Positions 1-64,000 of a stretch of DNA of 64,000 bases are shown piece by piece. This DNA is from Deroplatys truncata. Lineage: Eukaryota; Arthropoda; Insecta; Mantodea; Mantidae. Made by a program: the position numbers and the translations under genes. The notes below the pieces were generated by a model. The model was not told the DNA's origin and ran no database searches. It saw only the letters and a list, made by a program, of their open reading frames with translations. Every line of letters starts with the position of its first letter. The stretch's first letter is position 1. Where the stretch lies: assembly GCA_030765065.1 (NCBI GenBank), contig CM060977.1:129274295-129338294 (forward strand). Reading direction: 5' to 3'.

Positions 1-216
1 TATTTTCTGCAAAATGCTATAAAAGAATATGGAATAAAGCCCTTGCTCCAGTTCGTAAAGCAGCAGCGTCAATTGCAGCAATATGATAATTATTTACTCC
101 TAATGCAGAAGTAGTGTATTGTTGGTACTCTGTACTTCAGCCGGCTGGTCTCAATCTGTTTCCCATCTGATGGTAGGATATATGACGATTCTCGTACATG
201 AGTCAAGTTGAATGGC
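1..216. other. Unassigned AT-rich sequence at window start
   Basis: I see no gene, RNA or recognisable repeat here. It ends where the palindrome beginning at 217 starts. Confidence 0.4.
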
Positions 217-853
217 TATAATATCGACTCTTCTATGTGATCACTACGATACCACGGGTTTCCTGGTAAACTTTTGGAGTTTGAGGGCTTCAGCAATAAT
301 TGAGGGCACTTGATTTCACCTAATGATTCTGAACATGTTTCCACGTAGATAGGATCCAAGGACATGTGCAAGTGTTTCTGAAGCGTCAAGCTTATACCTT
401 TCACCACTTCTTTGGTGTTGTCCTTATTGTCGGCTTTTCAAAAGAGGGAAAATATTTATTGCCGCTTTTCCAGGTATCATTTCAGATTTGATTTTATTCC
501 TATTGAAGAAATAGATTTCTATAAATAAATATATAATATATTTATTTATAGAAATCTATTTCTTCAATAGGAATAAAATCAAATCTGAAATGATACCTGG
601 AAAAGCGGCAATAAATATTTTCCCTCTTTTGAAAAGCCGACAATAAGGACAACACCAAAGAAGTGGTGAAAGGTATAAGCTTGACGCTTCAGAAACACTT
701 GCACATGTCCTTGGATCCTATCTACGTGGAAACATGTTCAGAATCATTAGGTGAAATCAAGTGCCCTCAATTATTGCTGAAGCCCTCAAACTCCAAAAGT
801 TTACCAGGAAACCCGTGGTATCGTAGTGATCACATAGAAGAGTCGATATTATA
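217..853. repeat. 637-bp near-perfect palindrome
   Basis: The sequence from 217 to about 529 is repeated as its reverse complement from about 541 to 853, folding around position 535 in an AT-only centre. Arms of about 310 bp appear identical by eye, so the same 63-residue open frame is read from 407 down to 216 and from 663 upward. That frame has no motif I know. Because the arms match so closely, the duplication is young or is maintained by gene conversion. It could be a fold-back transposon or a duplication made by replication-fork template switching. No target duplication is obvious at the outer edges. Confidence 0.9.
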
Positions 854-1660
854 TATAATATACATACCAGTGGCCCAAGCAAGCTATCCTTTGTAGTTTC
901 ATTTTTGCTGCATACATAGGTGCAAAAGAAGTTGCCGTATCACTACTGTTCAAAGGGATAGTGCAGGTGCAAAGCGAAAAGTCACTGAGGCAGTGCTACT
1001 GTCTGCAGGTGCTTACGTGGTAGTTTTGTGCTGATAAGCATTACATGGTCGCCTGCACATGCAGTTTAAGCAAGGTTATTCACACAAAAAGTTAACATTC
1101 ACCAATAACGGACACCCGGATATGTTCCAGTGCAGAGACGCACCAAAATACAGCTGGAGCTTGAAGGCTATGTTCTGAACAATTTCAGATGCGGCATCTG
1201 TCTTTTGCAAATGTTTTATTTCGAGGGGAACGCACAAATAGTGTTAATAATTGATGGTTCATTCTAGATAGAACGTGGGCTTGAGAGGCCTTACATCAGT
1301 TCGTCCACCAAGGCAGGCATGTTTTTGCTAAGGCTTATTATGAAAAATGAACTAATGGAAAATGATTTAATTCTAACGCACCTTTAAAGCTGCATAAATA
1401 TAATAAAACTGAATTTTGTTTAATCTTGTAAACTTTGCGGCTCCAATTGGTGTCATATAGCTATATTGATTGCAGATTAACTCTCATGGAACTAACAGGT
1501 GTGCTCAGGTTTGCGTCAAGCGGCAATCCTGAATTCCTATTAATGAGCGAATTGCTTATTAAATAATTGATAACACTCCTCCCGCACACCACACATAGGT
1601 ACTCTCTCACATTCAAAAACCAGACTCTGGGTATACTGTAAAATGTTTTTGTTTAAAGAC
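854..1660. other. Unassigned intergenic sequence
   Basis: Mixed-composition sequence without a convincing open frame, RNA gene or repeat that I can match elsewhere in the window. Confidence 0.4.
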
Positions 1661-1740
1661 AACTTTCTGAAGCAAATCGGGAATCGAACCGGTATCACCC
1701 GGCAGTTTATTTACCGAATAAGCTCTGGGATCAGTAATAG
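1660..1740 (-). repeat. tRNA-like (SINE-type) fragment
   Basis: Read on the minus strand, this contains a perfect RNA polymerase III B box (GGTTCGATTCC, about 1680-1690). The A box upstream is weak and the tRNA cloverleaf cannot be completed, so it is a SINE or tRNA-derived remnant rather than a working tRNA gene. Confidence 0.5.
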
Positions 1741-3050
1741 CAGTTAAAGTGTTCGTTTTCATGCATTTAGCGTTCTCCTCTCTGGCGGTATGGACTCCTC
1801 TTTGCAGTTCTGCTTAGGCAAATCTTTTGGCATCCGCGCTAAAGATGACTTGCGTGGACCACTGGTATATTTTAAAACAGCCATTATAAACTTACTACTC
1901 TCTGAATTCACACTGTATGCCTTCAAACGGTAGGAATAGTTAAACAAAGACCATGGTCTTCTGAACAATAATAATATCAATATAACTACACGACTTATAA
2001 TCTTCTATATATTTTATGAAAAAACTGCACTAAATTTGTAACCAGTTTGATTACCTGCAAACCTATCAAACTGAAACCTTTACTTTTATGAAATATATCC
2101 TTTGCTCTTCTTACAAAGTAAGAACACCATCTACTATAGTGCTTATTTGAGTGATGCCCTTTCACCGAGTCTAGTTGATGACTGACTTTGATTAGCCTGA
2201 GCAGTTTCTAGGTATAACAGAATGCATCGTTTCTAACAATAGTGAGAAAACAAAGCCATCGAAGGGGTTCTGTCTAGAAGAAAAGCACGCACATTCATCC
2301 CTGCCCTTTCGTTTTGTTGAATCTCTTATTTGTTTGTACAGTGAATAGCTTTCAATTCATTCTGTGCTGAGGGTTTAATGTAATGGTTGCCGTATATCGG
2401 GGGAGCTATATATCTCGTTTTGTTTCAATAAGTGAAACTATATGCTTCAATACTAACTTAAGTTCATTCCTTGAATAACTGAGAGCGAACAGCGAAATGT
2501 ACATGTACCTTTTAATGATAGATGGGATTTACTTACCCTGGACCTTAATTTAAACGCTTAAAGGTTGGGAAATTCTCCCGCACTATAGAAATCTAGAAAA
2601 AATAATCTATAATAATACCAAGAATGGTTTCTCATAACTATTTTGAGGTGAGAAAGTTTGAGGAAGGTTTAACTGTACTATTAATCATCATCGTTAATAT
2701 ACCGAAATACATAGCCTCTCACGTGGGAACAACTTTTTTAGTTGACAGACAATAAAAAAATGAAAAATTATTAGGGATAATCTCATAATTTTACCGATAG
2801 AGAGAGAGAGACGACCGCTGTTGAATAAAATTGAAGGCGCTTTATAATGGGCTAGCCAATATCAGATGCTCAGTTTTTGTAGGGAATATTCTTTGTAAAG
2901 TTTTGTTCTCTTTAAAGTCCGTAGAAAAAATGGATATTGTGACACAGCGGCTATGGTTCAAGGTAATATGAAGGTCGGCGCCAAGCAGTCCGAGTAAACA
3001 ACGATAACGGCAGCTTGCCAGTGTAAACATCCGGAGCGCTATCGGCAGGT
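1741..3050. other. Unassigned intergenic sequence
   Basis: AT-rich sequence with no supported gene. The short minus-strand open frame at 1759-1980 has no recognisable domain and I do not annotate it. Confidence 0.4.
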
Positions 3051-3059
3051 AACTAAACC

Positions 3060-3186
3060 TTCTGGAAGCTTTATCTCCCCACCTTCTCCAGAAAGTGTGT
3101 CGAAATAGTTCTAGAACGTTCGAGAACCTTCTGTGGACGATTCCACTGCGTATATAAGCGAGCGCTCTCGCGCGCATTGGATCAGT
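3060..3186 (+). promoter_or_regulatory. Heat-shock-type promoter: HSE, TATA box, initiator
   Basis: Positions 3109-3131 hold five alternating TTC/GAA triplets, each separated by exactly 2 bp, which is an ideal heat shock factor binding element. A further TTC-nn-GAA pair lies at 3060-3067. A TATA box TATATAAG follows at 3151-3158 and an arthropod initiator ATCAGT at 3181-3186, placing the start near 3184, about 33 bp from the TATA box. The transcribed side (3184 to about 3340) is GC-rich and purine-rich like a long 5' leader. No heat-shock protein frame follows; downstream is a GT microsatellite. It may be the promoter of an LTR element, of a lost or pseudogenised hsp-type gene, or of a non-coding RNA. 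Confidence 0.8.
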
Positions 3187-3339
3187 GCGTATCGAGATGC
3201 TAGTCGAGTGCGAGAGAGTTGAGTTAATCGCGAGTTGAAAGCGAGTACAGTTGTATCGGTCAGTCAGTGAGAGAGCGAGTTGGCGGGCGAGTTTCCCGTG
3301 CGACATCAAGAGCGACTCTCCATGAGATTTGGTGACAGC

Positions 3340-3340
<1 letters not shown>

Positions 3341-3391
<51 letters not shown>
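3341..3391. repeat. (TG)n microsatellite
   Basis: About 25 uninterrupted TG units lie about 155 bp downstream of the predicted heat-inducible start site. The open frame running through it (3280-3495) is simply Cys-Val dipeptides and is not credible as a protein. Confidence 0.95.
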
Positions 3392-3398
<7 letters not shown>

Positions 3399-3399
3399 C

Positions 3400-4075
3400 A
3401 GCGTGTGCTACCGCGGAGCGACGGTTATGAGTCTTGTGTTCGATCCCCGAGTAAAGTCAATCTCCGGCGTGAAGAGATTGCTTCACGAAAGATGAAGTGA
3501 CGGAGAACTGAGCTAGTTCACCTTAGTGAAGTGACATTGGTGAAGTGAACCCCCAGTGAAGCTGAATTACTAAAAAGGAAACACTGACATTGAAAAACAA
3601 AACAGTGACGGTGGGAAAAAGTGGCAGTTGACAGACATACAACAAGTGTGGACAAGGACAAAGTCAGAGTGTTTACATGCTTTTGTGCAATATTTAGAAT
3701 TTCTCAAGATTTTCTTTGTTTGACGAACACCTGCAGTTATTCGTTATTATGTAACATAATATTGCCGTGACAAATTGCGCCAAGGCAAGCACCAAAAAGA
3801 CACCTAAAGCTATATTTATATTTCCCTTGTTGAGGGTAGTCATCATTGTAAACCTAAGTTAATCCAAGCCAAACGTTCATTGTTCATCTCCATTGCTTAT
3901 ACTGCACTGAAGGGTACTTAATTTCTATGGTGAACTAAGATAGTTCCATAAAAGAGGAAGATAATTTAATTATTTAATACCAGATTTGTTTAACCAACCA
4001 TAACTATGTTATTGAACCACTCCGTTAACATTGAAGCAGATACTATCTTTACTTGTTTGCACCACGCTTTGCGAG
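3400..4075. other. Possible leader and downstream transcript region, no ORF
   Basis: This follows the promoter and microsatellite. Between about 3485 and 3570 the motif GTGAAGTGA recurs, forming a short degenerate direct-repeat tract. No supported reading frame was found. Confidence 0.35.
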
Positions 4076-4077
4076 CC

Positions 4078-4884
4078 TTCGCTCCAAAAATTTAAAAATA
4101 TTAACTTTGTAATTTGACTGTTTCTTTAAATATTATATATTTATGTTTGCCTCGGCTGCGTCAGTATTATTGTTAGAGACATGGATATCTTGGCAGGGTT
4201 GTGGTGCGACAAGAATTTAGGCTTACACAGATTACAATTTTACTTCACTCCTTTTATTAACGCCTGACACGATTTAAATAACACTTCACTGATATAGAGA
4301 GCTGTGAGATTCTTTAATTAATTACTTGCACTTTTTATCACGTAAACTATTTTTGTCTCACGCAAATACGTATTAAATTTCTCGAGGACACTTTTTGCGT
4401 CTGGTTAGTAACGCTGTCTGCAACCAATTGAATAGATTTCTACCGCCTAAAATTGGTAAATTTCTGTATTTCAAGTCTCTGATTGGCTATTCCTTATCCA
4501 ATAGAATACCTTCTTTTAACTACAGATATTTTCTGGTTGTTGATTGGCTATTCTATAAACTGTCACTAAAATTACATCATTGCTTCCAGGAATCACAAGT
4601 AACATTATTACACTCTCAAACTCATTATTGCCTCAAGGTTATCTCATTGTTACCTCATTGTTAGCAACTTCTACTTATTATTCTAACAGCTCCTACATTA
4701 TTAAATTACGTAATATATTCATATAACATTATTACACATGGATAAAATAACAAAAACATACAATGACTATAATACACTTTTTACATATTGTTAAATACAC
4801 GTATTACTATAAGGCGGACTGCTATTGAATTTATATTTTATATAATTAGACTGAAATCATTTAAGTGTTAAAAATACTGCCTCA
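4078..4884 (-). repeat. Repeat family B, copy 1 (LTR-like)
   Basis: Inverted relative to the copies at 6729, 17583 and 41774. All share an end reading TGAGGCAGTATTTTTAACAC, a middle rich in GAGGTAACAATGAGG-type motifs, and the block with GCAGCTCTCTATATCAGTG and GAAGTGTTATTT. The family looks like an LTR plus a little adjoining sequence, but I see no reverse transcriptase attached. Confidence 0.7.
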
Positions 4885-5131
4885 ATATATACTTCGCGCA
4901 GTCAACGACCGTATACTAAAGACTCCACCACACCGGCCCTTTTCGCTCTGTGGGGACTTGACACCGCACGACTACATTACTTGGCTCCATTACATTTTCT
5001 AACTTTGTTGAAGATGTCTAGTCCCCTCATACTAAAATATTAAATAACATTAAAAATGGAAACCTAATATATTTAGCGTGAAACAGGTTTTTACCTGTAT
5101 CTTTAAATTTTAATTTTTATGGGGGAGTATG

Positions 5132-5315
5132 CTTTTTAATCAAAATCCTTGAAGCCAGTTTTTAGAAAATCAAAATTTTCGAAAATTTTCTATGTAAAGA
5201 GTAGTTGGGAGTGGGAGATTTTCTTGAAAATGGTGTCGTATCCTTAGAAAGTATTGAACTCAATACCAAGTTTGGTGTTTATACGGCTTCTCGTTTTTGA
5301 GTTACGCTGTTCACA

Positions 5316-5346
<31 letters not shown>

Positions 5347-5462
5347 GCGACCTTTATCCAAAAATGTTTTTCTTGGATTCACGGGCCTCAAAACCTGCAT
5401 TTCCGATGAAATCTCGGTATATAATTTTTGGGTGGAATGCAATACCTTCTCCACCTAGTATG
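5132..5462 (+). repeat. Family A, 3' half (truncated)
   Basis: Matches the second half of family A: the ATTTTCGAAAA tract, the segment ending CCAAGTTTGGTGTTTAT, a CA/CG microsatellite core (about 5313-5349), then the conserved TTTTTGGGTGGAATGCAATA. The terminal GTAGAGAAAGTA is missing. Confidence 0.75.
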
Positions 5463-5477
5463 TACATGGTACACAAT

Positions 5478-6163
5478 GTAAAAATATTCTGATGTGATAC
5501 ATTCTCTACTTTCTCTACATGTGATTTTCTCTACCCTGTACCTTTATAAGTGGGTACACAACTATTCTTACTAAAGTCTTATTTTTCTATTAACAACGAT
5601 TCCTCAGAAATGGCTTATGTCACAAAAATCTTAATTTGAATAAGTTGTGTTTTAAAGAGATCTACGTGTTTTGTGTAATACTTTTTCGTCTATCGCCTAA
5701 CGTTTAGCAGTTGTACAAGATTATACAAAGTTTCTTCCAACTGAAGTGGAATTCACAGGCTATTCGCAGAAAATTCAAGAGATACATTTTATTTTCCATG
5801 TAAATATCTTTAATATATTGTATTCTAATCAAAATCGTTAGAGCCAGTATTTAGAAATACAAAAATTTCAAAAAGTGTTGCACATGAAGAGTAGTTTGAT
5901 TTGGAGGTATTTTCTTGAAAATCTACGTGTTGCATCATTGGACCGTACTGAACCTAAATACCAAGTTTGGTATTTACTCGACTTTTCGTTTTTGAGTTAT
6001 GATGTTCACAGGAGACACATAGATACACAGACCTTTTTCTAAAAATACCTTTTTTTGGATTCAGACGGCCTCAAAACATAAATTTCCGGTGAAATCTCGG
6101 TATCGAATTTTTGGGTGGAATACAATACTTCCCCTACTTACTATACGTAGTAGAGAAAGTAAT
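5478..6163 (+). repeat. Family A, diverged copy
   Basis: Begins with a diverged CTGATGTGATACATTC and ends with the exact family terminus ACGTAGTAGAGAAAGTA. It belongs to the variant subfamily that carries AAGAGATCTACGTGTTTTG and TATCGCCTAACGTTTAGCAG. Confidence 0.75.
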
Positions 6164-6728
6164 ATAACCTATGCTGCTAGAAAACACAGAGCTCCCTGCG
6201 AAACAATATGGAAGGACAACTTTGCAGCCCCAAGGTTAAGTTTTCAGCCACACTTATAACCAAAAGTATCATCGCAAAAATACCTGACATGTATACTGTA
6301 AAGTTATTACTATTTTTATTTTCTCTACCACAGAGATGGTGTTCATGAAAGGGATGATAGGAAAATTCGCGTATCAAATTATGCAATCCAGCTTTCGCCT
6401 ATCGACCGAGGAACATCGAAAAAAATAAAGGAAATAAATTAAATAAAAAACTTCTTTCAGATGGGACAGAAGAGCTGTCAAGGACATGCGTTTCATATGG
6501 TACATGATGGGACTCGCTTCTTTCTACCAGCCCAACTCTTTCGAAAAGCAGCAACGAATATATCGAACTATGGTCGAGCTTCTGGTTCACATGCCCGCTC
6601 GTGAGAAATGGGTTCCATTGCGTATTTACCCGTTCGGGATTCGCTCGTTCGAAAGTTCACACCACAGCGGTGTCAGGCTTCAGTGCGTTGGGGCTAAGGA
6701 ACGGCAGTAGCAGTAAGTAGATAGTGAG
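6164..6728. other. Unassigned intergenic sequence
   Basis: Two overlapping short frames (6399-6590 minus, 6486-6710 plus) lie here, but neither has recognisable motifs. I see no RNA gene. Confidence 0.35.
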
Positions 6729-7640
6729 GCAGTATTTTTAACACTTAAATAATTTTAGTCTATTTATATAATATGTAAATTCAATAACAGCCCACCTTGA
6801 AGCAATATGTGTATATAATAATTTGTAAAATGTATGTAACAGTCATTGCATAAGCTTATATTATTGTATCCATGTGTAATGATGTTATGTGAATATATTA
6901 CGTAATTTAATAATGTAGGAGCTGTGAGAAATAGGTCAAAAATTGCTAACAATGAGGTAACAATGAGGTAACCTTGAGGCAATAATGAGTTTGAAACTTT
7001 AACAATACTACTTCTGATTTTTGGAAGCAATAATGTAATTTTAGTGACAGTTTATAAAATAGCCAATCAACAACCAGAAAAAGCTTTAGTTAAATGAAGG
7101 TATTCTATTGGAGTAGGATTAGCCAATCAGAAACTGAAAAGGAGAAAATTTTACAAATTTAGAGTTCAGTTGCCTGCAGACAGAGTTACTAACCAGACGC
7201 AAAAAGTGTCCTCAAGAAATATAATATGTATTCGTGTGAGACGAAAAATACGTTTACGTGTTAAAAAAGTGTAATTAATAAATAAAAATAAACCCGCAGC
7301 TCTCTATATCAGTGAAGTGTTATTTAAATCGTATCAAATATTAATAAAATGAGTGAAGTAAAATTATAATCTGTGTAATCCTACATTCTTGTCGCATCCC
7401 AACCCTGCTAAGAGAAACGTGTCTCTAACAATAATACTGACACAGCCGAGGCAAACATAAATACATAATACTTAAAGAAACAGTCTTAACTACAAAGTTA
7501 ATATTTTTTTAAAAAAAAACTTGGGGCAAAGGCCACCTTAAAGTACATTTTGGGGGAAGGCTACCGGAAACTGTTTACTATACGTGCGGTTGCAACTACT
7601 ACAAGTTCGGCTCCCCAGCAGTTAAAATACAATACAACTG
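6729..7640 (+). repeat. Repeat family B, copy 2 (LTR-like)
   Basis: The most complete B copy. It starts TGAGGCAGTATTTTTAACAC and runs through the ATGAGGTAACAATGAGGTAA motif, the stretch around GGTATTCTATTGGAGTAGGA, and the GCAGCTCTCTATATCAGTG block, to a 3' part with repeated GGCCACC/GGCTACCGGAAA motifs. The 3' part resembles sequence just inside an LTR, but a primer-binding site cannot be assigned with confidence. Confidence 0.7.
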
Positions 7641-7837
7641 CTACATAAAATCGACTTTTCCATACGTGAAACAATAAAGTTTACAATAGATAAGGTATAT
7701 TTATTGGTTTCAAATTATTGAAGTTATTACACAAGTATTTAGTGCATGAATATATATACCTTTTTTAGTTGCATTTATATCCCGCCTTTAACTGCATTGG
7801 GCCTTTCCTTTGGAACATATTTTCTCTTCGCAATGGT

Positions 7838-7985
7838 GTTAAATCGTACATTCACACATTCATTTATACTTCCAAGGGATAACCTTGGCTAGAGAAAAAT
7901 TCTCACCTCCAACCGGGAATCGAACCCGAGATCCCTAGCACACAGGCAGGTGCTCTACCGACTGAGCTACAGGGCCAGCCTATGT
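7838..7985 (-). repeat. tRNA-derived SINE
   Basis: Read on the minus strand from 7980, this has an excellent A box within TAGCTCAGTCGGTAGAGC and a perfect B box GGTTCGATTCC, spaced as in a tRNA. The acceptor-stem halves do not pair and unrelated sequence follows, so it is a tRNA-headed SINE and not a functional tRNA gene. Confidence 0.75.
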
Positions 7986-7989
7986 CATG

Positions 7990-10900
7990 TTATAGCGCTT
8001 TCGACTTTGTCTCTACCAAACATTATGGTCAAGTTTTGTTTTACTACATTATGATACGCAAATTCCATTTCCATGTTTTGTTTCAAGATTACCCCTAAGC
8101 AAAATAAATATGATAATATGTTCCAAAATAAATAAAATAAAAGCTTCATATACAATTTCATTCTAAATTTCTGTGACAGAAAAAACAACTCCGTCATCTG
8201 TGAAAATAAATATTACAAATTATATTACAACGCCATAAATGAAATAATGATTATTCTTTAAAGTCCAGAAATGGTACAACTGCCATTAAAACTGTCAATC
8301 TTTAACGCAAATTCACATTAATTACTCAAAAGTTGTTCCTTTACATTAATGATATATACAGCTAAGTCCACTACTGAAAAATAAGTTTATTGTATTTAAA
8401 ATGTTGCTTTCTTTTATGATATACAAATTAACGAAGTTGAGAAAAACAACATGAAATCTGATAACAATAAAACCAACGACAGTTTTCCTAAAAGAAAATT
8501 TAAAACATATTCAGCTGAATATGTATGATCTGGTTCTGGGATAATTTCATGTGTTCATTATGCAGTTTATTTTCAAAATCTAAATGAGAAACTCAGGTAA
8601 AAATGCCATACATTATCGTGCTCTGTCTCGCATGTTTCGAGTTAAGGAATCAATAACTTAAAATTGTAGTTTGCCTTTCTTTTTGCAATTTACGCTTCCG
8701 GTAAATTAATGTTACTTTGAATGAATACAAAGTCATTTTTGGGTGAATAAAATACAACATAGCAATAACCTAGTTTTCTTTCAACAATTTACACTTCCAT
8801 CAAATGAATGTTGCTGTAAATGAACAGTTGAACAGCGATCAACTTTTTCAGCTAAAGGAAAATATAATATAATAGCTTATAATAAAATAACAAATTATAT
8901 TTCTTTTAGCATTTTACGCTTCCAACATACGAATGTTGCCGTGAATGAATTCCATTAGGTAAAGGATCATAATATCTAATAACCTGCCATGCCAGATAGG
9001 CCATATATGTTTGGGACAGATTCAGTGTTTTAGTAAAAAATGGGTGGTGATTATCCTAATGAGACAAATCATGTGTTTGGGGAATGGTTTACCGATCTTC
9101 ATTAAGACTGGCAGAAGAGTGAGTGATAGTAATGCATAATGCTTAAATAAGAAATACCCAATACAAATTCTAGGAAAGCTGAAATTTGTTCATGGCTTCA
9201 GAGCAAGAATATACCTCTTAATGTACTTACAATAACCAAATAAGAAATAATTGGAAAACAGCCGAATAATAATATTGTTGTTAGCAGTTCATTGTTAGTG
9301 GATACATTCACATATCGTCTATGACGTTGACCAGCTTGCATTTCACTTGTATCATAACTCCATTATCACGCAAGCTTGTACGTATAAGGAAGGCAACGAC
9401 GCTAGTGAAGTAAATGGACCCCTTGGGTCTGGACACTCTGGGCGTTCGAACAGGAAATAAGGCATATACCCGTTCGGTATACCAAACGGAATGTAAGAGA
9501 GGGAACCACTCGGAATCCTGTACACCGAACTCGCCCGTATGTGCTTGAACGCATGAATGGTACAAAATAGTCCCCAAAACTCGTTCGATGCACAGCTCTA
9601 GTTTGAAGCCGGAATCTCCCAAATGCGGCCTACAAACCTTACCGCCTGTGCCATCCCGCTCAATGATGTACTTCAATACATTTTCAATATAATCATTTTC
9701 ATTTTTTCGCCACTATTTAACAAGAGAATTCTGCCCTGCATTTCTTCTGCAATAAGGAATGCTTATAATTTTAAATAGACTTAAAAATATAAAATTCTTC
9801 ATCGAGAACATAACAGACCTCTTTCCTTCTTTGCATACAAACGAACTTTAAAAATTACGATTTAAACTCTTATCAGTCGTGGAGTAAAATGACTACGAGA
9901 TTCGTGTTTGCCTGCTAAGCCAAGGAGCTGTTTCTTTTGAGAGGCACATTTTCTCTCTTTCTTAATTTTTTGACATTTCTTTTCATTACATGCCACAAAC
10001 AAACGGCTTTTTATCCCATAATAAGCAAGAATTTATTAAACTTCTGAGTAATCTTTCCCAAAGGAACGTATTTGTAAGCTCCAAAACCATATTATATGTT
10101 AATAGCGCGCTTTTAACATTTTCTTTTGTTTCATGCTTTCGTAAAGTAGACCAGCGAATACAAACAATTTAGCGTCCGTAGTTTAAATGGAATGCCATCG
10201 GACTTCCGCTAGAGAATGCATCCAGGGAGAAAACTAGTTGGCTACTTTTGATAGTGACGTTACTTTGCAAAGGGCTGAACATGGGAAGGAGTGTCGTCGA
10301 AACTGAGTTACACTCTTACAGGGAAGTGGGGTATAAAACTCCAAAAGATGAGTGAGAGGGAGGAAGAGGCAATGGGAGAGGAGAGAAGTGAAATAAAACA
10401 TATTACAAACATTTTCGATGTAAAGACTGAAAAGAAGTGCATATATGAACCCCCTTTCCAGAAGTGGAATGTTTAATTAAGTTTACTGATTGCTCTTAAC
10501 TAGAGGTAAATATTATTATTAAATTCTCCGAATAGTCGAGGAGTAAATAAAAGCTAATATTTTGTTTAAACTTTATACGTCTCTTAAACCGATAGGTCAT
10601 TTAGGACGAAAAATAAAATAAGTTAAATTATGCTCAAATGAGCCCAAGAACCATAGAACTTAAGAGTTATTCGATATTCATGTATTCAGGATACGAGAAA
10701 ACCCCAGATTGTAACTGAGACCTCTTGAATGTGAGACGAAAACGCTGTCTTCACACCACGGAGGTGGGCACTAATCAAATTGATTGAAAGTGAAAAGAGG
10801 TGAACGTAATAAAATACTGAAATATTTTCAATAACATACCAAACATCAAAGTAACTCGAGGTACACAAGAAACAAGGGTAGCCTGCGTATACATACAGGG

Positions 10901-11400
10901 TGGACCATTTAAGTTGAGACTGTACAATATCTTCAAAACTAAGCGTTGTAGGAAGAAATGTCTTTGATAAACGTTTCTTGATATTATGGGGGAAGTAAAT
11001 ATCATTAGTCGTATTTTGTTTAGAGGACGTTATGTTGTTAATTTAATTTTTTAAATGGAAACCTACATTATGTGTGTTGTTTTCTCATTAGAAAATGGTT
11101 TATAAAAAAATCTTTATTTTGTGATGAATAAGGAAACAAAATAAAAAATGTGGGTTCCCAAATACAAAACGTACCTTGGCCCTCAAATAACCATCCATGG
11201 AGGCCCAACCATTCATTGCGGCTTTCGTACACAGCCATTCTGAGTTTTCGGTGTTATTTACTTTGGTGTAAGAACAATCAAGGTGCTTTATACAAATGTT
11301 GTTTAGTTTTTTACGAGATTAACTAAATGTAACAACTACAGATGTATAGGTATTTTCAATACAATTTACAAAGCATATGCACGAATAATATGCAATAGAT
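7990..11400. other. Unassigned AT-rich intergenic region
   Basis: A 3.4-kb stretch without supported genes. At 8640-8960 the motif TTTACGCTTCC and a following GAATGTT(A/G)C recur three times at spacings of about 120-130 bp, suggesting an old degenerate tandem repeat. The 122-residue minus frame at 9308-9676 has no known motif. Confidence 0.4.
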
Positions 11401-11401
11401 T

Positions 11402-12326
11402 AAAAAAAATCTGATGTGTTACACTCACATGACTTTGTCTACTCTTGTACAAACTATTTTTACAAACGCTTATTCTCCATCTACTTCATGTTAATCGAGA
11501 TAAACATTTGCAAAGTCTATCTTATTGCTAATTTTCTTGTAGATGTAAGGGAATAATACATTTACAAGGGAAATTTAGAAATACAGTAGCCTTTAAGAAC
11601 ATACATATCTCTTAATAGCTGGTTGCTAGGTGCAGCACCATTCCCTTTCCCACAGATTAATACTCTTTGCATATCCAAGACAAATAAATTAATAACGAAT
11701 TCCCATTTGAGAAAATAAGTATTGAAAAATTTAAGGGAATAACAAGCAATATCTCGAAAATGGTTCACTCAACAAAAAACATGTATATGACATAATTTGT
11801 ATATTTTAACGCGATCTACATTTTTTGTGCAGTAAAGTTTTGTCTACCTCTTATGGTTTAGCAGTTATGCAAAAGTCGCTCACAATGAAGAATACTTTTG
11901 GAGACATTCCCAGAAAATTCAAGATATACATATCATTTGTCATAAAAATATCTTAAACATATAATATTTTAATCAAAATCGTTGTAGCCATTTTTGAGAA
12001 AATTAAAATTTTCGAAAAATCTTTCATGTAAAGGGTAATCCGGGATGGGGGTATTTTCTTTAAAAGCTGCGTGTCGCATCTCTGGAAGATACTGAACCTA
12101 AATACCAAGTTTGGTGTTTATCCGACTGTTCGTTTCTGACTTATGCTGTTCAGACAGACAGACAGACATACACACACAGACACACACACACACGGACATG
12201 TTTCCAAAAAAGCTTTTTTTGGATTCGTGGGGTCTCAAAACATATATTTCCGGTGAAATCTCGGTATCGAATTTTTGGGTGGAATACAATACTTCCCCTA
12301 CTTACTAAACGTAGTAGAGAAAGTAA
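11402..12326 (+). repeat. Family A, full-length copy
   Basis: Complete from the A-rich start and ATCTGATGTGTTACACTCAC to ACGTAGTAGAGAAAGTA. The core holds a mixed ACAG/CA microsatellite (about 12150-12195). Confidence 0.85.
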
Positions 12327-12349
12327 TAATATTAGAAACAAATAATGGA

Positions 12350-12572
12350 AGAATAATGGATTTAGAAAAGGAGGGTCGTGTGTGGATAATGTATTCCTCC
12401 TAAAGCGAATAATAGAAACAACAATTGTGTTTCACATAGAGACCCATTTTACTTTTGTGGACTTTGAGAAGGACTTCGATCTAGTAGACCAAAATAAACT
12501 ATGGCGTATGTTAAACACCAAAGGATACCCAGAGAATTTAGTTAAAGTTATACAAAGTTTATAATATATGTA

Positions 12573-12605
<33 letters not shown>

Positions 12606-13215
12606 ATTTCATAATATTATGTAGTAAATGAAATTGTTATTGAAATACATGGGGCACAATAGATGAGATTAACTTAAATAGGAATTCAACAAGGACAGTT
12701 TATCGCCTAATTTATTCAGTATATAACTAGAAGACATTCAAGAATGGAAAGCTAAGGTACATAACCGTATTAATATAGGAGAAAGCACATTAAATGCATT
12801 AACGTTTGCTAGTGATGATGTTTTTAATTGTTAACAATGACGATAGATTACTAAGAGAAATGTGTATGAATTAAACATTAGTAAATTGTACAACATGAGA
12901 ATATCAGGTCAAAAAACTAAGGTAATGTCATTACGCGGCAAATTTCTAGTATGAACAACATTTTAATAGAAATTAATATCACTGAAAAAGAGTCGCATTT
13001 TAAATATCTTGGCGATGATGTAAGTTATGAAATAGATCGCAATACAAATTGGAGAGTAACTAAATTTCAAGCACAATGTAGCACAATTAAAAGAACATTG
13101 AAAGTGAAAACAAGAAGAGATATCAAATAAAATTTTATTCTGCCATGGCGCTTCCTGTTACTACTATATGTCACTTCCCACAAATATACATTAAGAAAAG
13201 CCTTAAAACTATAAC
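12350..13215 (+). pseudogene. Non-LTR retrotransposon reverse transcriptase fragment
   Basis: The frame at 12382-12564 reads FVDFEKDFDLVDQNKLWRML, the conserved early reverse transcriptase block of LINE-type elements. Further along, in shifting frames, come a degenerate GIQQG-like block (about 12690), a FADD-like active-site block (about 12805-12825), a KTKVMSLRGK-like segment (about 12910-12940) and an FKYLG-like segment (about 12995). Frameshifts, stops and a TA-repeat at 12568-12601 break the gene. Endonuclease and 3' end are not visible, so this is a dead internal fragment. Confidence 0.8.
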
Positions 13216-13245
13216 GATGCCCTCTTAAAAGTAAGACGTAACGAA

Positions 13246-13898
13246 TTGCATATAAAAAATCTGATATGTTGCATTCACATGAGCTTTCCCTACTCTTTTA
13301 AAACTATTTATACAAACGCTTATTCTCCATCTACTTCATGTTAATCGAGATAAACGTTTGCAGAAATTATTTATCGCTAATTTTCTTGTAGGTACAAGGG
13401 AAATATTGTAGGTTTGAAGCGCTAAAATTAAATCGAGTTTTATTTATGGACACTCTTTAACAGCTGTGATCATTAGTGTCCCATTCTATATTGGGCGTGA
13501 AAGACCGGTAATTTTGCTCAGAGGCCTCTATCAGGCTTGAGGTTCTTTTCATAGCCGTATATCTACGACACGGGAGCACCGGCTTTACTTCCCTTCCAAA
13601 GGAAGCCATGCTAAAGATTCTTACGCCCGACAAAAATGCATCGATCCTCGCCGAGATTGAAACCGTGACCTCGGGAACCAGAGGCTAGCATGGTAACCAC
13701 TGCGCCACGGAGGACGAACTTTAAGCAATAGTCAAATCTTTTAAGACCTGGTTGCTATGTGAAGCATTCTATTCTCTTTTCATGTTCAGGACATAAAGAA
13801 ACGAATAACAAATTCCCATTTGAGAAAAAGTGTAAGTATTAGAAAATCCAAACAAAAAAGGAGGAATATCTCGGAAAGTGCAAATTCCAAAAAAAAAA
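13246..13898 (+). repeat. Family A, 5' half, interrupted by a SINE
   Basis: Starts ATCTGATATGTTGCATTCAC and continues to the segment ending in an A-run at 13880-13898. A SINE occupies about 13425-13722 within it. Confidence 0.75.
13425..13722 (-). repeat. SINE family 2, copy 1, nested in family A
   Basis: On the minus strand the head (from about 13720) has an A-box-like TGGCGCAGTGGTTACC and B-box-like GGTTTCAATC, followed by a body shared with 34870-35158 and 38780-39030, including TCTACGACACG and GGAAGCCATG. The interrupted A sequence TTTAAGCGATAG appears on both sides in slightly diverged form (TTTGAAGCG and TTTAAGCA), consistent with a target-site duplication. Confidence 0.75.
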
Positions 13899-13907
13899 AA
13901 AAAAAAA

Positions 13908-14900
13908 ATATGATGTGTTACACTCACATGACCTTCTTTACTCTTGTACAAATTATTTTTACAAACGCTTATTCTCTATATACTTCATGTTAATCCAGAT
14001 AGAGAGATGTTAATCTTATTGCAAATTTTCTTGTAGATGCAAGGAGAATTGGCAGGCTTTAAGCCATAGTCACATATTTTAAGAGCTGGTTGCTATGTGG
14101 AGTATTCCACTCTCTTTGTATTACCATGAAAAAAGTCTGATGTGTTACACTCACATCACTTTCTCCACTCTTGTACAAACTATGCTTCATATTAATCGAG
14201 ATGTTAATCTTATTGCTAATTTTGTTGTAGGTGCAAGGGGAATATGGTAGGTTTTAAGCGATAGTAAAATCTTTTAAGCGCTAGTTGCTATGTGACGCAT
14301 TCCATTCTCTTTGCGTGTCCAGGACAAAAAAAATGAATAACGAATTTGATAAAAAGTATAAGTATCGGAAAATATAAGGGAATAACAAGTAATATCTCGA
14401 AAACGGTTCATTCAACAAAAATATATATATAACATAAATTTTGTATTTTAACGCGAACTACATTTTTGTGAAGTAAAATTTTGTCTACAGCTTATGGTTT
14501 ACAAGTTATGCAAAAGTCGTTCACAATGAATACTTTTGGAGACATTCCCAGAAAATTCAAGATATACATTTTACTTGTAATAAAAATAACTTAAATATCT
14601 TAAAAATATATATCACATATGTTGTGGGTTTTAACCAGATCTACATTTTCTGCTTAGAAAATTGTGTCTCCCTCTTACGGTTTCCAGCTATATAAAAGCC
14701 ATTCAGAAAGACGACTTTGGGCAATTCCCAGAAAATTTAAGATACACGTTTTATTTGTTATGGGAATATTTTAAAATGTATGGTATATTTATTTTCGAAA
14801 AATTTTCCATGTAAAGGGTTGTCTGAAGTGGGGGAATGTTCTTGAAAATCTTCGTATCGTATCTTTCAAAGATACTGAATCTAAACACCAAGTTTGGTAA
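13908..14900 (+). repeat. Two tandem truncated family A copies
   Basis: One A copy runs from 13908 to about 14130 and is followed at once by the start of another (TCTGATGTGTTACACTCACA at about 14136) that continues to about 14900, where it stops after CCAAGTTTGGT. Neither has the 3' terminus. Confidence 0.7.
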
Positions 14901-14904
14901 TAGC

Positions 14905-15345
14905 GTGAGAAGTCCCCTTAATTCGGAAGGAATTTTGTATAAACTTGTATAATTGTTTCACTTTAAGCGATAAATGAAAATTTACACCACAAAATAATAA
15001 TAATATATTTTTCGTCCTATATGTCTATCAGTTTAAGCGGCTTCTAAACTTTAAAAAGTTTAGTTTATTTCATATAACTCTTTTGTGGCATCAGCCATTT
15101 TTGAATTATCCCTTATTAATGGTTCGAATTGTTCTATACTTAACCACTTTTTTTAAGGTCTTGTCAATTTTCAATTGTTTCTCGCGATGTCAGTGAGAGA
15201 ATTTGACATTCTAAGGCCAGCGTATAGCGTCCACTTCTTAAATATTTGACTATCGCCATTCCGTTTGTACTGCAACTATTTCTGTAAAAGTTCTCTCTGA
15301 TTAAAATGAAGTGGATAGGAAACTAAACTTTCGTAAAAATGATTA
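14905..15345 (-). repeat. Family A, variant subfamily, inverted fragment
   Basis: Matches 32530-32930 in the inverted orientation (GTCC near ATTCGGAAG, the GGTTCGAATTGTTC segment, TTTCTCGCGAT). It joins the preceding forward copy directly, making a head-to-head arrangement. Confidence 0.6.
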
Positions 15346-15349
15346 ACAC

Positions 15350-16200
15350 TTTTTTTACGTTCTTGTCTTTTTGCCTGCCTATTTTGATTATTACAAATGA
15401 CTAAACACCCGGTGTCTAGTTAGTACTTTCTGTGCTTATAACTTTCATACTCTATGTCTCTATTATAGCTTTTTCCTGCGTTTCTCGGTGTTCTTTATAC
15501 ACCCACTACGATTCAGAACTAAGCGTGTATGAAATGTTTCTATCTTTTGAGGAAAGGAAAGAGAGAGAAGAAGGAAATTTCATTAAGTTAGTCTTTTGTT
15601 AAACTGCATGGGTTTTGACAAGCATTTATTTTTTAAGCAGGGAGGTTTCACATGGCTGTTTTCGATTGTTACAAAAATACGCGAAAGAAAAGTGAAAGCT
15701 GAAGAAAGAAAAGTCGTTCCCAGTTGGCGAGGTAAGCACCCCCAAGAGTGCTGCCACCCCATGACCTACTGACAGAAAGTGTTGTTGCTGACGGAGCACC
15801 AGGTGGCGCCAGACGTCGCCGAATAAACAGAGCCAGTGAACCGGAAGTTTGTACGGCTTTTCCTTCTAAAAACAACCGCTGTTTTCTCTCTCAGGATCAA
15901 TCATTCCGTCTGCGGCTGATATAAATCACCTTGTCTGTGACTGGATAATCACACGCGTGACGTCTCACAGATTTCGTGTTCACAGAGTGTTTCAAAACTA
16001 CTTCGTATTATGGTTCGGATAGAATTTGAAATTGATTTTTAACAGTTGCTACGTATAAAAAGCTACATTGTCAGGAAATGCGATGCTTTAGAAGGACACT
16101 TTAATTGAGAGGAGTTTTAAAATAGTAAGACAAAAATCCAAAGCTACATCGTGTAATATTCTATTATGCCATTCGAAAAATAATGACAAAACTACTATAA
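15350..16200. other. Unassigned, possibly unique host sequence
   Basis: Less AT-rich than its surroundings around 15700-15960. I recognise no protein or RNA. The minus frame at 15669-15875 shows no motif. Confidence 0.35.
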
Positions 16201-16202
16201 CA

Positions 16203-16895
16203 TAAAAAAATCTGATGTGTTACACTCACATGACTTTTTCTACTCTTGTACAAACTATTTTTACAAACGCTTATTCTCCATATGCCTCATGTTGATCGAG
16301 ATGTTAATCTTATTGCTAATTTTCTTGCAGATGCAAGGGGAATTGGTAGGCTTTAAGCGATAGACAAATATTTTAAGAGCTGGTTGCTATGTGCAGTATT
16401 CCATTTTCTTTGCATTACCAGGACAAAAAAATTGGAATAACGAATTTGAGAAAAAGTTAGGTATTGGAAAATTTAAGGGAATAACAAACAATTCCTCGAA
16501 AATGGTTCTCTCAACAACAAAAATGAATACGACATAAATTGCGTATTTTAACGCGATCTACATTTTTTGTGTAGTAAAATTTTATCTCTGTCTTATGATT
16601 TACCAGTTATGCAAAAGTCATTTACAGTGAAGAATACTTCTGGAGACATTCCCAAGAAATTAAAGATATACATTTTATTTGTCATGATAATATCTTAAAC
16701 ATACGATATTTTAATCAAAATCGTTAGAGCCATTTCTGAGAAAATTAAAATTTTCGAAAAATGTTCCATGTAAGGGGTAATCTGGGTTGCGGGGACTTTC
16801 TTGAAAACCTTATTGTCGCATCTCTGGACATACTGAACCTAAATACCAAGTTTGGTGTTTATCCGACTGTTCGTTTCTGAGTTATGCTGTTCACA

Positions 16896-16953
<58 letters not shown>

Positions 16954-17083
16954 GACTTGTTTCAAAAAAAAATTTTTGGATTCAGGGGGTCTCAAAACAT
17001 GTATTTCCAGTGAAATCTCGGTATCGAATTTTTGGGTGGAATACAATACTTCCCCTACTTACTATACGTAGTAGAGAAAGTAA
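16203..17083 (+). repeat. Family A, full-length copy
   Basis: Both family termini are present. The core carries a pure (AC)n run at about 16895-16951, which accounts for the His-Thr-rich open frame crossing it. Confidence 0.85.
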
Positions 17084-17219
17084 AAAAATATTCGGGTTAC
17101 ATTTGACATTACGAACTTCATTTATAGTCTACTGCTAGGTCAACAATACACTGCCAAATTCTTGGAAGAAGGCGCACTCCATCTGCAGCACCTTTCTGAT
17201 GTCTCTCTCACTGATCCTT

Positions 17220-17580
17220 CTAGAGCTCTTTGGATGTCAACTCTTGATTGAAATCGAATGCCTCGTAGAGGTTCTTTGATCTTTGAGAATAAGTCAAGTC
17301 AGATGGGCTCATGTCTGGTGAATTTGATGGATGCTCGAGTACTTTCCAATTCCACCTTCTAAACAAATTCCTCAATGTTGCGGCTACATGAAAACGAGCA
17401 TTATCATGTAACACAGTAGGACTCCCAATGCCCTGACATCGTTTACGACGCAAATGATGTTCCAAGTAACGAGAGTAGTAGTCGCCATTTACTCTTATAC
17501 CATGAGGTACAGTATGTAGTAAGATTATGCCTTCATCATCATAAAACACAGTAATCATCAGTTTCCTAGGATCCTGCAAT
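17220..17580 (-). pseudogene. mariner-type transposase, C-terminal half
   Basis: The 119-residue minus frame carries GIILLHTVPHG, then LHDNARFHVA (about 17391-17411) and NSPDMSPSD (about 17297-17325). Exactly 34 residues separate the Asp of HDN from the last Asp of SPSD, the mariner DD34D spacing. The first catalytic Asp and the helix-turn-helix domain belong to the N-terminal part, found in pieces at 18440-18965 on the same strand. The two halves are separated by a family B insertion and the reading frame is broken, so the transposase is dead. Confidence 0.85.
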
Positions 17581-17582
17581 GT

Positions 17583-18430
17583 GAGCCAGTATTTTTAACA
17601 CAAACACTTATATAATATATAAATTCAATAACAGCACGCCTTAAAGGAATATGTGTATGTAACAATGTATAAAAGGTGTATATTACAGTCATTGTATATG
17701 TTTATATTATTATTTACATGTTTAATAATGTTATACGAATGAATTATATAGTTTAATAATGTAGGAACTGTAAGAATATCGGTCAAAAGTTGCTAACAAT
17801 GAGGTGACAATGAGGTAACCTTGAGGCAATAATGAATTAGAAAGTTTAATAATGCTACTAGTAATTCTTGGAGCAACAACAATGTAATTTTGAGACAGTT
17901 AATAAATAGCCATTCAACAACCAGAAAAAGCCTAAGTTAAATGAAGGTATTCTATTGGAGTAGGATTAGCCAATCTGAAATTGAAACACAGGAATTTACA
18001 AATTCAGGCGATAGAATTCAGCTGCTTGTAGACAGCGTTCCTAACCGGACGCTAGACGCGTACGTATCCAGTATGAGACAAAAATTCAATATGGTGAGAA
18101 TATTATAAAGTTTACGTGTTTAAAGTGCAATTAATAAATAATCTCACAGCTCTCTAAATAAGTGAAGTGTTATTTAATCGTATGAAGGATTAATAAATGG
18201 AGTGAAGTAAAAATTATAATTTTTGTAAGCCTACATTCTTTACCCATATGTTAAGAGAAACATGTTTCTACAAAATTAATACTGACGCAGCCGAGACAAA
18301 CATAAATATGTATAGTATTTAAAGAAACATTAAAATACAAAGTTGATTCCTAAACGTTGGGGTGAAGGCCACCGGAAACTTTGTACCATACGTGGGGCAG
18401 TTACTTCATCAAGTTTTTGGATCCCAACAA
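17583..18430 (+). repeat. Repeat family B, copy 3, inside a mariner
   Basis: Starts TGAGCCAGTATTTTTAACAC and is collinear with the copy at 6729 to about the GGCCACCGGAAAC motif and a little beyond. It lies between the two halves of a mariner transposase gene, so it inserted after the mariner. The right boundary is uncertain by about 50 bp. Confidence 0.7.
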
Positions 18431-18439
18431 CGGAACTAC

Positions 18440-18965
18440 AATACACCTTCTTCAAATGCTCATCTTTTAGGGCGTGGTGATTCTGTATGTCGCCATTCGC
18501 TTGATTGTGGTTTCAGCTCAGATATATACAAAAGTATGCATGTCTCATCCATTGTGATAACGCCACGAAGAAAGACCTCAGCTTCGTGTTCATATCGCTC
18601 CAAATGCATTCTTGCTGACTTGATTCGCTGCCATTTTTAATTTCAGTTAGAGTATACGGAATCCAGTGGGCACAAACTTTACTCATTTTCAGCTTTTTTG
18701 CTTAAAATGGTATGAACAGTCGATGCTGCAATACCAAGTTCCCTGGAAGTCTCCACACATGTCTGTCATCTTCCACTAAAGCCCTTATGCCTGAACATGA
18801 AGATTGTCTGTTGCGCAATCGGTCTACCAGCAAGTGCTATATCTTGACATTCCTCTCTTTCTTGTCTTCCGCCCATCTTACATTGGTTCAATAAGGTAAC
18901 ACTTCTCTCCCGCAAGATTCTTGCAATGCTCTAAAGCACTGTCCTGCACTTTTTCCTCTTGCAGC
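18440..18965 (-). pseudogene. mariner-type transposase, N-terminal and central part
   Basis: Read on the minus strand in three frames. One has a helix-turn-helix block with SRELGIAASTVHTILSKKAE. The next has a block resembling the mariner WVP...LTE linker (CAHWIPYTLTEIKN). A third has LERYEHEAEVFLRGVITMDE and WRHTESPRP, where MDE supplies the first catalytic Asp. Several frameshifts separate these blocks. They continue into the C-terminal half at 17220-17580 across the family B insertion. Confidence 0.8.
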
Positions 18966-18969
18966 TCTT

Positions 18970-19419
18970 GTTCATGTCTAGTGAACAGCGTTTTAGGGCG
19001 ATATTACTATAATGTGAGAAACAGTGAATGTATTCACAAAATATTACTATTTTGAGACTTTCAATATTACAGATTTATACAGCAAAGACTGCTCAACAAT
19101 GTACTACAGGAATACAGTTGTTACCACTAGGATCTCTGATTTACAACAGTGTTGCCATTATTTTTGAATGCCCTAGTATACATAGTTTTAGACGATTTTT
19201 GTTAATTATAACGACTGGTTAGAAAATAAGAACTGCAATGCCTAGAAAATTGGAAGAGAAAGTTGACATCTCCACGAAACAGTAAAGAATAAACGCAAGG
19301 GGTAAGTTGTTTGTCACCAATGTAGAGAAAGTCGAAATTTAAGTCATAGGGTAGCTGGTTTGTGTATAAATGGACGGAGTATCTTCCATAGAGCATATGT
19401 GGCCATAGAAGCGATTGAC
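18970..19419. other. Unassigned sequence
   Basis: No supported gene. It lies between the mariner remnant and a diverged family C fragment. Confidence 0.35.
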
Positions 19420-19650
19420 TGACCAAAAGGGACGCTAAAATGGGCGCAATGTGTGGCCAACACATTTTTAAGCAGTTTAAGATGAAAGAGTAAATACTCA
19501 AACCATGAACTAGCATACAGCAGTTCTAAAGAAGATCTCACGAGGTGCACGTCGTAAGGTTAGATAAAAATGTGATAACAACAAAGTACGCGAAGTAATA
19601 GTTTGGTGCGCGGGAACTCAAGAGTATTGCACTTCAGTCGGCATGAAGAG
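19420..19650 (-). repeat. Repeat family C, diverged fragment
   Basis: In inverted orientation this matches the middle of the copy at 30690-31520: GGACGCTAAAATGGG, the segment with CTCACGAGGTGCACGTCGTA, then GCGAAGTAATAGTTGG-like sequence. Divergence is high. Confidence 0.5.
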
Positions 19651-19837
19651 AAATTAAATACGTCAATCGGATGTGAAAGCAAACGTGAGGGCATAATAAA
19701 AGTATAAGATTCAAATATTCTAAATCAATGTTATCTTTTATAAACGACTTCTTTCCATTTATACAGCCTGCTATGTAAGAGATACATGCTCGGCTGAGTA
19801 ACGATAGCTAGCCGGAGAACAGAGAACCCAAATTTTA
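19651..19837. other. Unassigned short interval
   Basis: Nothing recognised between the C fragment and the next A copy. Confidence 0.3.
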
Positions 19838-21311
19838 AAAAATATAATGCGATACATTAACATGACCTTCTCTACCCTGTATCGTTTATTAGCGAGTATA
19901 CAAACTACTGCTACTAAAACTTAATTTTAGTACCAATACGTTTTATTCCAAATAAACCCCTGCAGACATTGCTATATTAAACATTTCGTTATAGATACAA
20001 AGAGAACAGCGATCAACAGATGTTTGAAAACTACACGCTACACACTAGCCTTAACTTTCCATAGTGTTTCCATGCAATCGCGAGAAACAACTGAAATTTG
20101 GCATGCCTTGAAAGAATGACAAGTAATGAACAAATCAAATCATTAATAACGATATTTTAGAAATGGCTAAAGCAACAAAAACACTTATTTGAAATCAATT
20201 GTGTATTTTAAAGAGATCTACAATGTTTGTGCAGCACATTTTCGTCTATCGCTTAACGTTTATCAGTTATATAAGATTATACAAAATTCCCAACGAATGA
20301 AAAGGGCTTCACAGGCTGTTCCAAGAAAATTCAAGATATACATTTTATTTGTCACGTAAATATCTTTAATATGCGGTATTTTAATGAATATCGTGATTTT
20401 TTTTAAAAAAAATCAATATTTTCGAAGGATATTCCAAGTAAAGGTAGTTGGTGGTGAAGGATATTCTTGAAAATGCTTAGAAGATGAACTTAAATATCAA
20501 GTGTGGTACTTATCGACTTTTCGTTTTTGAGTTATGCTATTCTCAGTCACAGACACACACACAACCTTTTTCTAAAAATCTTGCATGTTGCACTCACATG
20601 ACTTTCTCTACTATTGTACAAACTATTTTTACAAACGCTTATTCTCCATCTACTTCATGTTAATTGAGATATGGTGATGCTAATCTTACTGCTAATTTTA
20701 TTGTTGGTGCAAGGGGAATATGGTAGGCTTTAAGCAATAGTTAAATCTTTTAAGAGCTCGTTGCTATGTGAAGCATTTCATTTTCTTTATAAGTGTTGGA
20801 AAATTCATACAAGTAACAAGGAATGTCTCGGAAAAGGTTTGCTCGCCAAAAAAAAACATATGTAGCATACATTGTATGTTTTAACGAGATCTACGTTTTT
20901 TGTGTAGTACAATTTTAACTTTTACCAGCTATGCAAAAGTCTTTCAGAATGAAGAGACTTTTGGGGGCATTCACATAAAATTAAGATATACATTTCATTT
21001 GCCTTGAAAATATCTGAAACATGTGATATTTTAATGCAAAGTCATTAGAACCATTTTTCAGAAAATAAAAATTTTCGAAAAATATTCCATGTAAAGGATA
21101 GTCTGGGGTGGGCAAATTTTCTTGAAAATCTTCGTGTTGAATCTTTGAAAGATACTGTTATAGACACACAGGCACACATACACAGAAACACACAAGAACA
21201 TGTTTCAAAAAATGCTTTAATTGGATTCAGGGTGCCTCAAAATATGCGTTTCGTTAAATCTGGGTGGAATGCAATAATTCCTCTTCTGACTATACGTAGT
21301 AGAGAAAGTAA
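19838..21311 (+). repeat. Two consecutive family A copies (variant then typical)
   Basis: A diverged variant-subfamily copy runs from 19838 to about 20576 and is followed directly by a typical copy starting TGCACTCACATGACTTTCTC (about 20587) and ending ACGTAGTAGAGAAAGTA at 21311. The first lacks its 3' end, so the second probably inserted into it or replaced it by recombination. Confidence 0.75.
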
Positions 21312-21746
21312 TAATTAAACAGTAGACGATCCGATAAGTAAGGATAAACATTAACATAGAATGACCGCGATGATGAAACGTTTCAAAGCCACTCCATTGA
21401 GTTCTGAGCTTGAAAAGTTAATTAATTGTTAAGCATATAAAGTTTTTCAGCAGGATTTAAGAAATATTCCAAAATGAACTGCATGAATTTTCTGTATTTA
21501 ATTCGCTAAGCATTATAATTTATTTCAAGTATGTATTTGTAAATTTGTCATTCGTAAATAAATCAGAAGTATCTTTCTCATAAAGTTCAGCAATTGTTGG
21601 GTTAAAACCCGCCTGAATTTAAGGTTTATTAGATAAACATTTCGTGCTGAGTTAATGACGCTTTAACTTCTTGAGTCATGTCCGTACATCTTCAGCTTTG
21701 TTGGAAGTAGTTTTAATTAAGTCAGAACGTTATCATTATGGACTTA
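21312..21746. other. Unassigned sequence
   Basis: About 430 bp without a recognisable gene or repeat. Confidence 0.35.
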
Positions 21747-22693
21747 TAAATATGATGTGTTACACTCATATGACTTTCTCTACTCTTGTACAAAATATTT
21801 TTTCAAACTCTTATTCTCCATCTATTTCATATTAATAGAGATGAACATTTGCAGAAACGTTCTTTTGACATGCAAAGAGAATTACATTTTACACATAGCG
21901 ACCAGTTCTAAAAATATTTGACTATCGCTTAAGGCGTACTGTTCCTCTTGTTTTGTATTTGCAAGGGCAATATAGAAATACAGTAGCCTTTAAGCACAGA
22001 CATATCTCTTAATAGCTGGTTGCTAGGTGCAGCACCATTCTCTTTGCCACAGATTAATACACTTTGCATATCCAAGACAAAAAATGAATAACGAATTCCC
22101 ATTTGAGAAAAGCAGTATTGAAAAATTTAAGGGAATAACAAGCAATATCTCGAAAATGGTTCACCTAAAAAAATGTATGACAAATTCTGTATTTTGACGC
22201 GATCTACATTTTTGTGTAGTAAAATTTTGTGTATCTGTTATGGTTTACCAGTTATGCAAAAGTCGTTCACAATGAAGAATACTTTTGGAGACATTCCCAG
22301 AAAATTCAAGATATACATTTTATTTGTCATGAAAATATCTTGAACATATGATGTTTTAATCAAAATCATTAGAACCATTTTTGAGAAAATTAAAATTTTC
22401 GGAAAATGTTCCATGTAAAGGGTAGTCTGGGGTGGGGTGATTTTCTTGATAAACCTTCGTGTCGCATCTCTGGAAGATACTGAACCTAAATACCAAGTTT
22501 GTTGTTTATCCGATTGTTCGATTCTGAGTTATGCTGTACACACACACGCACGCACACACACGGACATGTTTCCAAAAATGTTTTTTTTTATTCAGGGAGT
22601 CTCAAAACATATATTTCCGGTGAAATCTCGGTATCGAATTTTTGGGTGGAATACAATACTTGCGCTACTTACTATACGTAGTAGAGAAAGTAA
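21747..22693 (+). repeat. Family A, full-length copy
   Basis: Both termini are present. An extra segment near 21890-21970, in which part of the body appears inverted (a tract with ATATTTGACTATCGCTTAAG), makes it slightly longer than other copies. Confidence 0.8.
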
Positions 22694-22916
22694 AAATGGA
22701 TTGGTATGGTTTTCTCTGCTCTAGACAAAATTTTCGAGAACCCTGTACCGTCACTCTACATGGGAGGTCCCCTCGTTGTAGAAAGCACACTATAATAAAC
22801 ACAAAGCCGCTAATGTTTAAAGCGTGGGTTGGATACAAATCTGTGCTTCTGAGGACGTATTCTCAATATAGTAGGAACTTATAAACCAATACTTTGTGAA
22901 AATTTTCCTTCTTTTC

Positions 22917-23054
22917 TACTTTCTCTACTACGTATAGTAAGTAGGGGAGGTATTGCATTCCACCCAAAAATTCGATACCGAGATTTCACCGGAAATACAT
23001 GTTTTGAGACTCCCTGAATCCAAAAAAAGCATTTTTGGAAACATGTCCGTGTGT

Positions 23055-23123
<69 letters not shown>

Positions 23124-23826
23124 TGTGAACAGCATAACTCAAAAACGAACAGTCGGATAAACACCAAACTTGGTATTTAGGTTCAGTATCTTCCAGAGAT
23201 GTGACACGAAGGTTTTCAATAAAATGACCCCACCCTAGACTACCCTTTACATGGAACATTTTTCGAAAATTTTAATTTTCTCAAAAATGGCTCTAACGAT
23301 TTTGATTAAAATAGCATATGTTTAAGGTATTTTTATGACAAATAAAACGTATATCTCGAATTTTCTGGGAATGTCTCCAAAAGTGTTCTTCATTCTGAAC
23401 GACTTTTGCATAACTGGTAAACCATAAGAGATAGACAAAATTTTACTGCACAAAAAATGTAGATCGCGTTACAATACACAATTTATGTCATACACATTTT
23501 TTTTGTTGAGTGAACCGTTTTCGAGATATTGCTTGTTATTTCCTTAAATTTTCCAATACTTATACTTTTTCTCAAATGCGTTATTCATTTTTTTTATGTC
23601 CTGGACATGAAAAGAGAATGGAATGCGCCACATAGCAACCAGCGTTAAAATATTTGACCATCGCTTAAAAGCTACCATATTTCCCTTGCATCTACAAGAA
23701 AATTAGCAATAAGATTGACATCTCGATATCTCGATTAACATGAAGCATATGGAGAATAGGCGTTTGTAAAATTAGATTGTACAAGAGTAGAGAAAGTCAT
23801 GTGAGTGTAACACATCAGATTTTTTA
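22917..23826 (-). repeat. Family A, full-length inverted copy
   Basis: Starts TACTTTCTCTACTACGTATA and ends ACACATCAGATTTTTT. Its core is a (GT)n run at about 23047-23124. With the copy at 21747 it forms an inverted pair separated by about 220 bp. Confidence 0.85.
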
Positions 23827-23829
23827 AAA

Positions 23830-24104
23830 GAAAATCTACAAGTTATCAGTAAAGGTTCTGACAGCTGTGGGTTTTGCACTTTATTTTATGAAATCGATGT
23901 TATACCGGTACTTATTCTAAGATTGTAAACTTATGCATCCTTCACCGAAGTATATCAGTGATAACGTATCAGTACAATTTTGAATCCGCTTAACAAGCAT
24001 GCTGTGTAACGAGTCTGCTAGTTTGGAACGAATGAATACTTGCTGTGGCTTCATTTCAATTCATTTTGTTATTTTTTATGGTTCTTTATAAATGCAATAT
24101 TTTT
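23830..24104. other. Unassigned sequence
   Basis: No gene or repeat recognised. Confidence 0.3.
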
Positions 24105-25005
24105 ACTCTCTCTACTACGTATAGCAGTATTGCATTCCGCCTAAAAATTTGTTTAAAGGTTTGATTTTCTAATAATGTCTTCTTCTATTCTGATTAATAC
24201 TGAATAATAAACATATTTAATGACAAAAAATGTATTTATTGAATTTTCTGGGACTAGCCTGTGAAGTCCACTTTATTTGGAAGAAATTCTGACATAATTT
24301 GTGTTTTAAAGATATATAATTTTTTTTAAGTGCGCTTTCGTCTCGCTTAACGTTTAGCAACTTTTATTCAATACATTTCTTTCTACAAGTCTTAGTTTAG
24401 GAGATATTGCACAGTCTCAACTTAAATATTAGTCCTGTATGTTAAGACATTTCACATGACAAATAGAATTTTCTGGGAATAGCCAGCGTAGTCCGCTTCA
24501 TTTGGAAGGAATTTTCTATATCGTGTATAACTGCTAAACGTGAAGCGAGACGAAAGCGCACTTCACAAAAACATTATATATCTTTAAAACACAAATTATG
24601 TCAGAATTTCTTCCAAATAAAGTGGACTTCACAGGCTAGTCCCAGAAAATTCAACAAATACATTTTATTTGTCATTAAATATGTTTAATTTTCAGTATTA
24701 ATCAGAATAGAAAAAGACATTTTTAGAAATTCAAACCTTTAAAAAAATGTTCCATGTAAATTGTAGTTAGGGGATTATTTTTAAAAATTCTCGTGTCGCA
24801 TCTTTGGAAGGTACCCTAATACCAAGTTTGGTATTTATCCGACTTTTCGTTTTTGAGTTATGCTGTTCACAGACACGCGCACGCGAACGTTTTTCTTTTT
24901 TTGGATTCGGGGATCTCAGAACATGTATTTCCGGTGAACTTTCAATATTGAAGTTTTGGTGGAATGCAATAGCTCCTCTATTTACTATGTATGTAGTATA
25001 TAGAA
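24105..25005. repeat. Family A variant folded into a hairpin
   Basis: The sequence at about 24155-24360 is repeated inverted at about 24535-24750, including CCTGTGAAGTCCACTTTATT and its complement, with a spacer of about 170 bp. Both arms are family A variant body. A forward 3' end follows to about 25005 with CCAAGTTTGGTATTTATCCG and TGGAATGCAATA. This is a fold-back derivative. Confidence 0.7.
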
Positions 25006-25014
25006 TAAAAACTA

Positions 25015-25080
25015 AATGCTGTAGCTGGAATTTGAACCCGGATCTTCCGTTTCTAACCAAGTTACCATGGCAACATTGTT
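25015..25080 (-). repeat. tRNA-like fragment
   Basis: On the minus strand there is a B box GGTTCAAATTCC preceded at tRNA-like distance by a weak A box (TAACTTGGTTAGAAAC). It is likely a SINE or tRNA remnant. Confidence 0.4.
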
Positions 25081-25439
25081 GTGTGACATTAAATTCAGCA
25101 ACTGACTCGCATTTTTCCCGTTAATTCACAACGATATCTGAAATTCATTTGGAGACATTTCTAATTATGCTAATTAACCCACTTCAGCTTACAATATGGA
25201 AGACAGTCACAGTTACAATACGTGTTCCAAAACCTTGCTGCTTAACATTGTTTATTTTGTAATTTCACTTTTAAGGTACATTATATTGAAACGTTTTCCT
25301 CCGTAGAAATCAACATGCGCCTTCTGGTGGCGCGTTTAAAATTTAACTGAACTTCCTGTTCTGCGCATCTCCCCGTATCATATCCGGCAATTGCTTCGTC
25401 TATTCTAGTCTTCACACGAGAAGGTTAACGCCAGGTGTT
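25081..25439. other. Unassigned sequence
   Basis: No gene recognised. It leads into the minisatellite. Confidence 0.3.
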
Positions 25440-26760
25440 TTGTTCCCCTGTTCTAAAATAGTGCATTAAAGAAGCAATGTGCTTCAGAACTTACAAGGAC
25501 GTGAGATGTTCTATTAACCATGTTCTGATATAGTGCCTTAAAAAGCAATGTGTTTTAGAACCCATAAGTACCTGAATGGTTCTATTAACCCTGTTCTGAA
25601 ATAGTGCATTAAGGAAGCAATGTGTTTTAGAACTTTTAAGAACGTGAGATGTTCCATGAATCCTGTTTTGAAATAGTGTATTTAAGAAGCAATGCGTTTT
25701 AGAACCGTTAAGGACGTGAGATGTTCTATTAACCCAGTTTTGAAATAGTGAATTAAAGAAGCAATGTACTTCAGAACGTATAAGAACGTGAGACGTTCTA
25801 TTAACTCTGTTCTGAAATAGTGCATTAAGGAATTCATGTGTTTTAGAGCCTACAAGAACGTGAGATGTTCCACGAATCCTGTTTTGAAATAGTGCATTTA
25901 AGAAGCAATGTGTTTTAGAACCTATAAGGACGTGAGATGTTCTATTAACCCTGTTTTAAAATAGTGCATTAAAGAAACAATGTGTTTTAGAACCTATAAG
26001 AACGCGAGATGTTCTATTAACTCTGTTCTGAAATAGTGAATTAAAGAAGCAATGTATTTCAGAACATATAAGAACGTGAGATGTTCTACTAACCCTGTTT
26101 TGAAATAGTCCATTAAAGAAACAATGTGTTTTAGAACCGTAAAGAACGTGAAGTGTTCTATTAAACCTGTTTTGAAATACTGCATTAAAGAAACAATGTG
26201 TTTTAGAACCTATAAGAACGTGAAGTGTTCTATTAAACCTGTTTTCAAATAGTGTATTAAAGAAGCAATGTTGAACTGCATTGCTTCTTTAATGCACTAT
26301 TTGAAAACAGGTTTAATAGAACACTTCACGTTCTTATAGGTTCTAAAACTCCTAAGGACGTAAGATGTTCTATTAACTCTGTTTTGAAGGAGCGCTTTAA
26401 AGAAGCCATGTATTTCAGAACCTATAAGGACGTGAGATGCTCTGTTAACTCTGTTCTGAAATAGTGCATTAAAGAAGCAATGTGTTTCAGAACCTATAAG
26501 GACGTGAGATGCTGTTAACTCTATTCTGAAATAGTGCATTAAAGAAGCAATGTGTTTTAGAACCTATAAGGACGCGAGATGTTCTGTTAACTCTGTTTGA
26601 AACAGTGCATTAAAGTAGCCATGTATTTTAGAACGTATAAGAATGGCAGGTATTCCACAAACCCTGTTTTGAAAGAGTGCATTAAAGAAGCCACGTGTTT
26701 TAGAACCTTGAAGAACGTGAGATGTTCTATTAAACCAGTTTTGAAATAGTGCATTAAAGA
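25440..26760. repeat. Minisatellite, 71-72-bp unit, about 18 copies
   Basis: Unit starts measured at 25508, 25579, 25651 and 25723 give a 71-72-bp period. Each unit carries GTTCTATTAACCCTGTT, then AAATAGTGCATTAAAGAAGC, then GTTTTAGAACCTATAAG and AACGTGAGAT. The array changes direction once at 26271-26278. Short frames within it are products of the repeat. The right end joins a family A fragment. Confidence 0.9.
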
Positions 26761-26799
26761 AGCCATGTGTTTTAGAAAATTATGGACGTCAGGGCCTAT

Positions 26800-27012
26800 T
26801 TTATACTTTCTACCAAGTTTGAAATATAATGGTCTCTTCCTTTTTAGTTATGATGTTCACAAACACACACACGGATATATATCTAAAAATGGTTTGTTAT
26901 CCGATTCAGGGATCTCAAAACGTTATTCCCAGTTAAACCTCGGTATCGAACTTTTTGGTGGAATGCAATGCTTTCCCCACTTAATATTGGCAAGCATTAC
27001 AAAAAGTAATAA
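26800..27012 (+). repeat. Family A, 3' fragment
   Basis: Carries a diverged CCAAGTTTGAAATATAAT, a short CA tract and TTTTTGGTGGAATGCAATGC, directly after the minisatellite. Confidence 0.6.
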
Positions 27013-27814
27013 ACAATAGTGGGTAGAAAAATAGTGTGAATGTAACAGATTTGCTTTTTGAACGTGATACGGTACTCAACTCTAGCATAGTTCACCATTA
27101 CGGAGCAACTGCTTTCAACTGTAAGGCGCATGCGTCTGTAATCTGTGCAGTTGTACAAAACGAGAACAAATAAAACTTAAGAGGAAAAATCCCGAAGTAA
27201 TGAACGATAATGCGTAAAAAATGTTAACTGCAGTGAGAATAAAAGGAAGTACGCACCGGTTCTTTTGGCGACTCGGCACTACTACAAACGCAGTTAATGG
27301 CATGGCGCCCTATCAGAAGCACCATCATTGCCATTATAGTAAGGAAAAAAAGTGAGGGTTTCCTCGAGTTACGTCAGAGAAACACTGGTCCATGAAAAAC
27401 GTATATATTTTATTAGAAAGGGAGGACCGAGGGTGGAATTCCGTCTCCAAGAGGATTCCGAAACTTAAAAAGAATCTCTCTGCCATCCCCTGTTCGTTAG
27501 AGGGGAGAGAGATTGGACTCGAGATTGAGGAAATAGAAGGGGGTGGGGCCGAGGGGAGGAAATTGCCGATTAAACTAATTAACTGTGTGTGGAAGGGGTG
27601 GGGGTGAGGAAGGACTTGGGCAGTTCTCTTGTTTATGGAAAAGCCATCCGTTCTGTAGCACCCAACTACCCCATTTCTAAAACAGCAGCGCTGGCAATGC
27701 CTCTGCCTTTACAATGCTACATTTTGCTAACACAATACTCATGTGTTTCGTGACAAAATTCATTCTAGGCGTATCGTTGAGACTACTTCCCATGGTCAAA
27801 TGAGCAGTCTGCTC
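27013..27814. other. Unassigned sequence with purine-rich tract
   Basis: The 27415-27615 stretch is strongly G/A-rich and higher in GC than its surroundings. No protein family is recognisable in the 71-residue frame at 27392-27607. Confidence 0.35.
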
Positions 27815-27817
27815 TAA

Positions 27818-28574
27818 AGCCCCTTGTACACGATCAAATTTTTGTCAAATTTAATACTTTACAAGACCTTTCAAGAGTTGTCAGAACCTTACAACTTTTC
27901 TTGTCAAATTGCTTCCAATACTTCTAAACTCTTTGAAAGTCTTGAAAACAAATAAGGACATGCTCTAAACGATCAAAGATTTGACAATGATTTTATGGAT
28001 TTGGCCAATGAATGCCCGTATTTACAGTGCGTCACGAAATCTGCAACATGGCGAAAAGCGTTAAGTAAACAAAAATGGCTACCCGGCCAAGGTACGTCGT
28101 ATGCGAACTGATTAGCTTCCGTATGTCTAGGAGTCTATGGATTACCACAAGATGAAGCAGATGGAGGCATATAAATAAATAATTTCCAGGCAATTTTCGA
28201 ACAAAGTATGCATTAATGTATGTGTTCATTGTATAGTGTGGTTAACCTATCAGTTGGTGTTATATCCATTGTATTTGATAATCGTAATGTGATTTCATTG
28301 GATATAATATGTGAAAGTGCTACATAATATTGGTAAAGAAGAGTATTTCATTGCAAACTGTTATAGCGTGACGCAAATAGTAAATTGATTTGTGCGTGAT
28401 AAATTATTCATTAATGTGTTCTGAAGAGTATCAATTTGAAAAAAACACAACCTGTAAATACACATTTATGCCATTGTCAAGTCTTGTCCAATCTTGTCAC
28501 ATATTGAAAAATGTTTGACAATTTCTCTTGTAACTTTTGAATTGAAAAAAATGTTTTATCGTGTACAAGGGGCT
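27818..28574. mobile_element. Family D TIR transposon (MITE), copy 1
   Basis: Exact inverted termini AGCCCCTTGTACACGAT / ATCGTGTACAAGGGGCT bound 757 bp, flanked by TAA at 27815-27817 and 28575-28577. A 3-bp TAA duplication is typical of PIF/Harbinger elements, and the lack of a transposase makes it non-autonomous. The superfamily is inference from the duplication alone. Confidence 0.8.
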
Positions 28575-28767
28575 TAACAGGCCCTATCAATCATATCTGA
28601 CAATCAGAAAACCTAGATACTCGTACTTACTCAATCGACATTTCAAAGCATTCTGTAAAATCACCGCCCGTTTTCAAATGCAATTTTGTATACTAAAGTG
28701 TAGTCAGTCCAGCCTTAAAGCCGAACTTAATGTAAACGAAACTTTGTGTCCTCCGCGTTAGCCTAAA

Positions 28768-30455
28768 CCCGCTTGTCAAATTCAATACTTTATATGCCTT
28801 TTCAAGAGTTGTCACAACTTCACAACTTTTCTTGTCAAATTGCTTCCAATACTTTTAAAGTCTTTGAAAGCCTTTCAAGGCTTTCAAAGACATGCTCTAA
28901 ATGGACAAAGATTTCACAATGATTTGATGGCTTTGGACAATGAAATCGAGTATTTACAGTGCGTCACGAAATCTGCAACATGGCTGAAAGCTAAAAGTAA
29001 AAAATCTGATGTGTTACACTCACATGACTTTCTCTACTCTTGTACAAACTATTTTTACAAACGCTTATTCTCCATCTACTTCATGTTAATCGAGATAAAC
29101 ATTTGCAGACTCTATCTTATTGCTAATTTTCTTGTAGATGTAAGGGGATAATACATTTAAAGGGCAATTTGGAAATACAGTAGCCTTTAAGCACATACAT
29201 ATCTCTTAATAGCTGGTTGCTAGGTGCAGCGCCACTCCCTTTGCCACAGATTAATACTCTTTGCATATCAAAGACAAAAAAATGAATAACGAATTCCCAT
29301 TTAAGAAAATAAGTATTGAAAAATATAAGAGAATAACAAGCAATATCTCGAAAATGGTTCGCTCAATAAAAAAATGTATATGACATGAATTGTGTATTTT
29401 AACGCGATCTATATTTTTTGTGTAGTAAAATTTTCTCTATCTCTTATGGTTTACCGGTTATGCAAATGTCGTTCACAATGAAGAACACTTTTGGAAACAT
29501 TCCCAGAAAATTCAAGATATACGTTTTATTTGTCATGACAATATATTAAACCTGTGATATTTTAATCAAAATCGTTAGAGCCATTTTTGAGAAAATTAAA
29601 ATTTTCGAAAAATCTTCCATGTAAAGGGTATCTTGGGGTGGGGGGATTTTGTTGAAAACCTTCGTGTCGCATCCCTGGAAGATATTGAACCTAAATACCA
29701 AGTTTGGTGTTTATCCGACTGTTCGTTTCTGAGTTATGCTGTTCACAGACACACACAGACAGACACACAGACACACACACGGACATGTTTCCAAAAATGC
29801 TTTTTTTGGATTCAGGGGGTCTCAAAACATGTATTTCCGGTGAAATCTCGGTATCGAATTTTTGGGTGGAATACAATACTTCCCCTAATTACTATACGTA
29901 GTAGAGAAAGTAACAAAAATGCCTACCCGGCCAAGGTATGTCGTATGCGAACTAATTAGGTTATACATAAGCTGGCCATGTCCGTACATCTAGAGCTCCG
30001 TGGATTACCACAAGATGGAGCTGATGAAGGCGATTATGAAGAAATAATTGCCGGGCAGTTTTGTGAACTAAGTATACTTTAATACAATGTTATATAGTGT
30101 GGTTAACCTATCGGTTGGCGTTATTTCCATTGTATTCCACACTCGTAATGTGATTTCATTGAATATAATACGTGAAAGTGCTACATAATATTACCAAAGA
30201 ACAATATTTCATTGCGAATTGATATACTGAGACGTTAATACTAAATTGCTTTGCGTGTGATAAATTATCAATGTGTTCTGAAGGGTTTCAGTTTGACAAA
30301 GAGATAAATTGTAAATACACATATTCGATATTATCAAGTCTTGCCAGGTGTTGCCAAGTCTTTTCTAATCTTGTCACATATTGAAAAACATTTCACAATT
30401 TTTCTTGTAAACTCTTGAATTGAGAAAGAAAGTTTGATAGTGTACAAGAGGCTTA
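28768..30455. mobile_element. Family D TIR element, copy 2, split by a family A insertion
   Basis: Homologous to 27818-28574 on both sides of an A copy at 29001-29912. The left terminus has lost about 20 bp (ACCCGCTTGTCAAATTC). The right terminus TGTACAAGAGGCT is followed by TAA. Removing the A copy restores the D sequence seen uninterrupted at about 28040-28100. Confidence 0.8.
29001..29912 (+). repeat. Family A, full-length, with known empty site
   Basis: A complete A copy inside a family D copy. The uninterrupted paralogue at 28053-28080 shows the pre-insertion sequence AAGTAAACAAAAATGG. The occupied site reads AAGTAA, then the element, then ACAAAAATG. The insertion therefore fell between two A residues with no, or at most a 1-2-bp, target duplication. 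Confidence 0.85.
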
Positions 30456-30689
30456 ACAATCTGCACATCACAAACGTATGAATGCAGAAGAGGGGTGAAC
30501 GATACCATACTGAATTAAATGGAAGCTACAACTTTCTTTAGTTTTACCATTAATACTATTTACTATTTTATCGGAATTAAAACTTTCAACCTATGTTTGA
30601 TTAACATACTTCTTGAAACCCAAATATAATCGCACATGTTTTGAAGCAACATGCAGTAATAGCCACGGACGAACTAATACTGTCGTAGA
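30456..30689. other. Unassigned short interval
   Basis: Nothing recognised between family D and family C. Confidence 0.3.
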
Positions 30690-31520
30690 TCTCAATGGCT
30701 AGTGTTATTTATTTGTTGAGCGCCTCTTGTTTTTTTATTTTAAATTTGGGGTTCTTTGTCCTCCGGCTAGCTATTATAACTCAGTCGAACACGTGTCTCT
30801 AAGCAGGGTGTGTAAACGGAAAGAGTTGTGGCTAAACGATAACACTGATGAAAAAAAATTGTTTCTACACTTTTATTGCCGTCACACTTAATTAATAATT
30901 TACATATGTAATCTTTATACACGCCTGACTGAAACTGTGACATTTTTAATGTAACTACAATCGTATTCTTTGCCGCGCACCAACTATTTCGCGTACTTTA
31001 CATTTTTGTAACTAACTCTGCGACGTGCATCTCGTAGGAGATTCTTTCAAACTGTGAAACGTGACCCTCGTGAGAGATTCTTCCAAACTGTGCGAAACTT
31101 GCTTATGGCTCGAGAATATATACTCCTTCACCTCAAATTGCCTAAACATTATAACATAGCTCCTATTGGTTACCAAATTGCTCCCACTTTAGCGTCTGTT
31201 ATGGTATGTTATGTTATGTTTAGCGTCTGCCCTAGGGAAGATATTCCCTCCATTTCTAAAAAAAGGCACGCTAACCTGACGTCATTTGTTTATCTCTTCT
31301 TAGTGATGAACAACTCACCCCCTCGGTTTATTGTTACTCACTTCTATTGTCAGTTTCAGTTAGGCCGTGTAAACTCATTTCCTAACAATACTTATGGCTA
31401 ACAAACATCTAAAATCTTGTACATACAATAATATTAATTTACACTACAATCACTCTGACATTCACAGCATGTTACGGTATGAAATATTGCCTCAATACGA
31501 TAGCTTATTAATGTATTAAG
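30690..31520 (+). repeat. Repeat family C, copy 1 (LTR-like)
   Basis: About 830 bp shared with the copy split by the giant fold-back element (42900-43618 plus 62537-62620). Landmarks are TTCTTTGTCCTCCGGCTAGC, CTTTTATTGCCGTCAC (poly(A)-region-like), ATGCCTAAACA and a 3' end TTGCCTCAATACGATAG. The ending resembles that of family B, so B and C may be related LTRs. Confidence 0.7.
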
Positions 31521-32204
31521 ATATCTAATTCACAGCTTCTCAGCATCAATACATTAATAATTTCTTTCTTTAATATTTTTTTTGTTCTAAGTTTTACGTG
31601 TTATGTATTTTCTCTGCTAATATTGTACATATAATAATTAAAACACATATTCCTAATGTACACGTGGTAGAGAATAAGTATATAACATTATAACGTAAAA
31701 ATATAACATAAGAGGGAAAGGCCATTGTTAGCTATATAACCAGTAATATAAAATTACGAGAAATGCAGTAGTATCTACGTAAGTATATAACAAAACCTGG
31801 ATTCATAATTAAGACGATAGAAGTCTGTAAACACACACACACGCATATATGTGTGCGTGTGTGTGTAACAAACTGATATTGTATGTTGTTGGATAGTATC
31901 ACCAATCAGGTACATTGATACATGCCTATAATTGAAATACGTACATTAAGAAAACGGTTGAAGGGAACGCTAACAGAAGCTTTTCAGTGTTCGAGCAGGA
32001 AGGCCGTGTATAAAGTCGTCTCTAAATAAACGCTAAAGTCTGCAGTGTCTGCGGTTATGCATATGTTAAAGTGACAAAGGTAATAGTGAATTGAGAATAT
32101 CATATGTGGTTTATCAAAAATACAAGTCAAATAATTAACACAATGCGTGCGTGGAAAATATGTTAACATTCTTCATACCCAACCCTGCCAAGACACAAGT
32201 GATA
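31521..32204. other. Unassigned AT-rich sequence
   Basis: Contains a small inverted (ACAC)/(GTGT) microsatellite hairpin at about 31832-31868. No gene recognised. Confidence 0.35.
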
Positions 32205-32930
32205 TTTCACCGAAATGTATATATTTTGAGACCCCTTGAATTCAAAAGAAAAAATATTTTAGAAAAATGTCCTCTGTGTATGTGTCTGAACAGCATAACT
32301 CGGAAACGAAAAGCCGAATGAATACCAAACTTGGTATTTAAGTTCAATATCTTTCAACGCTGCGACACAAAGATTTCAAGAAAATCCCCCAACCCAAACT
32401 ACGCTTTACATTGAATATTTTAAATTTTTTTTTATTTTCTGAAAAATGGCTCTAACGATGATATTAAAATTAAATATATTAAATGTTAAAACTATTTACA
32501 TGTGAAATATAATGCATATCTTGAATTTCCTAGGAATAGCCTTTGAAGTCCTCTTCATTCGGAAGAAATTTTATGTAATCCTTTATAACTGGTGAACGTT
32601 AAGCGATAGACGAGCACTACACAAAAATGTAAACTCCCTTAAAACACACATTTTATTTCAAATGACCCTTTTTGTGGCATTAGCTATTTCCGAGATATCC
32701 GTTATTAATGGTTCGAATTGTTCAATACTTAGACATTCTTTTAAGTTCTACTGATTTTCAGCCATTTCTCGCGATTACACGGAAAGAGTAGGTCTGTAAT
32801 TTTAAGGCTAGCGTATACTGTACAGTTCTAAAACGTTCGACTACCACTATTCCCTTTGTATATACAATGAAATGCGTAATGCAGCTATTTTCGGAAAGGT
32901 TTATCTCGGCAAAAATGAAGTCGATTGAAA
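32205..32930 (-). repeat. Family A variant, inverted copy
   Basis: Begins with TTTCACCGAAATGTATATAT and runs through the inverted body to about 32925. The outer 3' terminus is missing. A forward A copy follows at once. Confidence 0.7.
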
Positions 32931-32931
32931 A

Positions 32932-34491
32932 AAAAATCTGATGTGTTACACTCACATGACTTTCCCTACTCTTGTACAAACTATTTTTACAAACGCTTAT
33001 TCTCCATATGCTTCATGTTGATCGAGATAATCTTATTGATAATTTTCTTGTAGATGCAAGGAGAATATGGTAGGATTTAAGCGACAGTCAAATGTTTTAA
33101 GAACTGGTTGCTATGTGGTGCACTCCATTCTCTTTGCATGTCCAGGACATGAAAATGAATAACGAATTCCCATTTGAGAAAAAGTATATGTATTGGAAAA
33201 TTTAAGGGAATAACAAGCAATATCTCGACAATGGTTCACTCAACAAAAACAATGTATATGACATAAATTGTGTATTTTAACGCGATCTACATTTCTGTGT
33301 AGTAAAACTTTGTCTGTCTCTTATGGTTTATCAGTTATGTAAAAGTCGTTCGCAATGAAGAATACTTTTGGAGACATTCCCAGAAAATTCGGGATATACA
33401 TTTCATTTGTCATGAAAATATCTTAAACATATGATATTTTAATCAAAATAGTTAGAGCCATTTCTGAGAAAATTAAAATTTTCGAAAAATGTTCCATGTA
33501 AAGGGTAATCTAGGGGGATCTCAAATCTCCCATAATCTGGGATGGGGGATTTTCTTGAAAACCTTCTGAATTATGCTGTTCACAGACAGACAGACACACA
33601 CACACAGACACATATTGTATTCCACCCAAAAATTCGTTACCGAGATTTTACCGGAAATATATGTTTTAAGACCCCCTGAAACCAGAAAAAGCATTTTTGG
33701 AAACATGTCCGCGTGAGTGTCTGTGTGTGTGTCTGTGTGTCTGTCTGTGAACATAGTAACTCAGAAACGAGCAGTCGGATAAACACCAAACTTGGTATTT
33801 AGGTTCAGTATCTTCCAAAGATGCGACACAAAGGTTTTAAAGATAATACCCCCACCCCAGATTACCCTTTACATGGAACATTTTTCGAAAATTGTAATTT
33901 TCTCAAAAATGGCTCTAAAGATTTTGATTAAAATATCATATGTTCAAGATATTATGATAACAAATAAAATGTATATCTTGAATTTTCTGGGAATGTCTCC
34001 AAAAGTATTCATTGTGAATGACTTTTGCATAACTGGTAAGCCATAAGAGATAGAGAAAATTTTACTACACAAAGAATGTAGATCGCGTTAAAATACACAA
34101 TTTATGTTATATACATTTTTTGTTGTTGAGTGAACCATTTTCGAGATATTGCTTGTTATTCCCTTACATTTTTCAATACTTATTTTCTCAAATGGGAATT
34201 CGTTATTCATTTTTTTGTCTTGGATATGCAAAGAGTATTAATCTGTGGCAAAGGGAACGGTGCTGCACATATCAACCAGCTATTAAGAGATATGTATGTG
34301 CTTAAAGGCTACTGTATTTCTATATTGCCCTTGTAAATATATATTCCCCTTACATCTATAAGAAAATTAGCAATAAGATAGAGTCTGCAAATGTTTATCT
34401 CGATTAACATGAAGTAGATGGAAAATAAGCGTTTGTAAAAATAGTTTGTACAAGAGTAGAGAAAGTCATGTTAGTGCAACACATCAGATTT
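32932..34491. repeat. Two family A copies fused head to head through their cores
   Basis: A forward copy starts ATCTGATGTGTTACACTCAC (about 32938) and runs to the CA microsatellite at about 33612. There it switches directly to an inverted copy beginning TATTGTATTCCACCCAAAAA and ending ACATCAGATTTTA near 34491. The forward copy lacks its 3' end; the inverted copy lacks its outermost 3' bases. The junction lies at the microsatellite. Confidence 0.75.
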
Positions 34492-34494
34492 TAT

Positions 34495-34747
34495 TTTTTC
34501 TCAAATTTGATATTCATTTTTTTGTCCTGGTAATGCAAAGAGAATGGAATACTCCACATAGAAACCAGCTCTTAAGATATTTGTCTATAGTTTAAAGCCT
34601 ACCAATTCCCCTTGCATCTACAAAAAAATTAGCAATAAGATTAACATCTCGATATCTCGATTAACATGAAGCATATGGAGAATAAGCGTTTGTAAAAATA
34701 GTTTGTACAAGAGTAGAGAATGTCTAGTGAGTGGAACACATCAGATT
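34495..34747 (-). repeat. Family A, inverted 5' fragment
   Basis: Matches the first about 250 bp of the family in inverted orientation, ending ACACATCAGATTATTA. Confidence 0.7.
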
Positions 34748-34751
34748 ATTA

Positions 34752-34870
34752 TTAATGTAGAGTCAGCTGAAAAATGCAATGTCATAGGCGGGATTTGAAT
34801 ACGGTGCGGTTGCTCTAAGTCTAACCATTGAGCTACTATGACTCTACTGTAATAACATGCTGGTAGTTCA
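34752..34870 (-). repeat. SINE family 3, copy 1
   Basis: On the minus strand: A box TAGCTCAATGGTTAGA, B box TTCAAATCCCG, then a tail TCAGCTGACTCTACATT. The cloverleaf is degenerate. Confidence 0.65.
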
Positions 34871-35157
34871 TTGAATTGAGCTGATTTATATTTATGCACG
34901 CTCTTTAACTATGGTCTTAGCGTCCCGTTCTATATTGAGCGTGAAAGACCGAACATTTTTCGCAGAACTTCTTTAGCAGACTTGGTTTCTTTAGGTGCCG
35001 TAAATCTACGACACGGCACCGCAGGCTTTACTTCCGTTCTGAAGGAAGCCATGATAAGGATTTTTGCGCCCGAAAAAGGTCCATTACCTTCCACCGTGTT
35101 TGAACCCGCGTCCTCGGAACCAAAGGCTAGCATGGTATTCCTAGACCACGGAGGGCG
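34871..35157 (-). repeat. SINE family 2, copy 2
   Basis: Shares the body of the 13425-13722 copy (TCTATATTG(A/G)GCGTGAAAG, AAATCTACGACACG, GGAAGCCATG). On the minus strand its head has the B-box-like GGTTCAAAC equivalent at about 35098-35108. Overlapping open frames at 34930-35386 are products of the repeat. Confidence 0.7.
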
Positions 35158-35272
35158 ACGTAGCAGCTCAGTAATTATAACAATTGCACTGAAAGCAAGA
35201 GAACCGTGTTCAAATCCCGGCTTTATCTTGAACCTTTCAGCTGACTCAACATTAAAGGTATTGTGTTCACGT
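35158..35272 (+). repeat. SINE family 3, copy 2 (opposite orientation)
   Basis: On the plus strand: A-box-like GTAGCAGCTCAGTAATTA, B box GTTCAAATCCC at about 35209-35219, and tail TTCAGCTGACTCAACATTA. With the copy at 34752 it brackets SINE family 2. Confidence 0.65.
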
Positions 35273-35600
35273 AAAGTATGTTTGGACCATGCTAACAATA
35301 ATATTATTTTCTTGTTATATCATTTGTTAATGATTAGAAATGATTTAAGATCAGTTTTCTTCAAAGTATTTCAATATAGGGAGTAGTATACTGAAAATAT
35401 AACTATCTGAGGCTTAAGCCGTAAGTAATCTCAAGCCACATTTAGATTATCTTATCTGTGTTAATTTCTATCTATTTTTAACAGCTATGCTGAGATTATT
35501 TTATAATATTAAACAAAGTTAACAAGAATTGCATAAGTGCCTACTTTATCTGATGCCAGAGTAGTATTCTTCTTCTTTATCTGTTTAACCTTCTCATATG
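35273..35600. other. Unassigned AT-rich sequence
   Basis: No gene or matched repeat. Confidence 0.3.
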
Positions 35601-35902
35601 TAGGACTTACAGGCGGGTGCCTGGGATCAGAGGCCCGTCGAGGAGCAGACACTCATGGATCAGACAGAATATCCAGGATGGTAATCACCCCGATGCCTGG
35701 TATGGGAGGAAGGAAGTAGATGAAACGAAATGATAGTGAAATGGATGAAAGGAAAGGTGATGATGGAGCAGTTGGTGGAATGAATGGCGGGGGAAACCGG
35801 AGAACCCGGAGAAAACCCACCCAGACGCTTTGTCGACCACAAATCCCACGTGCGGGTACCTGGGATTAAACCGAGCCGCCTCAGTGAGAGGCGAGGATGC
35901 CA

Positions 35903-35949
<47 letters not shown>
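35601..35949 (-). repeat. SINE family 4 with (AAT)n tract
   Basis: Carries the GGGGGAAACCGGAGAACCC and GGAGAAAACCCACCCAG motifs and, on the minus strand, a tRNA-like GGTTTAATCCC B box at about 35864-35874. A pure (AAT)n run occupies about 35905-35949. I recall similar cores in arthropod SINEs but cannot name the family. The Ile-rich minus frame is the trinucleotide run. Confidence 0.65.
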
Positions 35950-35951
<2 letters not shown>

Positions 35952-37152
35952 CAATAATAATGTTTTGTTTTAACGTGAAGATTTATTACTAAAATCATTA
36001 ATAACACAACATTTAGAGAAGCATGTTGGGCAAAGATGTCAAAATTATGTGCCTAAGCACTATCAGTGCCTGCTTCTCGAAAGTAAATGCATTGGCTAGG
36101 AGTAAAAGTATATGGTAAAGAACTATTGGACTACGAGTTCAGCATTAGGACACTTCAATAAGTTTTATCCTTAGGTACCGTATTGTATTATTCAGGCAAA
36201 TGTTATCCTGCTTTGCGTGTGATGTGATCAAATCATGTGTTTTCATTAACAACCAAATATTTCCCTCTCTCCTTTGTGTATGTGCTAAAGTTAGACTTCA
36301 GTAATAGTAAATATTTTCTCCTCTAATATTAGTTACAAACAGGAGGTAGGTGCTGTTTCTGGTGGTACACGTTTTGCTATGCTGTCTGCTATAGTATGAT
36401 GTACACAGGATTAAAATGGCAAAGCAAAGTGTTCTATAAATTCTCTTTGTATAAAGTAAATACTCATTTGATGCATGTAAACTAATGAAAAACATATTTT
36501 AATTACTACAGTTAGATAGAGAAGTATATTTGTTTTAAAAATAAAACAATATACTTTCCATTATGTTTCAGTTCCCCGTCAGTCTTTTGTTTTGTCTACC
36601 ATGATAATATAAGTGCTTAAAGAGGAGCTGATTATCATTTGATGAAGGCATACATATTGTACTAAACATTGTTAGTGAAAAAGTATTTATATAATAGATG
36701 CGTTTACAAGTTTCAATAATCGCAACCATTTATTAAATAAAAGTAATCATACTTTTCTTAAAGAGCATAATTACTGTTCCATAGCCCTTCATGTGTTCAT
36801 TTTTAGACGGCCTCAAACACAACGACAATTCACACTTCTAATAAATCATTATCTCCAGAACCTGGAACTAATGCATTTTGGAATCTCAGAGATTACTCTG
36901 TTCATTGTTGACAATTCATCCTCTTTACCTGTTGCCTTTGTTCGGCGAAATAAATGTTTGTTAAATTACCAGTTTATACACTTTATTTAAGGATAAACAT
37001 TTACTATTTAATTAACACAGGAAATATATGCGCATATAAAATGTTAAGAAAATAATTTAAGGAGACCAAAAGCGAAAGTTGTAGATGAATTTTAAAAAAA
37101 TGAATATTTGGCATTAGATACTTTTGAAAAATATATATACGATAGAGTGGAA
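35950..37152. other. Unassigned AT-rich sequence
   Basis: 1.2 kb without a supported gene or repeat that I can match in the window. Confidence 0.4.
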
Positions 37153-37154
37153 AT

Positions 37155-38033
37155 TAAAAAATCTGAGGTGTTACTCTTGCATGACTTTCTCTACTCTTGA
37201 ATAAACTACTTTCACGAACACTTATTCTCCATCTAATTCATTTTATTCGAGATAAAATTTTGCAGAAACGTCGTATCTAATTTTCTTGTAGGTGCAAGGG
37301 GAATATGGTAGTCTTTAAGCGATAGTCAGATCTTTTAAGAGCTGGTTTCTATGTGGAGCATTCCATTCTCTTTGCATGTCCAGGACTTAAAAAAATACGA
37401 ATAATCAATTTCCATTTGCGAAAAATTATAAGTATTGGAAAATTAAAACAAAGACTAAGGAATATATCCGAAATGATTCACTCCACAAACAAAATGTATT
37501 TGACATAAATTGTGTGTTTTATGTTTTAACAAGATCCACGTTTTTGTGTAGTAAAATTTTGTCTATCTATTGCGCTTTACCAGTTATACGAAAGTCGTTC
37601 AGAGCGAAGAGGACTTCTGGGGACATTTCCAGAAAATTCGAGATATATATTTCATTTTCTATTAAAATCACTTAAACATATGATATTTTAATCAAAATCA
37701 TTAGAGCCATTTTTGAGAAAATAAAAGATTTCGAAAAATGTTCCATGTCAAGGGTAGTCAGGGGTGGAGAGATTTTCTTGAAAACCTTTGTGTCGCATCC
37801 TTGGGAGTACTAAACTCAAACACCTAGTTTGGTATTAATCAGAGTTTTGTTTTTGAGTTATACTGTTCAGAGATTGACAGACGCATAGATAGACACACAC
37901 ACGTGCATGTTCCCAAAATGCTTTATTTGGATTCAGGGCACCTCAAAACCTGTATATCCTGTGAATTCTAGGTATTGAATTTTTGGGTGGAATGCAATAC
38001 TTCCCCTACCTACTATACGTAGAAGATAAAGTA
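37155..38033 (+). repeat. Family A, near-complete older copy
   Basis: Starts AAAAAATCTGAGGTGTTACT and ends with a diverged ACGTAGAAGATAAAGTA. More point changes than in other full copies suggest greater age. Confidence 0.8.
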
Positions 38034-38039
38034 ATAAAT

Positions 38040-38620
38040 AAACATATTTTTTTTCATTGTCTTTGTTAGATTACTTAGAATCTCCGCGCGTAGCAAAATC
38101 ATCTTTAGGAGAGAACGAAATTATATGTGCAACATGAACTTGCCTATCCTTACCACTACATGTGTTTCGTGCTTAACAATAATGGATCCATCTGTAGTCT
38201 CAGACAAAGCGTACAAACCATAGGTACTAAACAAACGCGCCTGGAAACAGGTTAATGTTGTACCGTAGTGTGTTATGCTTTGCCTATATTCAGGCGGATT
38301 GCCATTAAAGTTCGATTCATTCCTTGTTTTGGTAACGCTACGTTAGTGGTGAATTTCAGGAGCGTTTCTGTTGTGGCAAAAATACTGCTATAGTGTTATG
38401 TTTATGATGTTTTGTATATTTTGTTAAATTGACCCCAAAATTATAAGATTTAACAAGCTCTCCTTATTAACCAATGTAGATAAGCTTAAACTACTCCGTC
38501 TTCAATCAAATATTGAATGTGTAATACATTTTAGTACTTATGTGCAGGGGTTCATTTAATATTCGTAATGTTTTTAATTGTCTTAAATAGAATGCACCAG
38601 TGTTTATCGTTTTCAATTAA
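38040..38620. other. Unassigned sequence
   Basis: No gene or repeat recognised. Confidence 0.35.
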
Positions 38621-38624
38621 ACTT

Positions 38625-38735
38625 ACAGCTTACAAATGTTTATCTCGATTAATGTGAAGTAGATGGAGAATAAGCGTTTGGAAATGGTTTCTACACGAGT
38701 AGGTAAAGTCATGAGAGTGCAAAACACCAGATTTT
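38625..38735 (-). repeat. Family A, inverted 5' fragment
   Basis: Matches the first about 110 bp (inverted), ending AAAACACCAGATTTTC. Confidence 0.6.
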
Positions 38736-38779
38736 CTTTATCAAAAACAACTTGAGTATAGCAACATTTATAGTAGAAT

Positions 38780-39030
38780 TAAAACTTAGTTTTATTTATG
38801 GATTCTCTTTAGCTACATATGGTTCTTAGCAACCAATTCTACGTTGGGCGTGAAAGCCAGGGAATTTTTCTCAGTGGCCTCTTTATCAGACTTGAGGCTA
38901 TTTTACGTGCCGTAAATCTACGACACGCGGCCACTGGCTGTAATTCCCTTCCAAGGAAGCCATGTTAAGGACTTTTAGAACTGAAAAAAAAGATTGCCCT
39001 CCGCTGAGTTTGAACCCGCCAAGTCGGTTT
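38780..39030 (-). repeat. SINE family 2, copy 3
   Basis: Shares TACGTTGGGCGTGAAAG, AAATCTACGACACG and GGAAGCCATG with the other two copies. The tRNA-like head end is partly lost. Confidence 0.65.
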
Positions 39031-39804
39031 ATAAGAATGAGCATATATTCAGTATTACCATGTTGTAGCACTTAATCAGAAAATTAGCTTTCGCAGCGAA
39101 AAGTGGCTCATATTGCTACCAGTTATACAGAGGATTTTAAGTAATCATAGTGTCTGTCGCTACTTTTACTTTCTCTACTACATGTGGTTAAGTAGGGTAA
39201 ATGTTATATTTCACCCAAAACTTCGATGTCGAGATTTCACCGGGAATGTATGTTTTGAGGTCCCTTAATACAAAACAATATTTTTATAAGAATTTCCGTG
39301 TGTGTATGCGTGTGTCTGAACAGCATATATCAAAAACGAAAAGTCGGATAAACACTAAGATTGGTATTTAAGTCGAGTATCTTCCAAAGATAAGACACAA
39401 AGAGTTTCAAGAAAATCCTCCACACTCGACTACCTTCTATTGGAACATTTTTCGAATGTTTTAATTTTATAAAAAGTGTCTAAAACGATTTTATTTAAAT
39501 AGCATATATTAAAGATATTTACATAACAAAATGTATATCATGAATTTACTTAGAAAGCCTATAAAGCCCTCTTCAATCGGAACGAATTTTATATAATCTT
39601 GTATAACCGGTAAATGTCAGGCGACAGACAAAATGCACTCCACAAAAATATAGATCTCGTTTAAACTCGTAATTTAATTTCGATAACTTTTTGTAGCATA
39701 ACCATTTCTGAGATATCAGAATCATTCTTTTAAAGTCTTGTCAACATTCAGTTGTTTCTCGCAATTACTTGGAAACAGTATAAAATTTTGAGGCAGGATA
39801 TACA

Positions 39805-41025
39805 CTACGTCATCAAAAGTATCTAGAAACCTGGCTGAAAATAACGTACAAGTTCGTGCCGCCCTCCATCGGTAATGCTGGAAGGCAATATGGTGTTGGC
39901 CCACCCTTAGGCTTGATGACAGTGTTTTCTCTCGCAGGCATACTTTCAATCAGGTGCTGGAAGGTTTCTTGAGGAATGGCAGCCCATTCTTCTCGGAGTG
40001 CGGAACTGAGGAGAGGTATTAATGTAGATCGGTGAGGCCTGGCACGAAGGCGGCATTCCAAAACATCCCAAAGGTGTTCTATAGGATTCAAATCAGGACT
40101 CTGTGCAGGCCAGTCCATTACAGGGATGTTATTGTCGTGTAACCACTCCGCCACAGCACGTGCAGTATGAACAGGTGCTCGATTGTGTTGAAAGATGCAA
40201 TCGGCATCCCCGAATTGCTCTTCAATAGTGGGACGCAGATAAGTGCTTAAAATATAAATGTAGGTCTGTGTCACACAAAACAATAAGGGGTGCAAGCCCG
40301 CTCCAGGAAAACACGACCACACGATAACACCATCACCTCCAAATTTCACTATTGGCACTATACACGCTGCAGATGAAGTTCACCGGGCATTCGCCATACC
40401 CACACCCTGCCATCGGATCGCCACATTTTGTACCGTGACTCGGCACTCCACACAACGTTTTGCCACTATTCAATCGTATAATGTTGACGCTCCTTACACC
40501 AAGCGAGGTCGTTTTCCTGCGTGATGTGTGGGTTATGAGCAGCTGCTCGACCACGGAATCCAAGGTTTTTCATCTCGGGCCTAACTGTCATAGTAGTTGG
40601 AGTGGATCCTGATGCAGTTTGGTACCTGTGTGATGTTCTAGATAGATGTCTGCCTATTACTCTTTACGACCCTCTTCAAATGTCGGCGGTCTCTTGTCAG
40701 TCAACGGATGAGGTCGACCTGTACGCTTTTGTGCTGTACATGTACCTTCACGTTTCCACTTCACGATCACATTAGAAACATGGACCTAGGGCTGTTTAGG
40801 AGTGTGGAAATCTCGCATACAGACTTCCGACACAAGTGACACCAAATCACCTGACCACGTTTGAAGTCCGTGAGTTCCACGGAGCGTCCCTTTCTCTGTT
40901 TCACGATGTCTAATGACTACTGGGGTCGCGGATAATGAGTACCAGGAAGTAGGTGGCAGCACAATGCGCCTAAGATGAAAAACGTATGTTTGTGAGGGTG
41001 TCAGGATACTTTTGATCACATAGTG
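39805..41025 (-). mobile_element. Tc1-like transposon with intact ends and dead transposase
   Basis: 1,221 bp bounded by inverted termini beginning CACTACGTCATCAAAAGTAT (left) and CACTATGTGATCAAAAGTAT (right end, complement), with two mismatches, flanked by TA on both sides (39803-39804 and 41026-41027). The transposase is on the minus strand. It sits inside a family A variant, so it inserted later than that copy. Confidence 0.9.
39813..40980 (-). pseudogene. Tc1-like DD34E transposase pseudogene
   Basis: The last 181 residues are open (40358 down to 39813) and carry SPDLNPIEHLW with the catalytic Glu. Thirty-four residues upstream the expected catalytic Asp in the F-Q-x-D-N-A-P-x-H motif is Asn (FQHNRAPVHTA). 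Further upstream, in another frame near 40430-40455, the first catalytic motif reads VVWSAESRY, with Ala in place of Asp. In-frame stops and frameshifts break the N-terminal DNA-binding region (40560-40980). Two of three catalytic acids are lost, so it cannot be active. Confidence 0.85.
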
Positions 41026-41225
41026 TAGAATCCATACTTAAACATTTGACTATCGCTGTTTCCCTTGTATCCAATGAAGTGTGGAATGTAGCTATTTCTG
41101 CAAAGGTTTATTTAGATTAAAATAAATTAGATAGAAAAATAGGCTTTAGTATGAATGGCTTGTGTGCCCATTAATAAATGATAGAGAGACAAGGTCATAT
41201 GAATGTATCACATCAGATTTTTTTT

Positions 41226-41770
41226 CATGGGCTAGGCATTTAATATTAACTACTACAGTTCACAGCCCGTGTCAGTTTGAATCAATCACTGTAAACTATC
41301 ATCGAAATCTTGTGGTAATGGGATTGTCGTACATGATTTTCAATTGTTTGAATTATCGCAGCTGAATCACATTTATTCCTGATTTGTAAGTCAAGGAAAA
41401 CTTCTTAAGCAAGACCGTGCAGTTTTATTACATTTGTGTACAAAATATTATTATAGCTGAAGTACCCTGTTTGACGGTATCCCTGCAACAGTGTTATTTA
41501 GCCATTGGTGCTAAAAAGCCTCAAAGTTGCCATATTTTCCAGTCCTCTGTAGCCATATAAATTGTTACATAACACACCTAAGCAGAGAGTTCAATAGCGC
41601 TGTTGATAAAACAGAAATATCGCAGTTTGTAATGATGATTTCTTTTGAATGTAAATAAGTGAATGACACATACACACACACACTCACTTTTATATATCAA
41701 GACAAATACCTTAAGTTATATTTATCTTATTAATATTGTATATTAAATGTTTCATTCAGTAAAAATTCTT
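41226..41770. other. Unassigned AT-rich sequence
   Basis: No gene recognised; a short (AC)n tract lies near 41670-41685. Confidence 0.35.
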
Positions 41771-41773
41771 TAG

Positions 41774-42690
41774 TAACGAGGCATTATTTTTAACACTTAA
41801 ATGATATCAGTCTAATTGTATAATATAAAATATAATAACAGCCCGCCTTAAAACAATATGTGTATAATATATAAAAAGTGTATGTAACAGTCATTGTATT
41901 ATGTTTATATTATTATGTATATGTATAATAACGTTATGTGAATGCATTAAGTAGTTTTTACAATGTAGGAGCTGTGAGAATAGAAGCCGATAGTTGTTAA
42001 CAATGAGGTAACTTTCAGGCAACAATAAATTAAAAAGTTTAATAAAGACTACTAATAATTCTTGGAACAATAATGTAATATTTAAAACAGTTTATAAATA
42101 GCCAATAACAACCAAAAGCTGAAAGTTAAATAAAAGTATTCTATTGGAGTAGGATTAGCCAATCACAGACTTGAAATTGTGTAAATGTGAAAATTCAGGC
42201 GGCAGAAGCTACAAGATTGCAAACCCGATCAGTACGATACAGGTTCAATGTGAGACATGAAAAGTTATTGCGGTGAGAATAATGTGAAGTTCACGTGTTA
42301 AAAGGTGTAATAAACAATAATCTCACAGCTATACAGTAGGATATATCAGTGAAGTGTTATTTGTTCGTGTGAAGGATTAATAAACAAAAGTAGAATATAA
42401 TTACAATTTGTATAAGCCTTGTTCTTTAGCCACACCACCGCTGCTAAGAGATACGTGTTCCCAAAAAGATACCGACACAGCCGAGGCATAGATATATTAT
42501 ATTTAAATAAACATTAAAATACAAAGTTGATTTTTTAAACGTGGGGGGAAGGCCACCGGAAAAGTGAACGTGGGGGCAGAGGCCACCGGAAAGATTGTAT
42601 CGTACGTGGGGCGAACACTCCAAGAAACATATCTCCTGCAATACATGTTGCAACCACAACAACAATAAATAACTTCAAGTTTTACTCTCC
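41774..42690 (+). repeat. Repeat family B, copy 4 (LTR-like)
   Basis: Collinear with 6729-7640. Near its 3' end the block with AACGTGGGGG and GGCCACCGGAAA is tandemly duplicated (about 42538-42590), unlike the other copies. Confidence 0.7.
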
Positions 42691-42899
42691 AACAGTGGAG
42701 CAGCAACAACCATCTCAGTAAATACTTATTGAGTATACCTTAGTCAGATTATTGCACTCGCCCTAAATATCATTTATGATATATTTATATCACTTCCCAA
42801 GCCTTTAACTTGTACAAAATCGCTATCCAAGAAAACGACCATTCCTCATTTTTCATAAGTGTTTAACTCTTATGTCCACATTAGGTTACCCGGGTAGCA
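42691..42899. other. Unassigned short interval
   Basis: Nothing recognised. Confidence 0.3.
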
Positions 42900-43618
42900 T
42901 TTTGTCACAGTAACCACTCGTGTTATCTTATTTGCTGAGCGCCTGTTATTGTTTTAATATTTTGAATTTTGGGTTCTTTGTCCTCCGGCTAGCTATTATT
43001 ACTCAGTCGAGCAAATATCTCTAAGCAGGGCGTGTAAACGGAAAGGAGCTGTTACTAAAAAGTAACACTGATAAAAGAATTTGTTTTCACACTTTTATTG
43101 CCGTCACAATTAATAGTTCACATCTGTAATCTTTATACACGCCTGACTGAAACTGTTATATTTCCGAATGTAATTACTGTTGTACCCGTATTTTACATTT
43201 TGTAACTAACTTTACGACGCGAGAGATTCTGTAGAATTGCGTAATGTGTACCTCATGAATGCTTCTGTAGAACTGCGCGATACTTGCTTTTAGCTCAAGA
43301 ATTTATACTCCCTCACCCCGGTATGCCTAAACACTATAATAGAGCTGCTATTGGTTACCAAATCGCGCTAACATTAGCGTCTATTTTGTCAGCCAATCAT
43401 AATTACAAACACATATGCTCTAGGGAAGATATTCCCTCCATTTCTAAAGAAAGGCACGCTACCCTGACGGCATTTGTTTCTCTCTTCTAAGTGATAAACA
43501 ACTCACCCCATCGCTTCATTGTTACTCACTCCTATTGTCAGTTTCAGTGAGGCCGTGTAAACTTATTTCCTAACAATGCTTATAGCTAAACAAACATCTA
43601 AAATCATTGTCATACAAT
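42900..43618 (+). repeat. Repeat family C, copy 2, left part of a split copy
   Basis: Matches 30700-31418 up to CATACAAT. The remainder of the family resumes at 62537 after 18.9 kb of inserted DNA. Confidence 0.8.
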
Positions 43619-43669
43619 AGTAGAATTGTTAAGCCGATACGGAGCCATAAAGGATTTGCCGCCATCTGA

Positions 43670-44110
43670 TAAGGTTCTTTGATCTATGCCGCTAGCCCCG
43701 CCCCCTCCCTTTGAGGCCTCACATGCCGCCCCGGTCGCGTGCCGCTAGCCCCGCCCCCTTCCCTTTGTGGCCTCACCTAATGCCGACAGGTTCTGTGCCG
43801 GCAGGTCCTCCCCCCCCTCCCCCTGTGGTCTGGTCACGTGGCGGTGTTCCCGCCCCCCTCCCTCCCCCATACGCGTGTCCTCCCTCCCCTTTGTGTTCTG
43901 GTTGGTTCCCTGTGGATAGGTGTGAGAGTGTGTATTGATCCTATACGTCGGTCGCGTGCCTTCCCTAGGTCTAAATCCCTGCCGTGTGATTGGCTTGGGG
44001 TAGGGGATGTGCCGCTCGGGGTGAGGGGTTATATGTGAGGGTTCTCGGTGCGTGACGTTGGCGGTGTGGGAATGCGATTCTCGATGCCTGCCGCACATCG
44101 GCAAATCGTT
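43670..44110. other. GC-rich subterminal island, left arm
   Basis: This is the only strongly GC-rich tract in the window apart from its mirror. It contains two copies, about 55 bp apart (about 43688 and 43742), of a unit with GCCGCTAGCCCCGCCCCC and TCCCTTTG(A/T)GGCCTCAC. These include GC-box (GGGGCGGGG-type) sequences. Opposed frames of 75 and 129 residues are both low-complexity and probably not coding. A role as promoter, replication or packaging region of the element is inference. Confidence 0.6.
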
Positions 44111-44189
44111 TGAGTACATAATTGCCTCAATCAATTAGGTAATGTGTGTTATTGAAAAAAGAATCGCTATCATATTACTACTAATGCAA

Positions 44190-46300
44190 TTAAACGCTAT
44201 TCTTCGAGCAATTAAGTATTTTTGATTGAATCGCGCACACCTGTCCCTAAACCGCCATTTATAACCTACTATTGTCAATAAATTACACGTCTAATGAAAC
44301 ACGGCTAGTCTGTCGATGAAAACAATTAAGTATTTTTGAATGATTAATTGACTCGCGCGCAACTGTTCGTTATCGTATATGTGTGGTAGCATGTGTATAA
44401 TTATTACGAGTAATAACATTTATTTAATTCTACTTTTGAGGGAAAATATATTTTGGATTTATAAGAATATTACAACACTTAGATGAAATGACAGACTTGA
44501 CGTAACACTCGTTATCGCGTGATAATTGAGGTGGAACACCGACCGCAACCTTCCGTTGCGAGACGTTTCACTGGAATGACTAACTCTCGATATTTGGACT
44601 GGCAAGTCGACTTCCGCATCCCCTCCACATGCGTTTCAGTTCGCCAGCTACACTAGCGCGCCAAGTGGTAATACGAGTGAAACTCCAACGAGTGTTCCCA
44701 CACAGCGCCCCTGGTGGTCATATCCGAAAGTTGTGAATTCACCATATTTAAATTCGAGGTGTACGCAAGACGGCCATCTTAACTCTATATAATTCTGCGA
44801 AATATGATTCCGGAAAAAAAAATAAAGGCGAATTAACATGCGAGGTGCGTTCATGTTGGCTCCGGAGGAATTGATTATGAAATAAATAAAAAATAAATAA
44901 GACTCTCGCTGATCGATGAATACAATGAATAATTAATGTAATTGACTCGCGCTCCTAGAGATATCTCACCCAATTATTCATCTACCATGAATATCTCACT
45001 TCTAATGAAACGGCGCAGTCTATCGATTAAAACAATTAAGTTTTTTTTGATTGATTAATGTAATTGACTCGCGCGCAACTGTTCGTTATCGTATATGCGC
45101 GATTATTACGCGTATATAACTATTACGGCTAATAACGTGTGTTTAATTCTTCTTTTGAATTGCGGGTTTATAAAAAATATTACATTGCTTAGATGAATTA
45201 AAAAGCAACTTAAAGCGAAATTGCAAATAGCTTGTATGAGACGTTAACACGAGAACCCTTTACGAAAAAACAAGACGCAATGTGACAGCAATGCCCTGTC
45301 CATCATGAGAGGCGGTTAAAACAGGACGCGAGGGTTTTCCCCACTACCTGCTCTTAATGGCTAGGGGTATCCAGCACATAGGAGTACGCTTCAACAAAGC
45401 CTGCTATGTCTCTTCTCACACGAGAGAAGTAATAATTACAATTCAAAACAGGCGTACCTGTAAGTAACACGCACGAAGACTACAAATATAAATTTTATAT
45501 TCGTTTTAAATGTTCTTTCTAAAGACGTAGCGAACTTTGAGAAATTCATCGAATTATTCACTGGCGTACACTGCCTGAAAGAAATATGGTGTACACCCCT
45601 GAAGAATGCATATGTAGACCCATTAGCAGACAAGGGCAAAACTCTTCCGCACCATTAATTTTCGTCAGAAGAATGTAAAAACAAGGTCTTGTATAGAGCT
45701 CTTAGTGAACAATGACACCCGTTTTCCAGTTGATTAAACATCCAAAGTGCTCTGAAAAACCACAGGCCCTCGGGGATAAATAACTTTTAGCGATACAAAA
45801 AGATCTTAATGGCTTCCCCGGTACAGAAATTCCATCATAGACAGTGGAAAAACCAAGTCTAGACATGTTTTAAGCTTACCACAAAAAAATGTTTTCCCGA
45901 TAATTAATATAATTCTACATGAAGAATATTAATGATTAAGTTTCAATTAAACGTATACTGTATAGATTCTGTACTTAAACATTCGATTGTATCTTTGTCA
46001 TTATTTAAATACTCGCGTACAAGAAATGCAAACATGATATCAAAAAATTAAACTGATTTTTTTTTCGGAATGTTAAACAAAGAAATACGATTTGGCGAGA
46101 GTAATATGAAGAATAAAAAGTATTCAGAATGATAGATATTACATACGTTATTAAAATAAGGCTCTCGCTGATCGATGAAAACAATTAAATATTTTTTTAT
46201 TAATTAATTGTATATGAATTGACTCGCGCATTTGCTTGCTGTCGTATGTGCATGATTATTACGACTAATAGCATTTGTTTAATTCTAAATAATGAAATAT
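44190..46300 (+). repeat. Dispersed repeats of about 150-200 bp, left arm
   Basis: A block reading CGATGAAAACAATTAAGTAT, then TGATTAATTGACTCGCGCG, then ACTGTTCGTTATCGTATATG and TATTACG(A/G)(G/C)TAATAAC recurs at about 44305-44500, 45020-45225 and 46165-46300. Shorter forms are at 44205-44245 and 44910-44960. The copies share order and orientation. They resemble iterated protein-binding or origin-like repeats, or old internal duplications. Confidence 0.7.
45459..45657 (+). CDS. Candidate exon, hypothetical protein (left arm)
   Basis: A plus-strand frame without an ATG runs to a stop at 45655-45657. Its end reads KDVANFEKFIELFTG and WCTPLKNAYVDPLADKG, balanced composition unlike the low-complexity shadows around it. 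A possible splice acceptor (TTCTTTCTAAAG) lies near 45511-45522, so the true exon may begin there. I recognise no family. It could be the last exon of an element gene or a relic. Confidence 0.35.
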
Positions 46301-46484
46301 GGAGCCTTGCCTAAACAATCCTCGTTACTCTTAATTTATTCCATTTTTAAAAAGATTGGGCTTAGTAAACATAGGACGAGTACGATTTTAAATACCCCAT
46401 CCATTCGAGAGATATTTTTCGAATATTCCAGCATGTTAATATAAACTTAATACACACACACGCACAAATTCATTTCAAGTAATC

Positions 46485-47920
46485 TAACGATATTGAATAA
46501 AATATTAAATGTTTAAGATATTGTAATGAGAAATGAATTGTATATCTCGAATTTTCTGGGCCGCAGGCTGCAGGATCGCTCATCAAATACCGTAATGATT
46601 CAGACACCCGAACACCCGAATGGTAAGCATTCTTCAGAGTTTTTAAATAAGTAATGTAACAATTCATATTAACTTCTTGTTCAAATTCTTTATTATTATT
46701 TGTATTATTATTTCCAGGAAGTGGACTTTATTTTGGTATCGACCATCCATCGAGCGCTGCACAGGCAGCGCCAGGCTTCCAAACCTTCCTGGTACCAAAT
46801 CATCATGGAGACGGCTCTGCCATCCGTACATGCAGCAACACTCGTAAGGTGAGAATTTACAGACGGTTGTTTGAGGATTTGTAACTAAAAAATTACATGA
46901 TAGTAGACATACAATGTCGATTCTGGCACACAAAGGCATGCCTCCGACAGCATAGAGTTCTGGATTGTATAAGGAGAAAAGGATATATTTAAGGGGAGTT
47001 TCTCACCCATATGCAGTCACATAACTCTTTCGGTCTCCCAGAATGCTATGTATTTTTCACGAGGGTGTTTAAAACATGTATTTTTTTCACGTATAGAGTG
47101 TAGATTCTTTAAAACTCTGTACTTAAACATGCTATACTATTATTATTTATTTATTTTTTCCAGGAAATGGACTTTATTTCGGAGGCGGTATCGGTCAACA
47201 TGCGACCGCTGCACCGGTAGCATCAGGCTTCGCTAGCGTTGTACCAGCAGGCTTCGCGACCGCTGCACCGCCACCTCCAGGCTTCCAGACCTTCCTGGCA
47301 CCAAATCAGCAGGGTGGGGGCCCTGCCCCATACATGCAGCAAGCACCGAACGGTAAGAATTTTTTCAATATTTTATGAAGTTCTGTTTACACATTCTATA
47401 TTATTATTAATATTGTTATTATTTTCAGGAAGTGGACTTTATTTCGGAGGCGGGTTTTTTCTGGGAATGTCTCCAAAGTATTCTTCATTCTGAACGACTT
47501 TTGCAAAACTGATAAACCATAAGAGATAGACAAAATTTTACTACACAAAAAAAGAGATCGCGTTAAAATACATAATTTATAACATATACATTCTTGTTGT
47601 TGAGTAAATCGTTTTTCGAGATATTGCTTGTTATTCCATTAAAATTTTCCAATACTTATACTTTTTCTCAAATTCATTATTCTTGTTTTATGTCCTCGAT
47701 ATGCAAAGAGAATGGAATGCACCACATAGCAACCAGCGTTAAAATATTTGACTATCGCTTAAAACCTATCATATTCACATTGTATCGTCATGAAAATTAC
47801 CAATAACATTGACATCTCGATATCTCGATTAACATGAAGCATATAGGGAATAAGTGCTTGTAAAAATAGTTTGTACAAGAGTAGAGAAAGCCATGTGAGT
47901 GTATCACATCAGATTTTTTG
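46485..47920 (-). repeat. Family A copy in left arm, split by a captured exon block
   Basis: Inverted A sequence ends TATATCTCGAATTTTCTGGG at 46560 and resumes TTTTCTGGGAATGTCTCC at 47457, continuing to ATCACATCAGATTTTTT near 47920. The 896 bp between are foreign (46561-47456). The 9-bp TTTTCTGGG is present on both sides, as expected of a target-site duplication. Confidence 0.75.
46561..47456 (+). pseudogene. Block of duplicated Gly/Ala/Pro-rich exons (left arm)
   Basis: Three homologous exons follow canonical acceptors. They are at 46718-46848, 47164-47352 and from 47429 (truncated by the block end); the tail of a fourth ends at donor 46622/46623. Each starts (N/S)GLYFG. The complete middle exon is 189 bp, phase 1 on both sides, with TAAPPPPGFQTFLAPNQQGG-type sequence. 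The first full exon has a net +2 shift near its end, so it is decayed. Introns are 315 and 76 bp. The parent gene is not recognised; a repetitive Gly-rich structural or viral-coat-like protein is possible. Confidence 0.6.
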
Positions 47921-47929
47921 ATATTGGTT

Positions 47930-48130
47930 TAAATTTTCAAATACATTTAACTTTTCTCAAGCGGTAACTCGCTATTCGTTTTTTCCCGTGGTAATGCATA
48001 GAGAATAGAATTATAAAGCCATCACATAGCATCAGACGTTCTTTAAACATCTGTAACGTGTCTATTCACAATCGAAAGGTTGCTGGTTCGAGGAAAATTA
48101 TATCTACAGAAACAATACATTATTTTCGCT
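47930..48130. repeat. Family A-like remnant with tRNA-like B box (left arm)
   Basis: Diverged family-A-like sequence (ATTTAACTTTTCTCAAGCGG, AATGCATAGAGAATAG) followed at about 48060-48105 by TTGCTGGTTCGAGGAAAA, which resembles a polymerase III B box. Mirrored in the right arm near 58025-58225. Confidence 0.4.
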
Positions 48131-48422
48131 CTGTGATTAATTTGGTAATGTAACAATAATTAACAATGAATTTTTAGCGGTAAATGTAAAAAATAAAATA
48201 TATTTTTTATTTCCTAGCGTCATACGCAGAAGCATTCCCCTTAAGGAACGCTGGCGTGAGCGATGGTTTCCCCCATAACGGGTTTAGACTTGCTTACGAA
48301 ATGTCCCTGTGCGAGGCTAGCATTTCCCTCTCCTTCTCGAATTTTTGGAGTAGCCAATCAAAATTGCTGTATTATATACCGTCACATCTCTCACCCCTTC
48401 AGATTTTTATCAGGCGAAGCGA

Positions 48423-48456
48423 TATAAAAGCAGTAGCTTCCCCAGCGATTTCACTG
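48423..48456 (+). promoter_or_regulatory. TATA box and initiator of the two-exon arm gene (left)
   Basis: TATAAA at 48423-48428 and an arthropod-type initiator TCACTG at 48451-48456 are 30 bp apart (TATA to the initiator A at 48453), the canonical distance. The predicted leader is 75 nt to the ATG at 48528. Confidence 0.75.
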
Positions 48457-48527
48457 TATTGTGACAACACAGCGAGCTAAGATCTCTGCAAACTTTTCTC
48501 ATTCAAAGTGAAATTTCAACGAACATC

Positions 48528-49527
48528 ATGTCTGGTAAGTTGTAACAAAACACTTCATTTACTTTAAAAGTTAAATTATTACTCTGTACATTTAACTTAT
48601 ATTCGCGTTCTTGTTTTTAATGCATGGCATTTATATGCGAATAGCTGAGCATTCTAAAAGTTAATAGCTAGACAAGTGAATTTTCTGAAATGTGAACAGT
48701 TTAGTTAAGTATTCATTTTAGGCAAGCTTATTCTACATTTAATAGCTAACTGCGCGAATTCTCAAAATGGGAACAATTTAGTTAAGTATTCACCTTGTTG
48801 AGTAATTATTATTCCAGATATTTAAATACAGGATTTCACAGAGTGAATTATATTCCTTTTTGGAGAAAATACAATTATTTGAATACCTTATTAACGTTTT
48901 TGCTTTAGAATATTACAAAAAGTCTGTTGCGCGAATCATTCGCTCTAACAAAGTAAATATCTACATTATATTAAAACATTTAAATTGAAAAATACAGTAC
49001 TTAATGAACTTCATTAGTGAATCAGAACCTCAATTATATTTACACATATTATCATTTTCAGAAAAAAGTTAATAAGTTTGTAACTTTCAAATAAATGAAA
49101 TTTTTGTTATGCAACACATTCTCTAATAAAGAATATGTTTTTTTCTCTTCCTAATGCAGAAAGTTTGACATCTCAACTTAACACATTGGCTGAGGGTAGC
49201 ATTTACCCAGCCGTTCAAAGACTACAAGATCTTCAGCCAGAGGAGCCTTATAATATAAAATCCTTAAGAAAAATTGATACTCGATACGGTGCTAGAGTCG
49301 TTGCACTTTTAGAGAATAAGCAAGTGTTTCTCCCGACAAGATATTCAACCCTAACAAGCCAACAGTTGGAGGAAATGCCTGGGAAGTTTCAAATGGTATA
49401 TCACGGAGTAGTACCAGCCGGCAAGTTTAAGACATGTAAATTGTCTTTTCTTCCTATTAAGGTTTGTAGAAATAATTCAGCTATCCTTTCAAAGCTTCAT
49501 TTAGAGTTACATTCGTTGAGTTTATAA
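48528..49527 (+). CDS. Two-exon gene, 124-residue unknown protein (left arm)
   Basis: Coding exon 1 is only 7 nt (48528-48534): ATG, one codon and one base, followed by donor GTAAGT. The intron is 48535-49159, ending CTAATGCAG. Exon 2 is 49160-49527. Splicing replaces the weak in-intron ATG at 49135 and keeps the frame. The protein is 124 residues with a pattern TRYGARVVALLENKQVFLP, then LTSQQLEEMPGKF and YHGVVPAGKF. I recall small proteins with a similar arrangement in arthropod mobile or virus-like DNA, and an OB-fold nucleic-acid-binding role is conceivable, but I cannot name the family. An alternative donor after 49461 (AAG/GTTTGT) with acceptor at 49871-49872 would give a shorter, different C terminus. 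It converges on the C2HC-finger gene. Confidence 0.7.
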
Positions 49528-49558
49528 ATTCGCACTTCAGTAGGATAACATTTGTCTA

Positions 49559-49985
49559 AAGTATACATCAATATGTAAAAAAATAACGTCCAGGATGTAG
49601 TCTGAGCGAGGATCTGCAGAAAGAAGTTTAATAGTCTATTCACTGATTCTTTACCTCAAAGCAGATACCTACAGTAAGTTTCAAATAATTTCCAGCACGA
49701 TAGCAGTTGTCAAAAGCAGGCATCACTGTATTAAAAAAATATGTGTAAATAATGTCTAGATTGTACTCTGTGTGATTTCGTGCAGAAAGAACTTTAATAC
49801 CCCTTGCAGTGATTCTCCACATCGAAGTATATACCTACAAGAAGTTGCAAATAATGTGAATGTGTGTTACAGGAATGCCCAGCTGAATGTAAATGAAGAG
49901 GAAGAACGAGATAGCTTAAAACATCATAAACAGAAATGTGATAGGAACATTCTCAACACCTCCCAGTAACCTCAATCAATGAAGA
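49559..49985 (+). repeat. Imperfect tandem duplication in the 3' region (left arm)
   Basis: A segment with AATAACGTCCAGGATGTAGT, CTGCAGAAAGAAGTTTAATA and ATACCTACAGTAAGTTTCAA (from about 49581) is repeated in diverged form about 165-175 bp later. The second copy ends in a good splice acceptor (GTGTTACAG at 49864-49872), followed by a 31-codon acidic frame to 49969. This could be an alternative terminal exon. Mirror at about 56169-56595. Confidence 0.5.
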
Positions 49986-50257
49986 ATTGCACCAGTGCGG
50001 AACATACATGGAAAAAACATCCGAGTGTGTAGAATATAACAATAATATATATATATAATTATGTACTCATTATTACTGCTATACCAGCCTATACCATTGA
50101 TTTCATAAATAATTTCATAATTGTTTAAGGAGAATGCCTATCTTAAAAACATTGATGCTACATGAACTATTACTGAAAGAGACTTGAATAAATGGGAATC
50201 TAGAAGCCAGAACCATCTTAATATTGGGCTGTATGATATGAGGTGTATAAAAAGATT

Positions 50258-50263
50258 AATAAA
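50258..50263 (+). terminator. Poly(A) signal AATAAA for the two-exon gene (left arm)
   Basis: AATAAA on the plus strand about 730 bp after the stop. The opposing finger gene's AATAAA lies about 30 bp further on, on the other strand, so the two transcripts overlap tail to tail. Mirror near 55888-55894. Confidence 0.5.
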
Positions 50264-50553
50264 AAATGAGGTCTATGTAATATAAACAACATTTATTTTT
50301 TATAAACATTTTCCTATTACATTCCTATACAAAAAACATACATATTTCCTAAAGACAAAGGTGATAGTCTAGACATTCTAAAACACTCAGTTATATAATC
50401 ATATACATCACACAGAAAGAGACCTGCATTATCCATAAAAAACTAAACATCTCAAGAATGTCTGGATGATGTATTTTATAAGTACAAGGTTTTGATATTT
50501 CAAAGTTCCTGTTAACCATGACTGTAATTGATTAACACAATTTCTCGATCCTG

Positions 50554-51021
50554 TCATGCTATAACTTTAGAAGCTTTCAGCTTACTTATAATCTCCTCAA
50601 TCTCTTGTGTGTGACTATTATTACCAGCATTCCTCGATGCAATTAGTAACCTCAATATATTTACTAGTCTATTTGGATTTTCAAGCTTAGATATCACTGA
50701 ATCATCATCATATGAAGATTTCATATTCTCGCGACTCCCGCTGTATCCAGATTTTTCACCATCAGTAGTCTCCAGTGAAGGACAGAGGCTTGATCCGGTA
50801 TAACATCCCCCTCTATACATCTTCGGATCTTCGAGTGTAGGAGAGAGAGTCGATCCAGTATAACATGTTGCTCTATGAAGCTTAAATCTTGACAAAGAAC
50901 GATTCTTAAAAATCCGCTCGCATATACAGCATCTAATGACGTGTTTTCCTCCATGTGTAATGTATGAAAAATTGAGTTTCTCATCCGCTAGTTGCACAGA
51001 TTTTCTCCGGCAGGAGCTCAT
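50554..51021 (-). CDS. C2HC zinc-finger protein, 155 residues (left arm)
   Basis: Open from ATG at 51021 to the stop at 50554. The N-terminal half has C31-x2-C34-x14-H49-x3-C53, a single C2HC finger like those of BED-type or transposon-linked DNA-binding proteins. It is followed by an internal duplication (CYTGSTLSPTLED at 53-65, CYTGSSLCPSLET at 73-85). The C-terminal third is Leu/Ile-rich and predicted helical (ENPNRLVNILRLLIASRN), as for dimerisation. No catalytic domain is present. A role in binding element DNA is inference. It differs from the right-arm copy by one residue seen only in an overlapping frame; the 155-residue protein appears identical. Confidence 0.7.
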   Translation of the reverse strand: MSSCRRKSVQLADEKLNFSYITHGGKHVIRCCICERIFKNRSLSRFKLHRATCYTGSTLSPTLEDPKMYRGGCYTGSSLCPSLETTDGEKSGYSGSRENMKSSYDDDSVISKLENPNRLVNILRLLIASRNAGNNSHTQEIEEIISKLKASKVIA

Positions 51022-51164
51022 GCTAAAACTAAAAGAAATTAAATGAATACGGGAATGCTAACGCTCGAAGGAATTAAAAGCGAATGAATGAATTCATAAC
51101 ACGCAGCTATGTATATATTCAGTGTGAGGACGCCGGAGGGAATCGCAATCTTCGCATAGCAGCG

Positions 51165-51335
51165 GGAAAGGATGCTCTCTGGAAACATTTGTGGAGAAGG
51201 AGGCTCTCAACAGAACATGGCGAATGCGAGCATGGAAAAAGGATGCTCTCTGGGAACATTCGTGGAAAAAGGATGCTCTCAACAGAACATAACGAGTGCG
51301 AGCATGGAAAAAGGATGCTCTCTGGAAACGTTTGT
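51165..51335 (+). repeat. 71-72-bp tandem repeat at the inner end of the left arm
   Basis: GGATGCTCTCTGG begins at 51170, 51241 and 51313, giving a period of 71-72 bp; between them CTCTCAACAGAACAT and GCGAGCATGGAAAAA recur. The mirror occupies 54816-54986. Confidence 0.85.
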
Positions 51336-54300
51336 GGAAAAGGCTGCGTAACTAAGGAATCACGTTATGTAACAAAGGAATCACGCTATGTAACAAAGGA
51401 ATCGCGCTATGTAACAAAGGAATCGCGCTATGTAACAAAGGAATCGCGCTATGTAACAAAGGAAACACGCCATGTAACAAAGGAATCGCGCTATGTAACA
51501 AAGGAATCGCGCCATGTAACAAAGGAATCGCGCCATGTAACAAAGGAATCGCGCTATGTAACAAAGGAATCGAGCCATGTAACCAAGGAATCGCGCCATG
51601 TAACAAAGAAATCGCGCCATGTAACAAAGGAATCGCGCCATGTAACAAAGGAATCGCGCCATGTAACAAAGGAATCGCGGTATGTAACAAAGGAATCGCG
51701 GTATGTAACAAAGGAATTGCGCCATGTAACAAAGGAATCGCGGTATGTAACAAAGGAATCGCGCCATGTAACAAAGGAATCGCGCCATGTAACAAAGGAC
51801 TCACGCCATGTAACAAAGGAATCGCGCCATGTAACAAAGGACTCACGCCATGTAACAAAGGAATCGCGGTATGTAACAAAGGAATCGCGCCATGTAACAA
51901 AGGAATCGCGCCATGTAACAAAGGAATCGCGCCATGTAACAAAGGAATCGCGCTATGTAACAAAGGAATCGCGCTATGTAACAAAGGAATCGCGACATGT
52001 AACAAAGGAATCGCGCCATGTAACAAAGGAATCGCGCCATGTAACAAAGGAATCGCGGTATGTAACAAAGGAATCGCGCCATGTAACAAAGGAATCACGC
52101 CATGTAACAAAGGAATCACGCCATGTAACAAAGGAATCGCGCCATGTAACAAAGGAATCACGGTATGTAACAAAGGAATCACGCTATGTAACAAAGGAAT
52201 CGCGCTATGTAACAAAGGAATCGCGACATGTAACAAAGGAATCGCGCTATGTAACAAAGGAATCGCGCCATGTAACCAAGGAATCGCGCCATGTAACAAA
52301 GGAATCACGCCATGTAACAAAGGAATCACGCCATGTAACAAAGGAATCGCGGTATGTAACAAAGGAATCGCGCCATGTAACAAAGGAATCGCGCCATGTA
52401 ACAAAGGAATCGCGCCATGTAACAAAGGAATCGCGCCATGTAACAAAGGAATCGCGCCATGTAACAAAGGAATTGCGCCATGTAACAAAGGAATCGCGCT
52501 ATGTAACAAAGGAATCGCGCCATGTAACAAAGGAATCGCGGTATGTAACAAAGGAATCGCGCCATGTAACAAAGGAATCGCGCCATGTAACAAAGGAATC
52601 GCGCTATGTAACAAAGGACTCACGGTATGTAACAAAGGAATCGCGCCATGTAACAAAGGAATCGCGCTATGTAACAAAGGACTCACGCCATGTAACAAAG
52701 GAATCGCGCCATGTAACAAAGGAATCGCGCCATGTAACAAAGGAATCGCGCCATGTAACAAAGGAATCACGGTATGTAACAAAGGAATCACGGTATGTAA
52801 CAAAGGAATCGCGCCATGTAACAAAGGAATCGCGCTATGTAACAAAGGACTCACGCCATGTAACAAAGGACTCACGCCATGTAACAAAGGAATCGCGCCA
52901 TGTAACAAAGGACTCACGCCATGTAACAAAGGAATCGCGCTATGTAACAAAGGAATCGCGCCATGTAACAAAGGAATCGCGGTATGTAACAAAGGAATCG
53001 CGCCATGTAACAAAGGAAAGGCGCCATGTAACAAAGGAATCGCGCTATGTAACAAAGGACTCACGCCATGTAACAAAGGAATCGCGCCATGTAACAAAGG
53101 AATCGCGCCATGTATCAAAGGAATCACGGTATGTAACAAAGGAATCGCGCCATGTAACAAAGGAATCGCGCCATGTAACAAAGGAATCTCGCCATGTAAC
53201 AAAGGAATCGCGCCATGTAACAAAGGAATCACGCCATGTAACAAAGGAATCGCGCCATGTAACAAAGGAATCGCGCTATGTAACAAAGGAATCGCGCTAT
53301 GTAACAAAGGACTCACGCCATGTAACAAAGGAATCGCGCTATGTAACAAAGGAATCGCGGTATGTAACAAAGGAATCGCGCTATGTAACAAAGGACTCAC
53401 GCCATGTAACAAAGGAATCGCGCCATGTAACAAAGGAATCGCGGTATGTAACAAAGGAATCGCGCTATGTAACAAAGGACTCACGCCATGTAACAAAGGA
53501 ATCGCGCCATGTAACAAAGGAATCGCGCCATGTAACAAAGGAATCGCGCCATGTAACAAAGGAATCGCGCCATGTAACAAAGGAATCGCGCTATGTAACA
53601 AAGGAATCGCGCTATGTAACAAAGGAATCGCGCTATGTAACAAAGGACTCACGCCATGTAACAAAGGACTCGCGCCATGTAACAAAGGAATCGCGCCATG
53701 TAACAAAGGAATCGCGCCATGTAACAAAGGAATCGCGCCATGTAACAAAGGAATCACGGTATGTAACAAAGGAATCGCGCCATGTAACAAAGGAATCGCG
53801 CCATGTAACAAAGGAATCACGGTATGTAACAAAGGAATCGCGCCATGTAACAAAGGAATCACGGTATGTAACAAAGGAATCACGCCATGTAACAAAGGAA
53901 TCGCGCCATGTAACAAAGGAATCGCGCCATGTAACAAAGGAATCGCGCCATGTAACAAAGGAATCGCGCTATGTAACAAAGGAATCGCGCTATGTAACAA
54001 AGGACTTACGCCATGTAACAAAGGAATCGCGCCATGTAACAAAGGAATCGCGGTATGTAACAAAGCAATCGCGCTATGTAACAAAGGACTCACGCCATGT
54101 AACAAAGGAATCGCGGTATGTAACAAAGGAATCGCGGTATGTAACAAAGGAATCACGCTATGTAACAAAGGACTCACGCCATGTAACAAAGGAATCGCGC
54201 CATGTAACAAAGGAATCGCGCCATGTAACAAAGGAATCGCGGTATGTAACAAAGGAATCGCGCCATGTAACAAAGGAATCGCGCCATGTAACAAAGGAAT

Positions 54301-54815
54301 CGCGCTATGTAACAAAGGAATCGCGCTATGTAACAAAGGAATCGCGCCATGTAACAAAGGAATCGCGCTATGTAACAAAGGAATCGCGCTATGTAACAAA
54401 GGACTCGCGCCATGTAACAAAGGACTCGCGCCATGTAACAAAGGAATCGCGCCATGTAACAAAGGAATCGCGCCATGTAACAAAGGAATCGCGCCATGTA
54501 ACAAAGGAATCACGGTATGTAACAAAGGAATCGCGCCATGTAACAAAGGAATCGCGCCATGTAACAAAGGAATCACGCCATGTAACAAAGGAATCGCGCC
54601 ATGTAACAAAGGAATCACGGTATGTAACAAAGGAATCACGCTATGTAACAAAGGAATCGCGCTATGTAACAAAGGAATCGCGCCATGTAACAAAGGAATC
54701 GCGCCATGTAACAAAGAAATCGCGCCATGTAACAAAGGAATCGCGCTATGTAACAAAGGAATCACGCTATGTAACAAAGGAATCACGCTATGTAACAATG
54801 GAATCACGCTATGTA
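51336..54815. repeat. 21-bp tandem array forming the loop (about 165 units)
   Basis: The consensus unit is GTAACAAAGGAATCGCGCCAT. Units differ mainly at a few positions (GAATCG or GACTCA; CGCCAT, CGCTAT, CGGTAT or CACxxxT), giving a small set of variant types in a mosaic order. Because 21 is a multiple of three and the consensus lacks stops in five of six frames, huge frames of 1,262 residues (plus, VTKESRH repeats) and 1,167 residues (minus) are open without implying coding. The array is not palindromic. Confidence 0.95.
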
Positions 54816-55033
54816 ACAAACGTTTCCAGAGAGCATCCTTTTTCCATGCTCGCACTCGTTATGTTCTGTTGAGAGCATCCTTTTTCCACGAATGTTCCCA
54901 GAGAGCATCCTTTTTCCATGCTCGCATTCGCCATGTTCTGTTGAGAGCCTCCTTCTCCACAAATGTTTCCAGAGAGCATCCTTTCCCGCTGCTATGCGAA
55001 GATTGCGATTCCCTCCGGCGTCCTCACACTGAA

Positions 55034-55065
55034 TATATACATAGCTGCGTGTTATGAATTCATTC
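55034..55065 (+). promoter_or_regulatory. TATA box and possible initiator of the finger gene (right arm)
   Basis: TATATA at 55034-55039 and an initiator-like TCATTC at 55060-55065, 28 bp apart, 68 bp before the ATG. Mirror at about 51086-51117 in the left arm. Confidence 0.5.
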
Positions 55066-55129
55066 ATTCGCTTTTAATTCCTTCGAGCGTTAGCATTCCC
55101 GTATTCATTTAATTTCTTTTAGGTTTAGC

Positions 55130-55597
55130 ATGAGCTCCTGCCGGAGAAAATCTGTGCAACTAGCGGATGAGAAACTCAATTTTTCATACATTACACATGG
55201 AGGAAAACACGTCATTAGATGCTGTATATGCGAGCGGATTTTTAAGAATCGTTCTTTATCAAGATTTAAGCTTCATAGAGCAACATGTTATACTGGATCG
55301 ACTCTCTCTCCTACACTCGAAGATCCGAAGATGTATAGAGGGGGATGTTATACCGGATCAAGCCTCTGTCCTTCACTGGAGACTACTGATGGTGAAAAAT
55401 CTGGATACAGCGGGAGTCGCGAGAATATGAAATCTTCATATGATGATGATTCAGTGATATCTAAGCTTGAAAATCCAAATAGACTAGTAAATATATTGAG
55501 GTTACTAATTGCATCGAGGAATGCTGGTAATAATAGTCACACACAAGAGATTGAGGAGATTATAAGTAAGCTGAAAGCTTCTAAAGTTATAGCATGA
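55130..55597 (+). CDS. C2HC zinc-finger protein, 155 residues (right arm)
   Basis: Mirror of 50554-51021. The base change near 55256 relative to the left arm is synonymous in this frame but changes Cys to Tyr in the overlapping 87-residue frame (55167-55430). This supports the 155-residue frame as the real one. A pyrimidine-rich acceptor-like TTTCTTTTAG lies 7 bp before the ATG, so an upstream leader exon is possible. Confidence 0.7.
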   Translation: MSSCRRKSVQLADEKLNFSYITHGGKHVIRCCICERIFKNRSLSRFKLHRATCYTGSTLSPTLEDPKMYRGGCYTGSSLCPSLETTDGEKSGYSGSRENMKSSYDDDSVISKLENPNRLVNILRLLIASRNAGNNSHTQEIEEIISKLKASKVIA

Positions 55598-55853
55598 CAG
55601 GATCGAGAAATTGTGTTAATCAATTACAGTCATGGTTAACAGGAACTTTGAAATATCAAAACCTTGTACTTATAAAATACATCATCCAGACATTCTTGAG
55701 ATGTTTAGTTTTTTATGGATAATGCAGGTCTCTTTCTGTGTGATGTATATGATTATATAACTGAGTGTTTTAGAATGTCTAGACTATCACCTTTGTCTTT
55801 AGGAAATATGTATGTTTTTTGTATAGGAATGTAATAGGAAAATGTTTATAAAA

Positions 55854-55859
55854 AATAAA
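55854..55859 (+). terminator. Poly(A) signal AATAAA of the finger gene (right arm)
   Basis: AATAAA about 257 bp after the stop codon, followed by a GT/T-rich stretch. Mirror at about 50292-50297. Confidence 0.6.
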
Positions 55860-56626
55860 TGTTGTTTATATTACATAGACCTCATTTTTTTATTAATCTT
55901 TTTATACACCTCATATCATACAGCCCAATATTAAGATGGTTCTGGCTTCTAGATTCCCATTTATTCAAGTCTCTTTCAGTAATAGTTCATGTAGCATCAA
56001 TGTTTTTAAGATAGGCATTCTCCTTAAACAATTATGAAATTATTTATGAAATCAATGGTATAGGCTGGTATAGCAGTAATAATGAGTACATAATTATATA
56101 TATATATATTATTGTTATATTCTACACACTCGGATGTTTTTTCCATGTATGTTCCGCACTGGTGCAATTCTTCATTGATTGAGGTTACTGGGAGGTGTTG
56201 AGAATGTTCCTATCACATTTCTGTTTATGATGTTTTAAGCTATCTCGTTCTTCCTCTTCATTTACATTCAGCTGGGCATTCCTGTAACACACATTCACAT
56301 TATTTGCAACTTCTTGTAGGTATATACTTCGATGTGGAGAATCACTGCAAGGGGTATTAAAGTTCTTTCTGCACGAAATCACACAGAGTACAATCTAGAC
56401 ATTATTTACACATATTTTTTTAATACAGTGATGCCTGCTTTTGACAACTGCTATCGTGCTGGAAATTATTTGAAACTTACTGTAGGTATCTGCTTTGAGG
56501 TAAAGAATCAGTGAATAGACTATTAAACTTCTTTCTGCAGATCCTCGCTCAGACTACATCCTGGACGTTATTTTTTTACATATTGATGTATACTTTAGAC
56601 AAATGTTATCCTACTGAAGTGCGAAT

Positions 56627-57626
56627 TTATAAACTCAACGAATGTAACTCTAAATGAAGCTTTGAAAGGATAGCTGAATTATTTCTACAAACCTTAATAG
56701 GAAGAAAAGACAATTTACATGTCTTAAACTTGCCGGCTGGTACTACTCCGTGATATACCATTTGAAACTTCCCAGGCATTTCCTCCAACTGTTGGCTTGT
56801 TAGGGTTGAATATCTTGTCGGGAGAAACACTTGCTTATTCTCTAAAAGTGCAACGACTCTAGCACCGTATCGAGTATCAATTTTTCTTAAGGATTTTATA
56901 TTATAAGGCTCCTCTGGTTGAAGATCTTGTAGTCTTTGAACGGCTGGGTAAATGCTACCCTCAGCCAATGTGTTAAGTTGAGATGTCAAACTTTCTGCAT
57001 TAGGAAGAGAAAAAAACATATTCTTTATTAGAGAATGTGTTGCATAACAAAAATTTCATTTATTTGAAAGTTACAAACTTATTAACTTTTTTCTGAAAAT
57101 GATAATATGTGTAAATATAATTGAGGTTCTGATTCACTAATGAAGTTCATTAAGTACTGTATTTTTCAATTTAAATGTTTTAATATAATGTAGATATTTA
57201 CTTTGTTAGAGCGAATGATTCGCGCAACAGACTTTTTGTAATATTCTAAAGCAAAAACGTTAATAAGGTATTCAAATAATTGTATTTTCTCCAAAAAGGA
57301 ATATAATTCACTCTGTGAAATCCTGTATTTAAATATCTGGAATAATAATTACTCAACAAGGTGAATACTTAACTAAATTGTTCCCATTTTGAGAATTCGC
57401 GCAGTTAGCTATTAAATGTAGAATAAGCTTGCTTAAAATGAATACTTAACTAAACTGTTCACATTTCAGAAAATTCACTTGTCTAGCTATTAACTTTTAG
57501 AATGCTCAGCTATTCGCATATAAATGCCATGCATTAAAAACAAGAACGCGAATATAAGTTAAATGTACAGAGTAATAATTTAACTTTTAAAGTAAATGAA
57601 GTGTTTTGTTACAACTTACCAGACAT
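56627..57626 (-). CDS. Two-exon gene, 124-residue unknown protein (right arm)
   Basis: Mirror copy: coding exon 1 at 57620-57626, intron 56995-57619, exon 2 at 56627-56994, all signals preserved. The exon 2 protein is identical to that of the left arm. A decayed transposon would not be expected to keep two open copies with intact splice sites unless young, converted, or selected. Confidence 0.7.
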
Positions 57627-57697
57627 GATGTTCGTTGAAATTTCACTTTGAATGAGAAAAGTTTGCAGAGATCTTAGCTCGCTGTGTTGTCACAATA

Positions 57698-57731
57698 CAG
57701 TGAAATCGCTGGGGAAGCTACTGCTTTTATA
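57698..57731 (-). promoter_or_regulatory. TATA box and initiator of the two-exon arm gene (right)
   Basis: Exact mirror of the left-arm promoter: TATA box complement at 57726-57731, initiator complement at 57698-57703. Confidence 0.75.
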
Positions 57732-58235
57732 TCGCTTCGCCTGATAAAAATCTGAAGGGGTGAGAGATGTGACGGTATATAATACAGCAATTTTGATTGG
57801 CTACTCCAAAAATTCGAGAAGGAGAGGGAAATGCTAGCCTCGCACAGGGACATTTCGTAAGCAAGTCTAAACCCGTTATGGGGGAAACCATCGCTCACGC
57901 CAGCGTTCCTTAAGGGGAATGCTTCTGCGTATGACGCTAGGAAATAAAAAATATATTTTATTTTTTACATTTACCGCTAAAAATTCATTGTTAATTATTG
58001 TTACATTACCAAATTAATCACAGAGCGAAAATAATGTATTGTTTCTGTAGATATAATTTTCCTCGAACCAGCAACCTTTCGATTGTGAATAGACACGTTA
58101 CAGATGTTTAAAGAACGTCTGATGCTATGTGATGGCTTTATAATTCTATTCTCTATGCATTACCACGGGAAAAAACGAATAGCGAGTTACCGCTTGAGAA
58201 AAGTTAAATGTATTTGAAAATTTAAACCAATATCA

Positions 58236-59670
58236 AAAAATCTGATGTGATACACTCACATGGCTTTCTCTACTCTTGTACAAACTATTTTTACAAGCAC
58301 TTATTCCCTATATGCTTCATGTTAATCGAGATATCGAGATGTCAATGTTATTGGTAATTTTCATGACGATACAATGTGAATATGATAGGTTTTAAGCGAT
58401 AGTCAAATATTTTAACGCTGGTTGCTATGTGGTGCATTCCATTCTCTTTGCATATCGAGGACATAAAACAAGAATAATGAATTTGAGAAAAAGTATAAGT
58501 ATTGGAAAATTTTAATGGAATAACAAGCAATATCTCGAAAAACGATTTACTCAACAACAAGAATGTATATGTTATAAATTATGTATTTTAACGCGATCTC
58601 CATTTTTTGTGTAGTAAAATTTTGTCTATCTCCTATGGTTTATCAGTTTTGCAAAAGTCGTTCAGAATGAAGAATACTTTGGAGACATTCCCAGAAAAAA
58701 CCCGCCTCCGAAATAAAGTCCACTTCCTGAAAATAATAACAATATTAATAATAATATAGAATGTGTAAAAAGAACTTCATAAAATATTGAAAAAATTCTT
58801 ACCGTTCGGTGCTTGCTGCATGTATGGGGCAGGGCCCCCACCCTGCTGATTTGGTGCCAGGAAGGTCTGGAAGCCTGGAGGTGGCGGTGCAGCGGTCGCG
58901 AAGCCTGCTGGTACAACGCTAGCGAAGCCTGATGCTACCGGTGCAGCGGTCGCATGTTGACCGATACCGCCTCCGAAATAAAGTCCATTTCCTGGAAAAA
59001 ATAAATAAATAATAATAGTATAGCATGTTTAAGTACAGAGTTCTAAAGAATCTACACTCTATACGTGAAAAAAATACATGTTTTAAACACCCTCGTGAAA
59101 AATACATAGCATTCTGGGAGACCGAAAGAGTTATGTGACTGCATATGGGTGAGAAACTCCCCTTAAATATATCCTTTTCTCCTTATACAATCCAGAACTC
59201 TATGCTGTCGGAGGCATGCCTTTGTGTGCCAGAATCGACATTGTATGTCTACTATCATGTAATTTTTTAGTTACAAATCCTCAAACAACCGTCTGTAAAT
59301 TCTCACCTTACGAGTGTTGCTGCATGTACGGATGGCAGAGCCGTCTCCATGATGATTTGGTACCAGGAAGGTTTGGAAGCCTGGCGCTGCCTGTGCAGCG
59401 CTCGATGGATGGTCGATACCAAAATAAAGTCCACTTCCTGGAAATAATAATACAAATAATAATAAAGAATTTGAACAAGAAGTTAATATGAATTGTTACA
59501 TTACTTATTTAAAAACTCTGAAGAATGCTTACCATTCGGGTGTTCGGGTGTCTGAATCATTACGGTATTTGATGAGCTATCCTGCAGCCTGCGGCCCAGA
59601 AAATTCGAGATATACAATTCATTTCTCATTACAATATCTTAAACATTTAATATTTTATTCAATATCGTTA
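58236..59670 (+). repeat. Family A copy in right arm with captured exon block
   Basis: Mirror of 46485-47920: A sequence from AATCTGATGTGATACACTCA (about 58240) to CCCAGAAAA near 58698, then the exon block, then A sequence again from about 59586. Confidence 0.75.
58699..59593 (-). pseudogene. Block of duplicated Gly/Ala/Pro-rich exons (right arm)
   Basis: Mirror of 46561-47456 with the same splice signals, read on the minus strand. One base differs from the left arm in the intron near 59040. Confidence 0.55.
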
Positions 59671-60288
59671 GATTACTTGAAATGAATTTGTGCGTGTGTG
59701 TGTATTAAGTTTATATTAACATGCTGGAATATTCGAAAAATATCTCTCGAATGGATGGGGTATTTAAAATCGTACTCGTCCTATGTTTACTAAGCCCAAT
59801 CTTTTTAAAAATGGAATAAATTAAGAGTAACGAGGATTGTTTAGGCAAGGCTCCATATTTCATTATTTAGAATTAAACAAATGCTATTAGTCGTAATAAT
59901 CATGCACATACGACAGCAAGCAAATGCGCGAGTCAATTCATATACAATTAATTAATAAAAAAATATTTAATTGTTTTCATCGATCAGCGAGAGCCTTATT
60001 TTAATAACGTATGTAATATCTATCATTCTGAATACTTTTTATTCTTCATATTACTCTCGCCAAATCGTATTTCTTTGTTTAACATTCCGAAAAAAAAATC
60101 AGTTTAATTTTTTGATATCATGTTTGCATTTCTTGTACGCGAGTATTTAAATAATGACAAAGATACAATCGAATGTTTAAGTACAGAATCTATACAGTAT
60201 ACGTTTAATTGAAACTTAATCATTAATATTCTTCATGTAGAATTATATTAATTATCGGGAAAACATTTTTTTGTGGTAAGCTTAAAAC

Positions 60289-60453
60289 ATGTCTAGACTT
60301 GGTTTTTCCACTGTCTATGATGGAATTTCTGTACCGGGGAAGCCATTAAGATCTTTTTGTATCGCTAAAAGTTATTTATCCCCGAGGGCCTGTGGTTTTT
60401 CAGAGCACTTTGGATGTTTAATCAACTGGAAAACGGGTGTCATTGTTCACTAA
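60289..60453 (+). CDS. Weak candidate small ORF (right arm; mirror in left arm)
   Basis: A 54-codon frame from ATG 60289 to TAA 60451-60453, mirrored at about 45702-45866 on the minus strand. Composition is mixed and no motif is recognised. Listed as a possibility only. Confidence 0.2.
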   Translation: MSRLGFSTVYDGISVPGKPLRSFCIAKSYLSPRACGFSEHFGCLINWKTGVIVH

Positions 60454-60497
60454 GAGCTCTATACAAGACCTTGTTTTTACATTCTTCTGACGAAAAT

Positions 60498-60696
60498 TAA
60501 TGGTGCGGAAGAGTTTTGCCCTTGTCTGCTAATGGGTCTACATATGCATTCTTCAGGGGTGTACACCATATTTCTTTCAGGCAGTGTACGCCAGTGAATA
60601 ATTCGATGAATTTCTCAAAGTTCGCTACGTCTTTAGAAAGAACATTTAAAACGAATATAAAATTTATATTTGTAGTCTTCGTGCGTGTTACTTACA
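60498..60696 (-). CDS. Candidate exon, hypothetical protein (right arm)
   Basis: Mirror of the left-arm candidate exon at 45459-45657, unchanged as far as I could read. The opposing 67-residue frame at 60516-60719 is its shadow. Confidence 0.35.
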
Positions 60697-62044
60697 GGTA
60701 CGCCTGTTTTGAATTGTAATTATTACTTCTCTCGTGTGAGAAGAGACATAGCAGGCTTTGTTGAAGCGTACTCCTATGTGCTGGATACCCCTAGCCATTA
60801 AGAGCAGGTAGTGGGGAAAACCCTCGCGTCCTGTTTTAACCGCCTCTCATGATGGACAGGGTATTGCTGTCACATTGCGTCTTGTTTTTTCGTAAAGGGT
60901 TCTCGTGTTAACGTCTCATACAAGCTATTTGCAATTTCGCTTTAAGTTGCTTTTTAATTCATCTAAGCAATGTAATATTTTTTATAAACCCGCAATTCAA
61001 AAGAAGAATTAAACACACGTTATTAGCCGTAATAGTTATATACGCGTAATAATCGCGCATATACGATAACGAACAGTTGCGCGCGAGTCAATTACATTAA
61101 TCAATCAAAAAAAACTTAATTGTTTTAATCGATAGACTGCGCCGTTTCATTAGAAGTGAGATATTCATGGTAGATGAATAATTGGGTGAGATATCTCTAG
61201 GAGCGCGAGTCAATTACATTAATTATTCATTGTATTCATCGATCAGCGAGAGTCTTATTTATTTTTTATTTATTTCATAATCAATTCCTCCGGAGCCAAC
61301 ATGAACGCACCTCGCATGTTAATTCGCCTTTATTTTTTTTTCCGGAATCATATTTCGCAGAATTATATAGAGTTAAGATGGCCGTCTTGCGTACACCTCG
61401 AATTTAAATATGGTGAATTCACAACTTTCGGATATGACCACCAGGGGCGCTGTGTGGGAACACTCGTTGGAGTTTCACTCGTATTACCACTTGGCGCGCT
61501 AGTGTAGCTGGCGAACTGAAACGCATGTGGAGGGGATGCGGAAGTCGACTTGCCAGTCCAAATATCGAGAGTTAGTCATTCCAGTGAAACGTCTCGCAAC
61601 GGAAGGTTGCGGTCGGTGTTCCACCTCAATTATCACGCGATAACGAGTGTTACGTCAAGTCTGTCATTTCATCTAAGTGTTGTAATATTCTTATAAATCC
61701 AAAATATATTTTCCCTCAAAAGTAGAATTAAATAAATGTTATAACTCGTAATAATTATACACATGCTACCACACATATACGATAACGAACAGTTGCGCGC
61801 GAGTCAATTAATCATTCAAAAATACTTAATTGTTTTCATCGACAGACTAGCCGTGTTTCATTAGACGTGTAATTTATTGACAATAGTAGGTTATAAATGG
61901 CGGTTTAGGGACAGGTGTGCGCGATTCAATCAAAAATACTTAATTGCTCGAAGAATAGCGTTTAATTGCATTAGTAGTAATATGATAGCGATTCTTTTTT
62001 CAATAACACACATTACCTAATTGATTGAGGCAATTATGTACTCA

Positions 62045-62485
62045 AACGATTTGCCGATGTGCGGCAGGCATCGAGAATCGCATTCCCACACCGCCAACGT
62101 CACGCACCGAGAACCCTCACATATAACCCCTCACCCCGAGCGGCACATCCCCTACCCCAAGCCAATCACACGGCAGGGATTTAGACCTAGGGAAGGCACG
62201 CGACCGACGTATAGGATCAATACACACTCTCACACCTATCCACAGGGAACCAACCAGAACACAAAGGGGAGGGAGGACACGCGTATGGGGGAGGGAGGGG
62301 GGCGGGAACACCGCCACGTGACCAGACCACAGGGGGAGGGGGGGGAGGACCTGCCGGCACAGAACCTGTCGGCATTAGGTGAGGCCACAAAGGGAAGGGG
62401 GCGGGGCTAGCGGCACGCGACCGGGGCGGCATGTGAGGCCTCAAAGGGAGGGGGCGGGGCTAGCGGCATAGATCAAAGAACCTTA
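62045..62485. other. GC-rich subterminal island, right arm
   Basis: Mirror copy of the left island, with the same duplicated GC-box unit near 62395-62470. Confidence 0.6.
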
Positions 62486-62536
62486 TCAGATGGCGGCAAA
62501 TCCTTTATGGCTCCGTATCGGCTTAACAATTCTACT

Positions 62537-62620
62537 TACAATAATGTTAGTTTACACTACAATCACTCTGGCATTCACAGTGTTGTGATATAAAACACTG
62601 CCTCAATTTATAACTATAAC
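62537..62620 (+). repeat. Repeat family C, copy 2, right part of the split copy
   Basis: Resumes with TACAATAATGTTAGTTTACA and ends ACTGCCTCAATTTATAAC, matching 31418-31500 of the uninterrupted copy. Confidence 0.8.
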
Positions 62621-62957
62621 TGCCAATATATCATGTGACTTGAAGCTGGTATACAAAAGCTTCATATTACTCCTCATTTTCGTGTTTTTAAATATCATAG
62701 TAAGGCAAAATTTAAATACATCCCAAGAAGAACATTTAACATGAATCCTAATCCATATTCAGGTTTCCCAGGTAACCGTATAACCCAATTAGAACAAGTG
62801 TAAGGTTGACAATGAAGTACTTCATTTGATATAATATATTAATAGTTTTATTATTTATTAGGGAACTTAATAATACAATAGATATAGTTATAGATATGTG
62901 TCAATTATCAATTGTTTACTATTGTAACAGCTTAAGTTACATAATATTATAGCTAGT
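62621..62957. other. Unassigned AT-rich sequence
   Basis: No gene or repeat recognised. Confidence 0.3.
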
Positions 62958-63335
62958 ATGTTTATTTTGTTTTTCTTACTCGGTGTTGTTGCTCGTTACG
63001 TTAGAAAATATATACTTGGAGGAATTATTTATTCACAAAGTCCACAAACTGATGTAATAAGATATTCATCACATATTTGTTTTTTAAATTTCATGCAATT
63101 TTTCTTGTTTCCCTCTTCCTTTTGTTTGGTTGAGATTTGCAAAGCAGTCGCCAAAGTTTTTCAGCCGTCCAGAGGCACCTCGTTTTGGCTGAACCTCCAC
63201 TTGTTCAGGAACCAGAAAGGGGTGCTCATATCACACTCAACACCCGATTTCAGGGAAAAGTTTCTCAAGAATTTAGGATTTGATGATTTAGAGATAATGG
63301 AAGGCGTTGACAAACTGCTTTCTCAGATACAGTAG
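62958..63335 (+). CDS. Candidate exon or small gene, unknown protein
   Basis: The 125-residue frame begins with a hydrophobic, AT-coded stretch that looks like intron, then turns into balanced coding-like sequence after a long pyrimidine tract ending TTTGGTTGAG (about 63120-63136). The last about 65 residues include RGTSFWLNLHLFRNQKG and EKFLKNLGFDDLEIMEGV. I read it as a probable terminal exon from about 63137 to the stop at 63333-63335. I do not recognise the family, and it may be host or mobile-element derived. Confidence 0.45.
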   Translation: MFILFFLLGVVARYVRKYILGGIIYSQSPQTDVIRYSSHICFLNFMQFFLFPSSFCLVEICKAVAKVFQPSRGTSFWLNLHLFRNQKGVLISHSTPDFREKFLKNLGFDDLEIMEGVDKLLSQIQ

Positions 63336-63541
63336 GAACAGCCTGTATCTGTGATTATTTCTTGTGTAAATAATGCATGCAGCTAAGCAAGCAATATCCA
63401 GAATGCTAGTGGCCATCTCTGTATTCTCCTTTAACAATCCCACTTCTGTGCTATTATTATAACGTATAACACTTGGCTTTAAAATAAGGCCAGAAGTGGA
63501 TGTATCTTAATACATTGTGGGTAATATTAGAACTGCTTACT
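63336..63541. other. Possible 3' flank of the candidate exon
   Basis: AT-rich, no recognisable feature; no clean AATAAA was found. Confidence 0.25.
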
Positions 63542-63561
63542 TCATTTTTGGCGCATATGAA

Positions 63562-63562
63562 C

Positions 63563-63595
<33 letters not shown>

Positions 63596-63601
63596 GAGAG
63601 G
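63562..63601. repeat. (GA)n microsatellite
   Basis: An almost pure GA run interrupted once by GG. It breaks the end of the piggyBac-like frame, which becomes Ser-Leu repeats. Confidence 0.95.
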
Positions 63602-63604
63602 TGT

Positions 63605-64000
63605 TATCTTCACCGAATCCAAATATAGATGACAGTTCTTGATGCGAAGACGATGGTTGCATTTTTGGTGTATATAGGGCTTGTTTCTTTTCACAATACC
63701 AACTATAGACAAATTCCAAATCAGCAGCAGTCTTACTAATCGCAGAGTTGTGAAAAAATTGTCAGGAACAATATTTATGCCGGTACCTTTGAAATGATAA
63801 CACAGATCTTTCACTACCTTCTCTCCTTGATTAGCTTCTCTTCCAGAAACAGATTTCCCCGTAACAATTTGGCCAGTTATTGGGTAAGAATTTCGTGAAT
63901 CACAAATCCAGCAAACCTTCAAGTCATTATTTGGCTTACTTTCAGGGCATGTACCGAGTAAATCTTGTCTTGTCTTTGTAAGAAAACAGCTGCTCATCAA
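63605..64000 (-). pseudogene. piggyBac-type transposase fragment, cut by window edge
   Basis: The minus frame from the window edge carries WICDSRNSYPITGQIVTGKS, then NQGEKVV and VPDNFFTTLRLVRLLL, then VGIVKRNK. These are the order and motifs of the piggyBac catalytic core; the Asp in ICDSRNSY corresponds to the second catalytic Asp. The N-terminal part with the first Asp would lie beyond 64000. After IVKRNKPYIHQK homology is lost and the GA run follows, so the C-terminal part, with the last catalytic residues and Cys-rich finger, is missing. A truncated relic is most likely. Confidence 0.8.

Follow-up and report, generated by a model that had tools for sequence, protein, structure and literature searches.

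Protein priming is the presumed mode of replication of Polintons and, to our knowledge, their replication intermediates have hardly ever been seen. Copy-back defective viral genomes, known from RNA viruses and from symmetric adenovirus recombinants, carry one end duplicated in inverted orientation, have lost core genes and depend on a helper. FB elements are cut-and-paste elements, and fold-back elements of the FB, Galileo and Mutator types have the target-site duplications of their superfamilies, 7–9 bp long. Galileo is reported as a member of the P superfamily. Tetris is described as an apparently nonautonomous element whose terminal inverted repeats (TIRs) contain ~220-bp repeats (PMC4079207), and panhandle replication of adenovirus appears in the title of a work cited in PMC9863843. 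Vertebrate Mavericks are reported to have 6-bp duplications, (AGT)2 or (AG)3 end motifs and TIRs of 46–1,447 bp (PMC8097293), while the definition of adintoviruses given in PMC11071296 combines an adenovirus-like hexon with an integrase carrying a C-terminal chromodomain.

Here we describe an 18.9-kb element of the mantid Deroplatys truncata (43619–62536), a near-perfect mirror image of its own sequence. A virus-like transposon of this genome appears to have hundreds of mirror-image parasites, of which the element is one; the machinery for movement is absent from it, yet it has small genes of its own. It is probably (we would put the probability near 0.7) a non-autonomous, long-lived Polinton/adintovirus satellite, born by copy-back and mobilised in trans, whose arms would become alike at every cycle, or in part through gene conversion at a later stage.

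Architecture of the element

The window, i.e. the whole stretch of 64,000 nt that was analysed, corresponds to positions 129,274,295–129,338,294 of the forward strand of contig CM060977.1 (assembly GCA_030765065.1). When the window was compared with itself by BLASTN, a single long inverted match was obtained (43619–51335 versus 62536–54816, 99.806% identity over 7,721 columns), which confirms the near-identical inverted arms of 7,717 and 7,721 bp reported in a preliminary description of this DNA. Compared base by base, the arms differ by 11 substitutions in 7,717 aligned bases, and the right arm has four more bases than the left, spread over three places. The precise bounds claimed for the element were also verified, since it starts with AGTAGAATTG and ends with CAATTCTACT between two exact copies of TACAAT. 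This target-site duplication had gone unmentioned in the preliminary description.

43613..43618, no strand: left target-site duplication TACAAT (boundary reading)
43619..51335, + strand: left arm, 7,717 bp, beginning AGTAGAATTG (BLASTN self-match, base comparison)
51167..51341, + strand: 72-bp repeats, inner end of left arm (tandem-repeat analysis)
51348..54820, + strand: loop, 21-bp tandem array, 165.4 copies (tandem-repeat analysis)
54816..54984, − strand: 72-bp repeats, inner end of right arm (tandem-repeat analysis)
54816..62536, − strand: right arm, 7,721 bp, inverted (BLASTN self-match, base comparison)
62537..62542, no strand: right target-site duplication TACAAT (boundary reading)

The 21-bp repeats said to lie between the arms were recovered as an array with a 93% match and without indels, in which 22 distinct unit types were counted among 165 whole units; the 72-bp repeat is present in 2.4 copies at the inner ends of the arms. 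No match to the pattern of the array was found in the viral contigs searched. The unit length of 21 bp is divisible by 3, which keeps the array open in several frames; a coding role was considered and rejected, the synonymous excess being weak (7 of 17 variant types). No Pfam model, including those of PolB, integrase, capsid and ATPase, matched six frames of the arms. The earlier view of a complete, bounded and giant fold-back element with genes in each arm is upheld, and no recognisable transposition gene is present in it.

Relationship to the full Polintons of the same genome

Full Polintons/adintoviruses of ~20 kb, encoding PolB, integrase, capsid protein and ATPase, reside in the same genome. 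A DJR capsid protein, a PLA2-like domain and an rve integrase were found in the full copies C2 and C16c, an A32-type ATPase in C2, and DNA_pol_B_2 in ORFs of C1 and C16c (Pfam). The long PolB ORF of C2 matched no polymerase model in the Pfam scan, and a protein search showed the C2 PolB to be 45% identical to that of a Ladona dragonfly adintovirus. A DJR-like domain and rve were found in the full copies, with no chromodomain model reported.

The outer arm (positions 1–5269) matched five full copies with 81.0–96.5% identity, in matches of at least 250 bp. The following segments are shared with the full copies.

43619..44229, + strand: terminal 0.6 kb (arm 1–611), common to both ends of full Polinton copies (sequence comparison)
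46561..47451, + strand: GLYFGG-motif exon region (arm 2943–3833), homologous to the 5' exons of full-copy PolB (sequence comparison)
58704..59594, − strand: GLYFGG region, right arm (mirror of left arm)
61926..62536, − strand: terminal 0.6 kb, right arm (mirror of left arm)

The order of the GLYFGG exon region is swapped relative to the full copies. A 6-bp target-site duplication and AGTAG at both ends were seen in all 17 elements, namely the window element and 16 others; the ends begin AGTAGA, with AGTAGC in one element and AGTAGG at one end. The two 0.6-kb ends are 0–1.2% apart within each of 10 fold-backs versus 1.5–5.4% within each of five full copies, a contrast that could partly reflect age, and for 3 of the 10 fold-backs the nearest 0.6-kb end belongs to a full copy. 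The inner 2.4 kb of the arm gave no DNA match with the six full-copy pieces tried, and the point at which the window lineage turns back is not visible. In the inner arm, tblastx hinted at a remnant of an integrase, a hint discarded because tblastn did not support it (best E 0.71).

The preliminary description had raised the possibility of a new class, but the element is not without relatives: the ends, the 6-bp duplication and the outer arms are those of the co-resident Polinton/Maverick (adintovirus). These features make the element an extreme derivative of a known kind and not a new transposase class.

Genes carried by the arms

Two genes are predicted in each arm, gene A and a zinc-finger-like ORF.

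48528..48534, + strand: gene A (predicted, 110 aa) exon 1, ATGTCTG, donor GTAAGT (prediction)
49160..49461, + strand: gene A predicted exon 2 (ORF list, prediction)
49873..49896, + strand: gene A predicted exon 3 with stop codon (prediction)
50554..51021, − strand: zinc-finger-like ORF, left arm (ORF list)
55130..55597, + strand: zinc-finger-like ORF, right arm (ORF list)
56693..56994, − strand: gene A exon 2, right arm, in ORF 56627–57055 (mirror of left arm)

The promoter region and exon 1 of gene A also occur in five of five full copies, there preceding PolB. Over its last 41 amino acids, the zinc-finger-like ORF has 83% identity with the C-terminus of the ORF that lies upstream of the integrase in full copies; as read from this match, the gene is a fusion to a Polinton C-terminus. 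In the full-copy pieces tried, nothing matched gene A or the N-terminal portion of the zinc-finger-like ORF. The name "zinc-finger-like" rests on a Cys/His pattern recognised by eye, because no Pfam zinc-finger model matched; this ORF had no match in phage records and none of its nine stretches matched in viral contigs. For gene A, protein searches yielded no relative among seven candidates at E≤0.001 or among eight at E≤10, none of 16 stretches matched viral contigs, no Pfam family reached its cut-off, and the best PDB hit had an E of 0.37. The one structure model of gene A had a mean pLDDT of 55 and no inference was drawn from it.

Between two fold-back subfamilies, exon 2 of gene A shows 17 changes, distributed 6/0/11 over the codon positions, with dN 0.031 and dS 0.167, and dS is higher than the intron divergence. 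Pre-insertion changes in the coding pieces were 7 nonsynonymous versus 2 synonymous. The promoter and exon 1 of gene A have been lost in both arms of copy C4a, and the zinc-finger-like ORF is frameshifted in both arms of copy C6; these two copies moved while carrying a broken gene. The signs of conservation of the arm genes are moderate and mixed, as is the evidence for selection.

Other copies and the likeness of their arms

In the 4.29-Gb genome, a terminus tag of the window element gave 770 matches and an arm-specific tag of gene A gave 1,044; among the first 100 gene tags listed, 88 sit in 44 head-to-head pairs. On C1, exact end tags were read on both sides of only 7 of the 19 gene A pairs. 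According to the preliminary description, the lack of any second copy of the termini, together with evidence of a chimeric fold-back read, would refute the element. This test, run in part, did not refute it, as ends and arms were encountered many times elsewhere in the assembly.

In nine copies, the arms diverge by 0.14–0.73% within a copy versus 1.34–3.61% between copies, and the left and right arms of one copy are sisters in all nine. Between-copy divergence falls from 5–7% in the first 1.2 kb to 0.6–1.3% at arm positions 4801–7200, where within-copy divergence remains 0.2–0.6%. It is rather unlikely, in our opinion, that gene conversion between the halves of a chromosomal palindrome, acting after insertion, maintains this identity in place of replication through a folded strand. 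Long palindromes are known to undergo conversion, and clustered differences or a long clean run were detected in four of the nine copies (C14a, C5, C4a and C9; p<0.05 by one or both of two measures), with C16a, C6 and C14b at p 0.05–0.06; part of the identity may thus come from post-insertion gene conversion. However, the differences of the window copy are unclustered (longest clean run p=0.66, VMR p=0.37), within-copy divergence averages much the same all along the arm, and the ends of full copies, likewise inverted repeats though short, are not homogenised.

Fold-backs with a turn-back junction in Polinton sequence

In three other fold-backs (C16b, C2d and C2e) the turn-back lies at a different point of a Polinton each time; for these, not for the window element, the turn-back junction was found in parental sequence. 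C16b consists of parent positions 408–4536 followed by inverted 3454–408; among 40 scored hits, a single one spans its junction, and that hit is the C16b locus itself. C2d turns back at parent ~1751/1794 and C2e at ~3343. Near the centre, the arms of C2d and C2e are 98.8% and 98.6% alike, respectively, lower than in the window lineage, which counts against the explanation that we favour.

We also judge it unlikely that the fold-backs come from end-to-end joining of two linear Polinton molecules and not from copy-back synthesis. The C16b junction, blunt and without microhomology, would suit such joining, but the C16b arms differ by only 6 substitutions in 3,068 columns, whereas the nearest ends of different copies are 1.2–7.5% apart; the two joined molecules would therefore have to be near-identical. 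The overlap of about 11 bp at the C2d junction is a further argument against joining.

A classical fold-back DNA transposon (FB, Galileo, Tetris or Mutator type) merely resembling a Polinton would account for the long arms, the internal tandem repeats and the core genes not being found, features combined in Tetris as described (PMC4079207). This origin is highly improbable and was rejected, given the 6-bp duplications and AGTAG ends of all 17 elements, homology with full Polintons over about 5 kb, and arms in which no transposase model was matched. An artefact of assembly, for instance a chimeric fold-back read, is scarcely credible and was likewise rejected: the shape resembles that of a missed-adaptor read, but the loop is a one-way 3.5-kb array that is not mirrored, the arms differ at 11 sites, the duplications are exact and copies occur at many independent loci.

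Discussion

We infer birth by copy-back and, from the shared ends and the duplications, mobilisation in trans. A protein-primed polymerase that had started at one end of a linear Polinton would turn back on its own strand and copy back to the starting end, leaving a molecule with two identical ends and without the second half. PolB and integrase acting in trans could replicate and insert this fold-back molecule, because both of its ends would be genuine Polinton origins and integrase sites. The window lineage would be old and successful, retaining two genes of its own, one of them preceded by the promoter and first exon of PolB, and would go on exchanging its outer arms with full Polintons. 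Single-strand replication, with folding into a 7.7-kb duplex, would allow one arm to template the other, which would account for arms that are near-identical within a copy despite the differences between copies.

A bolder proposal, conceivable but short of even odds, is that the fold-backs form a self-standing class of Polinton satellites, which would regenerate from a single arm through hairpin copying, take new ends from the helper, make a conserved small protein under the control of the helper polymerase promoter, possibly interfering with or exploiting the helper, and arise continually by copy-back, in a virophage-like manner within an animal germline. No fold-back Polinton satellite was found in searches of an open-licence library, as judged by titles and abstract openings.

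Copy-back junctions and arm-to-arm copying, if recorded in insertions, would constitute a fossil record of Polinton replication. If copy-back birth is right, what was a defective interfering genome now forms a stable family of hundreds of copies that carries genes, and helper dependence, interference and tolerance of palindromes could be tested by counting and sequencing natural insertions.

With Tetris, Galileo and FB, the window element shares very long inverted arms and tandem repeats, but its ends, duplications and homology are those of Polintons. Like Polintons/Mavericks/adintoviruses, it has a 6-bp duplication, AG-type (5'-AG/CT-3') termini and a linear length of ~19 kb, and its outer arm and PolB 5' exons are homologous to full copies. 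In contrast, the autonomous core set (protein-primed PolB, rve integrase, DJR capsid and packaging ATPase) was unmatched in the six arm frames, and arms of 7.7 kb exceed the 46–1,447 bp reported for vertebrate Maverick TIRs (PMC8097293). The duplicated inverted end, the loss of core genes and a dependence on a helper in trans, the last of these inferred here, recall copy-back defective genomes. Unlike these, the mantid fold-backs are inserted in the genome with target-site duplications, and one of their lineages is a large family with genes of its own.

Structure of the element and of its relatives

The genome searched comprised 4.29 Gb, in which the window corresponds to G000:C3:129274295-129338294. 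A preliminary description had placed two inverted arms around an array of 21-bp repeats, and its coordinates were borne out:

43619-51335, left arm
54816-62536, right arm, inverted; the 21-bp array, which runs one way, lies between the arms

The arms differ by 11 substitutions in 7,717 aligned bases. The element bears AGTAG at its ends and is flanked by TACAAT duplications; perfect 6-bp duplications were present in all 17 elements with both ends read. The outermost ~23 bp of the ends occur as several interchangeable variants, some common to fold-backs and full copies, and the left and right ends of the full copy C1 bear different variants.

Besides the window element, 14 elements were fetched in pieces and read in detail. 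Eight are window-type fold-backs, with array loops of varied length (C3b, C16a, C5, C4a, C9, C6 and C14b) or with the loop lost (C14a). Five are full elements of ~20 kb with end repeats of ~0.6 kb (C1, C2, C4b, C8 and C16c), and one, C16b, is a fold-back of a different kind (7.15 kb). The sample was completed by the middle parts and ends of two other fold-backs, C2d and C2e, and by parts of a second subfamily, whose palindromic centre is 94.8% self-inverse and whose arms each contain a diverged 21-bp array:

G000:C1:43523669-43541810 (L048-L050), second fold-back subfamily, with gene A and the zinc-finger-like ORF

The surroundings of the window element contain transposase fragments, an unrelated 72-bp tandem array and a ~0.9-kb dispersed repeat in both orientations (about 75-92% identity), several copies of which overlap CA/GT microsatellites:

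17223-17594, minus strand, Transposase_1 fragment (1.5e-06)
39816-40379, minus strand, DDE_3 fragment (1.3e-10)
63545-64000, minus strand, DDE_Tnp_1_7 fragment (1.4e-09)
25446-26777, 72-bp tandem array, 18.6 copies
11404-12329, 16204-17089, 22917-23825, 28999-29916, 33613-34495 and 37156-38037, ~0.9-kb dispersed repeat

Full copies are Polintons/adintoviruses

The full elements are Polintons/adintoviruses. In C2, a DJR capsid domain was matched at 6.4e-109, along with an rve integrase, a PLA2-like domain and, weakly and under the curated cut-off, Adeno_PX. C16c has this set as well, its rve score being just under the curated cut-off. C2 further encodes an A32-type ATPase. DNA_pol_B_2 was found in C1 (2.7e-25) and C16c (1.4e-23) and was not found by a scan of the longer ORF of C2, whose PolB shares 45% identity with the PolB of a Ladona dragonfly adintovirus. 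Among the top 120 of 3,716 PolB matches to a full element, those with names came mostly from insects, which makes an insect host likely. A Pfam search with six frames of the fold-back arm matched no model. Between the PolB and integrase ORFs, full copies carry a 67-bp tandem repeat unlike those of the fold-backs:

L025:1-555, L032:4-629 and L038:1-579, 67-bp tandem repeat

Relation of the arms to full copies

Three blocks of the arm, 1-2865, 3839-5269 and 2943-3833, have 81.0-96.5% identity to full copies, the last two being in swapped order relative to them. For the innermost 2.4 kb of the window arm, six full-copy pieces contained no DNA match. All five full copies have ATGTCTG with a splice donor 3' of a TATA box; joined to downstream acceptors, this exon would give the beginning of their PolB gene, MSG(S/N)GLYFG or something very similar. 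In the fold-back, this PolB promoter and start exon are placed ahead of gene A, predicted to have three exons with GT-AG introns and to encode 110 aa. The last 41 residues of the zinc-finger-like ORF are 83% identical to an ORF upstream of the integrase in full copies, with a rough dS of ~1.06 over those codons; within the same ORF, the second subfamily matches C2 over 128 bp at 82%.

In the fold-back lineage, the split of the inner part from these full copies seems to be much older than that of the present outer arms, suggesting that the lineage has captured ends repeatedly. Comparison of the ends agrees in part: the nearest other end belonged to a full copy for three of ten fold-backs (C9 to C1, 1.89%; C5 and C14a to C16c, 2.5-2.7%) and to another fold-back for the other seven, some nodes of the tree of ends being weakly supported.

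Arms are nearly identical within each copy

Across nine copies, the arms of one copy differ by 0.14-0.73% and those of different copies by 1.34-3.61%, and left and right arms were sisters in the tree in 9/9 copies (support 1.0). Along the arm, the difference between copies is 5-7% over the first 1.2 kb, declines to 0.6-1.3% by 4801-7200 and is 1.5-1.7% in the last stretch, while difference within copies is steady at 0.2-0.6%, reaching 1.07% in the 72-bp repeats. Both arms of C4a lack the promoter and exon 1 of gene A, and both arms of C6 have a frameshifted zinc-finger-like ORF. The left and right 0.6-kb ends differ by 0-1.2% in ten fold-backs and by 1.5-5.4% in the five full copies, a contrast which could be due partly to age.

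Such identity would be expected if, on a folded strand, one arm served as template for the other prior to insertion. Alternatively, palindromes may be efficiently converted after insertion. Differences were clustered on one or both of two measures in four of nine copies, with three more at p 0.05-0.06, so that templating before insertion and conversion after it may both act; in the window copy, clustering was not seen.

C16b consists of parent positions 408-4536 followed directly by inverted 3454-408, with a blunt junction and 6 substitutions in 3,068 columns between its arms. Among the best 40 of 2,923 candidate genome matches, one, at its own locus, spanned this junction, the other 39 being one-sided. 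C2d turns back within PolB (parent ~1751/1794) with ~11 bp of overlap and nearly no loop, its arms being 98.8% alike near the centre. In C2e the turn-back point is about 3343; close to the centre its arms are 98.6% alike, and its sides are unequal as judged by tag positions. The three turn-back points are all different, and such new fold-backs would arise by copy-back.

Conservation of the arm genes

In a comparison of the window element with the second subfamily, 17 changes were counted in exon 2 of gene A (6/0/11 at the three codon positions; dN 0.031, dS 0.167), and the zinc-finger-like ORF gave dN 0.041 and dS 0.110 over 86 codons; divergence in introns and flank was 3.4-7.2%. In nine copies, changes before and after insertion numbered 9 and 39 in coding sequence versus 29 and 40 in non-coding sequence, relatively fewer coding changes thus preceding insertion (Fisher p 0.009); the coding changes before insertion were 7 N to 2 S. 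Two copies, C4a and C6, moved without an intact gene. Taken together, this lends moderate support to a function of the arm genes that would be provided in trans.

Copy number

Searching the genome with the arm start, as the preliminary description had proposed, matched the first 501 bp elsewhere, with many inverted pairs 7-32 kb apart (best 40 of 3,049 candidates scored). With the inner arm (48950-51335) as query, the best 40 of 2,691 candidates were all strong matches at 98-100% identity; among the matches listed, 22 formed 11 inverted pairs and 18 were unpaired. Genome-wide tag counts were as follows.

Tag places in the whole genome
25-base terminus tag: 384 forward + 386 reverse; reversed-pattern control 0; found at 28/30 ends in the first 15 elements read, missing at both C6 ends
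28-base gene A tag, at most 1 mismatch: 521 + 523; control 0
PolB tag taken from full copies: 307 + 278

Among 100 listed gene A places, 88 formed 44 pairs, all head to head and none tail to tail, and 12 had no partner; extrapolation from the paired tags suggests roughly 450-500 fold-backs genome-wide.

On contig C1, exact matches among the listed places of the three tags defined 16 elements with both ends tagged: seven with two inverted gene A tags, four with a PolB tag and five with neither, one of which has a capsid-region match. Only 7 of the 19 listed gene A pairs there were enclosed by two exact end tags, the remaining 12 lacking such tags on both sides, and spacing in the 44 listed pairs was either 3.3-8.1 kb or 10.5-14.9 kb. 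The family is therefore more varied than the copies read in detail. Gene A tags at G000:C1:13063074, 13067426 and 13071778 share one direction and a spacing of exactly 4,352 bp, which may reflect tandem amplification of part of an arm.

Comparison with known elements

Vertebrate Mavericks are reported to have 6-bp duplications, (AG)3 or (AGT)2 end motifs, lengths of 12.7-24.6 kb and TIRs of 46-1,447 bp (PMC8097293). Tetris of Drosophila is described as a fold-back transposon bearing tandem repeats (PMC4079207). In searches of openly licensed literature, which takes in few subscription papers, no listed title or abstract described a fold-back or satellite Polinton.
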